From the NCBI GenBank assembly GCA_000690595.2, contig JHUT02000011.1, forward strand, positions 1 through 51,408: 51,408 bases of DNA. The letters run 5' to 3'. The notes below the pieces were generated by a model that saw only the letters and a program-made list of their open reading frames with translations, did no database searches and was not told where the DNA came from. Both the position numbers and the translations under genes were made by a program. Positions within the stretch are counted from its first letter, which is position 1. The number at the start of each line of letters is the position of its first letter. This stretch comes from Natrinema mahii (GTDB lineage Archaea > Halobacteriota > Halobacteria > Halobacteriales > Natrialbaceae). Of the stretch, positions 1-51,408 are shown one piece after another.

Positions 1-1
1 T

Positions 2-91
2 GCAGAACTAGACAGTGCCGGGTACACAATAAGTGTGTGGGGCATAATAAATAGTATTTCATATATGATTGTTTATAGTAATGCCTCATGA
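2..91 (+). CDS. C-terminal end of an unidentified protein (5' cut by window edge)
   Basis: An open frame enters from the left edge and ends at a TGA at 89-91. It encodes about 29 residues, beginning AELDSAGYTISVWG and then a hydrophobic stretch rich in Ile, Ser and Tyr that could be a terminal membrane segment. The other two forward frames hit stops sooner. The base composition is AT-rich like the gene that follows. There is too little sequence to name a family, and a chance open frame is possible. Confidence 0.35.
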   Translation, partial: AELDSAGYTISVWGIINSISYMIVYSNAS

Positions 92-106
92 GTGGCTCTA
101 GAAAAA

Positions 107-112
107 TTTATA
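107..112 (+). promoter_or_regulatory. TATA box of the AT-rich GIDE gene
   Basis: TTTATA lies about 31-36 bases upstream of the ATG at 143. With the usual archaeal spacing of about 25 bases, transcription would begin around 133-138 and give an almost leaderless mRNA. This also argues against translation from the TTG at 131. Confidence 0.5.
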
Positions 113-142
113 CTGAGGTAGATTAGAGTTTTGAATCAAAAT

Positions 143-955
143 ATGTTAGAAAAAGTACTATCGGTCTTTCTCATTATTGTATTTATCCCGTCTTTTTTTG
201 GATTCGCAGTTTATATGTGTTATCTTGGTAGTCAGGATATTATTAAATTCTATACAATTACTTGCACTGACACCCATTCGATTGGTAGTATTTCTCAACA
301 GGACAGCACGATTGAAGTAGAGGGAAACGCGGTTCCAAACGATGAACATGGAACGGTAACCGGATTATTCACCGAAACTGATTGCCTCGCGTATACATAT
401 AGCGCTCAGGGAGCGCTTGGATCCGGTCCTGACGACGCACCGCAATCCGACGACGGGAGATTCGATGTTCTCGATGAAGGATCAGAGTATACAAAATTCT
501 ACGTCGAAGATGAAACGGGACAGATTCTCGTGGATCCGGCTGGTGCGAAGTTTGAATTCACACCCGAGATGTACTATAACGCACCGTTGAGTGATACTCC
601 AGAACCGGTTAAGGAATACATGCAGCGGAATCCGTCCACTAAACCGCCAGACATCGTGATTCATCCCATAGTATCGCACATACTTAAGAATCACAATCGA
701 TTCGTTGAACGACGACTCAATATCGGTGATACAGTTTATATTACGGGTGAGAAACAACAACCTGCTAGATGGGATACCGACGAACCCGTCATCAGTGACG
801 GATCGTCCGAATCGGAATTCGTCATTTACGACAGGCCAAAGCGGCGGACTGCGTACCGATACGGAATATACGGTCTCGGAAAGATAGTTGCGGGTAGTAT
901 CTTAGCCATACTGATGATAATTCTACTGTACGACAATATTCAGTACCTCTTCTAG
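143..955 (+). CDS. GIDE/BAM-domain membrane protein, AT-rich copy
   Basis: This is a 270-residue protein with one hydrophobic segment at each end (about residues 5-27 and 247-268) and a soluble domain between them. The domain has the pattern of the GIDE/BAM family: IEVEGNAVP, then a Cys-Leu-Ala-Tyr strand, then a FYVEDETGQILVDP segment, then RRLNIGDTVYITG. In the eukaryotic relative MULAN this domain sits between two membrane helices and is followed by a RING domain; no RING is present here. The ATG at 143 is chosen over the upstream TTG at 131 because it matches the start of the paralogue at 2870 residue for residue and gives the same length. A TATA-like TTTATA at 107-112 predicts a very short leader. 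The copy is far more AT-rich than its paralogue. Function is unknown. Confidence 0.8.
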   Translation: MLEKVLSVFLIIVFIPSFFGFAVYMCYLGSQDIIKFYTITCTDTHSIGSISQQDSTIEVEGNAVPNDEHGTVTGLFTETDCLAYTYSAQGALGSGPDDAPQSDDGRFDVLDEGSEYTKFYVEDETGQILVDPAGAKFEFTPEMYYNAPLSDTPEPVKEYMQRNPSTKPPDIVIHPIVSHILKNHNRFVERRLNIGDTVYITGEKQQPARWDTDEPVISDGSSESEFVIYDRPKRRTAYRYGIYGLGKIVAGSILAILMIILLYDNIQYLF

Positions 956-1342
956 TAAGAAATGTTTATAACTAATCTATTAACTCGACCCATATAGATT
1001 CAATATTCTTTATCCGGACTGATTTATTATTAAATATTATTTGATTAATTGGATTTTGATCTACCTCATATATGTAGCGACCGAGCCTGTTCATAGCCAG
1101 TAGCAGCATCTGGTTGTGAGTACAATTTACGGGTTGACTGGGACGTGATCTGTTATTGACTACGATCTGTTTCTCCGAACAGCGGTATGGAATGCCACCA
1201 ACAGCTTTTAATCTATTTGAAACTACCGCAACCACGATAGCAGGTATCGTTTTACACGTCGGGAACGCCTTGGTCAGGTTGGAGGCGCTGGTGACCGCGA
1301 GCGACCTGCTCGACTCGCAGTGAATTCGTCAGGGATCGACGG
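956..1342. other. AT-rich to GC-rich junction without a convincing gene
   Basis: This stretch separates the AT-rich GIDE gene from the stop of the aldolase. It is AT-rich to about 1250 and then switches to ordinary high GC. The only recognisable content is a shortened copy (about 1201-1264) of the start of the thrS leader region near 3807-3870. Short open frames occur on both strands but have no family features. Confidence 0.6.
1201..1264 (+). repeat. Diverged copy of the thrS-leader promoter element (copy 1)
   Basis: This segment aligns by eye with 3807-3870. Both contain GCTTTTA, then GA(A/G)ACTAC, then CCACGAT(A/G), then AGGT, then GTTTTACACG(T/C)CGGG. A length difference of one base near the middle breaks any shared reading frame, so the similarity is at the DNA or RNA level. 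Similarity stops at about 1264, and the downstream arm of the thrS leader hairpin is missing here. Because each copy lies downstream of a GIDE gene, one duplication probably copied gene and leader start together. Confidence 0.6.
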
Positions 1343-1984
1343 CTACTGCCCGTAGGACTCGAACTGCTCGAGGACCGTCTCGAGTTGCGCGTCCGAGAGC
1401 GTCGTCGGCTCGAGGCCGGCCGCGCGGCTCTGGAGGTACAGGCGCGCGAGGCTCTCGACGTGATGCGTGTTTTCGAGCGCGGTCTCTATGTCCGACGCCG
1501 TGACGACGAGGCCGTGGTTTTCGACGAGCGTCGCGGTCGCCTCGGCCTCGGCCATCGCCCGGACGATGTTCGCTGCGAGGTCGTCGGTCCCGTAGGGCGC
1601 GTACTCGGCGACGGGGACGCGCTTGCCGACGGCGACGATCATGTAGTGGATCGGCGGCAGCGGCTCGCGGGCGACGGCCAGCGTCGTCGCCCACGGCGAG
1701 TGGGTGTGGACGATCGCGCCGACGTCCTCGCGCCGGTAGATCGCGGCGTGCATCGGCACCTCGCTGCTCGGGGCCATCGCGCCGTTGCGCTGTTCGCCGT
1801 CGGACCCGACGACCGGGACGTCCTCGACGCCGAAACCATCGTAGGGGACGCCGGTTGGCGTGATCGCGAAGGCGTCGCCGCGCTCGCCGTCACGAACGCT
1901 CAAATTGCCCGTTCGCCCGGGCGTCAGTTCCGCGAGTTCCGGTGCGGACTCGACCACTGCCCGGCGTTCGGGCTCGAGGATCAC
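1343..1984 (-). CDS. Class II aldolase/adducin family protein (fuculose-phosphate aldolase-like)
   Basis: This 213-residue protein has the full length of a class II aldolase. Visible active-site features are [11 protein letters not shown] with the catalytic glutamate at about residue 75, VHTHS with two zinc-ligand histidines at about 93 and 95, and VENHG with the third at about 157. Members cleave small sugar phosphates such as L-fuculose 1-phosphate to dihydroxyacetone phosphate and an aldehyde; the substrate here cannot be read from sequence. Its GTG start overlaps the stop of the upstream HAD gene by four bases (GTGA), so the two are translationally coupled. The pairing suggests a sugar-phosphate salvage or detoxification pair, which is inference. 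Confidence 0.85.
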
Positions 1985-2691
1985 AGCACCACCTCCGGCA
2001 GGGCCGCGACCGAATCGATCCGGTGGTCCGGTTCCCGGTCGCCCTCGAGCGGCCCGTCGGGGTCGTCACCGTCGGCGCTGAACAGCACCGTCTCGAGGCC
2101 GACCGCGTTGGCCCCGACGATATCGGCCTCGACGTTGTCTCCCACCATCACCGCCTCAGACGGACGCCGATCGAGGCGCGACAGCGCCAGGGTGAACATA
2201 ACCGAGCCGGGTTTCTCGCGGCCCGTCTCCTCGGAGGTTACCACCAGGTCGAGATCGTCACCGAGCCCCACCGCCTCGAGTTTCTCGAGCTGGGTTCGCG
2301 CCGTGAAGTTCGTGACGACTCCGACATCGATCCCTCGGTCTCGCAACGATTCGAGGGTCGCCTCGACGTCCGGCACGAGTTCCATCGCGTCGATATACGC
2401 CCTCCAGTAGGCCTCGCCGAGCGCGAGCGCCTCGGTCGGCTTCGGTCGGCCGGTGTGGCGCTCGAGCGCGCGTTTGAAGTAGAGGTACCGATCGTGAGAT
2501 GCCGCCGTGCCAGGCACTTCACGCTTTATCGCCCGCCGCCCCGTCTGATAGAACGCCTCGAACGCCTTGCGACCGAAGTCGTAGCCCAGTTCTCGCGCGC
2601 TCTCTCGAGCGGCGTTTTTTCCCGCTCGATTACACGGCGCGTAGGGATAGAACGTGTTGTCGAAGTCGAAAAGGACGGCCTTGGCGCGCAT
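1981..2691 (-). CDS. HAD-superfamily phosphatase (pyrimidine 5'-nucleotidase-like)
   Basis: This 236-residue HAD hydrolase has all the catalytic motifs. Motif I is FDFDNT with the nucleophile Asp9 and acid-base Asp11. Motif II is VVTNF, motif III is the lysine of GREKP, and motif IV is MVGDN with a further Asp. The DNTFYP form of motif I resembles the pyrimidine 5'-nucleotidase (Sdt1-like) subgroup, with a helical cap between motifs I and II. It is the first gene of a two-gene operon, and its stop overlaps the aldolase start by four bases. The likely role is removal of phosphate from a small metabolite feeding or following the aldolase step; the substrate is unknown. Confidence 0.85.
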
Positions 2692-2869
2692 ATCCCATCG
2701 TCAATGGGGAGAGAAAAACGAGTACCGGTACCTGATACTCTTTCGAAGCGATTCGGAGGAATTACTGTGCCACCACGGTGTGTCAGTACTGAAACCGTAC
2801 CATCGCTCTCGATAGAAGCACTACTATTTATATTATCCAAATTTAGATAATATAACAACACATCGGACG

Positions 2870-3682
2870 ATGGCTGAGATCGTAGTAGTCCTCTTTCTGA
2901 TTATTGTATTCATTCCCGCATTTTTGGCCTTTGCAGTCTATCTCTGCTACCTCGGCGGGCGTGATCTGCAAACGTTTTGGACGATCGTTACCACTACTCC
3001 TCAATCCATCGACGAAATTACCGCCCAAAGCGGACCGATCGAAGTGGAAGGGACGGCGATTCCATCGGACGAACACGGAACCGTTACCGGGCTTTTCACC
3101 GAAACGGACTGTCTCGTATACACATACAGCGCGCAGGGGAGGCCGGGTTCGGGTCCGGACGACGCGCGGCGGTCGGATGACGGGAAATTCGACATACTCG
3201 ACGAGGGGACGGAGTACACGAAATTCTACGTCGAAGACGAAACGGGACGGGTACTCGTCGATCCGGCCGGTGCGACGTTCGAATTAACGCCGGAATCGTA
3301 CTACAACGCGCCGCTGAGCGATACCCCGACGCCGGTCAAGGAGTACATGCAACGGCATCCGGAAACACGACCGCCGGACACGCTGATCCATCCCGTAATA
3401 TCGCATTTCCTACGGAACCACAATCGATTCGTCGAACGCCGACTGGATATCGGCGACACGGTCTACGTTACAGGCTACAAGCGGACCGATACCGGGTGGG
3501 GGACTGATGAGATAATCGTCGATACCGGACCGAATGAATCCGAATTTGTCATCTACGACAGATCGAAACGATGGACCGCGATCGAGTACGGCATATACGG
3601 GCTTGGAAAAGTGATCGCGAGCCTCATTTTGGCCATAATGATGTTGGTTCTTCTCCATGAAAACCTCCAGTATCTCCTCTGA
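2870..3682 (+). CDS. GIDE/BAM-domain membrane protein, GC-rich copy
   Basis: This 270-residue protein is a paralogue of the product at 143-955 and aligns with it without obvious gaps. It has an N-terminal membrane helix (about 5-27), the GIDE/BAM domain (IEVEGTAIP, TDCLVYTY, FYVEDETGRVLVDP, RRLDIGDTVYVTG) and a C-terminal membrane helix (about 247-268). There is no RING. Base composition is close to the local average, so this is the more likely resident copy. The start is supported by the match to the other copy and by an AT-rich TATA-like stretch at about 2825-2850. The divergently arranged HAD-aldolase operon lies between the two copies. The biochemical role is unknown; the family fold suggests a membrane-tethered binding domain. 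Confidence 0.82.
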   Translation: MAEIVVVLFLIIVFIPAFLAFAVYLCYLGGRDLQTFWTIVTTTPQSIDEITAQSGPIEVEGTAIPSDEHGTVTGLFTETDCLVYTYSAQGRPGSGPDDARRSDDGKFDILDEGTEYTKFYVEDETGRVLVDPAGATFELTPESYYNAPLSDTPTPVKEYMQRHPETRPPDTLIHPVISHFLRNHNRFVERRLDIGDTVYVTGYKRTDTGWGTDEIIVDTGPNESEFVIYDRSKRWTAIEYGIYGLGKVIASLILAIMMLVLLHENLQYLL

Positions 3683-4010
3683 GACGGTGACGTGCTACCG
3701 TCCTCTTCGAATTGAAGTCCGGTTTCGTTACTCACCACACGACCTGCTCGGTCCCCGTCGTACCGCCACGCGTTGGATTCGAACGACCCCGTCGCACACC
3801 ATCACAACGCTTTTACCCCACTCGAGACTACGCGTAGCCACGATGGTAGGTGTCCGTTTTACACGCCGGGCTCATGCCCGCTTCTAACTCACACCTACCG
3901 TTTGTTGTGTCGGCCGTGATCGACCGACAGACGGTGGGATCGGCTCGCCCGTCGACGGACACGCCACCGGCGTTTTCCACGCAGTTACAACACCCACACC
4001 AGCTACACCC
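3683..4010 (+). promoter_or_regulatory. Intergenic region and likely long leader of thrS
   Basis: No gene is seen between the GIDE gene and thrS. The best TATA-like element is CTTTTACC at 3810-3817, which places the RNA start near 3840 and gives a leader of about 170 bases, long for haloarchaea. No good TATA box lies closer to the thrS ATG. The 5' end of this leader can fold as described for 3842-3902. The last 24 bases before the ATG are an in-frame run coding mostly Thr and Pro, but no start codon precedes it, so translation of it is unlikely. Confidence 0.45.
3842..3902 (+). promoter_or_regulatory. Hairpin at the 5' end of the thrS leader
   Basis: GGTAGGTGT at 3845-3853 is perfectly complementary to ACACCTACC at 3891-3899, and wobble and A-T pairs extend the stem by two more. 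Inside it, CGGGC (3867-3871), a TCAT loop and GCCCG (3876-3880) form a second stem. A competing short pairing, GTGT at 3850-3853 with ACAC at 3861-3864, would break the outer stem. Mutually exclusive pairings in the leader of an aminoacyl-tRNA synthetase gene suggest control by RNA structure, but no mechanism is shown by sequence alone. Confidence 0.45.
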
Positions 4011-5963
<1,953 letters not shown>

Positions 5964-6123
5964 CGTCCTCGACGACCGCATCGTTTCGGACCGACTCGGT
6001 TTTTCCCGCCGATCGACGGCCGGCGTCTCTCCGCCGCAGGCTCGGAACAGCTCCACGTTCGTGCCGGTTTCGCGATTCGATGCCGATCGTAATACCCATA
6101 GTTGCGGAATCGTGCATATCTGT

Positions 6124-6864
6124 ATGAACAGAGCCGAGAAAGCAGCCCTCCAGCTGCGGGCCGTCGACGTGTTGCGAATGTTGAAAGAGACCCGGACCTA
6201 CGACGAACTCGCCGAGACGACCGGGCTTCCGGCGGGCGATCTCAATCGGTACGTCAACGGGCACGTCCTCCCCGGGACCGACCGCGCGCGCGAGGTCGTC
6301 GAGGAGTTGGGTCGAGAGGCGCTGGCGGCGGAACTCGATGCACGAATCGCCGTCGACGACGAGGGGTACGTCGACAACAGCGCGACCGTCTTCGACCAGC
6401 CCTTCCTCGATCTGGCCGCGCCCGTCGTGGCCAACGGGTTCGACTTCGATCGGCCGGACGTGGTTCTCACCGCCGCGACCGACGGGATCACGCTCGCGGC
6501 GGCGCTCGCGAGCTACTACGGCGTCCGCTGTGCCTACGCGAAAAAGAGCAAGGAGACCGCCGTCGAGGAGTTCATCGAGGCCCGCCAGCGCCTGCAGTCG
6601 GGGATCGAACTCACCTACTACCTGCCCGCCTCGGCCATCGATCCCGACGAGTCGGTGCTGGTCGTCGACGACCTCATCCGCTCGGGCGAGACGCAGGAAC
6701 TCCTCTTGGACATCGCCCACACCGCCGAAGCCGACGTCGCCGGCGTCTTCGCGCTCATCGCCGCCGGCGAGGACGGTATCGAACGCGCCCGCGATCGGAC
6801 CGACGCACCGGTCGGTGCGCTCACGAGCGTCGCCCCGACGACGGACCGAGTAACGAGCGACTGA
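6124..6864 (+). CDS. gfcR: GfcR/PyrE-like transcription regulator with phosphoribosyltransferase fold
   Basis: This 246-residue protein joins an N-terminal helix-turn-helix (about 16-45, around the words YDELAETTGLPAGDLNRYV) to a phosphoribosyltransferase-type domain. The PRPP-binding loop reads VLVVDDLIRSGET. In Haloferax this family (formerly annotated as an orotate or adenine phosphoribosyltransferase) is the activator GfcR of glucose and fructose breakdown genes. The ATG at 6124 is chosen because the family begins close to the HTH and because an AT-rich element near 6087-6100 would give a nearly leaderless transcript; the upstream GTG at 6061 would add 21 atypical residues. It is probably monocistronic. 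Confidence 0.85.
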   Translation: MNRAEKAALQLRAVDVLRMLKETRTYDELAETTGLPAGDLNRYVNGHVLPGTDRAREVVEELGREALAAELDARIAVDDEGYVDNSATVFDQPFLDLAAPVVANGFDFDRPDVVLTAATDGITLAAALASYYGVRCAYAKKSKETAVEEFIEARQRLQSGIELTYYLPASAIDPDESVLVVDDLIRSGETQELLLDIAHTAEADVAGVFALIAAGEDGIERARDRTDAPVGALTSVAPTTDRVTSD

Positions 6865-6984
6865 CCGCCCGCACTGCGTTTCGTCCGTCGACGGAACGAA
6901 CGCGCAGTGTCCCTGATCGGAAACGAGGAACCGTTGCTTTCGACGCCGCGTTCGCCAAAACTCCTTGAGGAATCGCCCGAGGGG

Positions 6985-7013
6985 AACCGTGTGAACGGTT
7001 GGCACATTATTAA
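6985..7013 (+). promoter_or_regulatory. Promoter and possible operator of mamA
   Basis: ATTATTAA at 7006-7013 is a TATA-like element upstream of the mamA ATG (7058). Just before it, AACCGT (6985-6990) and ACGGTT (6995-7000) form a six-base inverted repeat with a four-base spacer, a plausible activator or repressor site. The site is short and could be coincidental. Confidence 0.3.
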
Positions 7014-7057
7014 TCATTAGGTTTATGGTGGTCCCCCCAGTTTGTGGTGGTACGCAC

Positions 7058-7504
7058 ATGACCGAGACAGTCATCCTCGGCGTGATCGGCTCCGACGCTC
7101 ACGTCGTCGGGATTACCATCCTTGAACAGGCGCTGGAGGCAGCCGGATTCGACGTCGTCAACCTGGGCGTCCAGAGTTCCCAAGAGGAGTTCGTCGAAGC
7201 CGCGTCCGCCAACGATGCCGAGGCTGTACTCGTCTCGTCGCTCTACGGCCACGCCAAACAGGACTGCGAGGGCTTCCACCAGCGAATCGCCGAGTCCGAC
7301 CTCGACGTCACGACCTACATCGGCGGCAACCTCGCCGTCGGCCAGGACGACTTCGAGGAGACCCGCAAGTTCTTCCGCGAGATGGGATTCGATCGGGTCT
7401 TCGATTCCGAGACCGACCCCGAGGAGGCCATCGATGCGCTGATGGCCGATCTGGATATGCGCTCGACCGAGAGCGAACAGGAAAGTCAGACCGTCTCGGC
7501 GTAA
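7058..7504 (+). CDS. mamA: Methylaspartate mutase, B12-binding small subunit
   Basis: This 148-residue protein is the cobalamin-binding sigma subunit of glutamate mutase. The DxHxxG motif that carries the lower axial histidine is seen as DAHVVG at about residues 13-18, followed by the SSLYGH and GGNLAVG segments typical of the family. In haloarchaea the enzyme rearranges glutamate to methylaspartate in the methylaspartate cycle of acetate assimilation. The ATG at 7058 gives the standard N-terminus MTETVILG; an earlier in-frame ATG at 7025 would add 11 unlike residues. The large catalytic subunit and other cycle genes, which are adjacent in several haloarchaea, are not found in this window. 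Confidence 0.9.
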   Translation: MTETVILGVIGSDAHVVGITILEQALEAAGFDVVNLGVQSSQEEFVEAASANDAEAVLVSSLYGHAKQDCEGFHQRIAESDLDVTTYIGGNLAVGQDDFEETRKFFREMGFDRVFDSETDPEEAIDALMADLDMRSTESEQESQTVSA

Positions 7505-7615
7505 GCCGCCCGATCACGTCTTCTCGGTTACCGCTCTCGTAACCACTGCGCCGGTGCTATCGTTCGGTAGCGACTGCCGTTCGATCGGTTCACCTCGAGC
7601 GAGTCGCGACCGCAA

Positions 7616-8050
7616 TCAGCGGACGATCGTCACCGGAACCGGCGACCGCCGAGCGACCGTCTCGGCGACGCTCCCGAGTAAAATGCGGCTCGCGCCGGTC
7701 CGACCGTGACTCCCAATCACGATGTGGTCCATGTCGTGTTCGGCCGCGTAATCCACGATCGTCCGCGAGACGCCGCCGACGACGTGGTCCGTCTCGATCT
7801 CGATCCCGTGGTCGGCGGCCTGCTCTCGCGCCGTCTCGAGGATGTTTTCGGCCCGTTCCTCGTGATGGTCCTGTATCTCATCGTAGTTGGCCATCGCGGT
7901 CCCCTCCACGCCGGTCACGGCGTAGAAGTCGCCCGGATCGAGGACGTGAAGTCCGGTGATCGTCGCATCGGGATACTCGCGACAGGCGAACTCGAGGGCT
8001 TCCGTCGATTGGTTCGAGTCGTCGACCGCCACGAGGACGTTGTCTGCCAT
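7616..8050 (-). CDS. Universal stress protein UspA family
   Basis: This 144-residue single-domain Usp begins VLVAVDDS and ends with the ATP-binding pattern GSHGRTGASRILLGSVAE (G-2x-G-9x-G-S/T), so it belongs to the ATP-binding group. Members are small cytoplasmic dimers induced by stress, with varied partners. It is transcribed alone on the minus strand, between mamA (convergent) and rpl15e (same strand). The precise role is unknown. Confidence 0.9.
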   Translation of the reverse strand: MADNVLVAVDDSNQSTEALEFACREYPDATITGLHVLDPGDFYAVTGVEGTAMANYDEIQDHHEERAENILETAREQAADHGIEIETDHVVGGVSRTIVDYAAEHDMDHIVIGSHGRTGASRILLGSVAETVARRSPVPVTIVR

Positions 8051-8263
8051 GCGCGTCGATACATCGGCCTGCCGAATAAGTCCACCCCTGAGTCCGGCGG
8101 GACGGGAGTTGACGCGGCCAGCACCCGTTCGGTCGCTCTCCGCGGGGTTCGAAGACCCGGCTCGCCCCGTCGGCGAGGGCGGACTCGAGCCGACGCGGCA
8201 GTGCGGCCGCTGGCAGCGTCGTTCGCGAAAGAAGCGGTGTGAATCGGCCGTCGTGGCTGCGTG

Positions 8264-8854
8264 TTACTTCGCGCGTCCCTGACCGCCAGTGTTGGAGGGA
8301 CGGACCTTCTCCGCGCCCTTGCCGCGGTTGTTCAGGCCGCGGTTGGCCTTGCCGGCGTTGGTCAGCCCGCGGAACGCGCGGTTGGTGTGGTCGTCGTCGC
8401 AGATCCAGCTGAGGTCGTCGTCGTTCTCGATCGCGGGGTGGTTCGGGTCCACGAGGATCGCTTCGAACCACTTCTGCGAGCCGTCTTCACCGACCCAGTA
8501 GCTGTTGAGAACGCGCAGGTTGGGGTACTTCCGGGAGACCCGTTCCTCGCCGATGCGCTGGATGTTCTTGCGCCGCCCGATGCGGTTGACACCCTGGCGC
8601 TTCGAGCGCCGACCGGCCGTGAACCGTTCCTTCCGGGCGGTCCCTTTGCGGACCGAGACCCGGACCACGATGATGCCCTGCTTGGCCTTGTAGCCGAGTT
8701 CGCGTGCCTTGTCCAGTCGCGTCGGGCGCTCGATGCGCTCGATAGCGCCCTGGTCGCGCCACTCCTGTTTGCGCTGCCACTGCAGCTCCCCGAGCTTGCC
8801 GTCGTCGGGGTCTTTCCATGCGTCCTTGATGTGGGAATAGAAGCTTTCTGCCAT
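8264..8854 (-). CDS. rpl15e: 50S ribosomal protein L15e
   Basis: This 196-residue basic protein is the archaeal/eukaryotic large-subunit protein L15e. It begins with MAESFYSHI and contains YKAKQGIIVVRVSVRKG and the glycine- and lysine-rich end NRGLNNRGKGAEKVRPS. The start at 8854 is preferred to the GTG three codons upstream because the family begins MA(R/E)SFYSHI. It is unusual in having a long leader: the nearest TATA-like elements upstream lie about 250 bases away (see 9111-9133), and the intervening RNA can fold extensively. It is probably monocistronic. Confidence 0.97.
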   Translation of the reverse strand: MAESFYSHIKDAWKDPDDGKLGELQWQRKQEWRDQGAIERIERPTRLDKARELGYKAKQGIIVVRVSVRKGTARKERFTAGRRSKRQGVNRIGRRKNIQRIGEERVSRKYPNLRVLNSYWVGEDGSQKWFEAILVDPNHPAIENDDDLSWICDDDHTNRAFRGLTNAGKANRGLNNRGKGAEKVRPSNTGGQGRAK

Positions 8855-8864
8855 TGTATTCACC

Positions 8865-8970
8865 CGCGGGCGTTTGCTGGTTCAATCCCGACCGGGGCCA
8901 AGCCCCGCGGATCACATCCCGACCTGTGACACGGCGTCGTGCAGGTGCCCGCTGATGCCCGCGAACCAGC
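8865..8970 (-). ncRNA. Structured 5' leader of rpl15e (possible cis-regulatory RNA)
   Basis: On the transcribed strand, GCTGGTTC (8970-8963) and GAACCAGC (8883-8876) form a perfect eight-base stem. It encloses two hairpins. The first is ACCTG-CACG with CGTG and CAGGT between 8946 and 8922. The second is CGGGGC-TTG-GCCCCG at 8907-8893. Together they make a three-way junction. A rival seven-base pairing, CGCGGGC (8963-8957) with GCCCGCG (8871-8865), reaches to 11 bases before the ATG and overlaps the first stem by one base. The layout resembles ribosomal-protein autoregulatory leaders, but no known family is recognised. Confidence 0.5.
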
Positions 8971-9110
8971 GAGTCTACCCACTCTTCCCGGCTCTCGAGT
9001 ATAAGCGCTTCGAACTCCGGGAACGGGCGTCGAAACGGTGATCGTCGCTCGAGAGAGCCTCGCGTCGCCGACCGGTCGCGTGTCGTGTCCGTCGATGTAG
9101 ATCCTAATTT

Positions 9111-9133
9111 GATATATCGGAATTTGATTTATA
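9111..9133 (-). promoter_or_regulatory. Likely promoter of rpl15e
   Basis: On the minus strand this AT-rich patch holds TATAAA (9133-9128) and GATATATC (9118-9111). Either would start RNA near 9088-9105 and give a leader of roughly 235-250 bases. No other AT-rich patch lies between here and the rpl15e start. The same patch could serve plus-strand transcription, but no gene follows on that strand. Confidence 0.45.
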
Positions 9134-9209
9134 GAGTGGCGCGTATCCGAGAAGAACCGCTGACGGCACTGCTCGGCTGGTTACGGCGGACCGTCCGCAG
9201 ACACTCAGG

Positions 9210-9470
9210 CTAGGCCGAACGGCGGTACCACCGCTGTCCGTCATCGAGGGGTTCGAGCGGCCTGAGTCGGTGGCCGTGGTCCGTTTCGGTGACTCCCGTC
9301 TCGACCTCGAAGCCGTCGTCGAGGGGCCGTTCCGGAAGCGATCGATGTGACGTGTCTGCTATCTCGGAGTCGCTCGCTGTTTTGGAGGCTTCTCGCGCCG
9401 GCTGGTGGCCACCCAGTCGGGTCGGAGATCGCTCGAGCCGACGACAACGAAAACAGATCGTTCGGCGGGG
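9210..9470 (-). pseudogene. Possible gene remnant between rpl15e and rio2
   Basis: A minus-strand frame about 85 codons long, ending at 9210-9212, has an acidic, halophile-like C-terminal half (for example DDGFEVETGVTETDHGH, ending GQRWYRRSA). Its N-terminal part carries a CFRC pair. It has no ATG, GTG or TTG start after the preceding in-frame stop, so it cannot be a complete gene as written. It may be the degraded end of a small gene. No family is recognised, and the rest of 8971-9523 shows nothing else except the rpl15e promoter. Confidence 0.2.
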
Positions 9471-9523
9471 CGATCAAATCACCGTGAATCGCGTTCTGGG
9501 GACGTATCGACCGGTATCCGTGC

Positions 9524-10432
9524 CTACGAGTCGATTTCGAGCGAGTCGAACTCGCCGGCTTCGATCTCGCGGGCGAGGTCGTCGGCCTCGAGGTCGTCGG
9601 GGACGTGCTGGGGGTACTTCCGGCGGAAGTAGCCCACGATGTTGGTCAGGTCTCGGCGGAGGAACTCGCCGGCGTTCTCGTGGTCGGTCGGGACCGCCTG
9701 GGGCCAGTCGAAGATCGTCACGCCGCCCTCGTCGACGAAGACGTTGTACTCGCTCATGTCCGCGTGGACGTAGCCCGTCTCGTAGGCCTCGGCCATCTCG
9801 GTGACGAGCAGTTCGAGGACGCCCAGTACCTGCTCGTCCTCGAGGCGGGTTCGGGAGAGTTCGACGCCGTCCATCTTCTCCATGACGATGGCATGGCGGT
9901 TCTGCCCGATGGGCTGGGGGACCGCGACGTCGGGGTAGAGTTCCTCGAGGATGTCGTACTCGCGCTCGGCGGCCTTCCGGGCGGTGTACATCCATGAGAC
10001 GTGGTCGTTGTCCGAGGTGTAGTCACGTTCCTTGTGGACCTCCCGGAAGTTCGTGTACCCCTCGCGGTGGTACTTCAGGGCCAGGGGCTTGTACGAGCGG
10101 ACCTCGTAGACGTCGCTTTCCTTGCCGACGCCGAGCGGCGAGCCGAACTCCGAGATCGTGTCCTGTTCGACCAACGCGCGCAAGGCGAGGGTGTCGTAGC
10201 CCTCGAACTGGAGGGTATAGCCCTCGTACTGGATCGTCTTTCGCTCGACCAGCCCGCGCTTGAGACAGCGCTCGAGGCGGTACTCGACCTCCTCGTCGGG
10301 CATATCGGCGAACTTCGGGAGCTTCTCCCGCTGGACCCACTCGGAGAAGCGCATCCCCTGCTCGACGCCCGAGAGGAGATAGAAGTCCTCGTCCTCGAGT
10401 TCCGGGAGCAACCCGGCGACGTTTCGCACCAT
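9524..10432 (-). CDS. rio2: Rio2 family serine/threonine protein kinase
   Basis: This 302-residue atypical kinase is conserved in archaea and eukaryotes and acts in maturation of the small ribosomal subunit. The N-terminal 90 residues form the Rio2-type winged helix (start MVRNVAGLLPELEDEDF). The kinase domain has the nucleotide loop GVGKESDVYEV, the catalytic loop HADMSEYNVF with its Asp and Asn, and the metal-binding IFDWPQ. Length and order are normal. It is transcribed alone on the minus strand. Confidence 0.95.
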   Translation of the reverse strand: MVRNVAGLLPELEDEDFYLLSGVEQGMRFSEWVQREKLPKFADMPDEEVEYRLERCLKRGLVERKTIQYEGYTLQFEGYDTLALRALVEQDTISEFGSPLGVGKESDVYEVRSYKPLALKYHREGYTNFREVHKERDYTSDNDHVSWMYTARKAAEREYDILEELYPDVAVPQPIGQNRHAIVMEKMDGVELSRTRLEDEQVLGVLELLVTEMAEAYETGYVHADMSEYNVFVDEGGVTIFDWPQAVPTDHENAGEFLRRDLTNIVGYFRRKYPQHVPDDLEADDLAREIEAGEFDSLEIDS

Positions 10433-10683
10433 AGGCGTGGATAGCCGGTGAGTACGTAAAAACGGCGTGACGAGCGATTCGACGGGACGTCGAACGAAGG
10501 CGGCGCTTGCCGTTCGTCACGATGCGGGCCGTTCGTGGCCTGCGACGCCGAATCCGTTAGTCCTCGACTGGCCGATCGGTCGTGATAAATCGTATAATGA
10601 TATGTGAATCGTCCATCGGTAGGGAAGTCGACGGTCCGCTCTCCACTCCGGCATACGAAAATCGTTGCTCGAGTCCGAGAGAC

Positions 10684-11205
10684 TCAGATCTCCAGTGTGT
10701 AAATGCAGGTCGGATACGAATCGTCCCCGAGTTCGTAGCTGCTGGTACCCGTTTTTTCGAACCCTCGGGCCTCGTAAAACCGCTTGCCGACGTCGTTGCC
10801 GGACAGGACCTCGAGTCGGAGCCGTTCGGTCTGATCCGGGAGCGTGCCGAGTCCTCGCTCGAGGAGAGCGGTCCCCACTCCTTGTCCCCAGTAATCCGGC
10901 TCGACGTAAATCGATTTTAACTCGGCGTCGTTCGTCTTCACGAACGGTTTTGTCACGGAAGACCCCCATCGGAAATCAGCGAACCCTCGGACGGTGTCAT
11001 CGTCGTCCACCGCGATCAAAATCCCCTCACGATTGTCCCGTAATCGTTCGAACCACTGATCAACCTCCTCACTGGTCGGATCGACTGTTTGTGCCTGTAA
11101 TACGTGCTCTGGAAGCAGTCCCGTGTAGGCTTCACGCCACGACAATCCGTGTGCTCTAATCAAGCCCCTGATTTCCGCTCGAGATTCTAGGTTTCTAATA
11201 TCCAT
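10684..11205 (-). CDS. GNAT family N-acetyltransferase
   Basis: This 173-residue GCN5-type acetyltransferase has the acetyl-CoA binding motif A as YVEPDYWGQGVGTALLERG at about residues 101-119 and a C-terminal FYEARGFEKTG strand. The substrate cannot be inferred. It stands alone, divergent from the lipoate ligase. The AT-rich spacer 11206-11483 includes several TATA-like stretches (about 11220-11310) that could serve both genes. Confidence 0.85.
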   Translation of the reverse strand: MDIRNLESRAEIRGLIRAHGLSWREAYTGLLPEHVLQAQTVDPTSEEVDQWFERLRDNREGILIAVDDDDTVRGFADFRWGSSVTKPFVKTNDAELKSIYVEPDYWGQGVGTALLERGLGTLPDQTERLRLEVLSGNDVGKRFYEARGFEKTGTSSYELGDDSYPTCIYTLEI

Positions 11206-11483
11206 GGGACAATCTACTATAACCTATTAAAAGAATGCTTCCACTGAACGGACACTAGTTAAAAGGATCCGTCTAACTATGTTTTATTTACTATTTATAG
11301 TTATGGGTTTATATCGCTTCGCTGCGAGAGATGAAGCCCGTTCGACACCGCTGTCAGAGTAACTGGGAGACCGTGTTGGTATTGGTCACGGATACAACTC
11401 CACTCGAAGTCCGTATTCGGGACTGAAACCGCAACTCACGATTCGTCGAAATACCTAATTCACTCGCCACTGTCCGACTGTGT

Positions 11484-12320
11484 ATGAGCGACCTCGCCGA
11501 TCGGGAGTGGCGGCTGATCCGGGACGAGCCTCGCGACGGAGCGACGCAGATGGCACTCGAGGAAGTCGCCGCGCGAACGGCGCTCGAGGATGACGTTCGA
11601 ACCGTTCGCACGTATTCGTGGGAGCCGAGCATGCTCTCGCTTGGGTATCGACAGGACGCCGACACTGTCGACTGGGACTTCTGCGAGCGGGAGGGGATCG
11701 ACGTTACCCGGCGACAGACCGGCGGCGGCGGGATCTATCACGACCGGCACGCCGACATTTCCTACACGATCGTCGCGCCCGCCGACGAGGTCCCGGGGAA
11801 CCTGATGGACTGCTACGAACTGTTCTGCGAGCCGATCCTCGCGGCCTTCGACCGACTGGGCGTCGACGCCGACTTCGCCGCGGCCGAACAGGACGCGATC
11901 TACCAGCCTTCGTGCTATCTGCGCGATATCAACCCGGCACACGACATCGTCGCGCCGGCGGACGCGGGCGACGACGCCGAAAAGATAAGCGGCAATGCCC
12001 AGTACCGACAGCGGGACGTCGTCATCCAGCACGGCTCGATCAGTTACGCTCTCGAGCCCCGGGCCCACGTCGGCGTCTTCGATACCGCCCTCGAGGAATC
12101 GACGTTCGCCGACCGGGTAACGAGCGTCCGCGACGAGGCGGGGGTCGACCGCGAGGCGGCCGTCGACGCGATCGCGGGCGCGCTGGGCGACTGGTGCGAC
12201 GCCGAGGAGTCGTCCTGGCGCGAGAGCGAACTCGAGGCCGCTCGTGGCCTCGCCGCCCGGAAGTTCGGGAGCGACGCGTGGGTTCGGGATCGGGAGGTGC
12301 TCGAGGCGGGCGAACAGTGA
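11484..12320 (+). CDS. lplA: Lipoate-protein ligase A family protein
   Basis: This 278-residue protein of the biotin/lipoate ligase fold attaches lipoate to acyltransferase (E2) proteins. The family motif RRQTGGGGIYHD (about 75-86) and the catalytic lysine region AEKISGNAQYR (about 166-176) with the following HGSISY are present. The N-terminal EWRLIRDEP and the MALEE helix are also typical. Haloarchaea carry several members of this group, so this one may be an octanoyl/lipoyl relay enzyme instead of a true ligase. The start follows AT-rich sequence and is accepted because no extension is needed. Confidence 0.85.
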   Translation: MSDLADREWRLIRDEPRDGATQMALEEVAARTALEDDVRTVRTYSWEPSMLSLGYRQDADTVDWDFCEREGIDVTRRQTGGGGIYHDRHADISYTIVAPADEVPGNLMDCYELFCEPILAAFDRLGVDADFAAAEQDAIYQPSCYLRDINPAHDIVAPADAGDDAEKISGNAQYRQRDVVIQHGSISYALEPRAHVGVFDTALEESTFADRVTSVRDEAGVDREAAVDAIAGALGDWCDAEESSWRESELEAARGLAARKFGSDAWVRDREVLEAGEQ

Positions 12321-12387
12321 TTCAGTCGAACGATTCCCGTCGGTTCATACCCGTTCGAGTGTCCACTGCGGTGGCGCGTGCTGAGTG

Positions 12388-12410
12388 ACGGTCCGTCGAC
12401 GACGGACCGT
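12388..12410. repeat. Perfect palindrome, 11-base arms
   Basis: ACGGTCCGTCG (12388-12398) and CGACGGACCGT (12400-12410) are exact reverse complements around one base. There is no T-run after it, so it is not a typical archaeal terminator. It could be a protein-binding site or part of the palindromic block that follows. Confidence 0.6.
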
Positions 12411-12436
12411 CGCTCGAACGCGCGCGCGAGGGACGA

Positions 12437-12597
12437 GGGAGCGAAGCGACCGAGTCGGTTGGGGAGGGCGTGGTTTTCCTCGTTGCCAGCAGTAGATGTC
12501 TCGATTGTCTCACTGACGGTTTGACGGATAGGTCGGCTTCCGTTCTTGCTGGCAACGGGGAGTGGCCGCTCCCTCCCCAGCCGACTCGCTCGCTCCC
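12437..12597. repeat. Long nested inverted repeat, possible MITE-like element
   Basis: Four matched arm pairs are nested in order: GGGAGCGA (12437-12444) with TCGCTCCC (12590-12597), GAGTCGG (12452-12458) with CCGACTC (12581-12587), GGGGAGGG (12461-12468) with CCCTCCCC (12571-12578), and CGTTGCCAGCA (12481-12491) with TGCTGGCAACG (12547-12557). The central loop is about 55 bases. No open frame fits. It could be a miniature mobile element or an RNA structure; target duplications were not identified. Confidence 0.55.
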
Positions 12598-12818
12598 CGC
12601 GGTCGCTCGCTCGCCCCTCGCACGAGTTCGCGCTGCGGTTCACTCGTCGACTCACGGGTCGCTTCGCTCCCCGTTCCTCTCTCGAGGCGCTCCTAACCGT
12701 CGCGCCTCGCCTTCACCGCAGCACAGCGCGCGCCACCGCATGTCATACGAGACAGACGTACTATACGAACGCAGGCCGCTCCGAAGTACCTATCACGACC
12801 CGGGACTGACGAGTGGCT

Positions 12819-13691
12819 ATGAAGGTCGGCGCACACGTCTCGATTTCCGGTTCGCGCGTCTCCTCCGACGACGAAACGCCCCCCTACGACGACGTCCGTA
12901 ACGCGGTCCACCGCCAGACCGCCTTCGGCGGCAACTGCGGGCAGATCTTCACCACCTCGCCGCAGGTCTGGGCCCAGCCCGAGATCAGCGACGAGGCCGC
13001 CGACGGCTTCCGCGCGGCGTCCGACGAGCGACTCGAGGGGCCGTGGGTGATCCACTCCTCGTATCTCGTGAACCTCTGTACGCCCAAAGACGACCTCCGC
13101 CGGAAGTCCAAAGAGAGTATGCAAGCGGAACTCGACGCCGCCCAGCGGCTGGGAATCCCCTACGTCAACGTCCACCTCGGGGCACACACCGGCGCGGGTG
13201 TCGAGGGCGGCCTCGACAATGCGGCGAGCCTGATCGACGATCTCGAGGTCCCCGACGACGTCCGGATTCTCATCGAGTCCGACGCGGGCAGCGGGACGAA
13301 ACTGGGCGGCGAGTTCGAGCATCTGGCGGGGATCATCGACCGCACCGAGACCGACATCGGGATCTGTATCGACACCGCCCACACGCTCGTCGCGGGCAAC
13401 GACCTCACGACCCCCGAGGCAGTCGACGAGACGGTCGGCCGCTTCGACGACGAGGTCGGCCTCGAGTACCTCGAGTACATCCACCTCAACGACTCGAAAC
13501 ACGACGTGGGCACCCACAAGGACGAACACGCCCACGTCGGCGAGGGCTACATCGGCGAGGACGGGATGCGCGCGATCGTCAACCACCCCGATCTGCGGGA
13601 CCTGCCCTTCGCCCTCGAGACGCCGACCGAGGACGGCCGCGGGTTCGCGTGGAACATCGAGAAAGTCAGGGAACTGCGAGACGACGAGTAG
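12819..13691 (+). CDS. nfo: Endonuclease IV (deoxyribonuclease IV)
   Basis: This 290-residue TIM-barrel enzyme of base excision repair cuts DNA at abasic sites. The start [11 protein letters not shown] at 12819 is the conserved family N-terminus; an ATG two codons earlier is less likely. Metal-ligand segments in order include [16 protein letters not shown], the glutamate of [20 protein letters not shown] and the [10 protein letters not shown] region. The length is normal. It stands between the palindromic spacer and a methyltransferase gene that follows on the same strand after 54 bases. Confidence 0.95.
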
Positions 13692-13745
13692 CCGATCCGC
13701 CGCCGAACCGACCCGTTTTTACTCGAGACGCCGCTATCGGGGCCC

Positions 13746-14555
13746 GTGCGCGAGTTTTCCGAAACCTATCTCAGCCGGACCCGCGAGGGGATGTGGGCCG
13801 ACTCCCGGGGGGCCCTCGAGCCGCTAGCTCTCGACTCCCGCGAGCGAATCCTCGACGTGGGCTGTGGCACCGGCGAGTTGAGCCGCGTCCTCGCGGCCGA
13901 GTCGCCGGGCGAGGTGATCGGTTGCGACGCCGACCTGGATCTGCTTTCGGCGGCCGGCGACCACGTTCCGGTCGTCGCCGGCGACGCCCTCCGGCTGCCG
14001 TTCCCGGACGACGCGTTCGACCTCGTGGTCTGTCAGGCGCTGCTGATCAACCTGCCCGATCCCGCGGCCGCCGTCGCCGAGTTCGCCCGCGTCTCGACGG
14101 ACCTCGTGGCGGCCGTCGAACCGAACAACGCCGCGGTCGAGATCGACTCGAGCGTCGCCACCGAGGACGACCTCGAGCGGCGGGCACGCGGGGCCTACAT
14201 CGACGGCGTCTCGACGGACGTCGCGCTCGGGGCCGACGCCCGCGAGGCGTTCGAGGCGGCGGGGCTCGCGGTCCTCGAGACGCGCCGGTACGATCACGTC
14301 CGAACGGTCGAACCGCCGTACAGCGACGGGGCGTTGCGGGACGCCCGTCGGAAGGCGACCGGAGCGGGGCTGGCCGACGACCGGGAGACGATGCTCTCGG
14401 GGCCGTTGACCGAGGCGGAGTACGACGACCTCCGCGGCTCGTGGCGGGAGATGGGCCGGACCGTCATCGAGCAGATGGAGGCGGGGGAGTATCGCCGGAC
14501 GGAAGCGGTTCCCTTTTTCGTCACTGTGGGTCGGGTTCCCGATCGAAGTCACTGA
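13746..14555 (+). CDS. Class I SAM-dependent methyltransferase
   Basis: This 269-residue methyltransferase begins with GTG. Motif I, ILDVGCGTGELS, lies at about residues 35-46, followed by the acidic end of strand 2 (VIGCDAD), the DALRLPFPDDAFD segment and the motif IV strand LVVCQALL. The pattern is that of the UbiE/type-11 group that methylates small molecules, and the substrate is unknown. It follows nfo closely and may be co-transcribed; its end faces the DUF5518-like gene. Confidence 0.85.
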   Translation: MREFSETYLSRTREGMWADSRGALEPLALDSRERILDVGCGTGELSRVLAAESPGEVIGCDADLDLLSAAGDHVPVVAGDALRLPFPDDAFDLVVCQALLINLPDPAAAVAEFARVSTDLVAAVEPNNAAVEIDSSVATEDDLERRARGAYIDGVSTDVALGADAREAFEAAGLAVLETRRYDHVRTVEPPYSDGALRDARRKATGAGLADDRETMLSGPLTEAEYDDLRGSWREMGRTVIEQMEAGEYRRTEAVPFFVTVGRVPDRSH

Positions 14556-14670
14556 CGACCGCTACAGTCCAATTCATACGACGGCGGTGCGGATGGTGGG
14601 GAAGTCGTTTTACCGGCTGTCTCGAAGATCGAGGCTGCGGTTCCCGATCCGACGCCCCGGGCCCGACTCG

Positions 14671-15132
14671 TCACCACGGGGAGAGCGCCCGCAGTCCGCT
14701 GCCGACCAGCCCGCCGACGAGGCCGTCGATGGCGGCCAGCAGCGAGAAGGCGACGGCAAGCAGGACGACGCTCGGAAGCCCGAGCCCGGAGAGCCCCGGA
14801 CTGATCGGCCCGATCGAGGAGAGGACGAACAGCGGCGGTTCGGTGTACAGCCCGGTGAGTGCGCCGAGAAACGCCATGAAAAATCCCGCGAGGCCGCCGA
14901 CGAGCGCGCCTGCGACCACCGCGTACGCGAGACCGGTTACGGCCCGTCCGGCGGCGTACGCGGCGATAAACCCGGCGACGATGCCACCGCCGACTCGGGT
15001 CAAGACCGGGACCAGAAGCGAGGTGAAAGAAACGAACACCCCGACTGCGGCGGCCCCGAGGACGATCCGCGAGTCGATCGTCGCCAGCGATGGCGTGTAC
15101 TCCTCGTCGTCGGTCGCTTCGCACTCGCTCAT
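14671..15132 (-). CDS. DUF5518-like membrane protein
   Basis: This 153-residue protein has four predicted membrane segments: about 23-43, 47-67, 70-93 and 118-147, the last long enough for one or two passes. All are rich in Gly, Ala and Val. The N-terminal tail is acidic and cytoplasmic in a simple model. The glycine-zipper pattern (VGGGIVAGFIAAYAAG, VVAGALVGGLAGFF) resembles the haloarchaeal DUF5518 family (named from memory). Its ATG overlaps the stop of the upstream secreted-protein gene by four bases, making it the last gene of a four-gene operon. Function is unknown. Confidence 0.65.
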   Translation of the reverse strand: MSECEATDDEEYTPSLATIDSRIVLGAAAVGVFVSFTSLLVPVLTRVGGGIVAGFIAAYAAGRAVTGLAYAVVAGALVGGLAGFFMAFLGALTGLYTEPPLFVLSSIGPISPGLSGLGLPSVVLLAVAFSLLAAIDGLVGGLVGSGLRALSPW

Positions 15133-16049
15133 TGGTCGATCTCCTGCTCGTCGCTGGCGCCGCCGTCCGTCGATCGATCTCCCGGCCGCGCTGGCGTCTC
15201 CGCGTCGTCATCGTCGACCGCAGTGGTGGTCGCGGTCGCCGTCTGAGTACCGCCGCTCCGACTCCCACTATCGGACTCGCTCGACGGGTGATCTCCGACC
15301 GAATCGCTCGTGGTGCCGTCGCTTTCGTTGCCTGGGCCGTCGTTTTCGTCGGCCAGGTCATCGGTCTCGTTCCCTCGAGTCTCGGTTTCGTTGTCCCGGG
15401 TATCACCGTCGTCGTGGCCGTCGTTTTCATTGTCTATGCTATCGCTTTCGTTTCCACCAGCGCTCTCGGTTCCTTCTCCAACGCTTTCGTTTCCACCAAC
15501 GCTTTCGTTGGCCGAACGGTCGGTCTCGTTGCTTCGGCTCTCGGCTTCGTCCTCTCGATCACCACCGTCGTTCTGCCCACCGATGTCGTGCGGTGGGTCG
15601 AACGGAATCGGTGCGGGGACGTCGCGTTCCGGGCCGACCTCGACGGTGTAGCCGGCGACGGAGAGGTTACGCAACTCGACCGAGCGGGCGTCGACGACGA
15701 CGTCGGTTCGCTGCGCCGTGAAACACTCCTCGGCCGCCGCGAGGTCGTTGAGCGTCTCGTTTCGTCGGTCCGTTCGTAACACGATCTCTCCCTCGGCGGA
15801 TCGCGTCTCCTCGAGTTCGACGCGTCTGGTTTCGTCGAAGTGAATCGTGACGTTTCCGTCGTCGCCTCGAACGACGATCCGGTTGGTGTCCGACGAAAGT
15901 TGCTGGACGCAGACGGTCGCGCCCTCGACCGTACCGAGATCGACCGTGACGGCTTTCCCGTCGGCCTGACCGGCCACGTGGGACGGTCCGACCAAGACAC
16001 CACCGAGAGCGACTGCGACCACGACGGCGAGCGCACCGGCCCGTATCAT
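15129..16049 (-). CDS. Secreted sequon-rich acidic protein
   Basis: This 306-residue protein has an N-terminal signal segment (about 3-28), a folded domain to about residue 150 with one or two cysteines (VCVQQ, EECF), and then a long low-complexity tail of Asp, Glu, Asn, Ser, Thr and Gly. The whole protein carries about ten N-x-S/T sequons, many as NES or NET in the tail, so heavy AglB-type N-glycosylation is likely if it is exported. The ATG at 16049 puts the signal peptide first; an upstream ATG at 16130 would add 27 polar residues and overlap the previous gene. It lies inside the DUF6230-DUF6114 operon. No domain name is recognised. Confidence 0.7.
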   Translation of the reverse strand: MIRAGALAVVVAVALGGVLVGPSHVAGQADGKAVTVDLGTVEGATVCVQQLSSDTNRIVVRGDDGNVTIHFDETRRVELEETRSAEGEIVLRTDRRNETLNDLAAAEECFTAQRTDVVVDARSVELRNLSVAGYTVEVGPERDVPAPIPFDPPHDIGGQNDGGDREDEAESRSNETDRSANESVGGNESVGEGTESAGGNESDSIDNENDGHDDGDTRDNETETRGNETDDLADENDGPGNESDGTTSDSVGDHPSSESDSGSRSGGTQTATATTTAVDDDDAETPARPGDRSTDGGASDEQEIDQ

Positions 16050-16086
16050 GCGTCGCGGCGGTCCCTCGATCGCCGTCGTCTCGTCG

Positions 16087-16674
16087 TCACTCGTCGGTCC
16101 CCCGCCGTTTGATGCGTTCGATGCCCGCACGACAGCGCAGGCGTATCGTTCCGACGACGCGAGCGAACCCCGCGTCGATCCGGGCCGCGATTTTGTCGAC
16201 GACGCTCGGCTCCGAGACGGCGTCGTCGACGGCCTCGTCGCGCGGCTTCCAGGCGAGACAGAGGTTGCCGCCCAGAATGCCCAGCAGCATGCCGACCAGC
16301 AACCCGCCGAGCGATCCGAACAGCGAGAAGATCGCCAGGACGGTCCCGACGACGCCGGCCACGTCGGCGTGAGCCGGCTTGATCAGCACGTAGATCCCCG
16401 TCAGAAAGACGAACACGCCGAAGAGGGCACCGATCGCGAGAAAGCCCGCCATCTGTCCGCCGATGAAGGCGAGATCCGGCAGGATCTGCATCGGTACCCA
16501 AGTAATCAGGACCCCGGCCAGACACAGCAGGAGCCCACCGAGGAACGGGCGTCCGGCCCGCCAGGCGTTGAACCGGCCCCATCGTGACCCAAGCCACTGA
16601 CTGGCTCCGCCCAACCGGCTCCTGACCCGCCCGGGACGTGTGTCGGACTCGTCCTGACCGTTTTCGGGCGACAT
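16087..16674 (-). CDS. DUF6114-like membrane protein
   Basis: This 195-residue protein has a basic cytoplasmic N-terminus (about 1-40), four predicted membrane helices between about 45 and 143, and a soluble C-terminal tail. The first helix region reads RPFLGGLLLCLAGVLITW, which matches my recollection of DUF6114, a family that sits beside DUF6230 in Streptomyces. Here too it follows a DUF6230-like gene, with a six-base gap. The pair is probably an envelope complex of unknown activity. Confidence 0.7.
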   Translation of the reverse strand: MSPENGQDESDTRPGRVRSRLGGASQWLGSRWGRFNAWRAGRPFLGGLLLCLAGVLITWVPMQILPDLAFIGGQMAGFLAIGALFGVFVFLTGIYVLIKPAHADVAGVVGTVLAIFSLFGSLGGLLVGMLLGILGGNLCLAWKPRDEAVDDAVSEPSVVDKIAARIDAGFARVVGTIRLRCRAGIERIKRRGTDE

Positions 16675-16680
16675 GGGAGA

Positions 16681-17292
16681 TCACCCGTCGGGGTGGTACT
16701 CCACGTCGACGTCGAGGCCGGGGAGTGAAATCTCGTTCGAGGCGAGATACACCGCTTCCATCTCGACGTCTTCCTGTACCATTCCGGGACGCTCCCCGGA
16801 GATGTTCGTGAGGTAGCCGTCTTCGGGCTCGGCGTTTCCACCGGCCGTCTGTTGGAACTGCTGTTCCGGATTGTCGGTCGCCTGAGCGTTGACGACCTGT
16901 CCGTTGAATTTTGCCTCTTCCGCTTTCAAGTCGGTGAGTTTGATGTACTGCTCGTCGGCTTTGACCGTCCCGTCGGCGGCGAAGGAAATCTCCATCGAGC
17001 CGTCGATCATCGGAATCGACTTCTCGCCGCTCAGCACCATGCCGTCGATCTCGACGCCGCGCTGTTCGACGACGGCGACCGGCGTCGTCCCTTCGGTGTT
17101 CTCCCCGATGCTGGGATAGAGGAGGAAGTCGTCCGATCTGATCTCGTCGGCCGTGACGGTAAAGCCGCTGCCGCTGGCGGTGGCCATCGCCGTCGCGTAG
17201 GCCGTCCCCGACGAGAGGACGACGAGACCGACCAAGGCGACGACCAGAAACGACACACAGGTCCCGGTCGCGAGTCGCTTTCGGCGGTACAT
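16681..17292 (-). CDS. DUF6230-like exported protein
   Basis: This 203-residue protein has a single N-terminal membrane segment (about 12-33) and an extracytoplasmic domain that begins after AYATAMA with GSGFTVTADEI and ends EISLPGLDVDVEY. This is the layout of the DUF6230 family (named from memory), best known in actinobacteria next to DUF6114. It is the first gene of the operon reading to 14671. A TATA-like TTATAAATG on the minus strand near 17446-17455 could drive it with a leader of about 130 bases. Function is unknown. Confidence 0.7.
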   Translation of the reverse strand: MYRRKRLATGTCVSFLVVALVGLVVLSSGTAYATAMATASGSGFTVTADEIRSDDFLLYPSIGENTEGTTPVAVVEQRGVEIDGMVLSGEKSIPMIDGSMEISFAADGTVKADEQYIKLTDLKAEEAKFNGQVVNAQATDNPEQQFQQTAGGNAEPEDGYLTNISGERPGMVQEDVEMEAVYLASNEISLPGLDVDVEYHPDG

Positions 17293-17732
17293 ACTACATC
17301 CACCCCCGGACGATCGGTTCGGCGGCTTTCGTTCTATTCGCTGCGCTCACACCGTGTCCGCTCCGATATCGCGGCCTCATTTCGAACGTCACAAGTCCAC
17401 ACCCAACACGCCCTTCAATCATTTTTCCTCCTTGTATACTGGGACATTTATAACGCAGCCGACGAGAATATTATCGCGCTGATGGATGTCCGCCTCGGGA
17501 ATCGGCACCAGCCGTTTGCGGGATCTCACTCCGTCGCCGCTCCGACTGTTATAAATGATCGTGGAAACGCGGGGGAACTCCTATTGGAACGTCCCTCCCC
17601 TGTCGGAGCATGCGACCGAACCAAACTGCATCGACGATCTCGTGGCCGATCGGCCCGCCAGTTCACCCCCGACCGTTCTATACTGCCGACCGATACTGAA
17701 AAATACATGCACGATGTCGTGACTGTCGGACG
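17293..17732. promoter_or_regulatory. Divergent promoter region between the DUF6230 operon and an HTH regulator
   Basis: No gene is seen in these 440 bases. A minus-strand TATA-like element (17446-17455) points to the DUF6230 operon. A plus-strand AT-rich element, GAAAAATACATG around 17697-17708, lies about 25-35 bases before the regulator's ATG and predicts a leaderless transcript. The rest shows no repeat or RNA feature that I can support. Confidence 0.45.
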
Positions 17733-18383
17733 ATGAGATACGCGAAATGTGTTATCATCCCTGATGACGAGGGGTTGCACCCGCTCCATCGACGGATCGC
17801 CGACCATCCGGACGTGACGCGTGAACTCCTCCACAACGTCAACCTCCTCGTCGACGAGACGATCGTCGCGCTCTATCAGTTCTCGGGCGATAGGGACGTT
17901 CTCGAGTCGATCCTGTCGGCGTCGTCGATGGTTAATCAGCACCAGCTCTCGAGCGCCGACGGCGAACACCACGCCTACGTCCACCTCGAGGCCGACGACC
18001 GGCTCGTCGGGCTGTTGAGCATGCTCAGGGAGTTCGAGTTCATCTACGATACGCCCCTCGAGTTCACGCGCCGTGGCGGCCTCCGAGTCACGATGATCGG
18101 TGACGTACAGAGCTTCCAGAAGGCCGTTCCGGACGTTCCCGACGGGATCAGGCTCAAACTGCTCAAGACTGGCCGGTACGAACCGAACACGGACCGACTG
18201 TTCTCCCAGTTGACCGGTCGCCAACAGGAGATCCTCCGGACCGCCGTCGAGATGGGGTACTACGACGTTCCGCGGGCGGTGACACACGAGGACATCGGCG
18301 AGGCGCTTGGCTGTACCGGAGGGACAGTCGGCGGCCACCTGCGGCGGATCGAGGCGACGCTGCTTACGCAGATCGTCCCCTGA
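17733..18383 (+). CDS. HTH_10 (Bat-like) transcription regulator
   Basis: This 216-residue protein has a C-terminal HTH_10 DNA-binding domain (about 160-212; LTGRQQEILRTAVEMGYYDVP is its usual opening). The N-terminal 150 residues form an unassigned sensor-like domain. HTH_10 proteins are the common haloarchaeal relatives of the bacterio-opsin activator Bat. The gene lies 111 bases before an ABC exporter on the same strand, which it may regulate (inference). The ligand is unknown. Confidence 0.8.
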   Translation: MRYAKCVIIPDDEGLHPLHRRIADHPDVTRELLHNVNLLVDETIVALYQFSGDRDVLESILSASSMVNQHQLSSADGEHHAYVHLEADDRLVGLLSMLREFEFIYDTPLEFTRRGGLRVTMIGDVQSFQKAVPDVPDGIRLKLLKTGRYEPNTDRLFSQLTGRQQEILRTAVEMGYYDVPRAVTHEDIGEALGCTGGTVGGHLRRIEATLLTQIVP

Positions 18384-18494
18384 TTCGGTCGCGGTCGGTG
18401 CAAACGGTGGGGTGCCCATCGCGATCGACGCAGTCGGGTCGAGCGACGGGAACGACCGCCATATTACATACGGATGGCCGCCGAGGGTGCCGGT

Positions 18495-19460
18495 ATGGCA
18501 GCGATCGAACTCGAGGGGCTCACGAAAGATTACGGCGAGGTACTCGCCAACGACGACGTCACGTTCGCCGTCGAGGAGGGGGAGATCTTCGGCTATCTCG
18601 GCCCCAACGGCGCGGGGAAAACGACGACGATCCGGACGTTGCTCGGACTGCTCTCGCCGACCGCGGGGACGGCTCGGTTGCTCGGCAACGACGTGACCGA
18701 CGAGGCCCAACTGCTCGCGGCCAAACGCCGGCTCGGCTACCTCCCCGACGATCCGGGGTTCGACGAGACGGCGACCGGCCGGGCGGTCCTCGACCTCCAC
18801 GCATCGCTCAAGGGCGACGAGCGAAGCGCGGAGTTGCTCGAGCTGTTCGATCCGCCGCTCGATCGCGAAATCAGGGAGTACTCGCGCGGCAACGTCCAGA
18901 AACTGGGGCTGGTGACGACGTTCATGCACGATCCCGACCTGGTGATTCTCGACGAGCCGACCAGCGGGCTCGATCCCCTCCTCCAACAGCGGTTCAACGA
19001 GTTCGTCCGGGCCGAACGCGAGCGCGGACTGACGGTGTTTTTCTCCTCGCACATCCTGAGCGAGGTGCGAAAGCTATGCGACCGCGTCGGCATCATCCGT
19101 GACGGCCGACTCGTCACGGTCGAGCCGGTGGAATCGCTGCTGGACAGGAGCGGCAAGTTCGTCCGGTTACACGCCGCGGAGGCGATCCCGGTCGACGCCC
19201 TCGAGATCGACGGGGTCCACGGCATCGAGTCCGATACGGGGCCGAGCGACGGGACCGAATACGCGTTCACCTTCACCGGCGACGTCAACGCCCTGCTCGC
19301 GGCCCTCCGGGAGTACCGATTGCACGATCTGTCGATCGAGGAAGCGCCGCTCGACGAGGTCTTCATGCGGTTCTACGACGATAGTGACGGGGATGAACCG
19401 AACGGGGCGGACCTGGCCGTGGGGCCCGGTGCGGCGGGCGGGGGTGTGGACGATGTTTGA
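18495..19460 (+). CDS. ABC transporter ATP-binding protein (drug/antibiotic exporter type)
   Basis: This 321-residue ATPase starts at MAAIELEGL (18495); an upstream ATG at 18474 would add seven atypical residues. It has Walker A GPNGAGKTT, the Q-loop region replaced by RRLGYLPDDP, the signature as YSRGNVQKLG, Walker B LVILDEPTSGLD and the switch histidine in FSSHILSEV. The C-terminal 100 residues form the accessory domain usual in ABCB/Nod-type exporters. The signature differs from LSGGQ, as is common in this subfamily. It overlaps the permease start by eight bases. The substrate is unknown. Confidence 0.9.
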   Translation: MAAIELEGLTKDYGEVLANDDVTFAVEEGEIFGYLGPNGAGKTTTIRTLLGLLSPTAGTARLLGNDVTDEAQLLAAKRRLGYLPDDPGFDETATGRAVLDLHASLKGDERSAELLELFDPPLDREIREYSRGNVQKLGLVTTFMHDPDLVILDEPTSGLDPLLQQRFNEFVRAERERGLTVFFSSHILSEVRKLCDRVGIIRDGRLVTVEPVESLLDRSGKFVRLHAAEAIPVDALEIDGVHGIESDTGPSDGTEYAFTFTGDVNALLAALREYRLHDLSIEEAPLDEVFMRFYDDSDGDEPNGADLAVGPGAAGGGVDDV

Positions 19461-20238
19461 ACTGACCGCCTACGACGGCCGCCGCCGGATCCGGGGCAGC
19501 GTGTATCTCTCGATCGGGCTCTCCCTGCTCGCCGCGATGGTCGTCTGGGTCTACCCCTCCTTCGAGGCCGAAATCGACCTCGAGGGGCTGTTGGCGGCCT
19601 ATCCCGAGCCAATCTTGCAGGTGATGGGGGTACAGACGATGACGAGTCTGGCGGGCTTTCTCTCGTTCGAACTCTACACCTTCGGCTGGATCATCATGCT
19701 GGGACTGTATCTGGCCTACAGCACTGCGGGGACGATCGCCGACGACGTCGACCGCGGGCGGATGGACGTATTGCTGGCGATGCCGATCTCCCGACGGCGG
19801 CTGGTCGCCGAGCGGTTCGGGGCGATGGCCGTCCCGATCGTCGGTGCCAACCTCCTCCCGCCGCTTGTCGTCTACGTCGGTGCCGAACTGATCGATCATC
19901 CGATCCCCGCCGCCGACGTCCTCGCGGTCCACCTGCTCTCGATCCCGTATCTGTTCGCCTGCGCCGGGATCGGCCTGCTCGCGTCCGTGATCGTCGATCG
20001 GGCGGCGATCGCCCAGCGGGTGGCACTGGGCGTGACCTTCGCGCTCTTTCTCTCCGAATCGCTGCTGTCGGGGACCGACGCCGAGGTCGTCGGCGCGATC
20101 GCACCGATGCGGTACTACGATCCCAACGCCGTCCTGCTCGAGGGGAACTACGACCTCCTCGGCGCGGGGATCTTGGTGGCGATGACCGCCGTCCTCCTCG
20201 CGGCGAGCCAGTTGTGGTTCGGGCGACGAGACGTCTGA
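19453..20238 (+). CDS. ABC-2 type transporter permease
   Basis: This 261-residue protein has about six membrane segments and begins MFELTAYDGRRRIRG inside the end of the ATPase gene. The sequence EIDLEGLLAAYPEP and the first cytoplasmic loop DDVDRGRMDVLLAMPISRRRL are typical of the haloarchaeal ABC-2 permeases that pair with such ATPases. It would form a homodimeric exporter with two copies of the ATPase. Substrate and direction are inferred from family, not seen. Confidence 0.85.
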   Translation: MFELTAYDGRRRIRGSVYLSIGLSLLAAMVVWVYPSFEAEIDLEGLLAAYPEPILQVMGVQTMTSLAGFLSFELYTFGWIIMLGLYLAYSTAGTIADDVDRGRMDVLLAMPISRRRLVAERFGAMAVPIVGANLLPPLVVYVGAELIDHPIPAADVLAVHLLSIPYLFACAGIGLLASVIVDRAAIAQRVALGVTFALFLSESLLSGTDAEVVGAIAPMRYYDPNAVLLEGNYDLLGAGILVAMTAVLLAASQLWFGRRDV

Positions 20239-20343
20239 ACGCGACGCGGGCCGGCTCCGCGTCGCCCTCGAGCGGGACCGGGACCGAGCCCGCCGACGGG
20301 CCCGTCGATGCCCTATTCCGGTCGGGGACCCAACGACCGCGCG

Positions 20344-21345
20344 ATGCGTTCACGAGCGTGGGTACAGCGCCACCAGATTGCCGTCTACGCGGTCGCAGTC
20401 GCGGCCGCCGTCGGAATCGGGCTGGGACGACCGTCGACGGCGTCGGTCTTCCAGCGACTCATCACGCCCGTGCTGGCGGTGTTGCTGTACGTGACCTTCC
20501 TCGAGATTCCGTTCGTCCGGTTTCGGGCGGCGGTCACCAACGGCCGGTTCATGGCCGGCGCGCTCGTCCTGAACTTCCTCGTCGTTCCGATCGTCGTCTA
20601 CGGACTCACCCGGTTCCTCCCGGACTCACCCGTCGTTCTGGTCGGCGTGTTCATGGTGTTGTTGACGCCGTGTATCGACTACGTGATCGCGTTCACCGAC
20701 CTCGCCGGGGGTGACGCCGAACAACTCACCGCCGCGACGCCGGCCCTGCTGCTCCTGCAACTGCTGTTCCTGCCCGCGTACCTCTGGCTGTTCATGGGCG
20801 AGGGGATCGCGGCCGTCGTCGAGCCCGGCCCCTTCCTCGAGGCGTTTCTCCTGTTGATCGCCGTGCCGCTGGCGCTGGCGTGGGGCACCGAGATCGGAGC
20901 GACCCGCTCGCCGACCGCCCGCTGGTGGCAGTCGGCGATGGGGTGGCTGCCGGTCCCGATGATGGGCGCGACCCTGCTGGTGGTGATCGCCTCGCAGCTC
21001 CCACGGGTACGGGACTCGATCGACCAAATCGCGGCCGTCGTCCCCGTTTACGTCGCCTTTCTGGTCGTCATGCCGCTTCTCGGCCGAGTCGCGGCGGGAC
21101 TGCTCCGATTGGACACCGGCTCGAGCCGGGCGCTGGTCTTCACCGCCGTCACCCGGAACTCGCTGGTCGTCCTGCCGCTGGCGCTCGCGCTGCCGGCGGG
21201 GTACGAACTGGCACCGGCGGTCGTCGTCACCCAGACGCTGGTCGAACTGGCCGGGATGGTCGTCCTCACCCGCGTCGTGCCCGCGTGGCTCGTGCCCGAC
21301 GCCCCGGATCCGATCCCCGTCCCCGGCGTCGCGTTCGAGGAGTGA
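20344..21345 (+). CDS. ACR3/bile-acid:sodium symporter family transporter (arsenic resistance-like)
   Basis: This 333-residue protein has about ten membrane helices. The conserved segment LLTPCIDYVIAFTDLAGGD resembles the ACR3 arsenite transporter motif around its essential cysteine, and the second half has the matching VFTAVTRNSLVVLPLALALP. The ATG at 20344 is preferred over 20308 because the family starts with a short basic tail before helix 1. No ars regulator or reductase is nearby, so arsenite may not be its substrate. Confidence 0.75.
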   Translation: MRSRAWVQRHQIAVYAVAVAAAVGIGLGRPSTASVFQRLITPVLAVLLYVTFLEIPFVRFRAAVTNGRFMAGALVLNFLVVPIVVYGLTRFLPDSPVVLVGVFMVLLTPCIDYVIAFTDLAGGDAEQLTAATPALLLLQLLFLPAYLWLFMGEGIAAVVEPGPFLEAFLLLIAVPLALAWGTEIGATRSPTARWWQSAMGWLPVPMMGATLLVVIASQLPRVRDSIDQIAAVVPVYVAFLVVMPLLGRVAAGLLRLDTGSSRALVFTAVTRNSLVVLPLALALPAGYELAPAVVVTQTLVELAGMVVLTRVVPAWLVPDAPDPIPVPGVAFEE

Positions 21346-21393
21346 GCGTGGGCGAGACGGTTACCGTCCCGGATCTCGCCCGCCCGACCCCGA

Positions 21394-22062
21394 CTACGGC
21401 GACCGGTCGTCGTGAGACACCGTGTTCTCGACGAGCGTCTCGACGCCGCGGCGGAACCGCTCCGACGCCGCGTTCTGCGAGATGCCGAGCCGGTCGCCGA
21501 GTTCGGCCAGCGTACAGGATCGCGGAATGTCGAGATAGCCGGCCTCGACGGCGGCGACGAGCGCTTCGCGCTGGCGGTCCGTCAGCCCGAACTGCGACCG
21601 GGCGTTCCCGCCGCCGGCGGAGTCGGTGTCGCGGAGCTTCCGGACGTCGACCTCGAGATCGCGCTCGAGGAAGAGTCCGTGGAACCGCTCGAGCGCCTCG
21701 TCGTCGGGAAAGGCGATGCGAAAGAGCCACCCCTCGTGGGTCGCGGTCACGTCCTGTAAGACGCCGCCCTCCTCGATCACGGTCGGGTAGACGCTTGATG
21801 CCTCCCCCTCGGGGGTCAGCTCGAGGTGATAGAGCCACCGGTCGTCGAACGCGGCCGTCTGCAGGGGCGCTGTGACGGTCGGGTCCGCCTCGAGACCCGC
21901 TTCGAAGGCCGCACGTTCGTCGTCGCCGTCGATCCAGACGAGCATTCGGTGGTCGCCGTCCGCGGTGAGATCCGATTGCTCCCACGTGGCGGTCACGCCG
22001 GGAGCGTGCGATAACGCGTCGCGAAGAATGGGGTAGTCGATCAGCAGCGTCGCGAGTAGCAT
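21394..22062 (-). CDS. Bat-like HTH_10 transcription regulator
   Basis: This 222-residue protein has an N-terminal Bat-type domain of about 150 residues (MLLATLLIDYPILRDAL onward) and a C-terminal HTH_10 domain from [21 protein letters not shown]. It is convergent with the ACR3-like gene and divergent from the small winged-helix gene at 22187 across 124 bases. No cofactor-binding motif can be named. It may control either neighbour, which is inference. Confidence 0.8.
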   Translation of the reverse strand: MLLATLLIDYPILRDALSHAPGVTATWEQSDLTADGDHRMLVWIDGDDERAAFEAGLEADPTVTAPLQTAAFDDRWLYHLELTPEGEASSVYPTVIEEGGVLQDVTATHEGWLFRIAFPDDEALERFHGLFLERDLEVDVRKLRDTDSAGGGNARSQFGLTDRQREALVAAVEAGYLDIPRSCTLAELGDRLGISQNAASERFRRGVETLVENTVSHDDRSP

Positions 22063-22186
22063 CCAAGATATCGATGTAAGACGCCGCGCCGTATCCCGGT
22101 TTCGGCCGAACGGATGCCGATGGCGGATAAACGGCGTGAATACTGCCGCGCCGCAACTATCCGACGGACCGGTCCATTGACGAACG

Positions 22187-22558
22187 ATGAATCACCAAGA
22201 CGGGACGGAGGGTGGAGCGCAGCCAGAGATCGATCGGGCGTTCGATGCGTTGAGCGATCCGTGTCGTCGGTCCGTCTGTCGGTATGCGATGCGAACGGAC
22301 GCGTCGCGTCTCGACCACGCGGAGATCGCCGACTACGTCGTCGACCGGACGCCCGCGGACCGCGACCGACAGGCCGTCGCGACGGAGCTGCGCCACGTTC
22401 ACCTGCCGAAACTCGAGGCCGCCGGGCTGCTCGAGTACGATCGGGACGGCGGCGCCGTCCGCGCCGACCGCGAGCGGATCGCCGACCGGCTCGAGTTGCT
22501 CCGCGCGACGGTCGCGGAGCTACAGGCGGATCCCGCCGATAGCTATCGTCGCCACTGA
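22187..22558 (+). CDS. Small winged-helix protein (DUF7344-like)
   Basis: This 123-residue protein has the haloarchaeal DUF7344-type ArsR-like winged helix: FDALSDPCRRSVCRYAM opens it, HVHLPKLEAAGLLEYD holds the recognition region and wing, and a C-terminal helix could dimerise. It is a likely DNA-binding regulator. It is divergent from the Bat-like gene. The effector is unknown; the family name is from memory. Confidence 0.7.
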   Translation: MNHQDGTEGGAQPEIDRAFDALSDPCRRSVCRYAMRTDASRLDHAEIADYVVDRTPADRDRQAVATELRHVHLPKLEAAGLLEYDRDGGAVRADRERIADRLELLRATVAELQADPADSYRRH

Positions 22559-22639
22559 CAGTCATTGCACACCTGATCGCACGACAGCGCTGCGATCAGG
22601 GACATCGTTTCAGCGGCGACTCTCGGCACCGAGACGATC

Positions 22640-23326
22640 TCACACGACATCGCCGCGAACCGTCACGCCGTCTTGCTGTTCTCGCCAGGCGTGGAGCTCT
22701 CGCGCGGCGGTCTCGGCCTCGTCGTCGTCCAGTCCGAGCATCTCGAGGGCCGCCGATAGCGTCGGTAGGGCCAGTTCGCCCTCGCGGAGCTTCCGGAACG
22801 CCTCGTCGCTTCGCGTGCCTTCGGCCCAGAGACAGACGCCGCGGGGATCGAGCAACCGCGTGTAGTCCTCGCGCAGTCGCGCGCCGCGCAACCGCTGGGT
22901 CACGTTGTCCTCGAAGGAGGCGTTACAGACCTCGAGGTGGATCGGTTCGTCGTCCCCGAGGAGGTGGGCGGCCAGACACTGCTCGGGCGCGGCGTGGCCG
23001 TTCGCGTTGGCCCGAAGGAGTTCCGGATGCTCGCGGGCCCAGTCCGCGCGGACGGATTTGCCGACGCCCGCGACGCCGTGGGAGTCCCGGAACGCGGCGT
23101 CGGGGTCCGCCTCGTGATCGCCTCCGCCACCGGTCGGGTCGCTGTCGTCGCGCACGAGAACGTCTTTCGTCACGTACACGTCCAGCCGCTCGACGGGATC
23201 GAGGCCCAACGCGACGTCGCCGAACGCCCATACCTCCCGGACCGGCACGGGCAACCGCTCGTTCGCGACGGTCGCCACGAGATCCTCGAGTCGGTCGACC
23301 GCCGCCTCCCGATCGAATCCACTCAT
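22640..23326 (-). CDS. Conserved haloarchaeal protein (DUF7095-like)
   Basis: This 228-residue soluble acidic protein starts at MSGFDREAAVDRL (23326), nine codons inside the longest frame, where the conserved sequence begins. The N-terminal region VPVREVWAFGDVALGLDPVERLDVYVTKD has a G-D-x-A-L-G-x-x-P-V-x-R-L-D-x-Y pattern that recalls a nucleotidyltransferase-like strand-loop, but key catalytic acids cannot be assigned with certainty. I believe it matches the haloarchaeal family DUF7095. Function is unknown. It is divergent from the hydrolase at 23491. Confidence 0.65.
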   Translation of the reverse strand: MSGFDREAAVDRLEDLVATVANERLPVPVREVWAFGDVALGLDPVERLDVYVTKDVLVRDDSDPTGGGGDHEADPDAAFRDSHGVAGVGKSVRADWAREHPELLRANANGHAAPEQCLAAHLLGDDEPIHLEVCNASFEDNVTQRLRGARLREDYTRLLDPRGVCLWAEGTRSDEAFRKLREGELALPTLSAALEMLGLDDDEAETAARELHAWREQQDGVTVRGDVV

Positions 23327-23490
23327 CGGTCGCCGTTGGGGCCGGACGCGCAAAGTCGTTTCTCAGTCGCGACTGCTCGCACGGCCTCCGGCCGGCGAAC
23401 GACCGCCGACCTGCGGTCGGCGGCCACGACCGTCACGAGCGATGGATCGAGAGATCAGGTTTTTTACCGATTCGCGGCGAACGCAAACCC

Positions 23491-24210
23491 ATGCGACACC
23501 GGATCTTCAACGAGGACGGCGACGCGGAACTCGTCTTCGTCATGGGCTGGGGCAACCGCTGGACCCACGAGAACGTCAGCTGGCTCATCGGGCAGCTGAC
23601 CGCGGCCGGCTATCGGGTCCACGCGTTCGAACTCCCGACGAACATCGACGATTTCAAAGCCGACTGGCTCGAGCCCGTCGCCGAGTACGTCCGCGACCTC
23701 GAGGGCTATCAACTGCTGGGCCACAGCGCCGGTTCGCTGGTGGCACAGGCCCTCGACGGCGCGGACAACCACGTCTACCTGAGCCCGTGGTGGGGGTACG
23801 GCGAGGGGTTCCCGGAACCGGTGTTGGAGGCCGTCTCGAAGCTCCCGACGACGTTCCCCTGTCTCCCGACCGGCGGCTTCGACCGCGAGGACCTCGGCCG
23901 AGAGGCGACCGATCACCAACTCGAGACGACCCCGTCGTGGGTGTCGCCGGCGTTCATTCGGGAGACCCGCCGCGCACAACGGGAGTTGCTGACGATCGAT
24001 CACGACGCCGTCGTCTTCTGCTCGCTGCGCGATCCCGTCATCAGCCTGCGGCCGATCGGCGAGCGGGTCCCCGCCGACCACGTCGTCCTCTACGACGGCG
24101 GCCACGAACTGTTCTCCTCGCCGGGCCGCGAACGGTACGTCGACCCCTTGCTGGCCGCCCTCGAGGACGGGGCCGACGCCGTCGAGGACCGGGAACGGAT
24201 CCCCGTCTGA
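23491..24210 (+). CDS. Alpha/beta hydrolase
   Basis: This 239-residue alpha/beta hydrolase has the nucleophile elbow GHSAGS (about residues 78-83), an oxyanion region MGWGNRWTHENVSW after the first strands, a late acid in CSLRDPVI and the catalytic histidine in GGHELF. It is a single domain with no signal peptide, so it is cytoplasmic. The substrate could be an ester, amide or thioester. It precedes ncsA by 158 bases and may be transcribed separately. Confidence 0.8.
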   Translation: MRHRIFNEDGDAELVFVMGWGNRWTHENVSWLIGQLTAAGYRVHAFELPTNIDDFKADWLEPVAEYVRDLEGYQLLGHSAGSLVAQALDGADNHVYLSPWWGYGEGFPEPVLEAVSKLPTTFPCLPTGGFDREDLGREATDHQLETTPSWVSPAFIRETRRAQRELLTIDHDAVVFCSLRDPVISLRPIGERVPADHVVLYDGGHELFSSPGRERYVDPLLAALEDGADAVEDRERIPV

Positions 24211-24368
24211 GCCGCGGGCGGGACGACTCCGAACAGTTGGCGCCGACCCGTCTCGGTCGATTCGGCCGCCTCGAGAGGCGACGAGACGGCTCCGATCACC
24301 GGTCGAGACGGCCCGCTGCGCTCCGGCAGCCGAAACCGTGATTGGCGGCGGCCGACAACGGCCCGCTA

Positions 24369-25328
24369 ATGGACTGTACCCGATGCGACGAGGACGCGGT
24401 CATGCACGCCGCCTACTCCGGCTCTCATCTCTGCGCGGACCACTTCCGCGAGTCGGTCGAAAAGCGGGTCCGACGGCGCGTCCGACGGGACGATCTCGTC
24501 CCCCACGACGCGACGCCCGAGGACCCCGAGACCTGGGTGATCGGGCTCTCCGGCGGGAAAGACAGCGTCGTCCTCACGCAGATCCTCCACGACACCTTCG
24601 CCGAAGACCCCCGCATCGAACTCGTCGGGCTGACGATCCACGAGGGCATCGAAGGCTATCGCGACGAGTCCGTCGAGGCCTGCGTCGAACTCAGCGAGGA
24701 GTTGGGTATCCGCCACGAACTCGTCAGCTACGCCGAGGAGTTCGGCGTCCGCATGGACGAGGTCGTCGAGGACGACCCCGAAAACATGGCCGCCTGTGCC
24801 TACTGTGGCGTCTTCCGGCGCGACCTGCTCGAGAAGTACGCCGAAAGGCTCGAGGCCGACCTGCTGCTGACCGGTCACAATCTCGACGACGAGGCCCAGA
24901 CCGCGCTGATGAACTTCCTCGAGGGCGACGTCGAACAGATCGCGAAACACTTCGACGCCAGCCTCGGCCCCCTCTCGGAACGGGACGAACAAGACGAGTT
25001 CGTCCCGCGCGCGAAACCGTTGCGTGACGTCCCCGAGAAGGAAGTCGCCCTCTATGCCCACATCAACGATCTGCCGGCCCACATCACCGAGTGTCCCCAC
25101 GCCAGCGAGGCCTACCGCGGCGAGATCCAGCAGTTGCTCTACGACCTCGAGGAGAACCACCCCGGCACCCGCCACTCGATCATCGCGGGCTACGAGGACC
25201 TCGCATCGATCGCCGCCGACGAGTACGGCGGCGACGACGGTGCCGACCTCCAGGAGTGTGTCGAGTGTGGCTCGACGACGACCCGCGAGGTCTGTCGGAA
25301 GTGCTCGCTACTCGAGTCGCTGGCCTGA
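24369..25328 (+). CDS. ncsA: tRNA 2-thiouridine synthetase NcsA (TtuA/Ncs6 family)
   Basis: This 319-residue ATP pyrophosphatase adenylates and thiolates U34 of tRNAs in archaea, with a SAMP-type sulfur carrier. The N-terminal zinc site reads MDCTRC and HLCADH. The PP-loop is GLSGGKDS, the catalytic cysteine lies in CAYCGVFRR, TGHNLDDEAQT follows, and a C-terminal zinc ribbon is ECVECG with CRKC. The start at 24369 is fixed by the zinc-ribbon N-terminus. In Haloferax this protein is itself a samp2 target. Confidence 0.93.
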   Translation: MDCTRCDEDAVMHAAYSGSHLCADHFRESVEKRVRRRVRRDDLVPHDATPEDPETWVIGLSGGKDSVVLTQILHDTFAEDPRIELVGLTIHEGIEGYRDESVEACVELSEELGIRHELVSYAEEFGVRMDEVVEDDPENMAACAYCGVFRRDLLEKYAERLEADLLLTGHNLDDEAQTALMNFLEGDVEQIAKHFDASLGPLSERDEQDEFVPRAKPLRDVPEKEVALYAHINDLPAHITECPHASEAYRGEIQQLLYDLEENHPGTRHSIIAGYEDLASIAADEYGGDDGADLQECVECGSTTTREVCRKCSLLESLA

Positions 25329-25524
25329 CTCGCCACCAGCAGCCGATCTGCCGTTTCAGTTCCGTATACAGTCGTAAACGCCACCTTCGAGAATCGGAAG
25401 GCCGAAATTGTAACTCCCCGACGACCGGCCGCTCCTGATCGTCGTTCACGGCGAGAGTCGGGTGAAAACCGATCGAAAACGGACCGTCGCAGGTGGTGTG
25501 TCGATCGCGGTCGCGGTGTGTCGG

Positions 25525-26712
25525 TTACCGGATGACGTCGACGCCGTTCTTGCGGTCGAGCTCCTCGCGGCCGCCGTCGCTTTGCGCGCCGAAGCCGGTG
25601 TTGCCGGCTTCGACGTTGTTGCTCGCGTCGAAGTCGGTCTCGTCGAGCCCTTCGATGCTCTGGCGGGACTTGTCGGCCTGTTTCTGGGTGGTGGGGCCGA
25701 GTACCTGCGCGCTCTGGACGCCGGTCATGATCGCCATGACCCGGACCTTGCCCTTGTAGGACTCCTGGATGCGCGCGCCCCAGATGACGTTCGCCGAGGC
25801 CTCGAGGCGCTCGGTGATGTTGTCTGCGATGCCCTCGGCCTCTTTGAGCGTGAGGTCGGGGCCGCCGGTGATGTGGACGAGCCCGCCCGAAGCGCCGCGG
25901 TAGTCGACGTCCAGCAGCGGGTGGTTCATCGCGTCCTTGACGACCTCGTCGGTCTTGTTCTTGTCCTGGGTCTCGCCGACCAGCATGACTGCGACCCCGC
26001 CCTGGTTCATGATCGTGGACATGTCGGCGTAGTCCAGGTTGATCAGCGAGGGCTGGGTGATCGTCTCCGAGATCCCCTTGACGGTCTCGGCGATGATCTG
26101 GTCCATCACCGAGAACGCCTTGCCGATCGGCAGATTCGGGACGTAATCGAGCAGTCGGTTGTTGTCCAGCACGATGATCGAGTCGGCCTGCTCGCGCAGC
26201 TTCTCGAGGCCTTCCTCGGCTTTGACCGTGCGGGCACGTTCGACGTTGAACGGCGTCGAGACCATGCCGACGACGATCGCACCCTGATCCTTGGCAATCT
26301 CCGAGACGACGGGGGCGGCACCCGTGCCGGTGCCACCGCCCATCCCGGCGGTCACGAACACGAGGTCCGCGTCGCCGAGGACGTCTTTGATCGTGCTCTG
26401 GGCCATCTCGGTGGCGCGTTCGCCCATCGAGGGGTCGCCACCGGCACCCAGCCCGTTGGTGAGCGATTTGCCGACGAGGATCTTCGTGTCGGCCTCGATC
26501 ATCTTGAGGTGCTGTTTGTCCGTGTTGATCGCGATCGTGTCGGCACCGTCGACGCCGATGTTGTACAGGCGGTTGATGGTGTTGTTGCCGGCACCGCCAC
26601 AGCCGACGATGACGATCCGCGGATCGCCGAACTCGTCGTCGTCCATCGAGACGTCCATCTCCCGGGCCTCTTCCTCCGCGTTCTCCAAGGCGTCCTGAAC
26701 GATATCCTGCAT
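25525..26712 (-). CDS. ftsZ2: Cell division protein FtsZ2
   Basis: This 395-residue tubulin homologue polymerises at mid-cell with FtsZ1 and drives constriction in haloarchaea. The opening [20 protein letters not shown] and the 30-residue acidic N-terminal extension identify FtsZ2, not FtsZ1. The tubulin signature GGGTGTG lies at about 125-131, with the nucleotide-binding GCGGAGNN at 38-45 and the T7 region following DYAD. The C-terminal tail from about 345 is less conserved and is polar. The gene starts two bases after the stop of cdrS and is certainly in the same transcript. It is convergent with ncsA across 196 bases that hold nothing recognisable. Confidence 0.97.
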
Positions 26713-26714
26713 CG

Positions 26715-26894
26715 TTACACCTTGGCCCAGTTGCGTTTGCCGGACTGCTCGTTGGGAGCCTCCCGCTGTTCGTTGATCATCTCGCGAACGGCCGACCGGA
26801 TCGCCTCGCTCCGGTTCGGGAACTCGCCCGCGTCGACCAGTTGCTCTACCTCATCGATCTGCTGTTTCGGGATTCGCAGTGTCACACGCTCCAT
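26715..26894 (-). CDS. cdrS: Ribbon-helix-helix regulator CdrS, short
   Basis: This is a 59-residue ribbon-helix-helix protein: [14 protein letters not shown] forms the ribbon, and [16 protein letters not shown] the two helices with the conserved NRSEAIR turn. It ends SGKRNWAKV. In Halobacterium and Haloferax, CdrS is a master regulator of cell division that is co-transcribed with ftsZ2, and the arrangement here is the same. The ATG is the only sensible start. It is easy to miss because of its length. The upstream region carries repeated GTCTTAC motifs. Confidence 0.93.
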
Positions 26895-26914
26895 GGTTGT
26901 ATTCCCCGTTGGGG

Positions 26915-27086
26915 GTAAGACGGTGGCGCGCCCCTGTCAGACGCGGCGTGTCTTACGTCGAAACCGCCCGAAGTCGGGCGATTTCCCGTCTTGTCGACGG
27001 GTGTAAGACAATCCGTCTTACGCGACTAAGTCGATGTTTGGCACAGATAATAAAACTTTCCCCGAGGCTGACTTTCAGTGTCTTAC
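26915..27086 (-). promoter_or_regulatory. cdrS-ftsZ2 control region with five GTCTTAC/GTAAGAC motifs
   Basis: On the plus strand the seven-base motif or its complement occurs at 26915-26921, 26950-26956, 27003-27009, 27015-27021 and 27080-27086. The third and fourth form a perfect inverted repeat with a five-base spacer. A minus-strand TATA element (TTTTATTATC, 27055-27046) would start RNA near 27022-27028, so the inverted repeat sits at or just after the start, a position suited to repression. One motif is at -50 to -60 and two are in the leader. The neighbouring RHH proteins CdrL and CdrS are the obvious candidates to bind. Confidence 0.6.
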
Positions 27087-27091
27087 ACTGG

Positions 27092-27673
27092 TCAGCGCTG
27101 GTGAGTGTCCGCCTCGAGAACGTCCGCCGCCGGCGTCCGACGACCACAGCCCGGACAGAACGACCAGTCCGAACGGACCTCGTCGCCGCAGTCACAGAAC
27201 AGCCGCCGGGCGGCCTTCTCGCCGCAGTTGGGACAGTAGACGTGATCGCCCTCGAGGGCCTCCCCACACTGGGTACAGGCGGCGTCTGTCTCCTCGCACG
27301 GCTCCAGCCCGTGATCGGCGTCGTCCGACACCGGTTCGCGCGGGCGCTCGTCCTCGAGTCGGACGTCGTCGATCGCCCCGTCGCGAGTGCCCGTCAGCGA
27401 GACGGAGACAGTCACATCCCGCGGTTCGTCTGACACGCGCGAGCCCGCGGCCTCGAGCCCCAACTCCCGCAGTCGGGCGTCGAGCCGCTCGTCCACGCGT
27501 GCACGAACCAGATCGTCGATCGCCGTCTCCCCGTCACGCTCCGACGCCGACTCGCCGCGACCGCCCTCGAGGTACGCCCGGAGCGCCTCTCGCATCGCCT
27601 CGCTCTTGGAGACCTCGAGGGCCTCGAGTCGATCGACGAGGTCGTCGTCCGCGCGGAACGTGATCTTGCTCAT
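27092..27673 (-). CDS. cdrL: Ribbon-helix-helix zinc-ribbon regulator CdrL, long
   Basis: This 193-residue protein starts at MSKITFRADDDLVDRLE (27673) with an N-terminal ribbon-helix-helix (1-37), a charged linker (about 38-125) and two C-terminal zinc ribbons: CTQC with CPNC (133-150) and CDC with CPGC (160-176). This is the architecture and position of CdrL, the longer partner upstream of cdrS in haloarchaea, where it is known to bind the cdrS promoter. The gene ends six bases after the first GTCTTAC motif. It is divergent from tRNA-Tyr. Confidence 0.88.
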   Translation of the reverse strand: MSKITFRADDDLVDRLEALEVSKSEAMREALRAYLEGGRGESASERDGETAIDDLVRARVDERLDARLRELGLEAAGSRVSDEPRDVTVSVSLTGTRDGAIDDVRLEDERPREPVSDDADHGLEPCEETDAACTQCGEALEGDHVYCPNCGEKAARRLFCDCGDEVRSDWSFCPGCGRRTPAADVLEADTHQR

Positions 27674-27799
27674 GCTCGAACTACCTCCCCTGTTGCCACG
27701 CATCCCATATCAATCATGCTGCTGTTCACGCTCCGTGACACGTCGCAGCCGGTGCGAATAATAACCCTTATGTGTACGAGGGCGGCTACGTTGGAGTGC

Positions 27800-27873
27800 C
27801 CGCCCTTAGCTCAGACTGGTAGAGCAGTCGACTGTAGATCGACTTGCCCCCCGTTCAAATCGGGGAGGGCGGA
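27800..27873 (+). tRNA. tRNA-Tyr (anticodon GTA)
   Basis: A complete 74-base cloverleaf is seen. The acceptor stem is CCGCCCT with AGGGCGG and discriminator A. The D-arm is GCTC/GAGC. The anticodon stem is GTCGA/TCGAC around the loop CTGTAGA, which contains GTA. The T-arm is CCCCG/CGGGG with loop TTCAAAT. The C1-G72 pair and A73 are the archaeal tyrosine identity elements. There is no intron and no encoded CCA. A TATA-like stretch lies at about 27757-27773. Confidence 0.97.
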
Positions 27874-28163
27874 CTTCCTTCCTCGTCGAAGTACAGCAGA
27901 CACCGAATAGCCCGCCATCTTGCGATTTTCGGCAACTCGAGACGGCCGAAAATTTGGTGTGGAACAAGGATCTTGTTGGGGGCCCGCGCCGTCTAGCGAA
28001 TTCCATGCTGGTGATGAGTTCGTATCTGTACGTACCGTGAGTACCTTGTCCGAGAATTGCGGTAGAGTCGGACAGGAGATCGTGAAGTAGCGTTCAATAC
28101 AGAGTGCGGACTGAACACTTCAACTCCCGAAAACACTTACCAGTTGTATCGAAAAGCAGACTC

Positions 28164-28883
28164 ATGAACCGGCGAACACTTCTTACTTCAATCTCTGTGG
28201 GCGCTGCTACAGTCGCTGGCTGTACTGGGGGAGACGAGAACGACGAAACTGGAAGGAAATATAAGCCGTGTAACCACATGGTCCTCGAGTATTGGATTTT
28301 GCCGGAGGATGTCAAGGCAGAGGTTGATACTGCATTCGATGAGGGCCAGTACGAGAGCGACGAGGAGTTGCTTTGGCAGCAGATTGCTGGGTCTGACGTA
28401 CAGGCACTCCAGCGAGGAGGGAAGGTCTTTGAGAAGGGACCGGACGGGTATGAGCCGCGACAGGAAATAACGTTCTATTCTCCACAGGTGGACGTAAACG
28501 ATGGCGTTCATACCCTTCAGTTTGAGGAGACGACGCCTCAGTATGATTCGATGAAACATCTTACTGTGCAACGTGGGCCTGAAGTACCGCGGAATATTTC
28601 GATTGCTGTCAAAAATACAGAGGGAACAGTTATTGAAGAGACGGATCTCACTATCAAAGATCGAAATAGTGAACCAGAGGTGCCGGTCGCTAGCGAATTT
28701 GGGACGTATGTGGTTGAGGTTACGGTTGAAGACTGGGGGACGGTGACTGAGAAATTGAGACTTCATTCTGGTGTTGGCGTTATGGTGTTGGGTATTAATG
28801 AAAGCGATGAAGGAGAGTCCCCATTTTCCGTATTTATAGCAAAAGACCCATCAGACGGTGAGTCCCTCTGTCCCTGGGAAGTA
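28164..28883 (+). CDS. Putative lipoprotein, AT-richer than neighbours
   Basis: This 240-residue protein has an N-terminal signal with basic MNRRT, a hydrophobic stretch and the lipobox VAGC at residues 16-19, followed by an acidic Gly-Asp-Glu linker, as in haloarchaeal Tat lipoproteins. A single soluble domain follows with alternating strands but no recognised motif; two further cysteines are near the ends. The start at 28164 places the signal peptide first. The stop codon follows at 28884-28886. Base composition is clearly AT-richer than the flanking genes, and it lies just downstream of a tRNA gene, so horizontal acquisition is likely (inference). Confidence 0.7.
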
Positions 28884-28886
28884 TAA

Positions 28887-29641
28887 TTATAGAGTTAGGT
28901 CCGCCTAAGCACCCTGCAACACTGGTTGTACTTGTCCCCAGAATTGCTAATATGGACCTGCGATTCATGCTTCTAAAGAGGTTTATCCTGATAAGTGTCT
29001 TCTGGATGGCTTATCGACGGTGGCTCCCTTTTCTATATTGAACGGCACTTTCGAACAATCACAGCTCAAAAATAGCGTCCGAGAAGTGGAGTAACGTCGG
29101 ACAGAACCATCCCGATCTCTTCCCTGATCCCCACGGAAAGAACTAGATCTCCGGCGATTCCTGGCCGGACTGCAGGCAACCCGGATGCATGCCCTTGCAA
29201 CAGCACGAGAACCGTGACGACATGACGGGCTGGCCCAGTCGGAACGAGACAAAACAGGCACTCGAGGCCGGCGACCGAACCCGGAGCTGAATCACGTGTT
29301 CGGTCGATACGTACTGCGGTCTCCGGCCCTCGAGTGCCGAGCGGTGACCGAGCCACGAGTCCCAACGCGAAGACCACGAGAACGTCCATCGTCACTGACC
29401 TGTACGACACCCTTTCGTGGGCTCCGTCTACGCAATCGCTCCCTACAGGTCGACAGCGTCGGTCGACTCGAGTCGCGCCCGTATCCGGAGCCACGAGCCC
29501 GAATAGTTCCCGATCGCGGTCTCTCGAGCGACGCCGCGACCCGCTCGTGTCGGCGGAATTTCCTGTAACACGCGTCTGATTGGGGTAGACGGGTCGAAAC
29601 AATGAGCCGGGATCCCGTCGCTGGCACTGAGATCGTCGAGG
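28887..29641. other. 755-base stretch without a supported gene
   Basis: Several open frames of 90-180 codons occur here but overlap each other on both strands and lack family features or a halophile-like amino-acid profile. The best is a minus-strand 107-codon frame at 29066-29389 (start MDVLVVFALGLVARS), hydrophobic at the N-terminus, which could be a small exported protein or a decayed gene. No repeat of the tRNA-Tyr 3' end was found by eye. The stretch may be a decayed integration region. Confidence 0.5.
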
Positions 29642-30403
29642 ATGTCAAACCAGTCAGTACGCGGTTCGCGATCGTCGGTGAGAGATCGGGCGGACGACCG
29701 CGAATCGGCGAGCGCCGTTCGCCTCGCGGACGTCAGACACGAGTACGGCTCGACGGGGGGACGGTTCCGCTCGGGTGGGGACCGGACGGTGACCGCGCTC
29801 CGGGGGGTGTCTGTCGACGTGCCGCGGGGGACGATCGTCGGCCTCGAGGGGCCAAGCGGGAGCGGGAAGTCGACGATCCTCCATGCGGTCGCGGGCCTGC
29901 TGGTCCCGACCGAGGGCCGGGTCGAGGTCGACGGGACCGACCTGACGGCGCTGTCGGACGCGGAGCGAACCCGGCTGCGGCGACGCCACATCGGGATCGT
30001 CTTCCAGCGATTTTATCTCCTGCCGTCGCTGTCGGCCCGCGCGAACGTCGCCCTGCCGCTCGTGCAGGCGGGGGTTCCCCGTGCCGATCGCCGGGACCGG
30101 GCGGAGTCGCTGCTCGAGGCGGTCGGGCTGGGCGATCGGGCCACGCACCTGCCCGGAGAACTCAGCGGCGGCGAACGCCAGCGCGTGGCGATCGCACGGG
30201 CGCTGTCGACCGATCCCGACGTGATCGTGGCCGACGAGCCGACCGGCGAACTCGACACGGCGACCGGCCGGCGCGTTCTCGAGCTGTTGACCGACGTCGG
30301 ACGTGATCGGGCGGTGATCGTCGCCTCCCACGACGAGGCCACGCTGTCGGTCGCGGACCGGATCGTCGCGCTGCGCGACGGACGGGTGGACGATGTCCGG
30401 TGA
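29642..30403 (+). CDS. ABC transporter ATP-binding protein (MacB/LolD type)
   Basis: This 253-residue ATPase has Walker A GPSGSGKST, the Q-loop with VFQRFYLLP, signature LSGGERQR, Walker B VIVADEPTGELD and the switch region VASHDEATL. These features, and the pairing with two FtsX-like permeases, place it in the MacB/LolD group, which uses ATP to drive lipoprotein or macrolide export or mechanical work at the membrane, not uptake. The first 30 residues are a charged extension. It overlaps the next gene by 11 bases. Confidence 0.9.
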   Translation: MSNQSVRGSRSSVRDRADDRESASAVRLADVRHEYGSTGGRFRSGGDRTVTALRGVSVDVPRGTIVGLEGPSGSGKSTILHAVAGLLVPTEGRVEVDGTDLTALSDAERTRLRRRHIGIVFQRFYLLPSLSARANVALPLVQAGVPRADRRDRAESLLEAVGLGDRATHLPGELSGGERQRVAIARALSTDPDVIVADEPTGELDTATGRRVLELLTDVGRDRAVIVASHDEATLSVADRIVALRDGRVDDVR

Positions 30404-31667
30404 GGGCGACGACGCGCCGCCGGACGGATCGCGCCGCCGGACGCGCTGGCGCGGGCTCGTCGGCCTGACGGTCACCCGGTGGTGGAAGCGAGCGACCCGA
30501 ACGACCGGCGGTCGGATCGCGTCGACGATCGCGACCGTCGCGCTGACGGTCGCGTTCCTGCTCGTCGTGACGGGGGTCGCGCTGGCGCTTGCCGACGGCG
30601 GTGCGGGGAGCGAAGCCGACGCGGCTGTGCAGGTGACCGCCGAGGACGGGAGTACGCTATCCGCGGTCGACGGGGTCGAGGGGCCGCGGCTCGGGGCCAG
30701 CAACGACCGCGCCCGCGAACTCCGATCGGCGTCGGGCGTCGACCACGCCTCGCCCGTGCTGGTCGAGACGGTCCGCCTCGAGTCCGACGCGGGCGAGCCC
30801 CGGCCGGTCCGGGTAGTCGGCGTCGTCCCCGACGGGGAATCCAGGACCGTCGCCGGCCTTCCGACGGCGCCCCTCGAGGCGGGCGATCCCCACTACGCCA
30901 ACGGCTCCTACGACGGCCCGCGGGCGGGCGGGATCGTCCTCTCGGAGACCGCGGCCGAGCGCCTCGAGGCGTCGGCAGGCGACGAGGTGGCGGTGTCGAT
31001 GCCCGGCCGGGACCGCGCCGATGCGGCCGTCCCCACGGTGACCGTGGCGGCCGTCGCCGACGACGGGGGCGACGGCGCGCCGGTCGCGCTCGTCCACCTG
31101 AGCGAACTGCAGTCGCTGTCGGGTGCCGACGACGGCGAACTCGCCGATCGGGTCCTCGTCTGGGGTGAGCCCGCCGCCGCGGAGTCGGCCGCCGGCGACG
31201 CCTACCCCAACGCATCGGTGACGGTGGCCGGGAGCACGGAGCCGGCCGCGCTGTTCGACGACGGGCTGGCGTTCGCGGCGAGCGCCGTCGCGTTGCTCGT
31301 CGGCCTGACGATCTGTGCCTCGTTCGTCGCGACGACCGCGGGGATGGCCGTCGACGAGGACCGGCGGACGCTTGCTGTCCTCGAGTCGGTCGGGGTCCCC
31401 GTCGGCGGCCGCCTGACCGTCGTCGCCGTCTCGACGGGGCTCACCACGCTCGTCGGAGCCCTCGTCGGTGTCGTACTCGGCGCGGCGGGGATCGCCGGCG
31501 TCAACGCCGTCGTCGGCGCGACGATCGCGCCGGGAGCGGTCGCGCAGTTCCATCCCCTGTTCGTTCCCTACGGGATCGCCGTAGCCCTTCTGGCGGGACT
31601 GGTCGCGGTGCCGTACCCGCTCGCCGTGGCCGCGCGAACGTCGGTCCTCGAGGAGGTGGGCCGATGA
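30393..31667 (+). CDS. FtsX-like ABC transporter permease (first)
   Basis: This 424-residue protein has one N-terminal membrane helix (about 40-62), a large extracytoplasmic domain (about 65-285), and three C-terminal helices, which is the FtsX/MacB permease layout. The C-terminal part with AVLESVGVPVGGRLTVVAV matches the FtsX cytoplasmic loop consensus. It is followed by a second permease with a four-base overlap, so the transporter is probably a heterodimer. The cargo is unknown. Confidence 0.87.
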   Translation: MSGEGDDAPPDGSRRRTRWRGLVGLTVTRWWKRATRTTGGRIASTIATVALTVAFLLVVTGVALALADGGAGSEADAAVQVTAEDGSTLSAVDGVEGPRLGASNDRARELRSASGVDHASPVLVETVRLESDAGEPRPVRVVGVVPDGESRTVAGLPTAPLEAGDPHYANGSYDGPRAGGIVLSETAAERLEASAGDEVAVSMPGRDRADAAVPTVTVAAVADDGGDGAPVALVHLSELQSLSGADDGELADRVLVWGEPAAAESAAGDAYPNASVTVAGSTEPAALFDDGLAFAASAVALLVGLTICASFVATTAGMAVDEDRRTLAVLESVGVPVGGRLTVVAVSTGLTTLVGALVGVVLGAAGIAGVNAVVGATIAPGAVAQFHPLFVPYGIAVALLAGLVAVPYPLAVAARTSVLEEVGR

Positions 31668-32896
31668 GCGTTCGCGGGGCGATCGTTCGGCTCCGGGCGG
31701 TCGCGGGACTGGCGCTCGCACAGCTCCGGCGCGCGCCCGGCCGGACGACGCTGACCGTCCTCGCGGTCACGCTCGCGGTGCTGTCGGTGACGGTACTGGG
31801 GAGCCTCGGTGTCGGCGTCGTCGACAAAGGGGAGCGGGGACTGGACAACGCCGGGCAGGACATCTGGATCTCGCGGGAGCCGGTCGATCCGTCGGCGGGC
31901 GGGACGGCGAACCCGATTTCGGGGGCACACGCGAGGTCGGCCGAACTCTCGGCCCGGGACGACGTCGACGCCGCGTCGCCGATTGCGATGTACGATGTCT
32001 ACGTCGGGACGGAGCCGGCAGACCTGCAGCGCCACCCCGCGGTCGGGGTCCAGGAGACCCACGACGGGTTCGATTTCGAGGCCGGCGACGGGTTCGAGGT
32101 CGATCCGGAGACCGCGGCGACGCCGCCGCCCGACGACCCCCAGCGCGAGGAGATCGTGATCGATCCGCGGGTCGCCGACGACCTCGGCGTCTCGGTCGGC
32201 GACACGATCCACGTCGGCACCAGCCGGGAGACGGCAGCGACCCACGAGTTCACGGTGATCGGGATCTCGGGCTACTACTCGCAGTATCTGGGCTCGCCGG
32301 CGGTGACGGTTCCGCTCGGCGATCTCCAGGCCGTCGCCGGCACCGAGGGGACCGACCGGGCGACGTTCATCACTGCCGACGTGGCCGACGACGCCGACCG
32401 GGAAACCGTTGCCGCCGATCTCGACGCGGCCTACCCCGAGTACGACGTCCGGACCAGCGACGACCAGATCCAGTCGGTCCTCGAGGAGCGATCGATCGTT
32501 CTCGCCAGCGGGATCACGCTGGTCGGGCTGGCCGTCCTCGGCGGCGTGGTCCTGACGGCCAACCTGTTCGCGCTGGTCGCCCACCAGCAACGCGAGCAGC
32601 TCGCGGCGCTGCGGGCGATCGGGCTCTCCCGAGGGCTGCTCGCCGGGGTGATCGGCACGCAGGGGCTGCTGATCGGGCTGTTCGGCGGCCTCCTCGGGCT
32701 GGCGGCGACACCGCCGGCCGTGATCGGGCTGAACCGCCTCTCCGCGTCGGTCCTCGGCTTCGAGGACCTGCTCCGGACGCCACCCGCGGTCTACGCCGGC
32801 GGCTTCACGCTCGCGCTGGCCGTTGGGACGGTCGTCGCGCTCGTCGCCGGCTGGCGAGCCGGCCGCTACGCCCGCATCGAACACCTCGAGGCCTGA
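31664..32896 (+). CDS. FtsX-like ABC transporter permease (second)
   Basis: This 410-residue protein has the same layout as the first permease: an N-terminal helix (about 20-45), an extracytoplasmic MacB-like core (about 50-280, starting GQDIWISREPV) and three C-terminal helices, with LAALRAIGLSRGLLAGVIG in the FtsX loop. The start overlaps the first permease by four bases. The two differ enough to suggest a division of labour in cargo recognition. They are the last genes of this operon. Confidence 0.87.
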   Translation: MSVRGAIVRLRAVAGLALAQLRRAPGRTTLTVLAVTLAVLSVTVLGSLGVGVVDKGERGLDNAGQDIWISREPVDPSAGGTANPISGAHARSAELSARDDVDAASPIAMYDVYVGTEPADLQRHPAVGVQETHDGFDFEAGDGFEVDPETAATPPPDDPQREEIVIDPRVADDLGVSVGDTIHVGTSRETAATHEFTVIGISGYYSQYLGSPAVTVPLGDLQAVAGTEGTDRATFITADVADDADRETVAADLDAAYPEYDVRTSDDQIQSVLEERSIVLASGITLVGLAVLGGVVLTANLFALVAHQQREQLAALRAIGLSRGLLAGVIGTQGLLIGLFGGLLGLAATPPAVIGLNRLSASVLGFEDLLRTPPAVYAGGFTLALAVGTVVALVAGWRAGRYARIEHLEA

Positions 32897-33001
32897 GCGC
32901 CGACTCGAGTGCGTGAGATCCCGATCGACACCCCACGGCGACGACCTCCGCCGGCGTATCCACGCGGAAGCCACTTGCGCCCCGGGGCCGTACGGGTCGC
33001 G

Positions 33002-33547
33002 ATGCGAGTTCGAACACCCGATCGCGAGCGACGGCAGACGGCCGGCGCGGGACCGACGACCGCGTCACGCCTGCGAGGGCTCGCCCGTCATCTCCTGACC
33101 GCAATCGGCCTGCTCACCGTTACGTACGCCGTGTTGCGACTGCTCGGGCCGCGAGACGACGTTCCCATCCAATCGGTCGACGAGGCACGGGACGAAATGG
33201 ACGAGATACTTCCCGAGGGAGTCACGGACCGCGCCGCCGACGCCGTCCCCGACGACTCGTCGATCGACTCGATACGGAACCGCCTGCAGGCCACCGATCG
33301 CGACATCACCCAGACGACGATCGACAGCCCTCGAAGCGAGGCCTCGCCGTTCGACCCCGGCGTCACTCCGTCCGACGGGGAACGGGGCGGTGACGACGAC
33401 GTGACCGGGCACGAGGGCGGTGACGAAGTCGCGTCCGACGACGCCGAGCAAGACTCGAGCGGCGATGCCGTCGACGCGGGGGAGACGACGGCCGACGACG
33501 CCGGCGAACGGTCCGACGAGCCCGACGCCGACGACGCCGAGGAGTGA
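33002..33547 (+). CDS. Membrane-anchored acidic low-complexity protein
   Basis: This 181-residue protein has a basic N-terminus, one membrane segment (about 29-47), a short folded-looking part (to about 125), and a tail made almost wholly of Asp, Glu, Ser, Gly, Ala and Thr. The ATG at 33002 puts the basic tail and helix first; the GTG at 32909 would add 31 proline- and arginine-rich residues. It lies 105 bases after the permease and 73 bases before the helicase. No family is recognised; it may be a surface spacer or chaperone-like tether. Confidence 0.55.
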   Translation: MRVRTPDRERRQTAGAGPTTASRLRGLARHLLTAIGLLTVTYAVLRLLGPRDDVPIQSVDEARDEMDEILPEGVTDRAADAVPDDSSIDSIRNRLQATDRDITQTTIDSPRSEASPFDPGVTPSDGERGGDDDVTGHEGGDEVASDDAEQDSSGDAVDAGETTADDAGERSDEPDADDAEE

Positions 33548-33620
33548 GTCGGGCCTCGAGCCGCGTTCGCGTTCACCGGAAACGTGGTACTTATCCGCCG
33601 GTCGTCCCTACCGTATTCCG

Positions 33621-36461
33621 ATGACTGACGGGGACGTCGCGGCGTTTACGCACCTCGGAGCGACGGTCCGCGGGGCGCTCTCCGAACGGGGATTTTCGCG
33701 GCCGACGGCACCACAGCGGCTGGCGATCCCGCCGCTTTCCGCCGGCGAGAACACGCTGGTGATCGCCCCCACCGGGAGCGGCAAGACCGAGACGGCGATG
33801 TTGCCCGTCTTCGACCACCTCGTCGCCGGGGATGGTCCCCCCGACGGGTTCGGCGCGCTCTATATCACCCCGTTGCGGGCGCTCAACCGCGACATGCGCG
33901 AGCGCCTCGAGTGGTGGGGCGAGTACTTAGACCTCACAGTCGACGTCCGTCACGGCGACACCACCGACTACCAGCGAAGCAAGCAGGCCGAGGACCCGCC
34001 GGACGTGCTGATCACGACGCCCGAGACGGTTCAGGCGATGCTCACCGGCAAGCGGCTGCGGGAGGCGCTTTCCGACGTCTCCCACGTCGTGATCGACGAG
34101 GTCCACGAACTCGCCGCCTCCAAGCGCGGCGCGCAGTTGGCGATCGGCCTCGAGCGACTGCGGGACCTCGCCGGCCCGTTCCAGCGAATCGGGCTCTCGG
34201 CGACGGTCGGCGACCCCGGCGAGGTCGGGCAGTTTCTGACGGGCGGTCGCCCCTGTGAGATCCGGGAGATCGACGTGGGGAGCAACGTCGACGTGACGGT
34301 CCGCGAGCCCGCGATCACCGAGGAAGACGAGCGGCTGGCCGGCGAACTGATGACCGAAGCCGATACCGCCAGCCACGTCCGGCTGATCCGCGATCTGGTC
34401 GCCGATCACGAGTCGACGCTAATCTTCGTCAACACGCGCCAGACCGCCGAGGCGCTGGGCTCGCGGTTCAAGGAACTCGACCTCCCGATCGGGGTCCACC
34501 ACGGGTCGCTCTCGAAGGAGGCCCGGATCGACGTGGAAGACCGGTTCAAGGCCGGCGAGATCGACGGACTGCTCTGTACGTCGTCGATGGAACTCGGCAT
34601 CGACGTGGGACAGGTCGACCACGTGATCCAGTACAAGAGCCCCAGACAGGTCACCCGCCTGCTCCAGCGGATCGGTCGCGCGGGGCACCGACAGGACGAG
34701 GTCTCGAGCGGGACGATCGTCACGACGCGGCCCGACGATACCTTCGAGGCGCTGTCGATCGCCCGCCGAGCCCGCGACGGCGAAGTCGAACCGGCGGCGA
34801 TCCACGAGGGCAGTCTCGACGTGGTCGCCAACCAGTTGCCGGCGATCGTCCAGAGCCGCGGCGACACGTACCTCGACGAGGCGATCGAGACGATCACTCG
34901 CTCCTATCCGTTCCGAAACGTGCCCGAGGCGACGATCCGCGAGATCGTGGGGGAACTGGACCGCAACCGAATTCTCTGGTTCGACGAGGGCGAGGACCGC
35001 ATCGAGACGACCGGCGGCACCTGGCAGTACGTCTACGCGAACCTTTCGATGATCCCCGACGAGGAGACCTACGAGGTCCACGACATCGCCTCCGGGGGGC
35101 AGATCGGGACCTTAGACGAACGGTTCGTCGTCAACTTCGCCCAGCCCGGCGAGGTGTTCATCCAGCGCGGCGAGATGTGGCGGATCGCCGAAATCGACGA
35201 CGAGGAGGGCCGGGTCAAGGTCAGCCCGATCGAGGACCCCGCCGGCGAAGTCCCCTCCTGGATCGGCCAGGAGATCCCCGTCCCCGCCGCCGTGGCGGGG
35301 GAAGTCGGCGAGATCCGCGCCGTCGCGGAGCCGCAGTTCCGGGCCGGTGCGGACGCCGCCGCGGTCGCCCGGGAACTCGCGGGTCGCTATCCCGCCGACG
35401 AGTACACGCTGACCGAGGCCTGCACCCAACTCGAACAGCAGGTCGAGGCCGACGCGCCGATGCCGACCGCCGACCGGCTGGTCCTCGAGCGACGGGGGCG
35501 GACGATCGTCATCAACGCGCCCTTTGGCCACACGGCCAACGAGACCCTCGGCCGGGTGCTGTCGGCACTGTTGGGCCAGCGGGCCGGCTCCTCGGTCGGC
35601 CTCGAGACCGATCCCTATCGGATCGAACTCGAGGTGCCGAACTCGATCGCGACCAGCGAGGTACTCGAGGTCATAGAGGAGACCGACCCCGACCACGTCG
35701 AGGCGATCGTCGAACTCGGGCTGAAAAACTCCGACGCGCTCGCCTTCCGGCTCGCGCAGGTCTCGGCGAAGTTCGGCGCGTTAAAACGCTGGCAGGGGCA
35801 GGGCTCGGGCCGGCTCTCGAACGATCGCCTGCTGGCGGCGCTCGAAGACACGCCGATGTACGAGGAAGCGGTCCGCGAGGTGTTCCACGAGGACCTCGAT
35901 ATCGAACGCGCGAGTACGGTCCTCGAACGGCTCCAGTCGGGCGACCTCGAGCTGGTGACCCATCGCGGTCGCACGCCGGTCGGGCAGGGCGGTCGATCGT
36001 CGGGCGGCAAGGAACTGCTCGCGCCCGAAAACGCCGACGCGAGCGTCATCGAGACGGTTCGGGAGCGACTGCAGAACGACCGAGTCATCCTGCTGTGTAC
36101 CCACTGCACGGAGTGGAAAGTGAAGACGAAAGTCAAGCGGGTGGCCGACCAGCCCGAGTGCCCGGAGTGTGGTTCGACCCGGATCGCCTCGCTGAACCCG
36201 TGGGCCGACGAGGTCGTCCAGGCGGTCCGAGCCCAGGAAAAGGACGAGGAACAGCAGAAGATGACCGAACGCGCGTTCCGGGCCGCGAGCCTCGTCCAAA
36301 GCCACGGCAAGCGGGCCGTGATCGCGATGGCCGCCCGCGGGGTCGGGCCGCACAACGCCGCCCAGATCATCAACAAACTCCGTGAGGACGAGTCCGAGTT
36401 CTACCGCGACATCCTGTCGAAAGAACGGGAGTACGCCCGGACACAGTCGTTCTGGGACTGA
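33621..36461 (+). CDS. lhr: Lhr-type superfamily 2 DEVH helicase
   Basis: This 946-residue ATP-dependent helicase has motif I APTGSGKTET (49-58), motif II DEVH (159-162), motif III LSATVG, motif VI RIGRAGHR, and a winged-helix and Lhr-core region after about 400. A C-terminal zinc ribbon, CTHC with CPEC, spans about 826-851, and the end is a helical HhH-like segment. This is the archaeal Lhr family, thought to act in DNA repair or replication restart. The ATG at 33621 is the natural start at the helicase core; an upstream in-frame extension is not needed. It is probably transcribed alone. Confidence 0.9.
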   Translation: MTDGDVAAFTHLGATVRGALSERGFSRPTAPQRLAIPPLSAGENTLVIAPTGSGKTETAMLPVFDHLVAGDGPPDGFGALYITPLRALNRDMRERLEWWGEYLDLTVDVRHGDTTDYQRSKQAEDPPDVLITTPETVQAMLTGKRLREALSDVSHVVIDEVHELAASKRGAQLAIGLERLRDLAGPFQRIGLSATVGDPGEVGQFLTGGRPCEIREIDVGSNVDVTVREPAITEEDERLAGELMTEADTASHVRLIRDLVADHESTLIFVNTRQTAEALGSRFKELDLPIGVHHGSLSKEARIDVEDRFKAGEIDGLLCTSSMELGIDVGQVDHVIQYKSPRQVTRLLQRIGRAGHRQDEVSSGTIVTTRPDDTFEALSIARRARDGEVEPAAIHEGSLDVVANQLPAIVQSRGDTYLDEAIETITRSYPFRNVPEATIREIVGELDRNRILWFDEGEDRIETTGGTWQYVYANLSMIPDEETYEVHDIASGGQIGTLDERFVVNFAQPGEVFIQRGEMWRIAEIDDEEGRVKVSPIEDPAGEVPSWIGQEIPVPAAVAGEVGEIRAVAEPQFRAGADAAAVARELAGRYPADEYTLTEACTQLEQQVEADAPMPTADRLVLERRGRTIVINAPFGHTANETLGRVLSALLGQRAGSSVGLETDPYRIELEVPNSIATSEVLEVIEETDPDHVEAIVELGLKNSDALAFRLAQVSAKFGALKRWQGQGSGRLSNDRLLAALEDTPMYEEAVREVFHEDLDIERASTVLERLQSGDLELVTHRGRTPVGQGGRSSGGKELLAPENADASVIETVRERLQNDRVILLCTHCTEWKVKTKVKRVADQPECPECGSTRIASLNPWADEVVQAVRAQEKDEEQQKMTERAFRAASLVQSHGKRAVIAMAARGVGPHNAAQIINKLREDESEFYRDILSKEREYARTQSFWD

Positions 36462-36548
36462 CGGTTCCGATCGGCCGCCGCTCCCGTGCCGGTCGATCGG
36501 CCCGCCCCATCCGTAACGGCCATACGATTCGGCGGCGTCAGTCCTCCC

Positions 36549-37301
36549 ATGAACGTCGCGCCGGGGGCCTGGAAGTACGCCATCGTTCCGCTACTCGCCG
36601 CCCCGTTCGCACTCGTCATCAGCGTCACCGCGAGCCTCGTCGCCCTCGCGGTCGGCGCCGGTACCCTCGCCTTCTTCCGCGATCCCGACCGCACCCCGCC
36701 GCCGACCGGCGTCGTCGCGCCGGCCGACGGGAACGTCTCGGTCCTCCGGGCGGAAGGCGACCGCGTTCGGCTGGGGATCTTCATGAACGTCTGGCATGTC
36801 CACGTCGTCCGCGCCCCCTTCGCCGGTCGCGTCACCGACGTCGAACACGTCTCCGGTGCCAACCGCCCCGCGTTCTCGAAGGAGTCCGACCGCAACGAAC
36901 GCGTCCACGTCCGCTTCGAGACCGACTCGCCGAATCTGCCGTCCGCGGCAGACGCCGACGCCAATGCGGTCGAGACCGACGGATCGACGTCCCATCCCGA
37001 CGAACCCGACTCCGACGCCGAGGTGACCCTGATCGCCGGCGCGTTCGCCCGCCGGATCCACCCCTACGCCGAGCGCGGCGACACCCTCGAGCGCGGCGAC
37101 CGTGTCGGCCACATCGCCTTCGGCAGCCGCGTCGACCTGCTCTTTCCGCCGACCGTCGACGTCGAGGACGTCGCCGTCGATATCGGCGACTCGATGACCG
37201 CCGGCGAAACCGTCGTCCTCGAGTCGAACCCCGGCGAATTCGGCGGTGGATTCGACCTCGAGACCGGTTCGGACTCCGGCCCCGACGGTCGGGACGAATA
37301 A
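36549..37301 (+). CDS. asd: Archaetidylserine (phosphatidylserine) decarboxylase proenzyme
   Basis: This 250-residue protein is the short (Psd-A) type decarboxylase that makes archaetidylethanolamine. It has two membrane helices (about 9-45), the substrate domain with GIFMNVWHVHVVRAP and HPYAERGD, and the autocleavage site FGS at 191-193, whose serine becomes the pyruvoyl group. A Glu/Asp-rich insert at about 132-158 is unusual and probably an added halophilic loop. The start at 36549 follows TATA-like sequence and gives the family N-terminus. The DUF7857-like gene begins 85 bases downstream. Confidence 0.9.
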   Translation: MNVAPGAWKYAIVPLLAAPFALVISVTASLVALAVGAGTLAFFRDPDRTPPPTGVVAPADGNVSVLRAEGDRVRLGIFMNVWHVHVVRAPFAGRVTDVEHVSGANRPAFSKESDRNERVHVRFETDSPNLPSAADADANAVETDGSTSHPDEPDSDAEVTLIAGAFARRIHPYAERGDTLERGDRVGHIAFGSRVDLLFPPTVDVEDVAVDIGDSMTAGETVVLESNPGEFGGGFDLETGSDSGPDGRDE

Positions 37302-37386
37302 CGACTTCGCGGGCGCGCCTCGACCGGTCCCGTTCGGTCGCGACCGGGAGCGTACCTTTATCCGACAGCGGGCGGCCAACCCGGCC

Positions 37387-37749
37387 GTGATCGACCTCGA
37401 CTGGGAGACCGACCGCATCGACGGCGTGACGCTCGTGTCGGCGACGATCGAAACCGCCGCGACGACCCCACAGCGCGTCCGACTCGAGAGCAGGCTCGAC
37501 GGCCCCGTCTGGCCCCCGACGGACGGCGACCGGCCCGCGGCGTGGACCGACGCCGTCTGGGAGGGCGTGATCGACCCCGACCGCCGTCGCGGAATCGGCT
37601 TCGCGAGCCCGGCGTCGCCGGTCGAGCCGCCGCTGACCGTGACCGATCACCGACCGGTCTCGAGCGACCGCTCCCCGCGGCCGGCGGCCGTCCTCGCCTC
37701 GCTGACCGAGTGGAAACCGACGCCGACCGTCGTCGGACGGGAGCGATGA
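37387..37749 (+). CDS. DUF7857-like small protein
   Basis: This 120-residue protein starts with GTG at 37387 (VIDLDWETDRIDGVT). It is mainly beta-strand in pattern (GVTLVSATIETAATTPQRVRL). The end PTPTVVGRER overlaps the start of the MinD-like gene by four bases, so the two are co-expressed. I believe this is the haloarchaeal DUF7857 family, often seen before a MinD-like ATPase. The coupling suggests it is a partner or adaptor of that ATPase. Confidence 0.65.
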   Translation: MIDLDWETDRIDGVTLVSATIETAATTPQRVRLESRLDGPVWPPTDGDRPAAWTDAVWEGVIDPDRRRGIGFASPASPVEPPLTVTDHRPVSSDRSPRPAAVLASLTEWKPTPTVVGRER

Positions 37750-38450
37750 TCGTCGCGGTCACCGGCGGGAAAGGCGGCGTCGGCAAGTCGACGGTCGCAC
37801 TCAATCTCGCGCACGAACTGGACGGAGTCGTCGTCGACGGCGACCTCACGACCGCGGATCTTCCTCGCGGCGGCAGCGGCCCCGATCTCCACGACGTGCT
37901 GGCCGACCGCGCCGACCCGCTCGAGGCGGTCGACAGACACGGCCCGGTTCGGCTGCTTCCCTGCGGGCGAACGCTTTCCGGTGCCCGTGCGGCCGATTTA
38001 TCGATGTTTCCGCTGGTCGTTCGGCGGCTCGAGCGCGAGTACGGCCGCGTCGTAATCGACTGCCCCGCCGGACTGGCACGCGACGTGGGCCGGCAACTCG
38101 CCAGCGCACACGTGGCGGTTCTCGTCACGACCCCGACCGAACCCGCGCTCGCCGACGCCGTGCGAACGCGCCGGGTCGCGCTCGACCTCGAGACACCGGT
38201 CGCCGCCGTCGCCCTCAACAGGACGGCCGGAGCGGTCACCGACGGCGTCACCGAGCGCATCGAACGGACCGTCAGCGCCCCGGTACTTTCACTCGAGGAA
38301 CGGTCGGTGATCGCCGACGCACAGCGGCAGGGGCGTCCGATCGCAGCCGTTGCACCTGACTGCCCGGCGGTCGACGCCGTTTGCACTCTCGCTCGGCGGC
38401 TCGAGCGCTGTAGGACACACCGGGACGACCGGATCGACGCTCACGACTGA
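37746..38450 (+). CDS. MinD/ParA-family ATPase
   Basis: This 234-residue P-loop ATPase has the deviant Walker A GGKGGVGKST, the switch with VVIDCPAG, and the beta-strand LVTTPTEPALADAVRT region typical of MinD. The C-terminal end is arginine-rich, which could help membrane or nucleoid contact. It is the last gene of the asd-DUF7857-minD string. Its end is 65 bases from the end of the convergent MinD-RecA fusion. It may place a partner at the membrane or pole; it lacks the MinE partner. Confidence 0.8.
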   Translation: MIVAVTGGKGGVGKSTVALNLAHELDGVVVDGDLTTADLPRGGSGPDLHDVLADRADPLEAVDRHGPVRLLPCGRTLSGARAADLSMFPLVVRRLEREYGRVVIDCPAGLARDVGRQLASAHVAVLVTTPTEPALADAVRTRRVALDLETPVAAVALNRTAGAVTDGVTERIERTVSAPVLSLEERSVIADAQRQGRPIAAVAPDCPAVDAVCTLARRLERCRTHRDDRIDAHD

Positions 38451-38515
38451 TCGTCCGCCGCGCTGGAGCGAAATAACCCGAGAACGGTCGTCCCGCCGAT
38501 ACCTGGGTCCGGATC

Positions 38516-39805
38516 TCAGGATCGGCTGCCGGTCGCCTCGAACGACGTCGGCGACCGGCCGTCGAACGCGAGCCGGATCCGTTCGGAATCGGCGTTGTCA
38601 CCTCTGAACTTCGAGATCGACAGGATGTGGTCGGCCCCATCCCCCGCCAGCCCCGACTCGAGTTCGAAGACCGCGTCGGCGGCGTGCAGCGTCGCCGTCC
38701 GATTCGCCGGCACCGCAGGCCCCTCGAGACAGTGCAACAGGCCGACGCTCTCGGTCGCGACCAAGCGCTCTTTGAGCCCGTCGAGAAAGGAGACGTACGT
38801 CGCCCGGTCGGCGGTCTCCATCGCGTTCGCCGGATCGACGACGAGCGTCGACGACGCCGGCAGCGTCTCGAGCAACGCCGCCGCGTCGTCGAGCCGGGTC
38901 TCGCCACCGAGACGGCGCACCGTCGGGTTGCCGGTCTCGAGCGCCGCGGCCTCGAGCGCCCGCGTTACGTTCGCCGTCGACCGTTCGGTCGACAGATAGA
39001 GCGTCCCGCGGACGGCAGTCGTCCCGTAGAGCAACTGCTCCGACTGACTGGCGGGCTCCGCGACCACCGCGACGAGCGATCCCGGAGCCAGTCCGCCGCC
39101 GAGCGCCCGATCGAGCGCGTCGATCCCCGTCGGCAGCAGATCCTCGTCGTACGCCACCGGCGTCCGATCCGGGGCCAGTCGTCGCTCTATCGTCTGCGCG
39201 ATCCCGTCGTAGGCATCCCGCGTCGCCTCGTCGGTCAGCGGTGCCGACGCCTCGGGAACCCGCCCCAGAACCGGAATCCGCGTCCACGAGTCGACCGCCT
39301 CCGGCACGCGGTCACACTTGTTCAGCACCGCGCCGAGTATCGGTACCTCGAGCCGGCGCGCCATCTCGATCGTCGTCTCGGCGGCCGAGAGACTGCGTTC
39401 CGTCTCCGTCGTGACCACGATCACCCCGTCGGCGGCCGACAGCGGTTCGACGACGTCGGGGCCCGCACCCGACGGACAGTCCACGAACGTTCGCTCGACC
39501 GCCCCCTCGAGTCGATCGAACGCCGCCTCGAAGTCGACCCGGTCGGACGGCTCCGGTGCTGCGACCAGCCCCGCGCCGTCCGCCCGCGGACTCGACTGGA
39601 CGACCGTCTCGGCGACGGCCGACTCGGACTCGAGCGCCGCGAGCGTCGGCTCTCGATCGACGCCACCGGCCACGTGGAGGTTCGGCAGCTGGCGATCGGC
39701 GTCGACCGCGATCGCCGTCGTCGTCTCCCGGCCGACCGCCTCCGCGAGCCCGATCGTCGTCACCGTCTTTCCACAGCCGCCTTTCGCTCCTGCGATAGCG
39801 ATCAT
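38516..39805 (-). CDS. MinD-like ATPase fused to a RecA/KaiC-like domain
   Basis: This 429-residue protein joins two P-loop-fold domains. The first (about 1-225) is MinD-like with GAKGGCGKT, DADRQLPNL, FVDCPSGAGPD and VVTTETERSLSAA. The second (about 228-429) starts DLLPTGIDALDRALGGGLAPGS, the usual entry to a RecA/KaiC-like domain, but where the second P-loop should be it reads VAVVAEPASQSEQLL, without GK[ST]. A DPANAM segment stands at the Walker B place. So the second domain may bind a partner, not hydrolyse ATP. I believe it corresponds to haloarchaeal DUF7125. Confidence 0.7.
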   Translation of the reverse strand: MIAIAGAKGGCGKTVTTIGLAEAVGRETTTAIAVDADRQLPNLHVAGGVDREPTLAALESESAVAETVVQSSPRADGAGLVAAPEPSDRVDFEAAFDRLEGAVERTFVDCPSGAGPDVVEPLSAADGVIVVTTETERSLSAAETTIEMARRLEVPILGAVLNKCDRVPEAVDSWTRIPVLGRVPEASAPLTDEATRDAYDGIAQTIERRLAPDRTPVAYDEDLLPTGIDALDRALGGGLAPGSLVAVVAEPASQSEQLLYGTTAVRGTLYLSTERSTANVTRALEAAALETGNPTVRRLGGETRLDDAAALLETLPASSTLVVDPANAMETADRATYVSFLDGLKERLVATESVGLLHCLEGPAVPANRTATLHAADAVFELESGLAGDGADHILSISKFRGDNADSERIRLAFDGRSPTSFEATGSRS

Positions 39806-39994
39806 AGCGACAGTCCTGCGGCTTCCTTTTTGAACGTCAGCCCGTCAGCCTCGTCGGTGCTGGCTCGTCTTCGGTAGCCCTCTCAGTGTCCTCGGTACTT
39901 TCTCTCACGGTTGGTTAACATAGAATCGTCTCGCGAAACAGCCCTCGGACTAGATAAAATATTTACATACTGGGTTTAATTTTGTATCCGTAAT

Positions 39995-41203
39995 ATGGGT
40001 TGGAGATCGAATCGAACTCGCCGGACCTGGCTGGCGAGTTGTGCCAGTACCGTTGCCGGCGTTTCGGTCCTCGCTGGCTGTACGAGCGACAGTTCCGAAA
40101 CGAACGAGGACGAGCCCAAGGACGACGACGCGCTTGCAGCCGACACGTGGCCCATGTACGGTGTCGACCCACAGAACACGGGCTATCATCCCACGGCGAC
40201 CGGCCCGACTAGTGAGGATGCTACAGCCGAATTATTATTTGAATTAAATGGATCAGTTAGCGATAGTCCCGCTGTTACTGGTGACACTCTCTACGCCGCT
40301 GCTGACAACCAATTATATGCGATTAATACAGAGACTGGAGAAAACGAATGGCGGTCCGACTTCTCTAATATACGTGGTACCTACCCAGCCATCTCTGATA
40401 ACCGCATATATGTCGGAATGAATGAGGGGATTGCTACAGTTAATCGAAATAACGGAAATCTCATTTGGCAAAATAGCGTTGGTATCAGTAATGTTTGTCC
40501 AGTAGTTGATAGCGGCGCGGTTATTGGTTCTGAAAACCTTTTGTTATATCAGTTCGATATTGACAACGGTGAAGAGACAATAATTCATGATTTGAGAGAT
40601 GATAATCTTGGGCGGCCATATACAAGTATCCCGGCCTATGACGACGGGAGTGTATATTTTGCGGGAGAACATGTTCTACACTCAGTAAATGCCAAAAATA
40701 GTTCTGTAGAGTGGACTTTTGAAAACCCAGAAGGAAAAGCTATGGGGGAATGTAATCCAGCAACTGATGGTGAAAACATCTATATAAGCGGTGCGGACAA
40801 ACGACTGTACGCGATTGATACTGAAGATGGCACACAAAAGTGGTCAATCAAAACAAAAAGTGAAACCCCTCAAAACCCTTCTCTCGCAAATGGGATTCTA
40901 TACGTAGTCGCGAGTGATAGTGTTCTGTCAGGTGGTGGCAGTTGGTTACTCGCTATTGACACTAAAAAGGAAGAGGTGATTTGGGAAGATAGTTTGCAAT
41001 CTAATATAAATTATAAGCCAGTTATTTCCAATAGTAGTGTATACTACGCGAACAGCAGACAGGTATTGGCATATGATAGGGAAACAGGAGACAGACGGTG
41101 GAAAATTGACGAATTCAATGAACCAATCGCTGGACCTCCAACTATCTCTGATGATCATGCCTTTATATCTCTTAAGTCAGGAGAGATCTATTTGATAACG
41201 TAG
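39995..41203 (+). CDS. PQQ-propeller lipoprotein, mosaic composition
   Basis: This 402-residue protein has a twin-arginine-like start (RRTWLAS), a hydrophobic stretch and the lipobox LAGC at about residues 26-29, then an Asp/Glu-rich linker and a beta-propeller of repeated PQQ-type blades, recognisable from repeats such as DNQLYAINTETGENEW, NNGNLIWQ, KRLYAIDTEDGTQKW and RQVLAYDRETGDRRW. Such proteins are surface-anchored binding scaffolds. Codons up to about 40,205 (residue 70) are GC-rich and host-like; after this, composition is markedly AT-rich. The gene is convergent with the pilus gene at 41222 across 18 bases. Confidence 0.85.
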   Translation: MGWRSNRTRRTWLASCASTVAGVSVLAGCTSDSSETNEDEPKDDDALAADTWPMYGVDPQNTGYHPTATGPTSEDATAELLFELNGSVSDSPAVTGDTLYAAADNQLYAINTETGENEWRSDFSNIRGTYPAISDNRIYVGMNEGIATVNRNNGNLIWQNSVGISNVCPVVDSGAVIGSENLLLYQFDIDNGEETIIHDLRDDNLGRPYTSIPAYDDGSVYFAGEHVLHSVNAKNSSVEWTFENPEGKAMGECNPATDGENIYISGADKRLYAIDTEDGTQKWSIKTKSETPQNPSLANGILYVVASDSVLSGGGSWLLAIDTKKEEVIWEDSLQSNINYKPVISNSSVYYANSRQVLAYDRETGDRRWKIDEFNEPIAGPPTISDDHAFISLKSGEIYLIT

Positions 41204-43150
41204 TGGGCCCAAATTTTGAGTCTATTTCACTGGAAGTGGTTGGGTAGCGTCATCTGATATGCACCCTTGTCCATTATTCATGTCATATTTTGTGCCAGCA
41301 TTTTTCCAACCTTCTGAACAATATTCTCGAGGTGAATTTATATTTCTATAGCGCCACATGTCTCCAACACCCGGCGAACCCTTGGTTACCAATTGTGGAC
41401 TTGGAACAATGACTGGCACTACAAGTTCATTCTCAAACGAGATCGGTTCGACAGAACCAACTGTAAGCTCGTCTTGTGCTGCCCGCGTAGGTGTCTCGAT
41501 TGTTGTCTCAGTATCTTGCCGGACATACGTTAATCCAGTAGCGCTCGTTGGGTCACCGTCGGTAGCTCGCACCTCGAACCGGGCGTATTCGCCCTGAACA
41601 TCAACATAATACGCGTCAAGTTGGAGGTAGAATAAAGGTGGCCACGGCATGAGAGGGAATCCGGGATAGCCGATTCCATCGAAATATCCGGCACCCATTG
41701 GCGCATGTTCCGTACTGTTGCTGTCGTCGATCGAGAGCGTTTCACCACCGTCCGGACGCACCGCTGGAACGTCGGTTCGATTGACGGGTTCCAAGGCGAG
41801 GTAGGTCGGTGATGCTTCCACTTGATAGTTCACGTCCTCCACCAACGGCGAACTCTCAAGCGACCCCTGCGTCTCTTCGGGTCGAGTTTCGGGATCCATC
41901 ATCCGATCGACGAAGTCCATCGGTCCGCCGAGAAGATCGTTACTTGTGTCGAGAAGTCCACCGAGGAGGTCATTGAGTATAGCGCTACTCTCACCAAGTG
42001 TTGTGTCGTGCCATCTGCTTACTTTGTCGATGTTATCGTACGTATTCTCGAAGTACTGTTTGCGAACTTCCGCTCGAAGGAGATCTGCAGTGTTGGCGTA
42101 TGGTTCGGACGCGTTTTGATACACTAGTTCGAGTTCGACATCTCTTACGTTGCTCTCGGCGTTCCTGAGTGGACTCGGCCGTTCGACCATATTCCAGAGG
42201 TCCGTTCGATGTGGCTCGACACGCGTGAGGACTTCGTAATGGGTATGGTTGAGTTCGGAAAGCGCCCATTCATAGAGTTTATCCTCATTTCGTGGGCTGA
42301 CATCGATACCGGGATCCGCTGAGTAGGGAATCTCCTCTTCGAAGTCACGTTCCGTGATTATCGAAGTACTCGAAGATTCAAGCGCTCGCTCAAGTTCCCG
42401 TTCTTGGGCGTGGAAAGTAGTCGAGTCGAGATTGAAGGTTTCACTGACCGCTTTCGTCTTGACACCCTCAAAGTTTCCGACGAACTCATAATCTTCGTCC
42501 CAGGAGTCTGTTTGGAACGGGGATTCGATTCCACGACTTTCCCGCTCCACATCGATGTCATCAGAGACGAGATCGGTACTGATCGTATAGCTCGCGCTGT
42601 ATGTGATATTGTCTTTCCAATTCCAGTCCGTATGAGGAGATCGGTTCTCGTCTTTATGTTCCCACTCAGCACTAACTCCGATAGAGTTCTCATATTCAAC
42701 CTCAATTTTGGCGATATTACGATCATCAAAACTTGTATCCTGATCTTCTGTGAGGACATCAATCGAAACGTCCGCATCGGCTTGAGATGTACTAGCAAAA
42801 TATGTCGTATTATAAGGTCCAGACCAATTCCCCGGGTCTTGTGCCCATTCAGTAGGAGAAGAGGGGGTCGGTAAACTCCGATGCTTGTGTGGTCCAGACT
42901 CTCTCGTAGAGACCTCAATATCATATACCTGTTCTATAATATCATTAATATCGTTTTCTAGCCTAACATCCTCATATAGCTGAGCTAGCCCTTTCAGTGG
43001 GTTATTATCGTCTGTAATTGATCCAATATCTCCAGCTACGTCTTGATTATTCAAATTATTTGAGAAATAATGGCTCAGATATTGATTGCTGAAACGATTG
43101 CTTTCTGCAAGAGAGTTATTAAACTCCGCCTCTATCTGCGACATATCCAT
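40205..43150. other. AT-rich block that starts and ends inside two convergent genes
   Basis: Composition changes from high to low GC at about 40,205 inside the lipoprotein gene, and back at about 43,150 inside the pilus gene. The block includes the 3' five-sixths of the first and the 3' two-thirds of the second, plus their 18-base junction. It is not uniform: 40.2-41.55 and 42.35-43.15 kb are the most AT-rich, while 41.6-42.3 is intermediate. Replacement of a segment by homologous recombination or gene conversion would give such a mosaic. Confidence 0.55.
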
Positions 43151-44275
43151 CCCAGCCGCCATCTGCATATACCCCAGATCGGCGAACGGATGGGCCTGAA
43201 TCTCGACGTCGGTTTCGACGTTGTCCTCGAGCATCGTCAGTGCAATCTCCTGAACGGTCGGCGGATCGGGTAGCTCACCGTCTTGATCGATCAGATCGGC
43301 GTTACAGAGGTCGGATTCGTTGGCGAGGGAACTGTTGTTCGGGAGGAAGTCATCGGTCTCGACGTCGCCCGCACTCGAGGCGAGATCGCCGGCCATACAC
43401 AGCGTCGGTTGGAGCATGGCGCGGTCCTTGTAGGGGTCGGTCGTGCCGAAGGTGCGCTCCTGCAGGCCGAAGATGGCGTCGTTGACCATGACCTCGGTGT
43501 GGTCGTTGGGCGTCAGATTGTGAAACGCCCGCTGGCCGCCGGAGAGGCGGTCGTAGTAGGCCTTCCCCCAGGTGTAGGGATACAGTCGGGCAGCCGTATA
43601 TCGACCGAGGCCGTCGTACTCGTCGGTTTCGAAAAAGCCGGTGTTGAGCTGGCGCTGGAACTCGTCGGTTCGGTCCTTGAGCTGGTAGAGCGGGGTCGCG
43701 ACCGAGACGGTCAGATCGCGGCGTTCGGTGACCGGTTCATCGTCGCTTACGTTGCCGGTGAGTTCGACGTCCGCGACCTCGACGGTGAGGACGCCGGTGT
43801 CGGGTCGCTCGAGCGAGACGCGGTCGATCGCGGCCGAGAGATCGTCGCTGTCGTTCCAGTCGATGCGGTCGATAGCGACGCCGGCGGCGGTGTCGTGTCC
43901 GACCTGCTGGGACGTGGTCGCGAACGAGTCGGCGACCTCTCGGTAGACGAGGAGCTTGAGGTACTGGTCGAAGACGGCCTCGTCGTCGTCGAACGCGTCT
44001 TCGACGGTCGGACTCGCGCCGTCGGTCGACGTGACGGGCGCGCTGGCGGCCGTCTCGGTCGCCTGGAGGACGGATCGCCGCAGTTCGGAGACGGCGACGG
44101 ATTCGGCGCGGTCGATGGCCACTGCTTGTTCGGTCTCGACCTCGGGTGTGTCTCTGGAGCCGAGGACGCCAACGATGGCGATGCTGCTGATCAACAGGAG
44201 CACTGCGATCAGGGCGAACGGAATCCGGGCGCGGTCGTCTGCTGCGATCGAAACTGTGTGTGGGCGGTCGGTCAT
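41222..44275 (-). CDS. Large pilus-locus protein (DUF7286-like)
   Basis: This 1017-residue protein starts MTDRPHTVSIAADDRARIPFA and has one N-terminal membrane helix (about 19-39) followed by a very long extracytoplasmic part with many Asn and Asp. I believe it is DUF7286, the largest protein of haloarchaeal tad-type pilus loci. The first 375 residues are GC-rich; the rest lie in the AT-rich block and are more variable, suggesting a surface-exposed diversifying part. It starts one base after the stop of the DUF7284-like gene. It may be a tip or anchor component. Confidence 0.7.
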   Translation of the reverse strand: MTDRPHTVSIAADDRARIPFALIAVLLLISSIAIVGVLGSRDTPEVETEQAVAIDRAESVAVSELRRSVLQATETAASAPVTSTDGASPTVEDAFDDDEAVFDQYLKLLVYREVADSFATTSQQVGHDTAAGVAIDRIDWNDSDDLSAAIDRVSLERPDTGVLTVEVADVELTGNVSDDEPVTERRDLTVSVATPLYQLKDRTDEFQRQLNTGFFETDEYDGLGRYTAARLYPYTWGKAYYDRLSGGQRAFHNLTPNDHTEVMVNDAIFGLQERTFGTTDPYKDRAMLQPTLCMAGDLASSAGDVETDDFLPNNSSLANESDLCNADLIDQDGELPDPPTVQEIALTMLEDNVETDVEIQAHPFADLGYMQMAAGMDMSQIEAEFNNSLAESNRFSNQYLSHYFSNNLNNQDVAGDIGSITDDNNPLKGLAQLYEDVRLENDINDIIEQVYDIEVSTRESGPHKHRSLPTPSSPTEWAQDPGNWSGPYNTTYFASTSQADADVSIDVLTEDQDTSFDDRNIAKIEVEYENSIGVSAEWEHKDENRSPHTDWNWKDNITYSASYTISTDLVSDDIDVERESRGIESPFQTDSWDEDYEFVGNFEGVKTKAVSETFNLDSTTFHAQERELERALESSSTSIITERDFEEEIPYSADPGIDVSPRNEDKLYEWALSELNHTHYEVLTRVEPHRTDLWNMVERPSPLRNAESNVRDVELELVYQNASEPYANTADLLRAEVRKQYFENTYDNIDKVSRWHDTTLGESSAILNDLLGGLLDTSNDLLGGPMDFVDRMMDPETRPEETQGSLESSPLVEDVNYQVEASPTYLALEPVNRTDVPAVRPDGGETLSIDDSNSTEHAPMGAGYFDGIGYPGFPLMPWPPLFYLQLDAYYVDVQGEYARFEVRATDGDPTSATGLTYVRQDTETTIETPTRAAQDELTVGSVEPISFENELVVPVIVPSPQLVTKGSPGVGDMWRYRNINSPREYCSEGWKNAGTKYDMNNGQGCISDDATQPLPVK

Positions 44276-44276
44276 G

Positions 44277-45326
44277 TTACCAGGTCTGAATCGTGATGGT
44301 TACGTCGGCGGTCGATGTTTCGTCGGCGAGTAGCGCCGCGATCCGCTCGTCGCGGGCGGCGCCGCTGTGCTCGTTCTCGATCCTCGTGATTTCCTCGTCG
44401 AGCGCGTCTTGCAGGTCCGCGGCGAGCCACTGTCCGAGCCCGTCTCGGCCGAACCGGTCCGCGTCGGCGAGCCCGCGGCGAACCTGTGCGTTCGCCTCGA
44501 GGGCGTCCGCGTCCTCGCGTTTGAGCGGGCCGTGGTGGGCCGGGTTCGTCGTCCCCGTGAACTCGTACTCGAGCGGCGCCACCATGCGCTGGTACTGGAA
44601 GACGGCGAGGTCGTGGGACAGTCCCTGACTCTCGAGAGCCAGTTGCGTCTCCTCGGGCGGGAAGTAGCCGCGGACGATCGCGTCCCCGAGGACCATTCCC
44701 GCGGCCTCGAAGCGGGCCGAGTCGGAGTCCGCGACGAGGTCGGTTCGATCCCCAAGTCGATCGTTCCACTCGGTCCCGCCCTCGAGGTACGCGCGTTCGA
44801 TCTCGTCGCCGTCGACGGCTGGCAGGCCGCTCGAGGCGGTCAGGGTCACGCTCGAGACGTCCGCGGTCGGCGGCGGCCGTTCGCCGGCGGTCGCCGTCCC
44901 GTTGATCGAGGCGTTCTCGTAGGGCTCCCACTCGGCGACGGCGTAGAACTCGCGGTCGGCGCCGATTAACGCGCTCCCGACGGCGGCGTCGACGGCGGCT
45001 TCGAACTCGTCGCCTGTGGGCCGGATCGGGGTCCCGTCGATGCGGGCGTTCGCGACGGCCGCGTCCGCGAGCAGGCCGGTCGCGGACCCGTACTCGGTCC
45101 GATGGTACTCGCCGGGGCGTTCGGCGACCGGATCGGCGTCGGCGAGGCTGTACTGGACGCTGACGGTCGTCGCGCCGAGAACCGCAGCTGTGTGGTCGGC
45201 CCGATCGCCGTCGGGGTCGGGTGCGGTTCCGTACAGGTGCGTACCGAGCAACAGGACGCTCGCGCTGACGAGCAACAATGCCATCGCGACGTCCATGACC
45301 GTACTCACCGCTCGGTCCGATCTCAT
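44277..45326 (-). CDS. Pilin-like protein (DUF7284-like)
   Basis: This 349-residue protein starts MRSDRAVSTVMDVAMALLL, a short basic leader followed by a hydrophobic helix (to about residue 27), like an archaeal class III pilin signal cleaved by PibD after Arg. The body has long helices and strands with halophile acidity. The ATG at 45326 overlaps the upstream stop by four bases (ATGA); a GTG three codons earlier is possible. I believe this is DUF7284. It is probably a minor pilin-like component. Confidence 0.7.
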   Translation of the reverse strand: MRSDRAVSTVMDVAMALLLVSASVLLLGTHLYGTAPDPDGDRADHTAAVLGATTVSVQYSLADADPVAERPGEYHRTEYGSATGLLADAAVANARIDGTPIRPTGDEFEAAVDAAVGSALIGADREFYAVAEWEPYENASINGTATAGERPPPTADVSSVTLTASSGLPAVDGDEIERAYLEGGTEWNDRLGDRTDLVADSDSARFEAAGMVLGDAIVRGYFPPEETQLALESQGLSHDLAVFQYQRMVAPLEYEFTGTTNPAHHGPLKREDADALEANAQVRRGLADADRFGRDGLGQWLAADLQDALDEEITRIENEHSGAARDERIAALLADETSTADVTITIQTW

Positions 45327-45799
45327 CCGTTCCACACCCCCACGAGCAGCGTCCCGCGGCGCACGTCGCCGGGAGCCGTCGCGACGGCGATCGAGCGTTC
45401 GGCCACGCCGGCCTCATCGGGCGGGCCGTCGAGTTCTTCCTCATCGATCGCGGTCGGACTCGACGTTCCATCGGTTCCGAACACGGCGGTTCCGACGACG
45501 CTCTCGCGGCCGTCGGCGACGATCGTGAGCCGGACGTAGACGTTCCGACCGTGTGGCAAGGACTCGGTCTCGATTCCGTCCGCGAGGTCGCCGTCGTGGG
45601 CGCGAACGACGCCGTCGCTCTCGAGGTCGTCGGCGATCTGCTCGAGCGCCGTCGTCTCGGTGGTTCGATCGGTCGTGCCGGGAAGCGTGTCGGTGAGATA
45701 GAGCCCGTAGAGACCGATCCCGGCGACGAGCGCCGAGACGGCGACGAGTGCGGCGAGGGGGTCGGTTTGCCCGCGACTAGACGTCGACGAGTGTAACAT
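45323..45799 (-). CDS. Small pilin-like protein (DUF7285-like)
   Basis: This 158-residue protein has a short polar leader ending SRGQTDP, then a hydrophobic helix (about 14-34, LAALVAVSALVAGIGLY) and a soluble domain. The RGQ-x-DP-hydrophobic pattern resembles pseudopilin processing sites. I believe it is DUF7285. Its start overlaps the end of the DUF7283-like gene by 23 bases, and its stop overlaps the next start by four, so translation is coupled. Confidence 0.7.
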   Translation of the reverse strand: MLHSSTSSRGQTDPLAALVAVSALVAGIGLYGLYLTDTLPGTTDRTTETTALEQIADDLESDGVVRAHDGDLADGIETESLPHGRNVYVRLTIVADGRESVVGTAVFGTDGTSSPTAIDEEELDGPPDEAGVAERSIAVATAPGDVRRGTLLVGVWNG

Positions 45800-46670
45800 A
45801 GAACGTATCAGCCTCCGTATCGCGACTCACGTAGCCTCGGTCGTCGACAGCGGTCGTCTCGAGCGTCCGGCCACCGGGCGGGCAGATCGGGACGGTCTCG
45901 TCCCCTCGGTCGGCGCGGACGGTTGCGGTACAGAGCTCGGTACCGCCGGCTTCGATCCGCACGTCGATCGGGAACGACATCGCGGGCGCTCCCTCGAACG
46001 CGTCGTGGGTGATCGTCTCGGTTCTCCCTGTGGGCGTTCCGGTGACTGATTCACGGATCCGACCGCGATCGTCGCTGCCATCCGCGAGCAGCCGCAGCCC
46101 GGTTTCAGCGGTCGATTCGTACTCGACGGTCACCTCGTGGGTCTGGTCACCGGGCACGCGCTCGATATCGACGGCTGCACTGACGGTCGGAAGCGGCCTC
46201 GTCGCGACGGTCCGGGTCCGTAACGGCCCGTTCGCGGTCCGCCACTCGCCGGTGTTCGTCTCGTATGCCGATTCGACGTCCGCGAGAAAGGCGTCGATCG
46301 CGCTCCGGTTCGGGTCCTCGACGGCCGCCGCGTACTCGTCCGCGACGGCGCGGCCGGCTGAGACGTTCTCGAGCCGTTCGTTCCCCATGACAGGCACCAC
46401 GTGGCCGTAGGTGAGCGTCGCTCGCGTCGTGCCGTGGTCGTTTCGCATCACGACGGTTCGGCCGGTGAACTTGATCGCGGTCGCGTCGTGGTCGTAGGTC
46501 GACTGTGCCTCGTAGGGACTGCCGGCCGTCTCCTCGATGGCGTTTGCCGCTCGGTTCGCGTCCGGTGGCGGGCCGGTCGGCAGACCGAGGGCGACGGTGC
46601 CGACGGCGGCGCTGACGATTGAAACGGCGAGCCAGACGTACCAGCCGTCGATCGGTGCTTCCAGATCCAT
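45777..46670 (-). CDS. Pilus-locus membrane-anchored protein (DUF7283-like)
   Basis: This 297-residue protein begins MDLEAPIDGWYVWLAVSIV at 46670, with one membrane helix (about 12-32) near the N-terminus and a large beta-rich extracytoplasmic domain with two cysteines (ELCTATV, VPICPPGG) that could form a disulfide. I believe it is DUF7283. The chosen start is supported by a TATA box 23-30 bases upstream, which would give a leaderless RNA. Longer frames upstream are out of the family pattern. Confidence 0.7.
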   Translation of the reverse strand: MDLEAPIDGWYVWLAVSIVSAAVGTVALGLPTGPPPDANRAANAIEETAGSPYEAQSTYDHDATAIKFTGRTVVMRNDHGTTRATLTYGHVVPVMGNERLENVSAGRAVADEYAAAVEDPNRSAIDAFLADVESAYETNTGEWRTANGPLRTRTVATRPLPTVSAAVDIERVPGDQTHEVTVEYESTAETGLRLLADGSDDRGRIRESVTGTPTGRTETITHDAFEGAPAMSFPIDVRIEAGGTELCTATVRADRGDETVPICPPGGRTLETTAVDDRGYVSRDTEADTFYVTLVDV

Positions 46671-46692
46671 ACCCCCGCTGGCCGCGTGTTCG

Positions 46693-46700
46693 TATTTAAA
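46693..46700 (-). promoter_or_regulatory. Internal promoter of the pilus locus (before the DUF7283-like gene)
   Basis: TTTAAATA on the minus strand lies 23-30 bases before the ATG at 46670, in the 95-base gap after the TadC-like gene. The spacing is right for a leaderless transcript, so the pilin-like genes could be expressed apart from the assembly motor. Confidence 0.55.
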
Positions 46701-46765
46701 CCTCAGTCGATCGAGAACCGTACGCTCGGCCACGTTCAGAGCCGTAAGACAGCGGGACCGAGCGA

Positions 46766-48478
46766 TCAGAGGACGGCACCGATGACGGCCACCGTCACGA
46801 CGTACAGCACCATCGCGGAGACGAGCGTCCGACCCACGTGATAGCCGACGAGAGCGCGATCGATCCCGTGACGCAGCGCGATCGAGAGCGGCGTGATGAT
46901 GACACACAGCAGTAGCAGGTAGGCCCCGATGACGATCCCCAACGACTCCGTGGGGAAGGCAGCCGCGTCGACCTCGCCCGACGCGACGAGCGCGTCGCTG
47001 GCCATCATGTCTGCCATGCCGACGGTGGCACCGGCGACCAGCGGTGCGAAATAGGCCGCGGTGTTGTCGAGCGTGCCCGTTACCTGCTCTAAGTTCCGCT
47101 TGGTCTCGGCCTCGACGGTCTCGAGTTCCTCGAGGTGGTCGGCCATGGAGACGATGGCGCGACCCGCGGGTTTCCCCTCGTCGGCCGCGATCGCGAGCAA
47201 CGCGGCGGTCCCGCGAGCGCGCGGGCTGGGCACGTGTCGGAGCGCGCCGTACTCGCCGAGAAAAGCCGCCTGGACGCCGGTCTGGAGCCGCCGCTGGAGG
47301 CCGGCCGCGCGCTCGAAGACGGCACCGGTTTCGCCGGGGACCCGGTCGCCGGCGAGTTCGACGGCGGACTCGACGGACTCCCCTTCGGCGACCTGCTGGC
47401 CGACGACGTACAGCGCGTCGGTGAGGTGGGCCTCGATGTCGCGGACGTGGTGTCTGACCGCGAGGATCGGCCGGTAGGTAACGAGCAGCGCGGTACCGAG
47501 CCCGAGCCCGACGGCGGCGACGGGTGCGAGGTGTGCGGGGCCGACCGCGACGAGGACGGGGTAGCTCCCGCCGCCGGCGGCCACGCCCCAGAGCGGCCGC
47601 AGTCGGAGGCGGTCGGGGAGCGAGGGGTGGTCGTGCCCGATCGTCGGCGGCGGAAAGGCGACCGGCCGGCGGACGAGCAGCCAGAGGCTGGCCACGACGA
47701 GCGCACCGGGTAACACGACGTTGTACACGAGGACGACGAGCCAGACGTTGACGGCGTAGCCGACCATCGGCACCGTCGGGACGAGCGAGACTAGCGCGAG
47801 CGGGAGCATGATCCCGAAGGCGAACAGGCCGGTCGCGGGCGCCCGGATGGCCGACGTAAACTCGGCCATCTGGCTGCGCGTCCCGTCGAGGACGGCCGAC
47901 AGCGCGCGATCGAGCGTCCGCAACCGTTCGGCTTCCGGGGCGTCCTGGGCGGTCGCAAGCAGGTGTGTCGACCGCCGCAATGCCGGGAACCACTCGGCCC
48001 ACTCCTCGGCGAACGCGAGCAGGCCGGTTCCGGGGGTCCCCATCGCGCGATCGATGTGCGCGTCGAGGCTCCGCGACAGCGGTCCCGAGCCGGTGTCGGC
48101 CGCGAACCGGACCGCGCTCTCGAGGGCGGGCTGGACCTGCATGCGCAACACCGCCCGGCCGATCAGGTTCGGCGTGTCGCCGAGGGCCTCGGTCCGGCGA
48201 AACGCCGCCTGCAGGTGCGGGAGCGAGTGAACCGTGTGGATCGCCGCGAGCGGGGACACGATGACGAAAAACGCCACGAACGGGAGCGGCGCCGGCGTCA
48301 GCAACAGCCCCAGCGGGAGGACGGCGGCGACGACTCCGGCCCCGTACCCCGCTCTGACGACCGTCTCGGCGTCGTGGGGCGAGCCGGTAAACGACAGCGA
48401 CTCCGCGAGGCCGTCGCTGGCCTCGACCTCGGCCGGATACAGTGCCGCCAGCGCGCGAACGACGGGGGCGGACATCAT
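46766..48478 (-). CDS. TadC/GspF-like pilus assembly membrane protein
   Basis: This 570-residue integral membrane protein forms the inner-membrane platform of type IV pili. It has two related halves, each with membrane helices flanking a helical cytoplasmic GspF domain. Hydrophobic segments are near 45-85 (as a pair), 215-270, 300-345 and 490-565, and the helical region around 120-200 reads like a T2SSF domain. It follows the ATPase gene by seven bases, the usual order of archaeal pilB-pilC pairs. Confidence 0.85.
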   Translation of the reverse strand: MMSAPVVRALAALYPAEVEASDGLAESLSFTGSPHDAETVVRAGYGAGVVAAVLPLGLLLTPAPLPFVAFFVIVSPLAAIHTVHSLPHLQAAFRRTEALGDTPNLIGRAVLRMQVQPALESAVRFAADTGSGPLSRSLDAHIDRAMGTPGTGLLAFAEEWAEWFPALRRSTHLLATAQDAPEAERLRTLDRALSAVLDGTRSQMAEFTSAIRAPATGLFAFGIMLPLALVSLVPTVPMVGYAVNVWLVVLVYNVVLPGALVVASLWLLVRRPVAFPPPTIGHDHPSLPDRLRLRPLWGVAAGGGSYPVLVAVGPAHLAPVAAVGLGLGTALLVTYRPILAVRHHVRDIEAHLTDALYVVGQQVAEGESVESAVELAGDRVPGETGAVFERAAGLQRRLQTGVQAAFLGEYGALRHVPSPRARGTAALLAIAADEGKPAGRAIVSMADHLEELETVEAETKRNLEQVTGTLDNTAAYFAPLVAGATVGMADMMASDALVASGEVDAAAFPTESLGIVIGAYLLLLCVIITPLSIALRHGIDRALVGYHVGRTLVSAMVLYVVTVAVIGAVL

Positions 48479-48485
48479 CTCGAGA

Positions 48486-50435
48486 TCACTCTCGCTCGCC
48501 GACCCGGTCGGCGTAGGCCCGCGTGACCGCGCGGGGACTCGTTCGGCCCTCGCCGGCGAGCCGCGAGAGCAGTTCCGTCCGGGCCGCGATCGCCCGGCGC
48601 ACGTCGGCGTAGGACTCGGTCGGGCCGGCGAGCCGGTCGACCAGCCGGCTCTCGCCGCGGTCGATCCGGCCGGTCGCGACCGCGCGCTCGCCCTCGAGGT
48701 CGTACAGCGGTTCGAACCGCGGGGTGTCGCCGTCGTCGATCACCTCCTCGATGGCGGCGAGGCGGCGGGTTCGGCCCTCGGGGGTCCGGTGGGTCTGGAC
48801 GGTCACGATCAGATCCGTCGCGGCGAACGAAGAGGGGTCGACGCCGAGGTCGGTGACGACCCGTTCGGCGACATCGTCGGCCCCGTCGCCGTGGATCGTG
48901 CCGAGGACGGCGTTGGCGTTGGCCCCGACGCGCATCGCCTCGTAGAGGACTCCCGCCTCCTCGCCGCGGATCTCGCCGACGACGAGCGCGCCGTCGCCCA
49001 GCCGGAGGGCGGTCCTGAGCGCCTCGTCGGGAGCGATTTCGGGCCCGTCACCAGTACCGGTTCTGAGCGCCTGTACGTCACGACCCACCGACTGTAACGT
49101 ATCGACGGGCAACTCCGGCGTGTCCTCGAGCAGGACCGTCCGCGTCGCCGGCGGAAGTTCGTACAACAGCGTGCCCAGCAACGTCGTCTTGCCGGCACCT
49201 CTCGTGCCGGCGATCAGCGCGGCGGCGTTTCGCTCGACGGCCACCGAGAGCAGCGCCGCGGCCGCCGCCGGCACCGTTCCGTTCGCGACCAGCGCGGGGA
49301 GGGTGAACCGCTCGTCCGGTCGCTCTCGGAACGCGAACGCGATCCCGTCGGCGACCGGCTCGGTGACGCCGGCCACCCGGATCCCGGTCCCGTTCTCGAG
49401 CGCGGCCGTCGCGTCGACGGTCGGGCTCGCTCGGGAGAAGGCCCGACCGCTGGTGCGTCGAACCCGGGAGGCAAGCGCCTGTGCGCCCGCTCGCGTGAGC
49501 GAGACGTTCGTCGGCATCGATTCCCCGTCGACGACCACGCGGATCGGGTTCGCCGAGACCGGCGAGGTGACGAAGACGTCGGTCACGCGCGGGTCGGCGA
49601 ATAGGTCCTCGAGGACGCCGTAGCCGGCCGTATGCTTCGTGAGAACGCTCGCCAACTGGGTGCTGGCCGGCTCCCCGCTCGCGCGTTCGATCGCCCGCGA
49701 TCCCGCCCGATCCCCCTCGACGCGTCCTTCGGCGATGGCCTCGTACCCCTCGAGGAGGAGCCGGCGATCGCTCTCGGAGAGGGTCGTGTCGACGATCTCG
49801 AGGGCGTACTGCGGCGTCTCTCCGGGTCGATCGTAGATCCGTGCCTCGCTGCCGGTCGGCAGCGAGCGCGCGTCGACGAGCCGTGTCCCCTCGTCGATCG
49901 TTCGGTCGACGAAGTAATGGCCGATCGTGAGGCCAACGGTCGCGGTCAGGGCCGACTCGTAGCTCTCGGCGCGCTCGGCGGCCGCGACGAGGCCGGATTC
50001 GACGCCGATGTCGGCGATCGGACCGACTCGGGTCCGCAGCTCCTCGCCGACGGCGATCGGGTCCCGAGCGGCGGCCGAGGCCAGCCGGTCGTCGCGATCG
50101 CCCAGCAGCGCGACGAACCGGCCGGCAGAGCCAAGCAGGGCGACGCCACGGTCGGCGTACCGGCGCTCGAGGCCGTTCGATCGCACGACGACCGCGCTCG
50201 CTTCGCGATCGGTGAGCGCCTCGATCGCGGTCCGGCGACAGGGGACTGCGGACTCGAGGCGGCCGCCACAGTCGCTCGCGTCGATCCGGAGTGTCTCCGC
50301 GTCGACGGCCGTTTGGCACGTACACTGGGCGTCCGGCTCGTCGCCCCAGCTATCGATGCGGCTTCCGAGATCGAGCGACGTGCCGCCGACGCGATCGACG
50401 ATCGAGCGGAGCCGCCCGGACGGGGTCTGTGACAT
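48486..50435 (-). CDS. Type II/IV secretion-type pilus assembly ATPase (PilB/TadA-like)
   Basis: This 649-residue ATPase has Walker A GTRGAGKT (410-417), the Asp box LLEDTPELP, Walker B ALVVGEIRGEE (484-494) and the His box GTIHGD. The first 270 residues are a distinct N-terminal domain in which C38, C40, C56 and C66 could form a metal site. It powers pilus polymerisation with the TadC-like protein. The ATG at 50435 is supported by a TATA box 25 bases upstream. It is the motor of the locus. Confidence 0.9.
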   Translation of the reverse strand: MSQTPSGRLRSIVDRVGGTSLDLGSRIDSWGDEPDAQCTCQTAVDAETLRIDASDCGGRLESAVPCRRTAIEALTDREASAVVVRSNGLERRYADRGVALLGSAGRFVALLGDRDDRLASAAARDPIAVGEELRTRVGPIADIGVESGLVAAAERAESYESALTATVGLTIGHYFVDRTIDEGTRLVDARSLPTGSEARIYDRPGETPQYALEIVDTTLSESDRRLLLEGYEAIAEGRVEGDRAGSRAIERASGEPASTQLASVLTKHTAGYGVLEDLFADPRVTDVFVTSPVSANPIRVVVDGESMPTNVSLTRAGAQALASRVRRTSGRAFSRASPTVDATAALENGTGIRVAGVTEPVADGIAFAFRERPDERFTLPALVANGTVPAAAAALLSVAVERNAAALIAGTRGAGKTTLLGTLLYELPPATRTVLLEDTPELPVDTLQSVGRDVQALRTGTGDGPEIAPDEALRTALRLGDGALVVGEIRGEEAGVLYEAMRVGANANAVLGTIHGDGADDVAERVVTDLGVDPSSFAATDLIVTVQTHRTPEGRTRRLAAIEEVIDDGDTPRFEPLYDLEGERAVATGRIDRGESRLVDRLAGPTESYADVRRAIAARTELLSRLAGEGRTSPRAVTRAYADRVGERE

Positions 50436-50459
50436 ACCGACGCTGGCTGCGGCATCCGA

Positions 50460-50465
50460 TTTAAA
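50460..50465 (-). promoter_or_regulatory. Promoter before the pilus ATPase gene
   Basis: TTTAAA at 50460-50465, beginning just after the stop of the DUF7311-like gene, lies 25-30 bases before the ATPase ATG at 50435. The spacing predicts a leaderless transcript. Confidence 0.5.
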
Positions 50466-50466
50466 C

Positions 50467-50931
50467 TCACAGCCGACTGGCGACGACGACCGGTTTCCCG
50501 TCCGCGTCGGTCCGAAGCGTCAACGCGAGCCTGATCTCGCCGCGGCCGCGGACCTCGAGCGGGGCGGTACCGTCGGGACCGCTCCCGACGATCCGTTCGT
50601 CGATGATCGTCTCACGGACCCGTCCGTCCGCGAGCGCGTACCGGACGACGGTGGCGCGTCGGTCGGCCTGCGGGACGATCCGAACGTGGTCGACGGCGAC
50701 GGTCGTCAGCGAGTCACGCGGGAGCGTCAGTTCGACGACTCGCCGGGGGTTCGGATGGCCGTCTGGCGACGGCTCCTCGGTGTCGACGAGGTCGGTCGCG
50801 GCGTCGTCGATCGACGCGATCCCCGTCTCGACCTGCCGGTGCGTGTTCAGCGCCGCGCCCCGATCGATCGCCGGCGCGGCGAGCGCGGCGAGCGCGACTG
50901 CGAGGACGGCGGCGACGACGTAGCGGTTCAC
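50467..50931 (-). CDS. Small exported protein of the pilus locus (DUF7311-like)
   Basis: This 154-residue protein begins MNRYVVAAVLAVALAALAAP from a GTG at 50931, a signal segment or membrane anchor (to about 22), followed by a small beta-rich domain. I believe it is DUF7311, found upstream of the pilus ATPase in haloarchaea. The start overlaps the previous stop by four bases (GTGA). Function is unknown; it is likely a pilus accessory. Confidence 0.65.
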   Translation of the reverse strand: MNRYVVAAVLAVALAALAAPAIDRGAALNTHRQVETGIASIDDAATDLVDTEEPSPDGHPNPRRVVELTLPRDSLTTVAVDHVRIVPQADRRATVVRYALADGRVRETIIDERIVGSGPDGTAPLEVRGRGEIRLALTLRTDADGKPVVVASRL

Positions 50932-51408
50932 GGGAGTCTGGCCCGGATCGAGCCGAGGAGGCCGGCCCCCTCGTCGGCCTCGTCCGCGGCCACTGTGCCG
51001 TCCGCCTCGTCGTCCGGCTGCCGGCCGCCGCTCGAGCGTCCGCCGTCGGACGACCGACCGTCCGCCGCCGGCTCCGCTGATGACCGATCGTCGGCGTCCG
51101 AACCGGCCCCGCTCGGAGTCCCGTCAGCCCCGCCGTCGGCCGTGGACGCGATCGCCTCGACGGTCCGTTCGACGCTGGAGCGTTCGCTGTCGTTTCCGGC
51201 CGCGTCCGTCGACGCGGCGGACGGGCGACTCGCGTCGCGCGCGTCTCGAGTGTCCGCCGAGTCCGTCGCCGTTTCTCGGTCGGCCGTTCTCTCGCCGCCC
51301 GGTTCGACGCCGGGCCGTGGCTCGGTCCGATCGCGGGGGTCATCGAGGGCTCGCTCGAGGCCGTCGATGCGGTACTCGAGCCGGTCGACCGCCGCGACGG
51401 CCGCGTTG
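50928..51408 (-). CDS. Coiled-coil, low-complexity protein (DUF7310-like), N-terminus outside window
   Basis: The C-terminal 159 residues are seen. They begin NAAVAAVDRLEYRIDGLERAL, which looks like the end of a coiled coil, and continue as a long acidic linker of Asp, Ser, Arg and Gly to a short conserved end GLLGSIRARLP. I believe it is DUF7310. It is the most upstream gene of the locus visible here, coupled by four bases to the next. The gene continues beyond the window edge. Confidence 0.6.
   Translation of the reverse strand, partial: NAAVAAVDRLEYRIDGLERALDDPRDRTEPRPGVEPGGERTADRETATDSADTRDARDASRPSAASTDAAGNDSERSSVERTVEAIASTADGGADGTPSGAGSDADDRSSAEPAADGRSSDGGRSSGGRQPDDEADGTVAADEADEGAGLLGSIRARLP

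Follow-up and report, generated by a model that had tools for sequence, protein, structure and literature searches.

Two convergent genes in the haloarchaeal genus Natrinema (Halobacteria, Natrialbaceae) very probably form a hypervariable surface cassette that moves between lineages of the genus through homologous recombination. The genes, one for a lipoprotein and one for a protein of the DUF7286 family, lie in a stretch of 51,408 nucleotides (hereafter the window) whose genome is called G000 in the comparisons below. The finding that carries this reading is a second species, G026, in which a block of the window type sits between flanks of the N. thermotolerans type. Our comparison was made at the species level, with one genome per species, and set eight other Natrinema species against the window; of the genomes named below, G006 is N. 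thermotolerans DSM 11552 and G025 is N. versiforme JCM 10478.

Gene layout and base composition

The lipoprotein gene (39995-41203, + strand, 402 aa) and the DUF7286 gene (41222-44275, - strand, 1017 aa) converge on a junction of 18 bases (41204-41221) that has the same length in G026 and is a 4-base overlap in G004 and G006. A scan for bacterial-type terminators, whose coverage does not extend to archaeal signals, found no terminator-like site in this junction. The conserved 5′ coding end of the lipoprotein gene (codons 1-70, 39995-40204, + strand) encodes a signal and linker and is the putative left homology arm; within it, RTRRTWLASCASTVAGVSVLAGC reads as a probable Tat-type signal with a lipobox cysteine, the front having the form RTRRTWL...LAGC. 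These codons are 84-95% identical at the nucleotide level among four close species, between a diverged promoter on one side and the diverged propeller on the other. The promoter region (39830-39990) is outside the exchanged block yet strongly diverged, with 56-76% identity to G026 and G006. The remainder of the gene (codons 71-402, 40205-41203, + strand) is set apart by its PQQ_2 match, identity and GC3 as a hypervariable, AT-rich beta-propeller part, 45-52% identical in nucleotides to seven of the eight congeners and 95% identical to G026. The protein scores 117.8 bits against Pfam PQQ_2 (PF13360; cut-off 27.6), which places it among the PQQ-type beta-propellers, and a model built from three sequences (pLDDT 75) has its first propeller strands at residue 78 and is closest to BamB among PDB structures, suggesting a BamB-like fold. 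What it shares with BamB is the fold alone: its score against TIGR03300 (105.8 bits) lies below the equivalog cut-off of 285, and it is an archaeal protein with a Tat-type signal and a DUF7286 partner.

With 343.5 bits against a cut-off of 27, the 1017-aa protein is a member of DUF7286 (PF23957), a Pfam family without an assigned function; the match holds strongly over residues 13-385 and breaks up in a hypervariable middle. A profile search returned no relative with a solved structure, and the AlphaFold model, made from three sequences, has a pLDDT of 29. The gene divides into three parts, all on the - strand: a conserved 5′ coding end (codons 1-366, 43177-44275) that encodes an N-terminal membrane helix, is 92-98% identical among four close species and would be the right homology arm; the hypervariable, AT-rich middle (about codons 367-525, 42701-43176, delimited by identity and GC3), which is 95% identical to G026 and 49-58% identical to other species and is least conserved at codons 400-460; and a moderately variable C-terminal part (codons 526-1017, 41222-42700, delimited by identity and dS) that is exchanged with the block, being 97% identical to G026 and 75-81% identical to G004 and G006 (dS 1.05-1.65, dN/dS about 0.1). 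Neither protein matches an Ig-domain Pfam family, and the PADLOC models of anti-phage defence gave no match.

Upstream of the DUF7286 gene lies a conserved cluster of five genes on the same strand (44277-50435, -): DUF7284 (44277-45335), DUF7285 (45323-45799), DUF7283 (45777-46802), a 570-aa membrane protein (46766-48478) that matched no family and may, from its position alone, be TadC-like, and a TadA-like ATPase (48486-50435) with a T2SSE match (PF00437; 67.1 bits, cut-off 24.9), whose best NCBIfam match, the TadA family TIGR03819, stays below its cut-off (137 bits against 373). A preliminary description of this DNA had called the 1017-aa product a pilus protein, which fits the nearby TadA-like gene, but the protein itself is DUF7286 and pilus is therefore a label taken from context. 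The left neighbour, a MinD/ParA-like ATPase with a DUF7125 domain (38516-39805, - strand; PF23442 and CbiA), forms a conserved flank, with 90-95% amino acid identity in G004, G006 and G026.

GC content is about 70% on both sides of the block and 35-59% within 40.2-43.2 kb. As the preliminary description had noticed, the drop and the recovery fall inside the two convergent genes, at about codon 70 of the lipoprotein (40.2 kb) and about codon 375 of DUF7286 (43.15-43.3 kb), and the gene coordinates bear out that the block takes in both 3′ ends and the 18-base junction. The contrast is stronger in GC3, which is 83-90% in neighbouring genes versus 34% in lipoprotein codons 73-402; in DUF7286 it is 31% in codons 385-525 and 51% in codons 526-1017. 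Because 41.4-42.6 kb is nearer 50-59% GC, the composition of the block is not uniform. The same dip occurs in the same two places in all nine Natrinema species with a syntenic locus and is therefore not due to chance. Nor can an AT-rich block present in all nine be one recent foreign arrival; at this locus low GC persists as a feature of the alleles and does not mark a single foreign import. Elsewhere in the window, another low-GC (49%) island at 28104-28886 holds a 260-aa lipoprotein-like ORF with a VAGC motif near its N-terminus and no Pfam match; there the alignment collapses against G026 and G004, and G026 and G006 stay 96% identical.

Mosaic ancestry of the block

The locus is found in the same order in 9 of 29 Natrinema genomes, and one more (G020) has a distant version. 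DUF7286 and DUF7284 are missing from 19 of the 29, so that the locus is patchily present in the genus. In 100-base steps, the window mostly shares 85-99% identity with G004 and G006 outside the block, intergenic gaps excepted, and this falls to 36-60% at 40.2-41.3 kb and in most steps of 42.7-43.1 kb, with about 80% between; identity to G026 is 88-100% through the block, above the level of the flanks. The identity plot that the preliminary description had proposed thus gives, when run across species, a sharp collapse in both genes between well-conserved flanks, with different blocks in different species. Averaged by part, the window and G026 are 95.2% identical in the propeller, 95.2% in the DUF7286 middle and 97.1% in the DUF7286 C-terminal part, against 90-92% in the flanks, and G026 and G006 are 96.8% identical in the left flank, 98.3% in the DUF7286 N-terminal part and 94.4% in the right flank, against 49.3% in the propeller, 55.5% in the DUF7286 middle and 77.4% in the C-terminal part.

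Informative sites among four genomes were sorted into a flank type (window and G004 against G026 and G006) and a block type (window and G026 against G004 and G006), with the first 12 kb of the window left out because they align poorly among these genomes. The ratio of flank-type to block-type sites is 962:77 at 13-40 kb, 14:476 at 40-43 kb and 198:20 at 44-51 kb. On the left the change falls between a flank-type site at 40,183 and a block-type site at 40,223, and on the right between a block-type site at 43,177 and a flank-type site at 43,201. Both switch points fall at the inner edge of the conserved 5′ coding ends and agree with the boundaries of about 40.2 and 43.15 kb first read from base composition. 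The left switch is assigned to the inner edge of the conserved lipoprotein front because the G026 promoter and most of the front still follow G006, all four informative sites at 40,005-40,183 showing the flank grouping. G026 is a mosaic of a window-type block and N. thermotolerans-type flanks. At the far end of the window, positions 1-12000 have uneven GC and are poorly aligned or rearranged among G000, G004, G006 and G026 (1-4 kb, 9-13 kb).

Between G000 and G026, the flank segments (MinD-like gene, DUF7286 front, DUF7284, DUF7285, membrane-protein gene) have dS values of 0.17-0.28 and the block has 0.10-0.14, and the confidence intervals of the DUF7286 C-terminal part (0.07-0.14) and N-terminal part (0.16-0.30) do not overlap. 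As block dS is about half of flank dS, this copy moved after the lineages split. Between G026 and G006, flank dS is 0.04-0.19, and block dS reaches 1.6 or saturation. AU tests rejected the flank trees on the lipoprotein, DUF7286-middle and DUF7286-C data and the block trees on the flank data (p below 0.001); with flank and block trees that differ and alleles common to several lineages, the locus belongs with the haloarchaeal surface loci diversified by recombination. The lipoprotein, DUF7286-middle and DUF7286-C trees also disagree with one another, which indicates that the block often moves in pieces. No positive selection was detected in the recent pair (G000-G026), whose dN/dS is 0.13-0.26 in the block, and this low ratio in a recently shared block implies that the variety arises by shuffling old alleles and not by rapid new change. 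Synonymous divergence between most alleles is saturated, which marks them clearly as old.

Recurrence, pairing and rival explanations

Three independent species pairs (G000/G004, G025/G014 and G018/G007) collapse at the same places as the G026 case: DUF7284 and the DUF7286 front are 88-94% identical, but the DUF7286 middle reaches 55-57% and the propeller 50-68%. In genus g43, G109 and G110 are 94-99% identical around the gene pair and in most of it and have two main patches at 38-49%, the first, about 0.4 kb long, lying across both 3′ ends and the second, about 0.5 kb long, within the DUF7286 middle; the patch cores have 28-45% GC in most steps, and the unreplaced front of the propeller has 58-70% GC and its replaced tail 37-44%. 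The patch between G083 and G085 (genus g37) is in the lipoprotein alone, and the pair G129/G132 of genus g5 has no identity collapse. Because patches differ among pairs, tract length varies and exchange of the whole 3 kb is one case among several. The original suggestion that the surface parts of both proteins switch at once holds for the whole block of G026 and for the G109/G110 patch over both 3′ ends, but exchange is often segmental. In G109/G110, low GC tracks the replaced patches and not the protein fold, a contrast that fits two accounts of the AT-richness: the reading that alleles are drawn from a low-GC pool remains, and it is possible that stretches too diverged to pair escape GC-raising recombination and drift to AT.

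A convergent propeller lipoprotein gene lies directly downstream of DUF7286 in at least eight genera of the family (g1, g5, g6, g8, g37, g40, g42 and g43), with spacers that range, where measured, from a small overlap to about 220 bases; the convergent pair is ancient. DUF7286 occurs without the lipoprotein, and without a GC dip, in g7, g9, G125 and one copy each of G032, G135 and G070. The unpaired copies of G032 (contig 8, L120) and G135 (contig 4, L161), which are of another genus and have a second, paired copy in the same genome, are about 55% identical to the DUF7286 of the window and look like an extra locus, possibly transferred. In G129 and G132 (L155, L158), tandem propeller lipoprotein genes, both AT-rich, stand beside one DUF7286 and may include a spare allele. 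Within Natrinema, propeller and DUF7286-middle distances are correlated when the DUF7286 N-terminal part is controlled for (r 0.71, p 0.002), also without the recombinant (r 0.50, p 0.02), and they are correlated over 26 paired loci (r 0.57); in genus g5 (6 genomes), the partial correlation with the propeller is not significant for the DUF7286 middle (p 0.25) but is significant for the C-terminal part (p 0.009). These correlations are consistent with coupled change or with simple physical linkage.

Two alternatives start from the age and the composition of the alleles. If an old balanced polymorphism predated the species, lineage sorting and recombination in the ancestral population could have distributed the alleles without recent transfer; the saturated dS of most alleles agrees with this, and part of the low block dS could arise if synonymous sites in low-GC codons changed more slowly. 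However, the G000-G026 block dS of 0.10-0.14 against 0.17-0.28 in the flanks, with the intervals of the C- and N-terminal parts apart, makes pure lineage sorting unlikely. There is a small chance that the signal is one of composition only, arising from a need for AT-rich codons or a local mutational bias that lowers GC without import, and the AT-rich block of all nine species does mean that low GC alone is not foreign import. Against this, GC3 is low, which goes beyond amino acid composition alone, GC differs between the unreplaced and replaced parts of the G109/G110 propeller, DUF7286 loci without the lipoprotein have no dip, and the mosaic is left unexplained.

The remaining alternatives concern how the outer parts came to differ. 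The propeller and the DUF7286 middle are the regions expected to be exposed, as would suit fast evolution in place under diversifying selection, but the G026 block is 95-97% identical to the window and differs at as many as half of its positions from G006, the sister of G026 in the flanks, the boundaries are abrupt and dN/dS is low; we give this explanation almost no weight, and its simple form is excluded by the mosaic pattern, the dS values and the AU tests. A conserved 5′ end with a variable 3′ part may recall pilE/pilS, where silent copies elsewhere in the genome feed antigenic variation. Such a mechanism is highly improbable here: in the genome of the window (99.67% complete) the block DNA matches itself alone, the best other propeller proteins are about 30% identical, and no silent donor copies of that type were found. 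It is scarcely credible that a mobile element or genomic-island insertion brought the block, despite its low GC and sharp edges, given that both reading frames run through the edges, gene order is unchanged, inverted repeats are absent, direct repeats are short and weak only, and phage, plasmid and viral-contig collections contain no relatives. Homologous exchange is the reading we prefer, with the qualifications that exchange is seen between species, each represented by one genome, that the trees of the three block parts differ and that the recent pair carries no sign of positive selection.

Proposed mechanism and related systems

In the mechanism that we propose, convergence would place the variable 3′ parts back to back over about 3 kb, with the conserved 5′ ends as outer borders. 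Incoming DNA would pair on the left with the conserved lipoprotein front (about 200 bp) and on the right with the conserved DUF7286 front (about 1.1 kb) and the upstream operon, and exchange between these arms would swap the propeller and the outer part of DUF7286, leaving the host its export signal, lipid anchor, membrane helix, promoters and pilus-type machinery; smaller internal tracts would also be exchanged. Since conserved fronts flank the variable region, homologous exchange could proceed without a special enzyme, and exchange through the conserved 5′ coding ends would maintain the hypervariable surface pair. Frequent DNA exchange and recombination are documented in haloarchaea (PMC5867893 and references there). 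Both proteins are probably displayed on the surface, where the variable parts of the propeller and DUF7286 may touch each other and where viruses or cell-cell recognition may select for many alleles; comparison with other surface loci of haloarchaea suggests that the likely driver is virus attachment or cell recognition (PMC4535781, PMC5867893).

Surface variation by recombination is already well known in haloarchaea and bacteria. In Neisseria pilE/pilS and Borrelia vlsE, a surface gene with a conserved front has a variable rear that is changed by recombination with donor copies in the same genome. The window locus has the same pattern of front and rear, but donor copies were not found in its own genome; the pilin cassettes of Pseudomonas aeruginosa are likewise not known to have silent copies. 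In these cassettes (pilA with tfpO, tfpW, tfpY or tfpZ), as in the window locus, an allelic surface gene changes with a neighbouring partner (PMC11841053), and the allelic surface filament is tied to phage sensitivity (PMC11841053). There the accessory gene follows the pilin gene and the accessory genes of different groups may be unrelated (PMC11841053), whereas at the window locus two convergent genes, both of them homologous between alleles, change in their outer halves alone. VARTIG of the Thermococcales (PMC8416519) is also an archaeal surface-type protein with a conserved front, a hypervariable C-terminal region and interspecies exchange. VARTIG proteins have Ig domains and draw variants from downstream small genes (PMC8416519); the window locus, which combines a beta-propeller lipoprotein with DUF7286, has no downstream variant genes, no Ig-domain match and constant gene content, and is not a VARTIG module. 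The cell-wall genomic island GI1 of Haloquadratum walsbyi shares with it the diversification of haloarchaeal surface genes by homologous recombination, proposed there to limit viral infection (PMC4535781), but GI1 spans tens of kilobases with varying gene content and mobile elements, whereas the window locus spans 3 kb with constant gene content. A convergent two-gene layout with conserved fronts as homology arms, by which a single tract can alter both surface proteins and leave anchors and promoters native, was not found in the literature searched, and a survey of archaeal type IV pili (PMC4858521) names neither a propeller nor a PQQ protein in its main text.

More tentatively, and with the odds somewhat against it, convergence itself may be selected: the propeller and DUF7286 could be a matched specificity pair that bind through their variable parts, such that one pair of crossovers would transfer the set at a recognition or virus-receptor locus. 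If so, such an archaeal locus would change type in one step. For DUF7286 and its propeller partner, two families whose functions have been unknown or vague, the locus suggests a role that can be tested, as a matched and variable pair at the cell surface. It also offers a defined place to ask what drives archaeal surface diversity.
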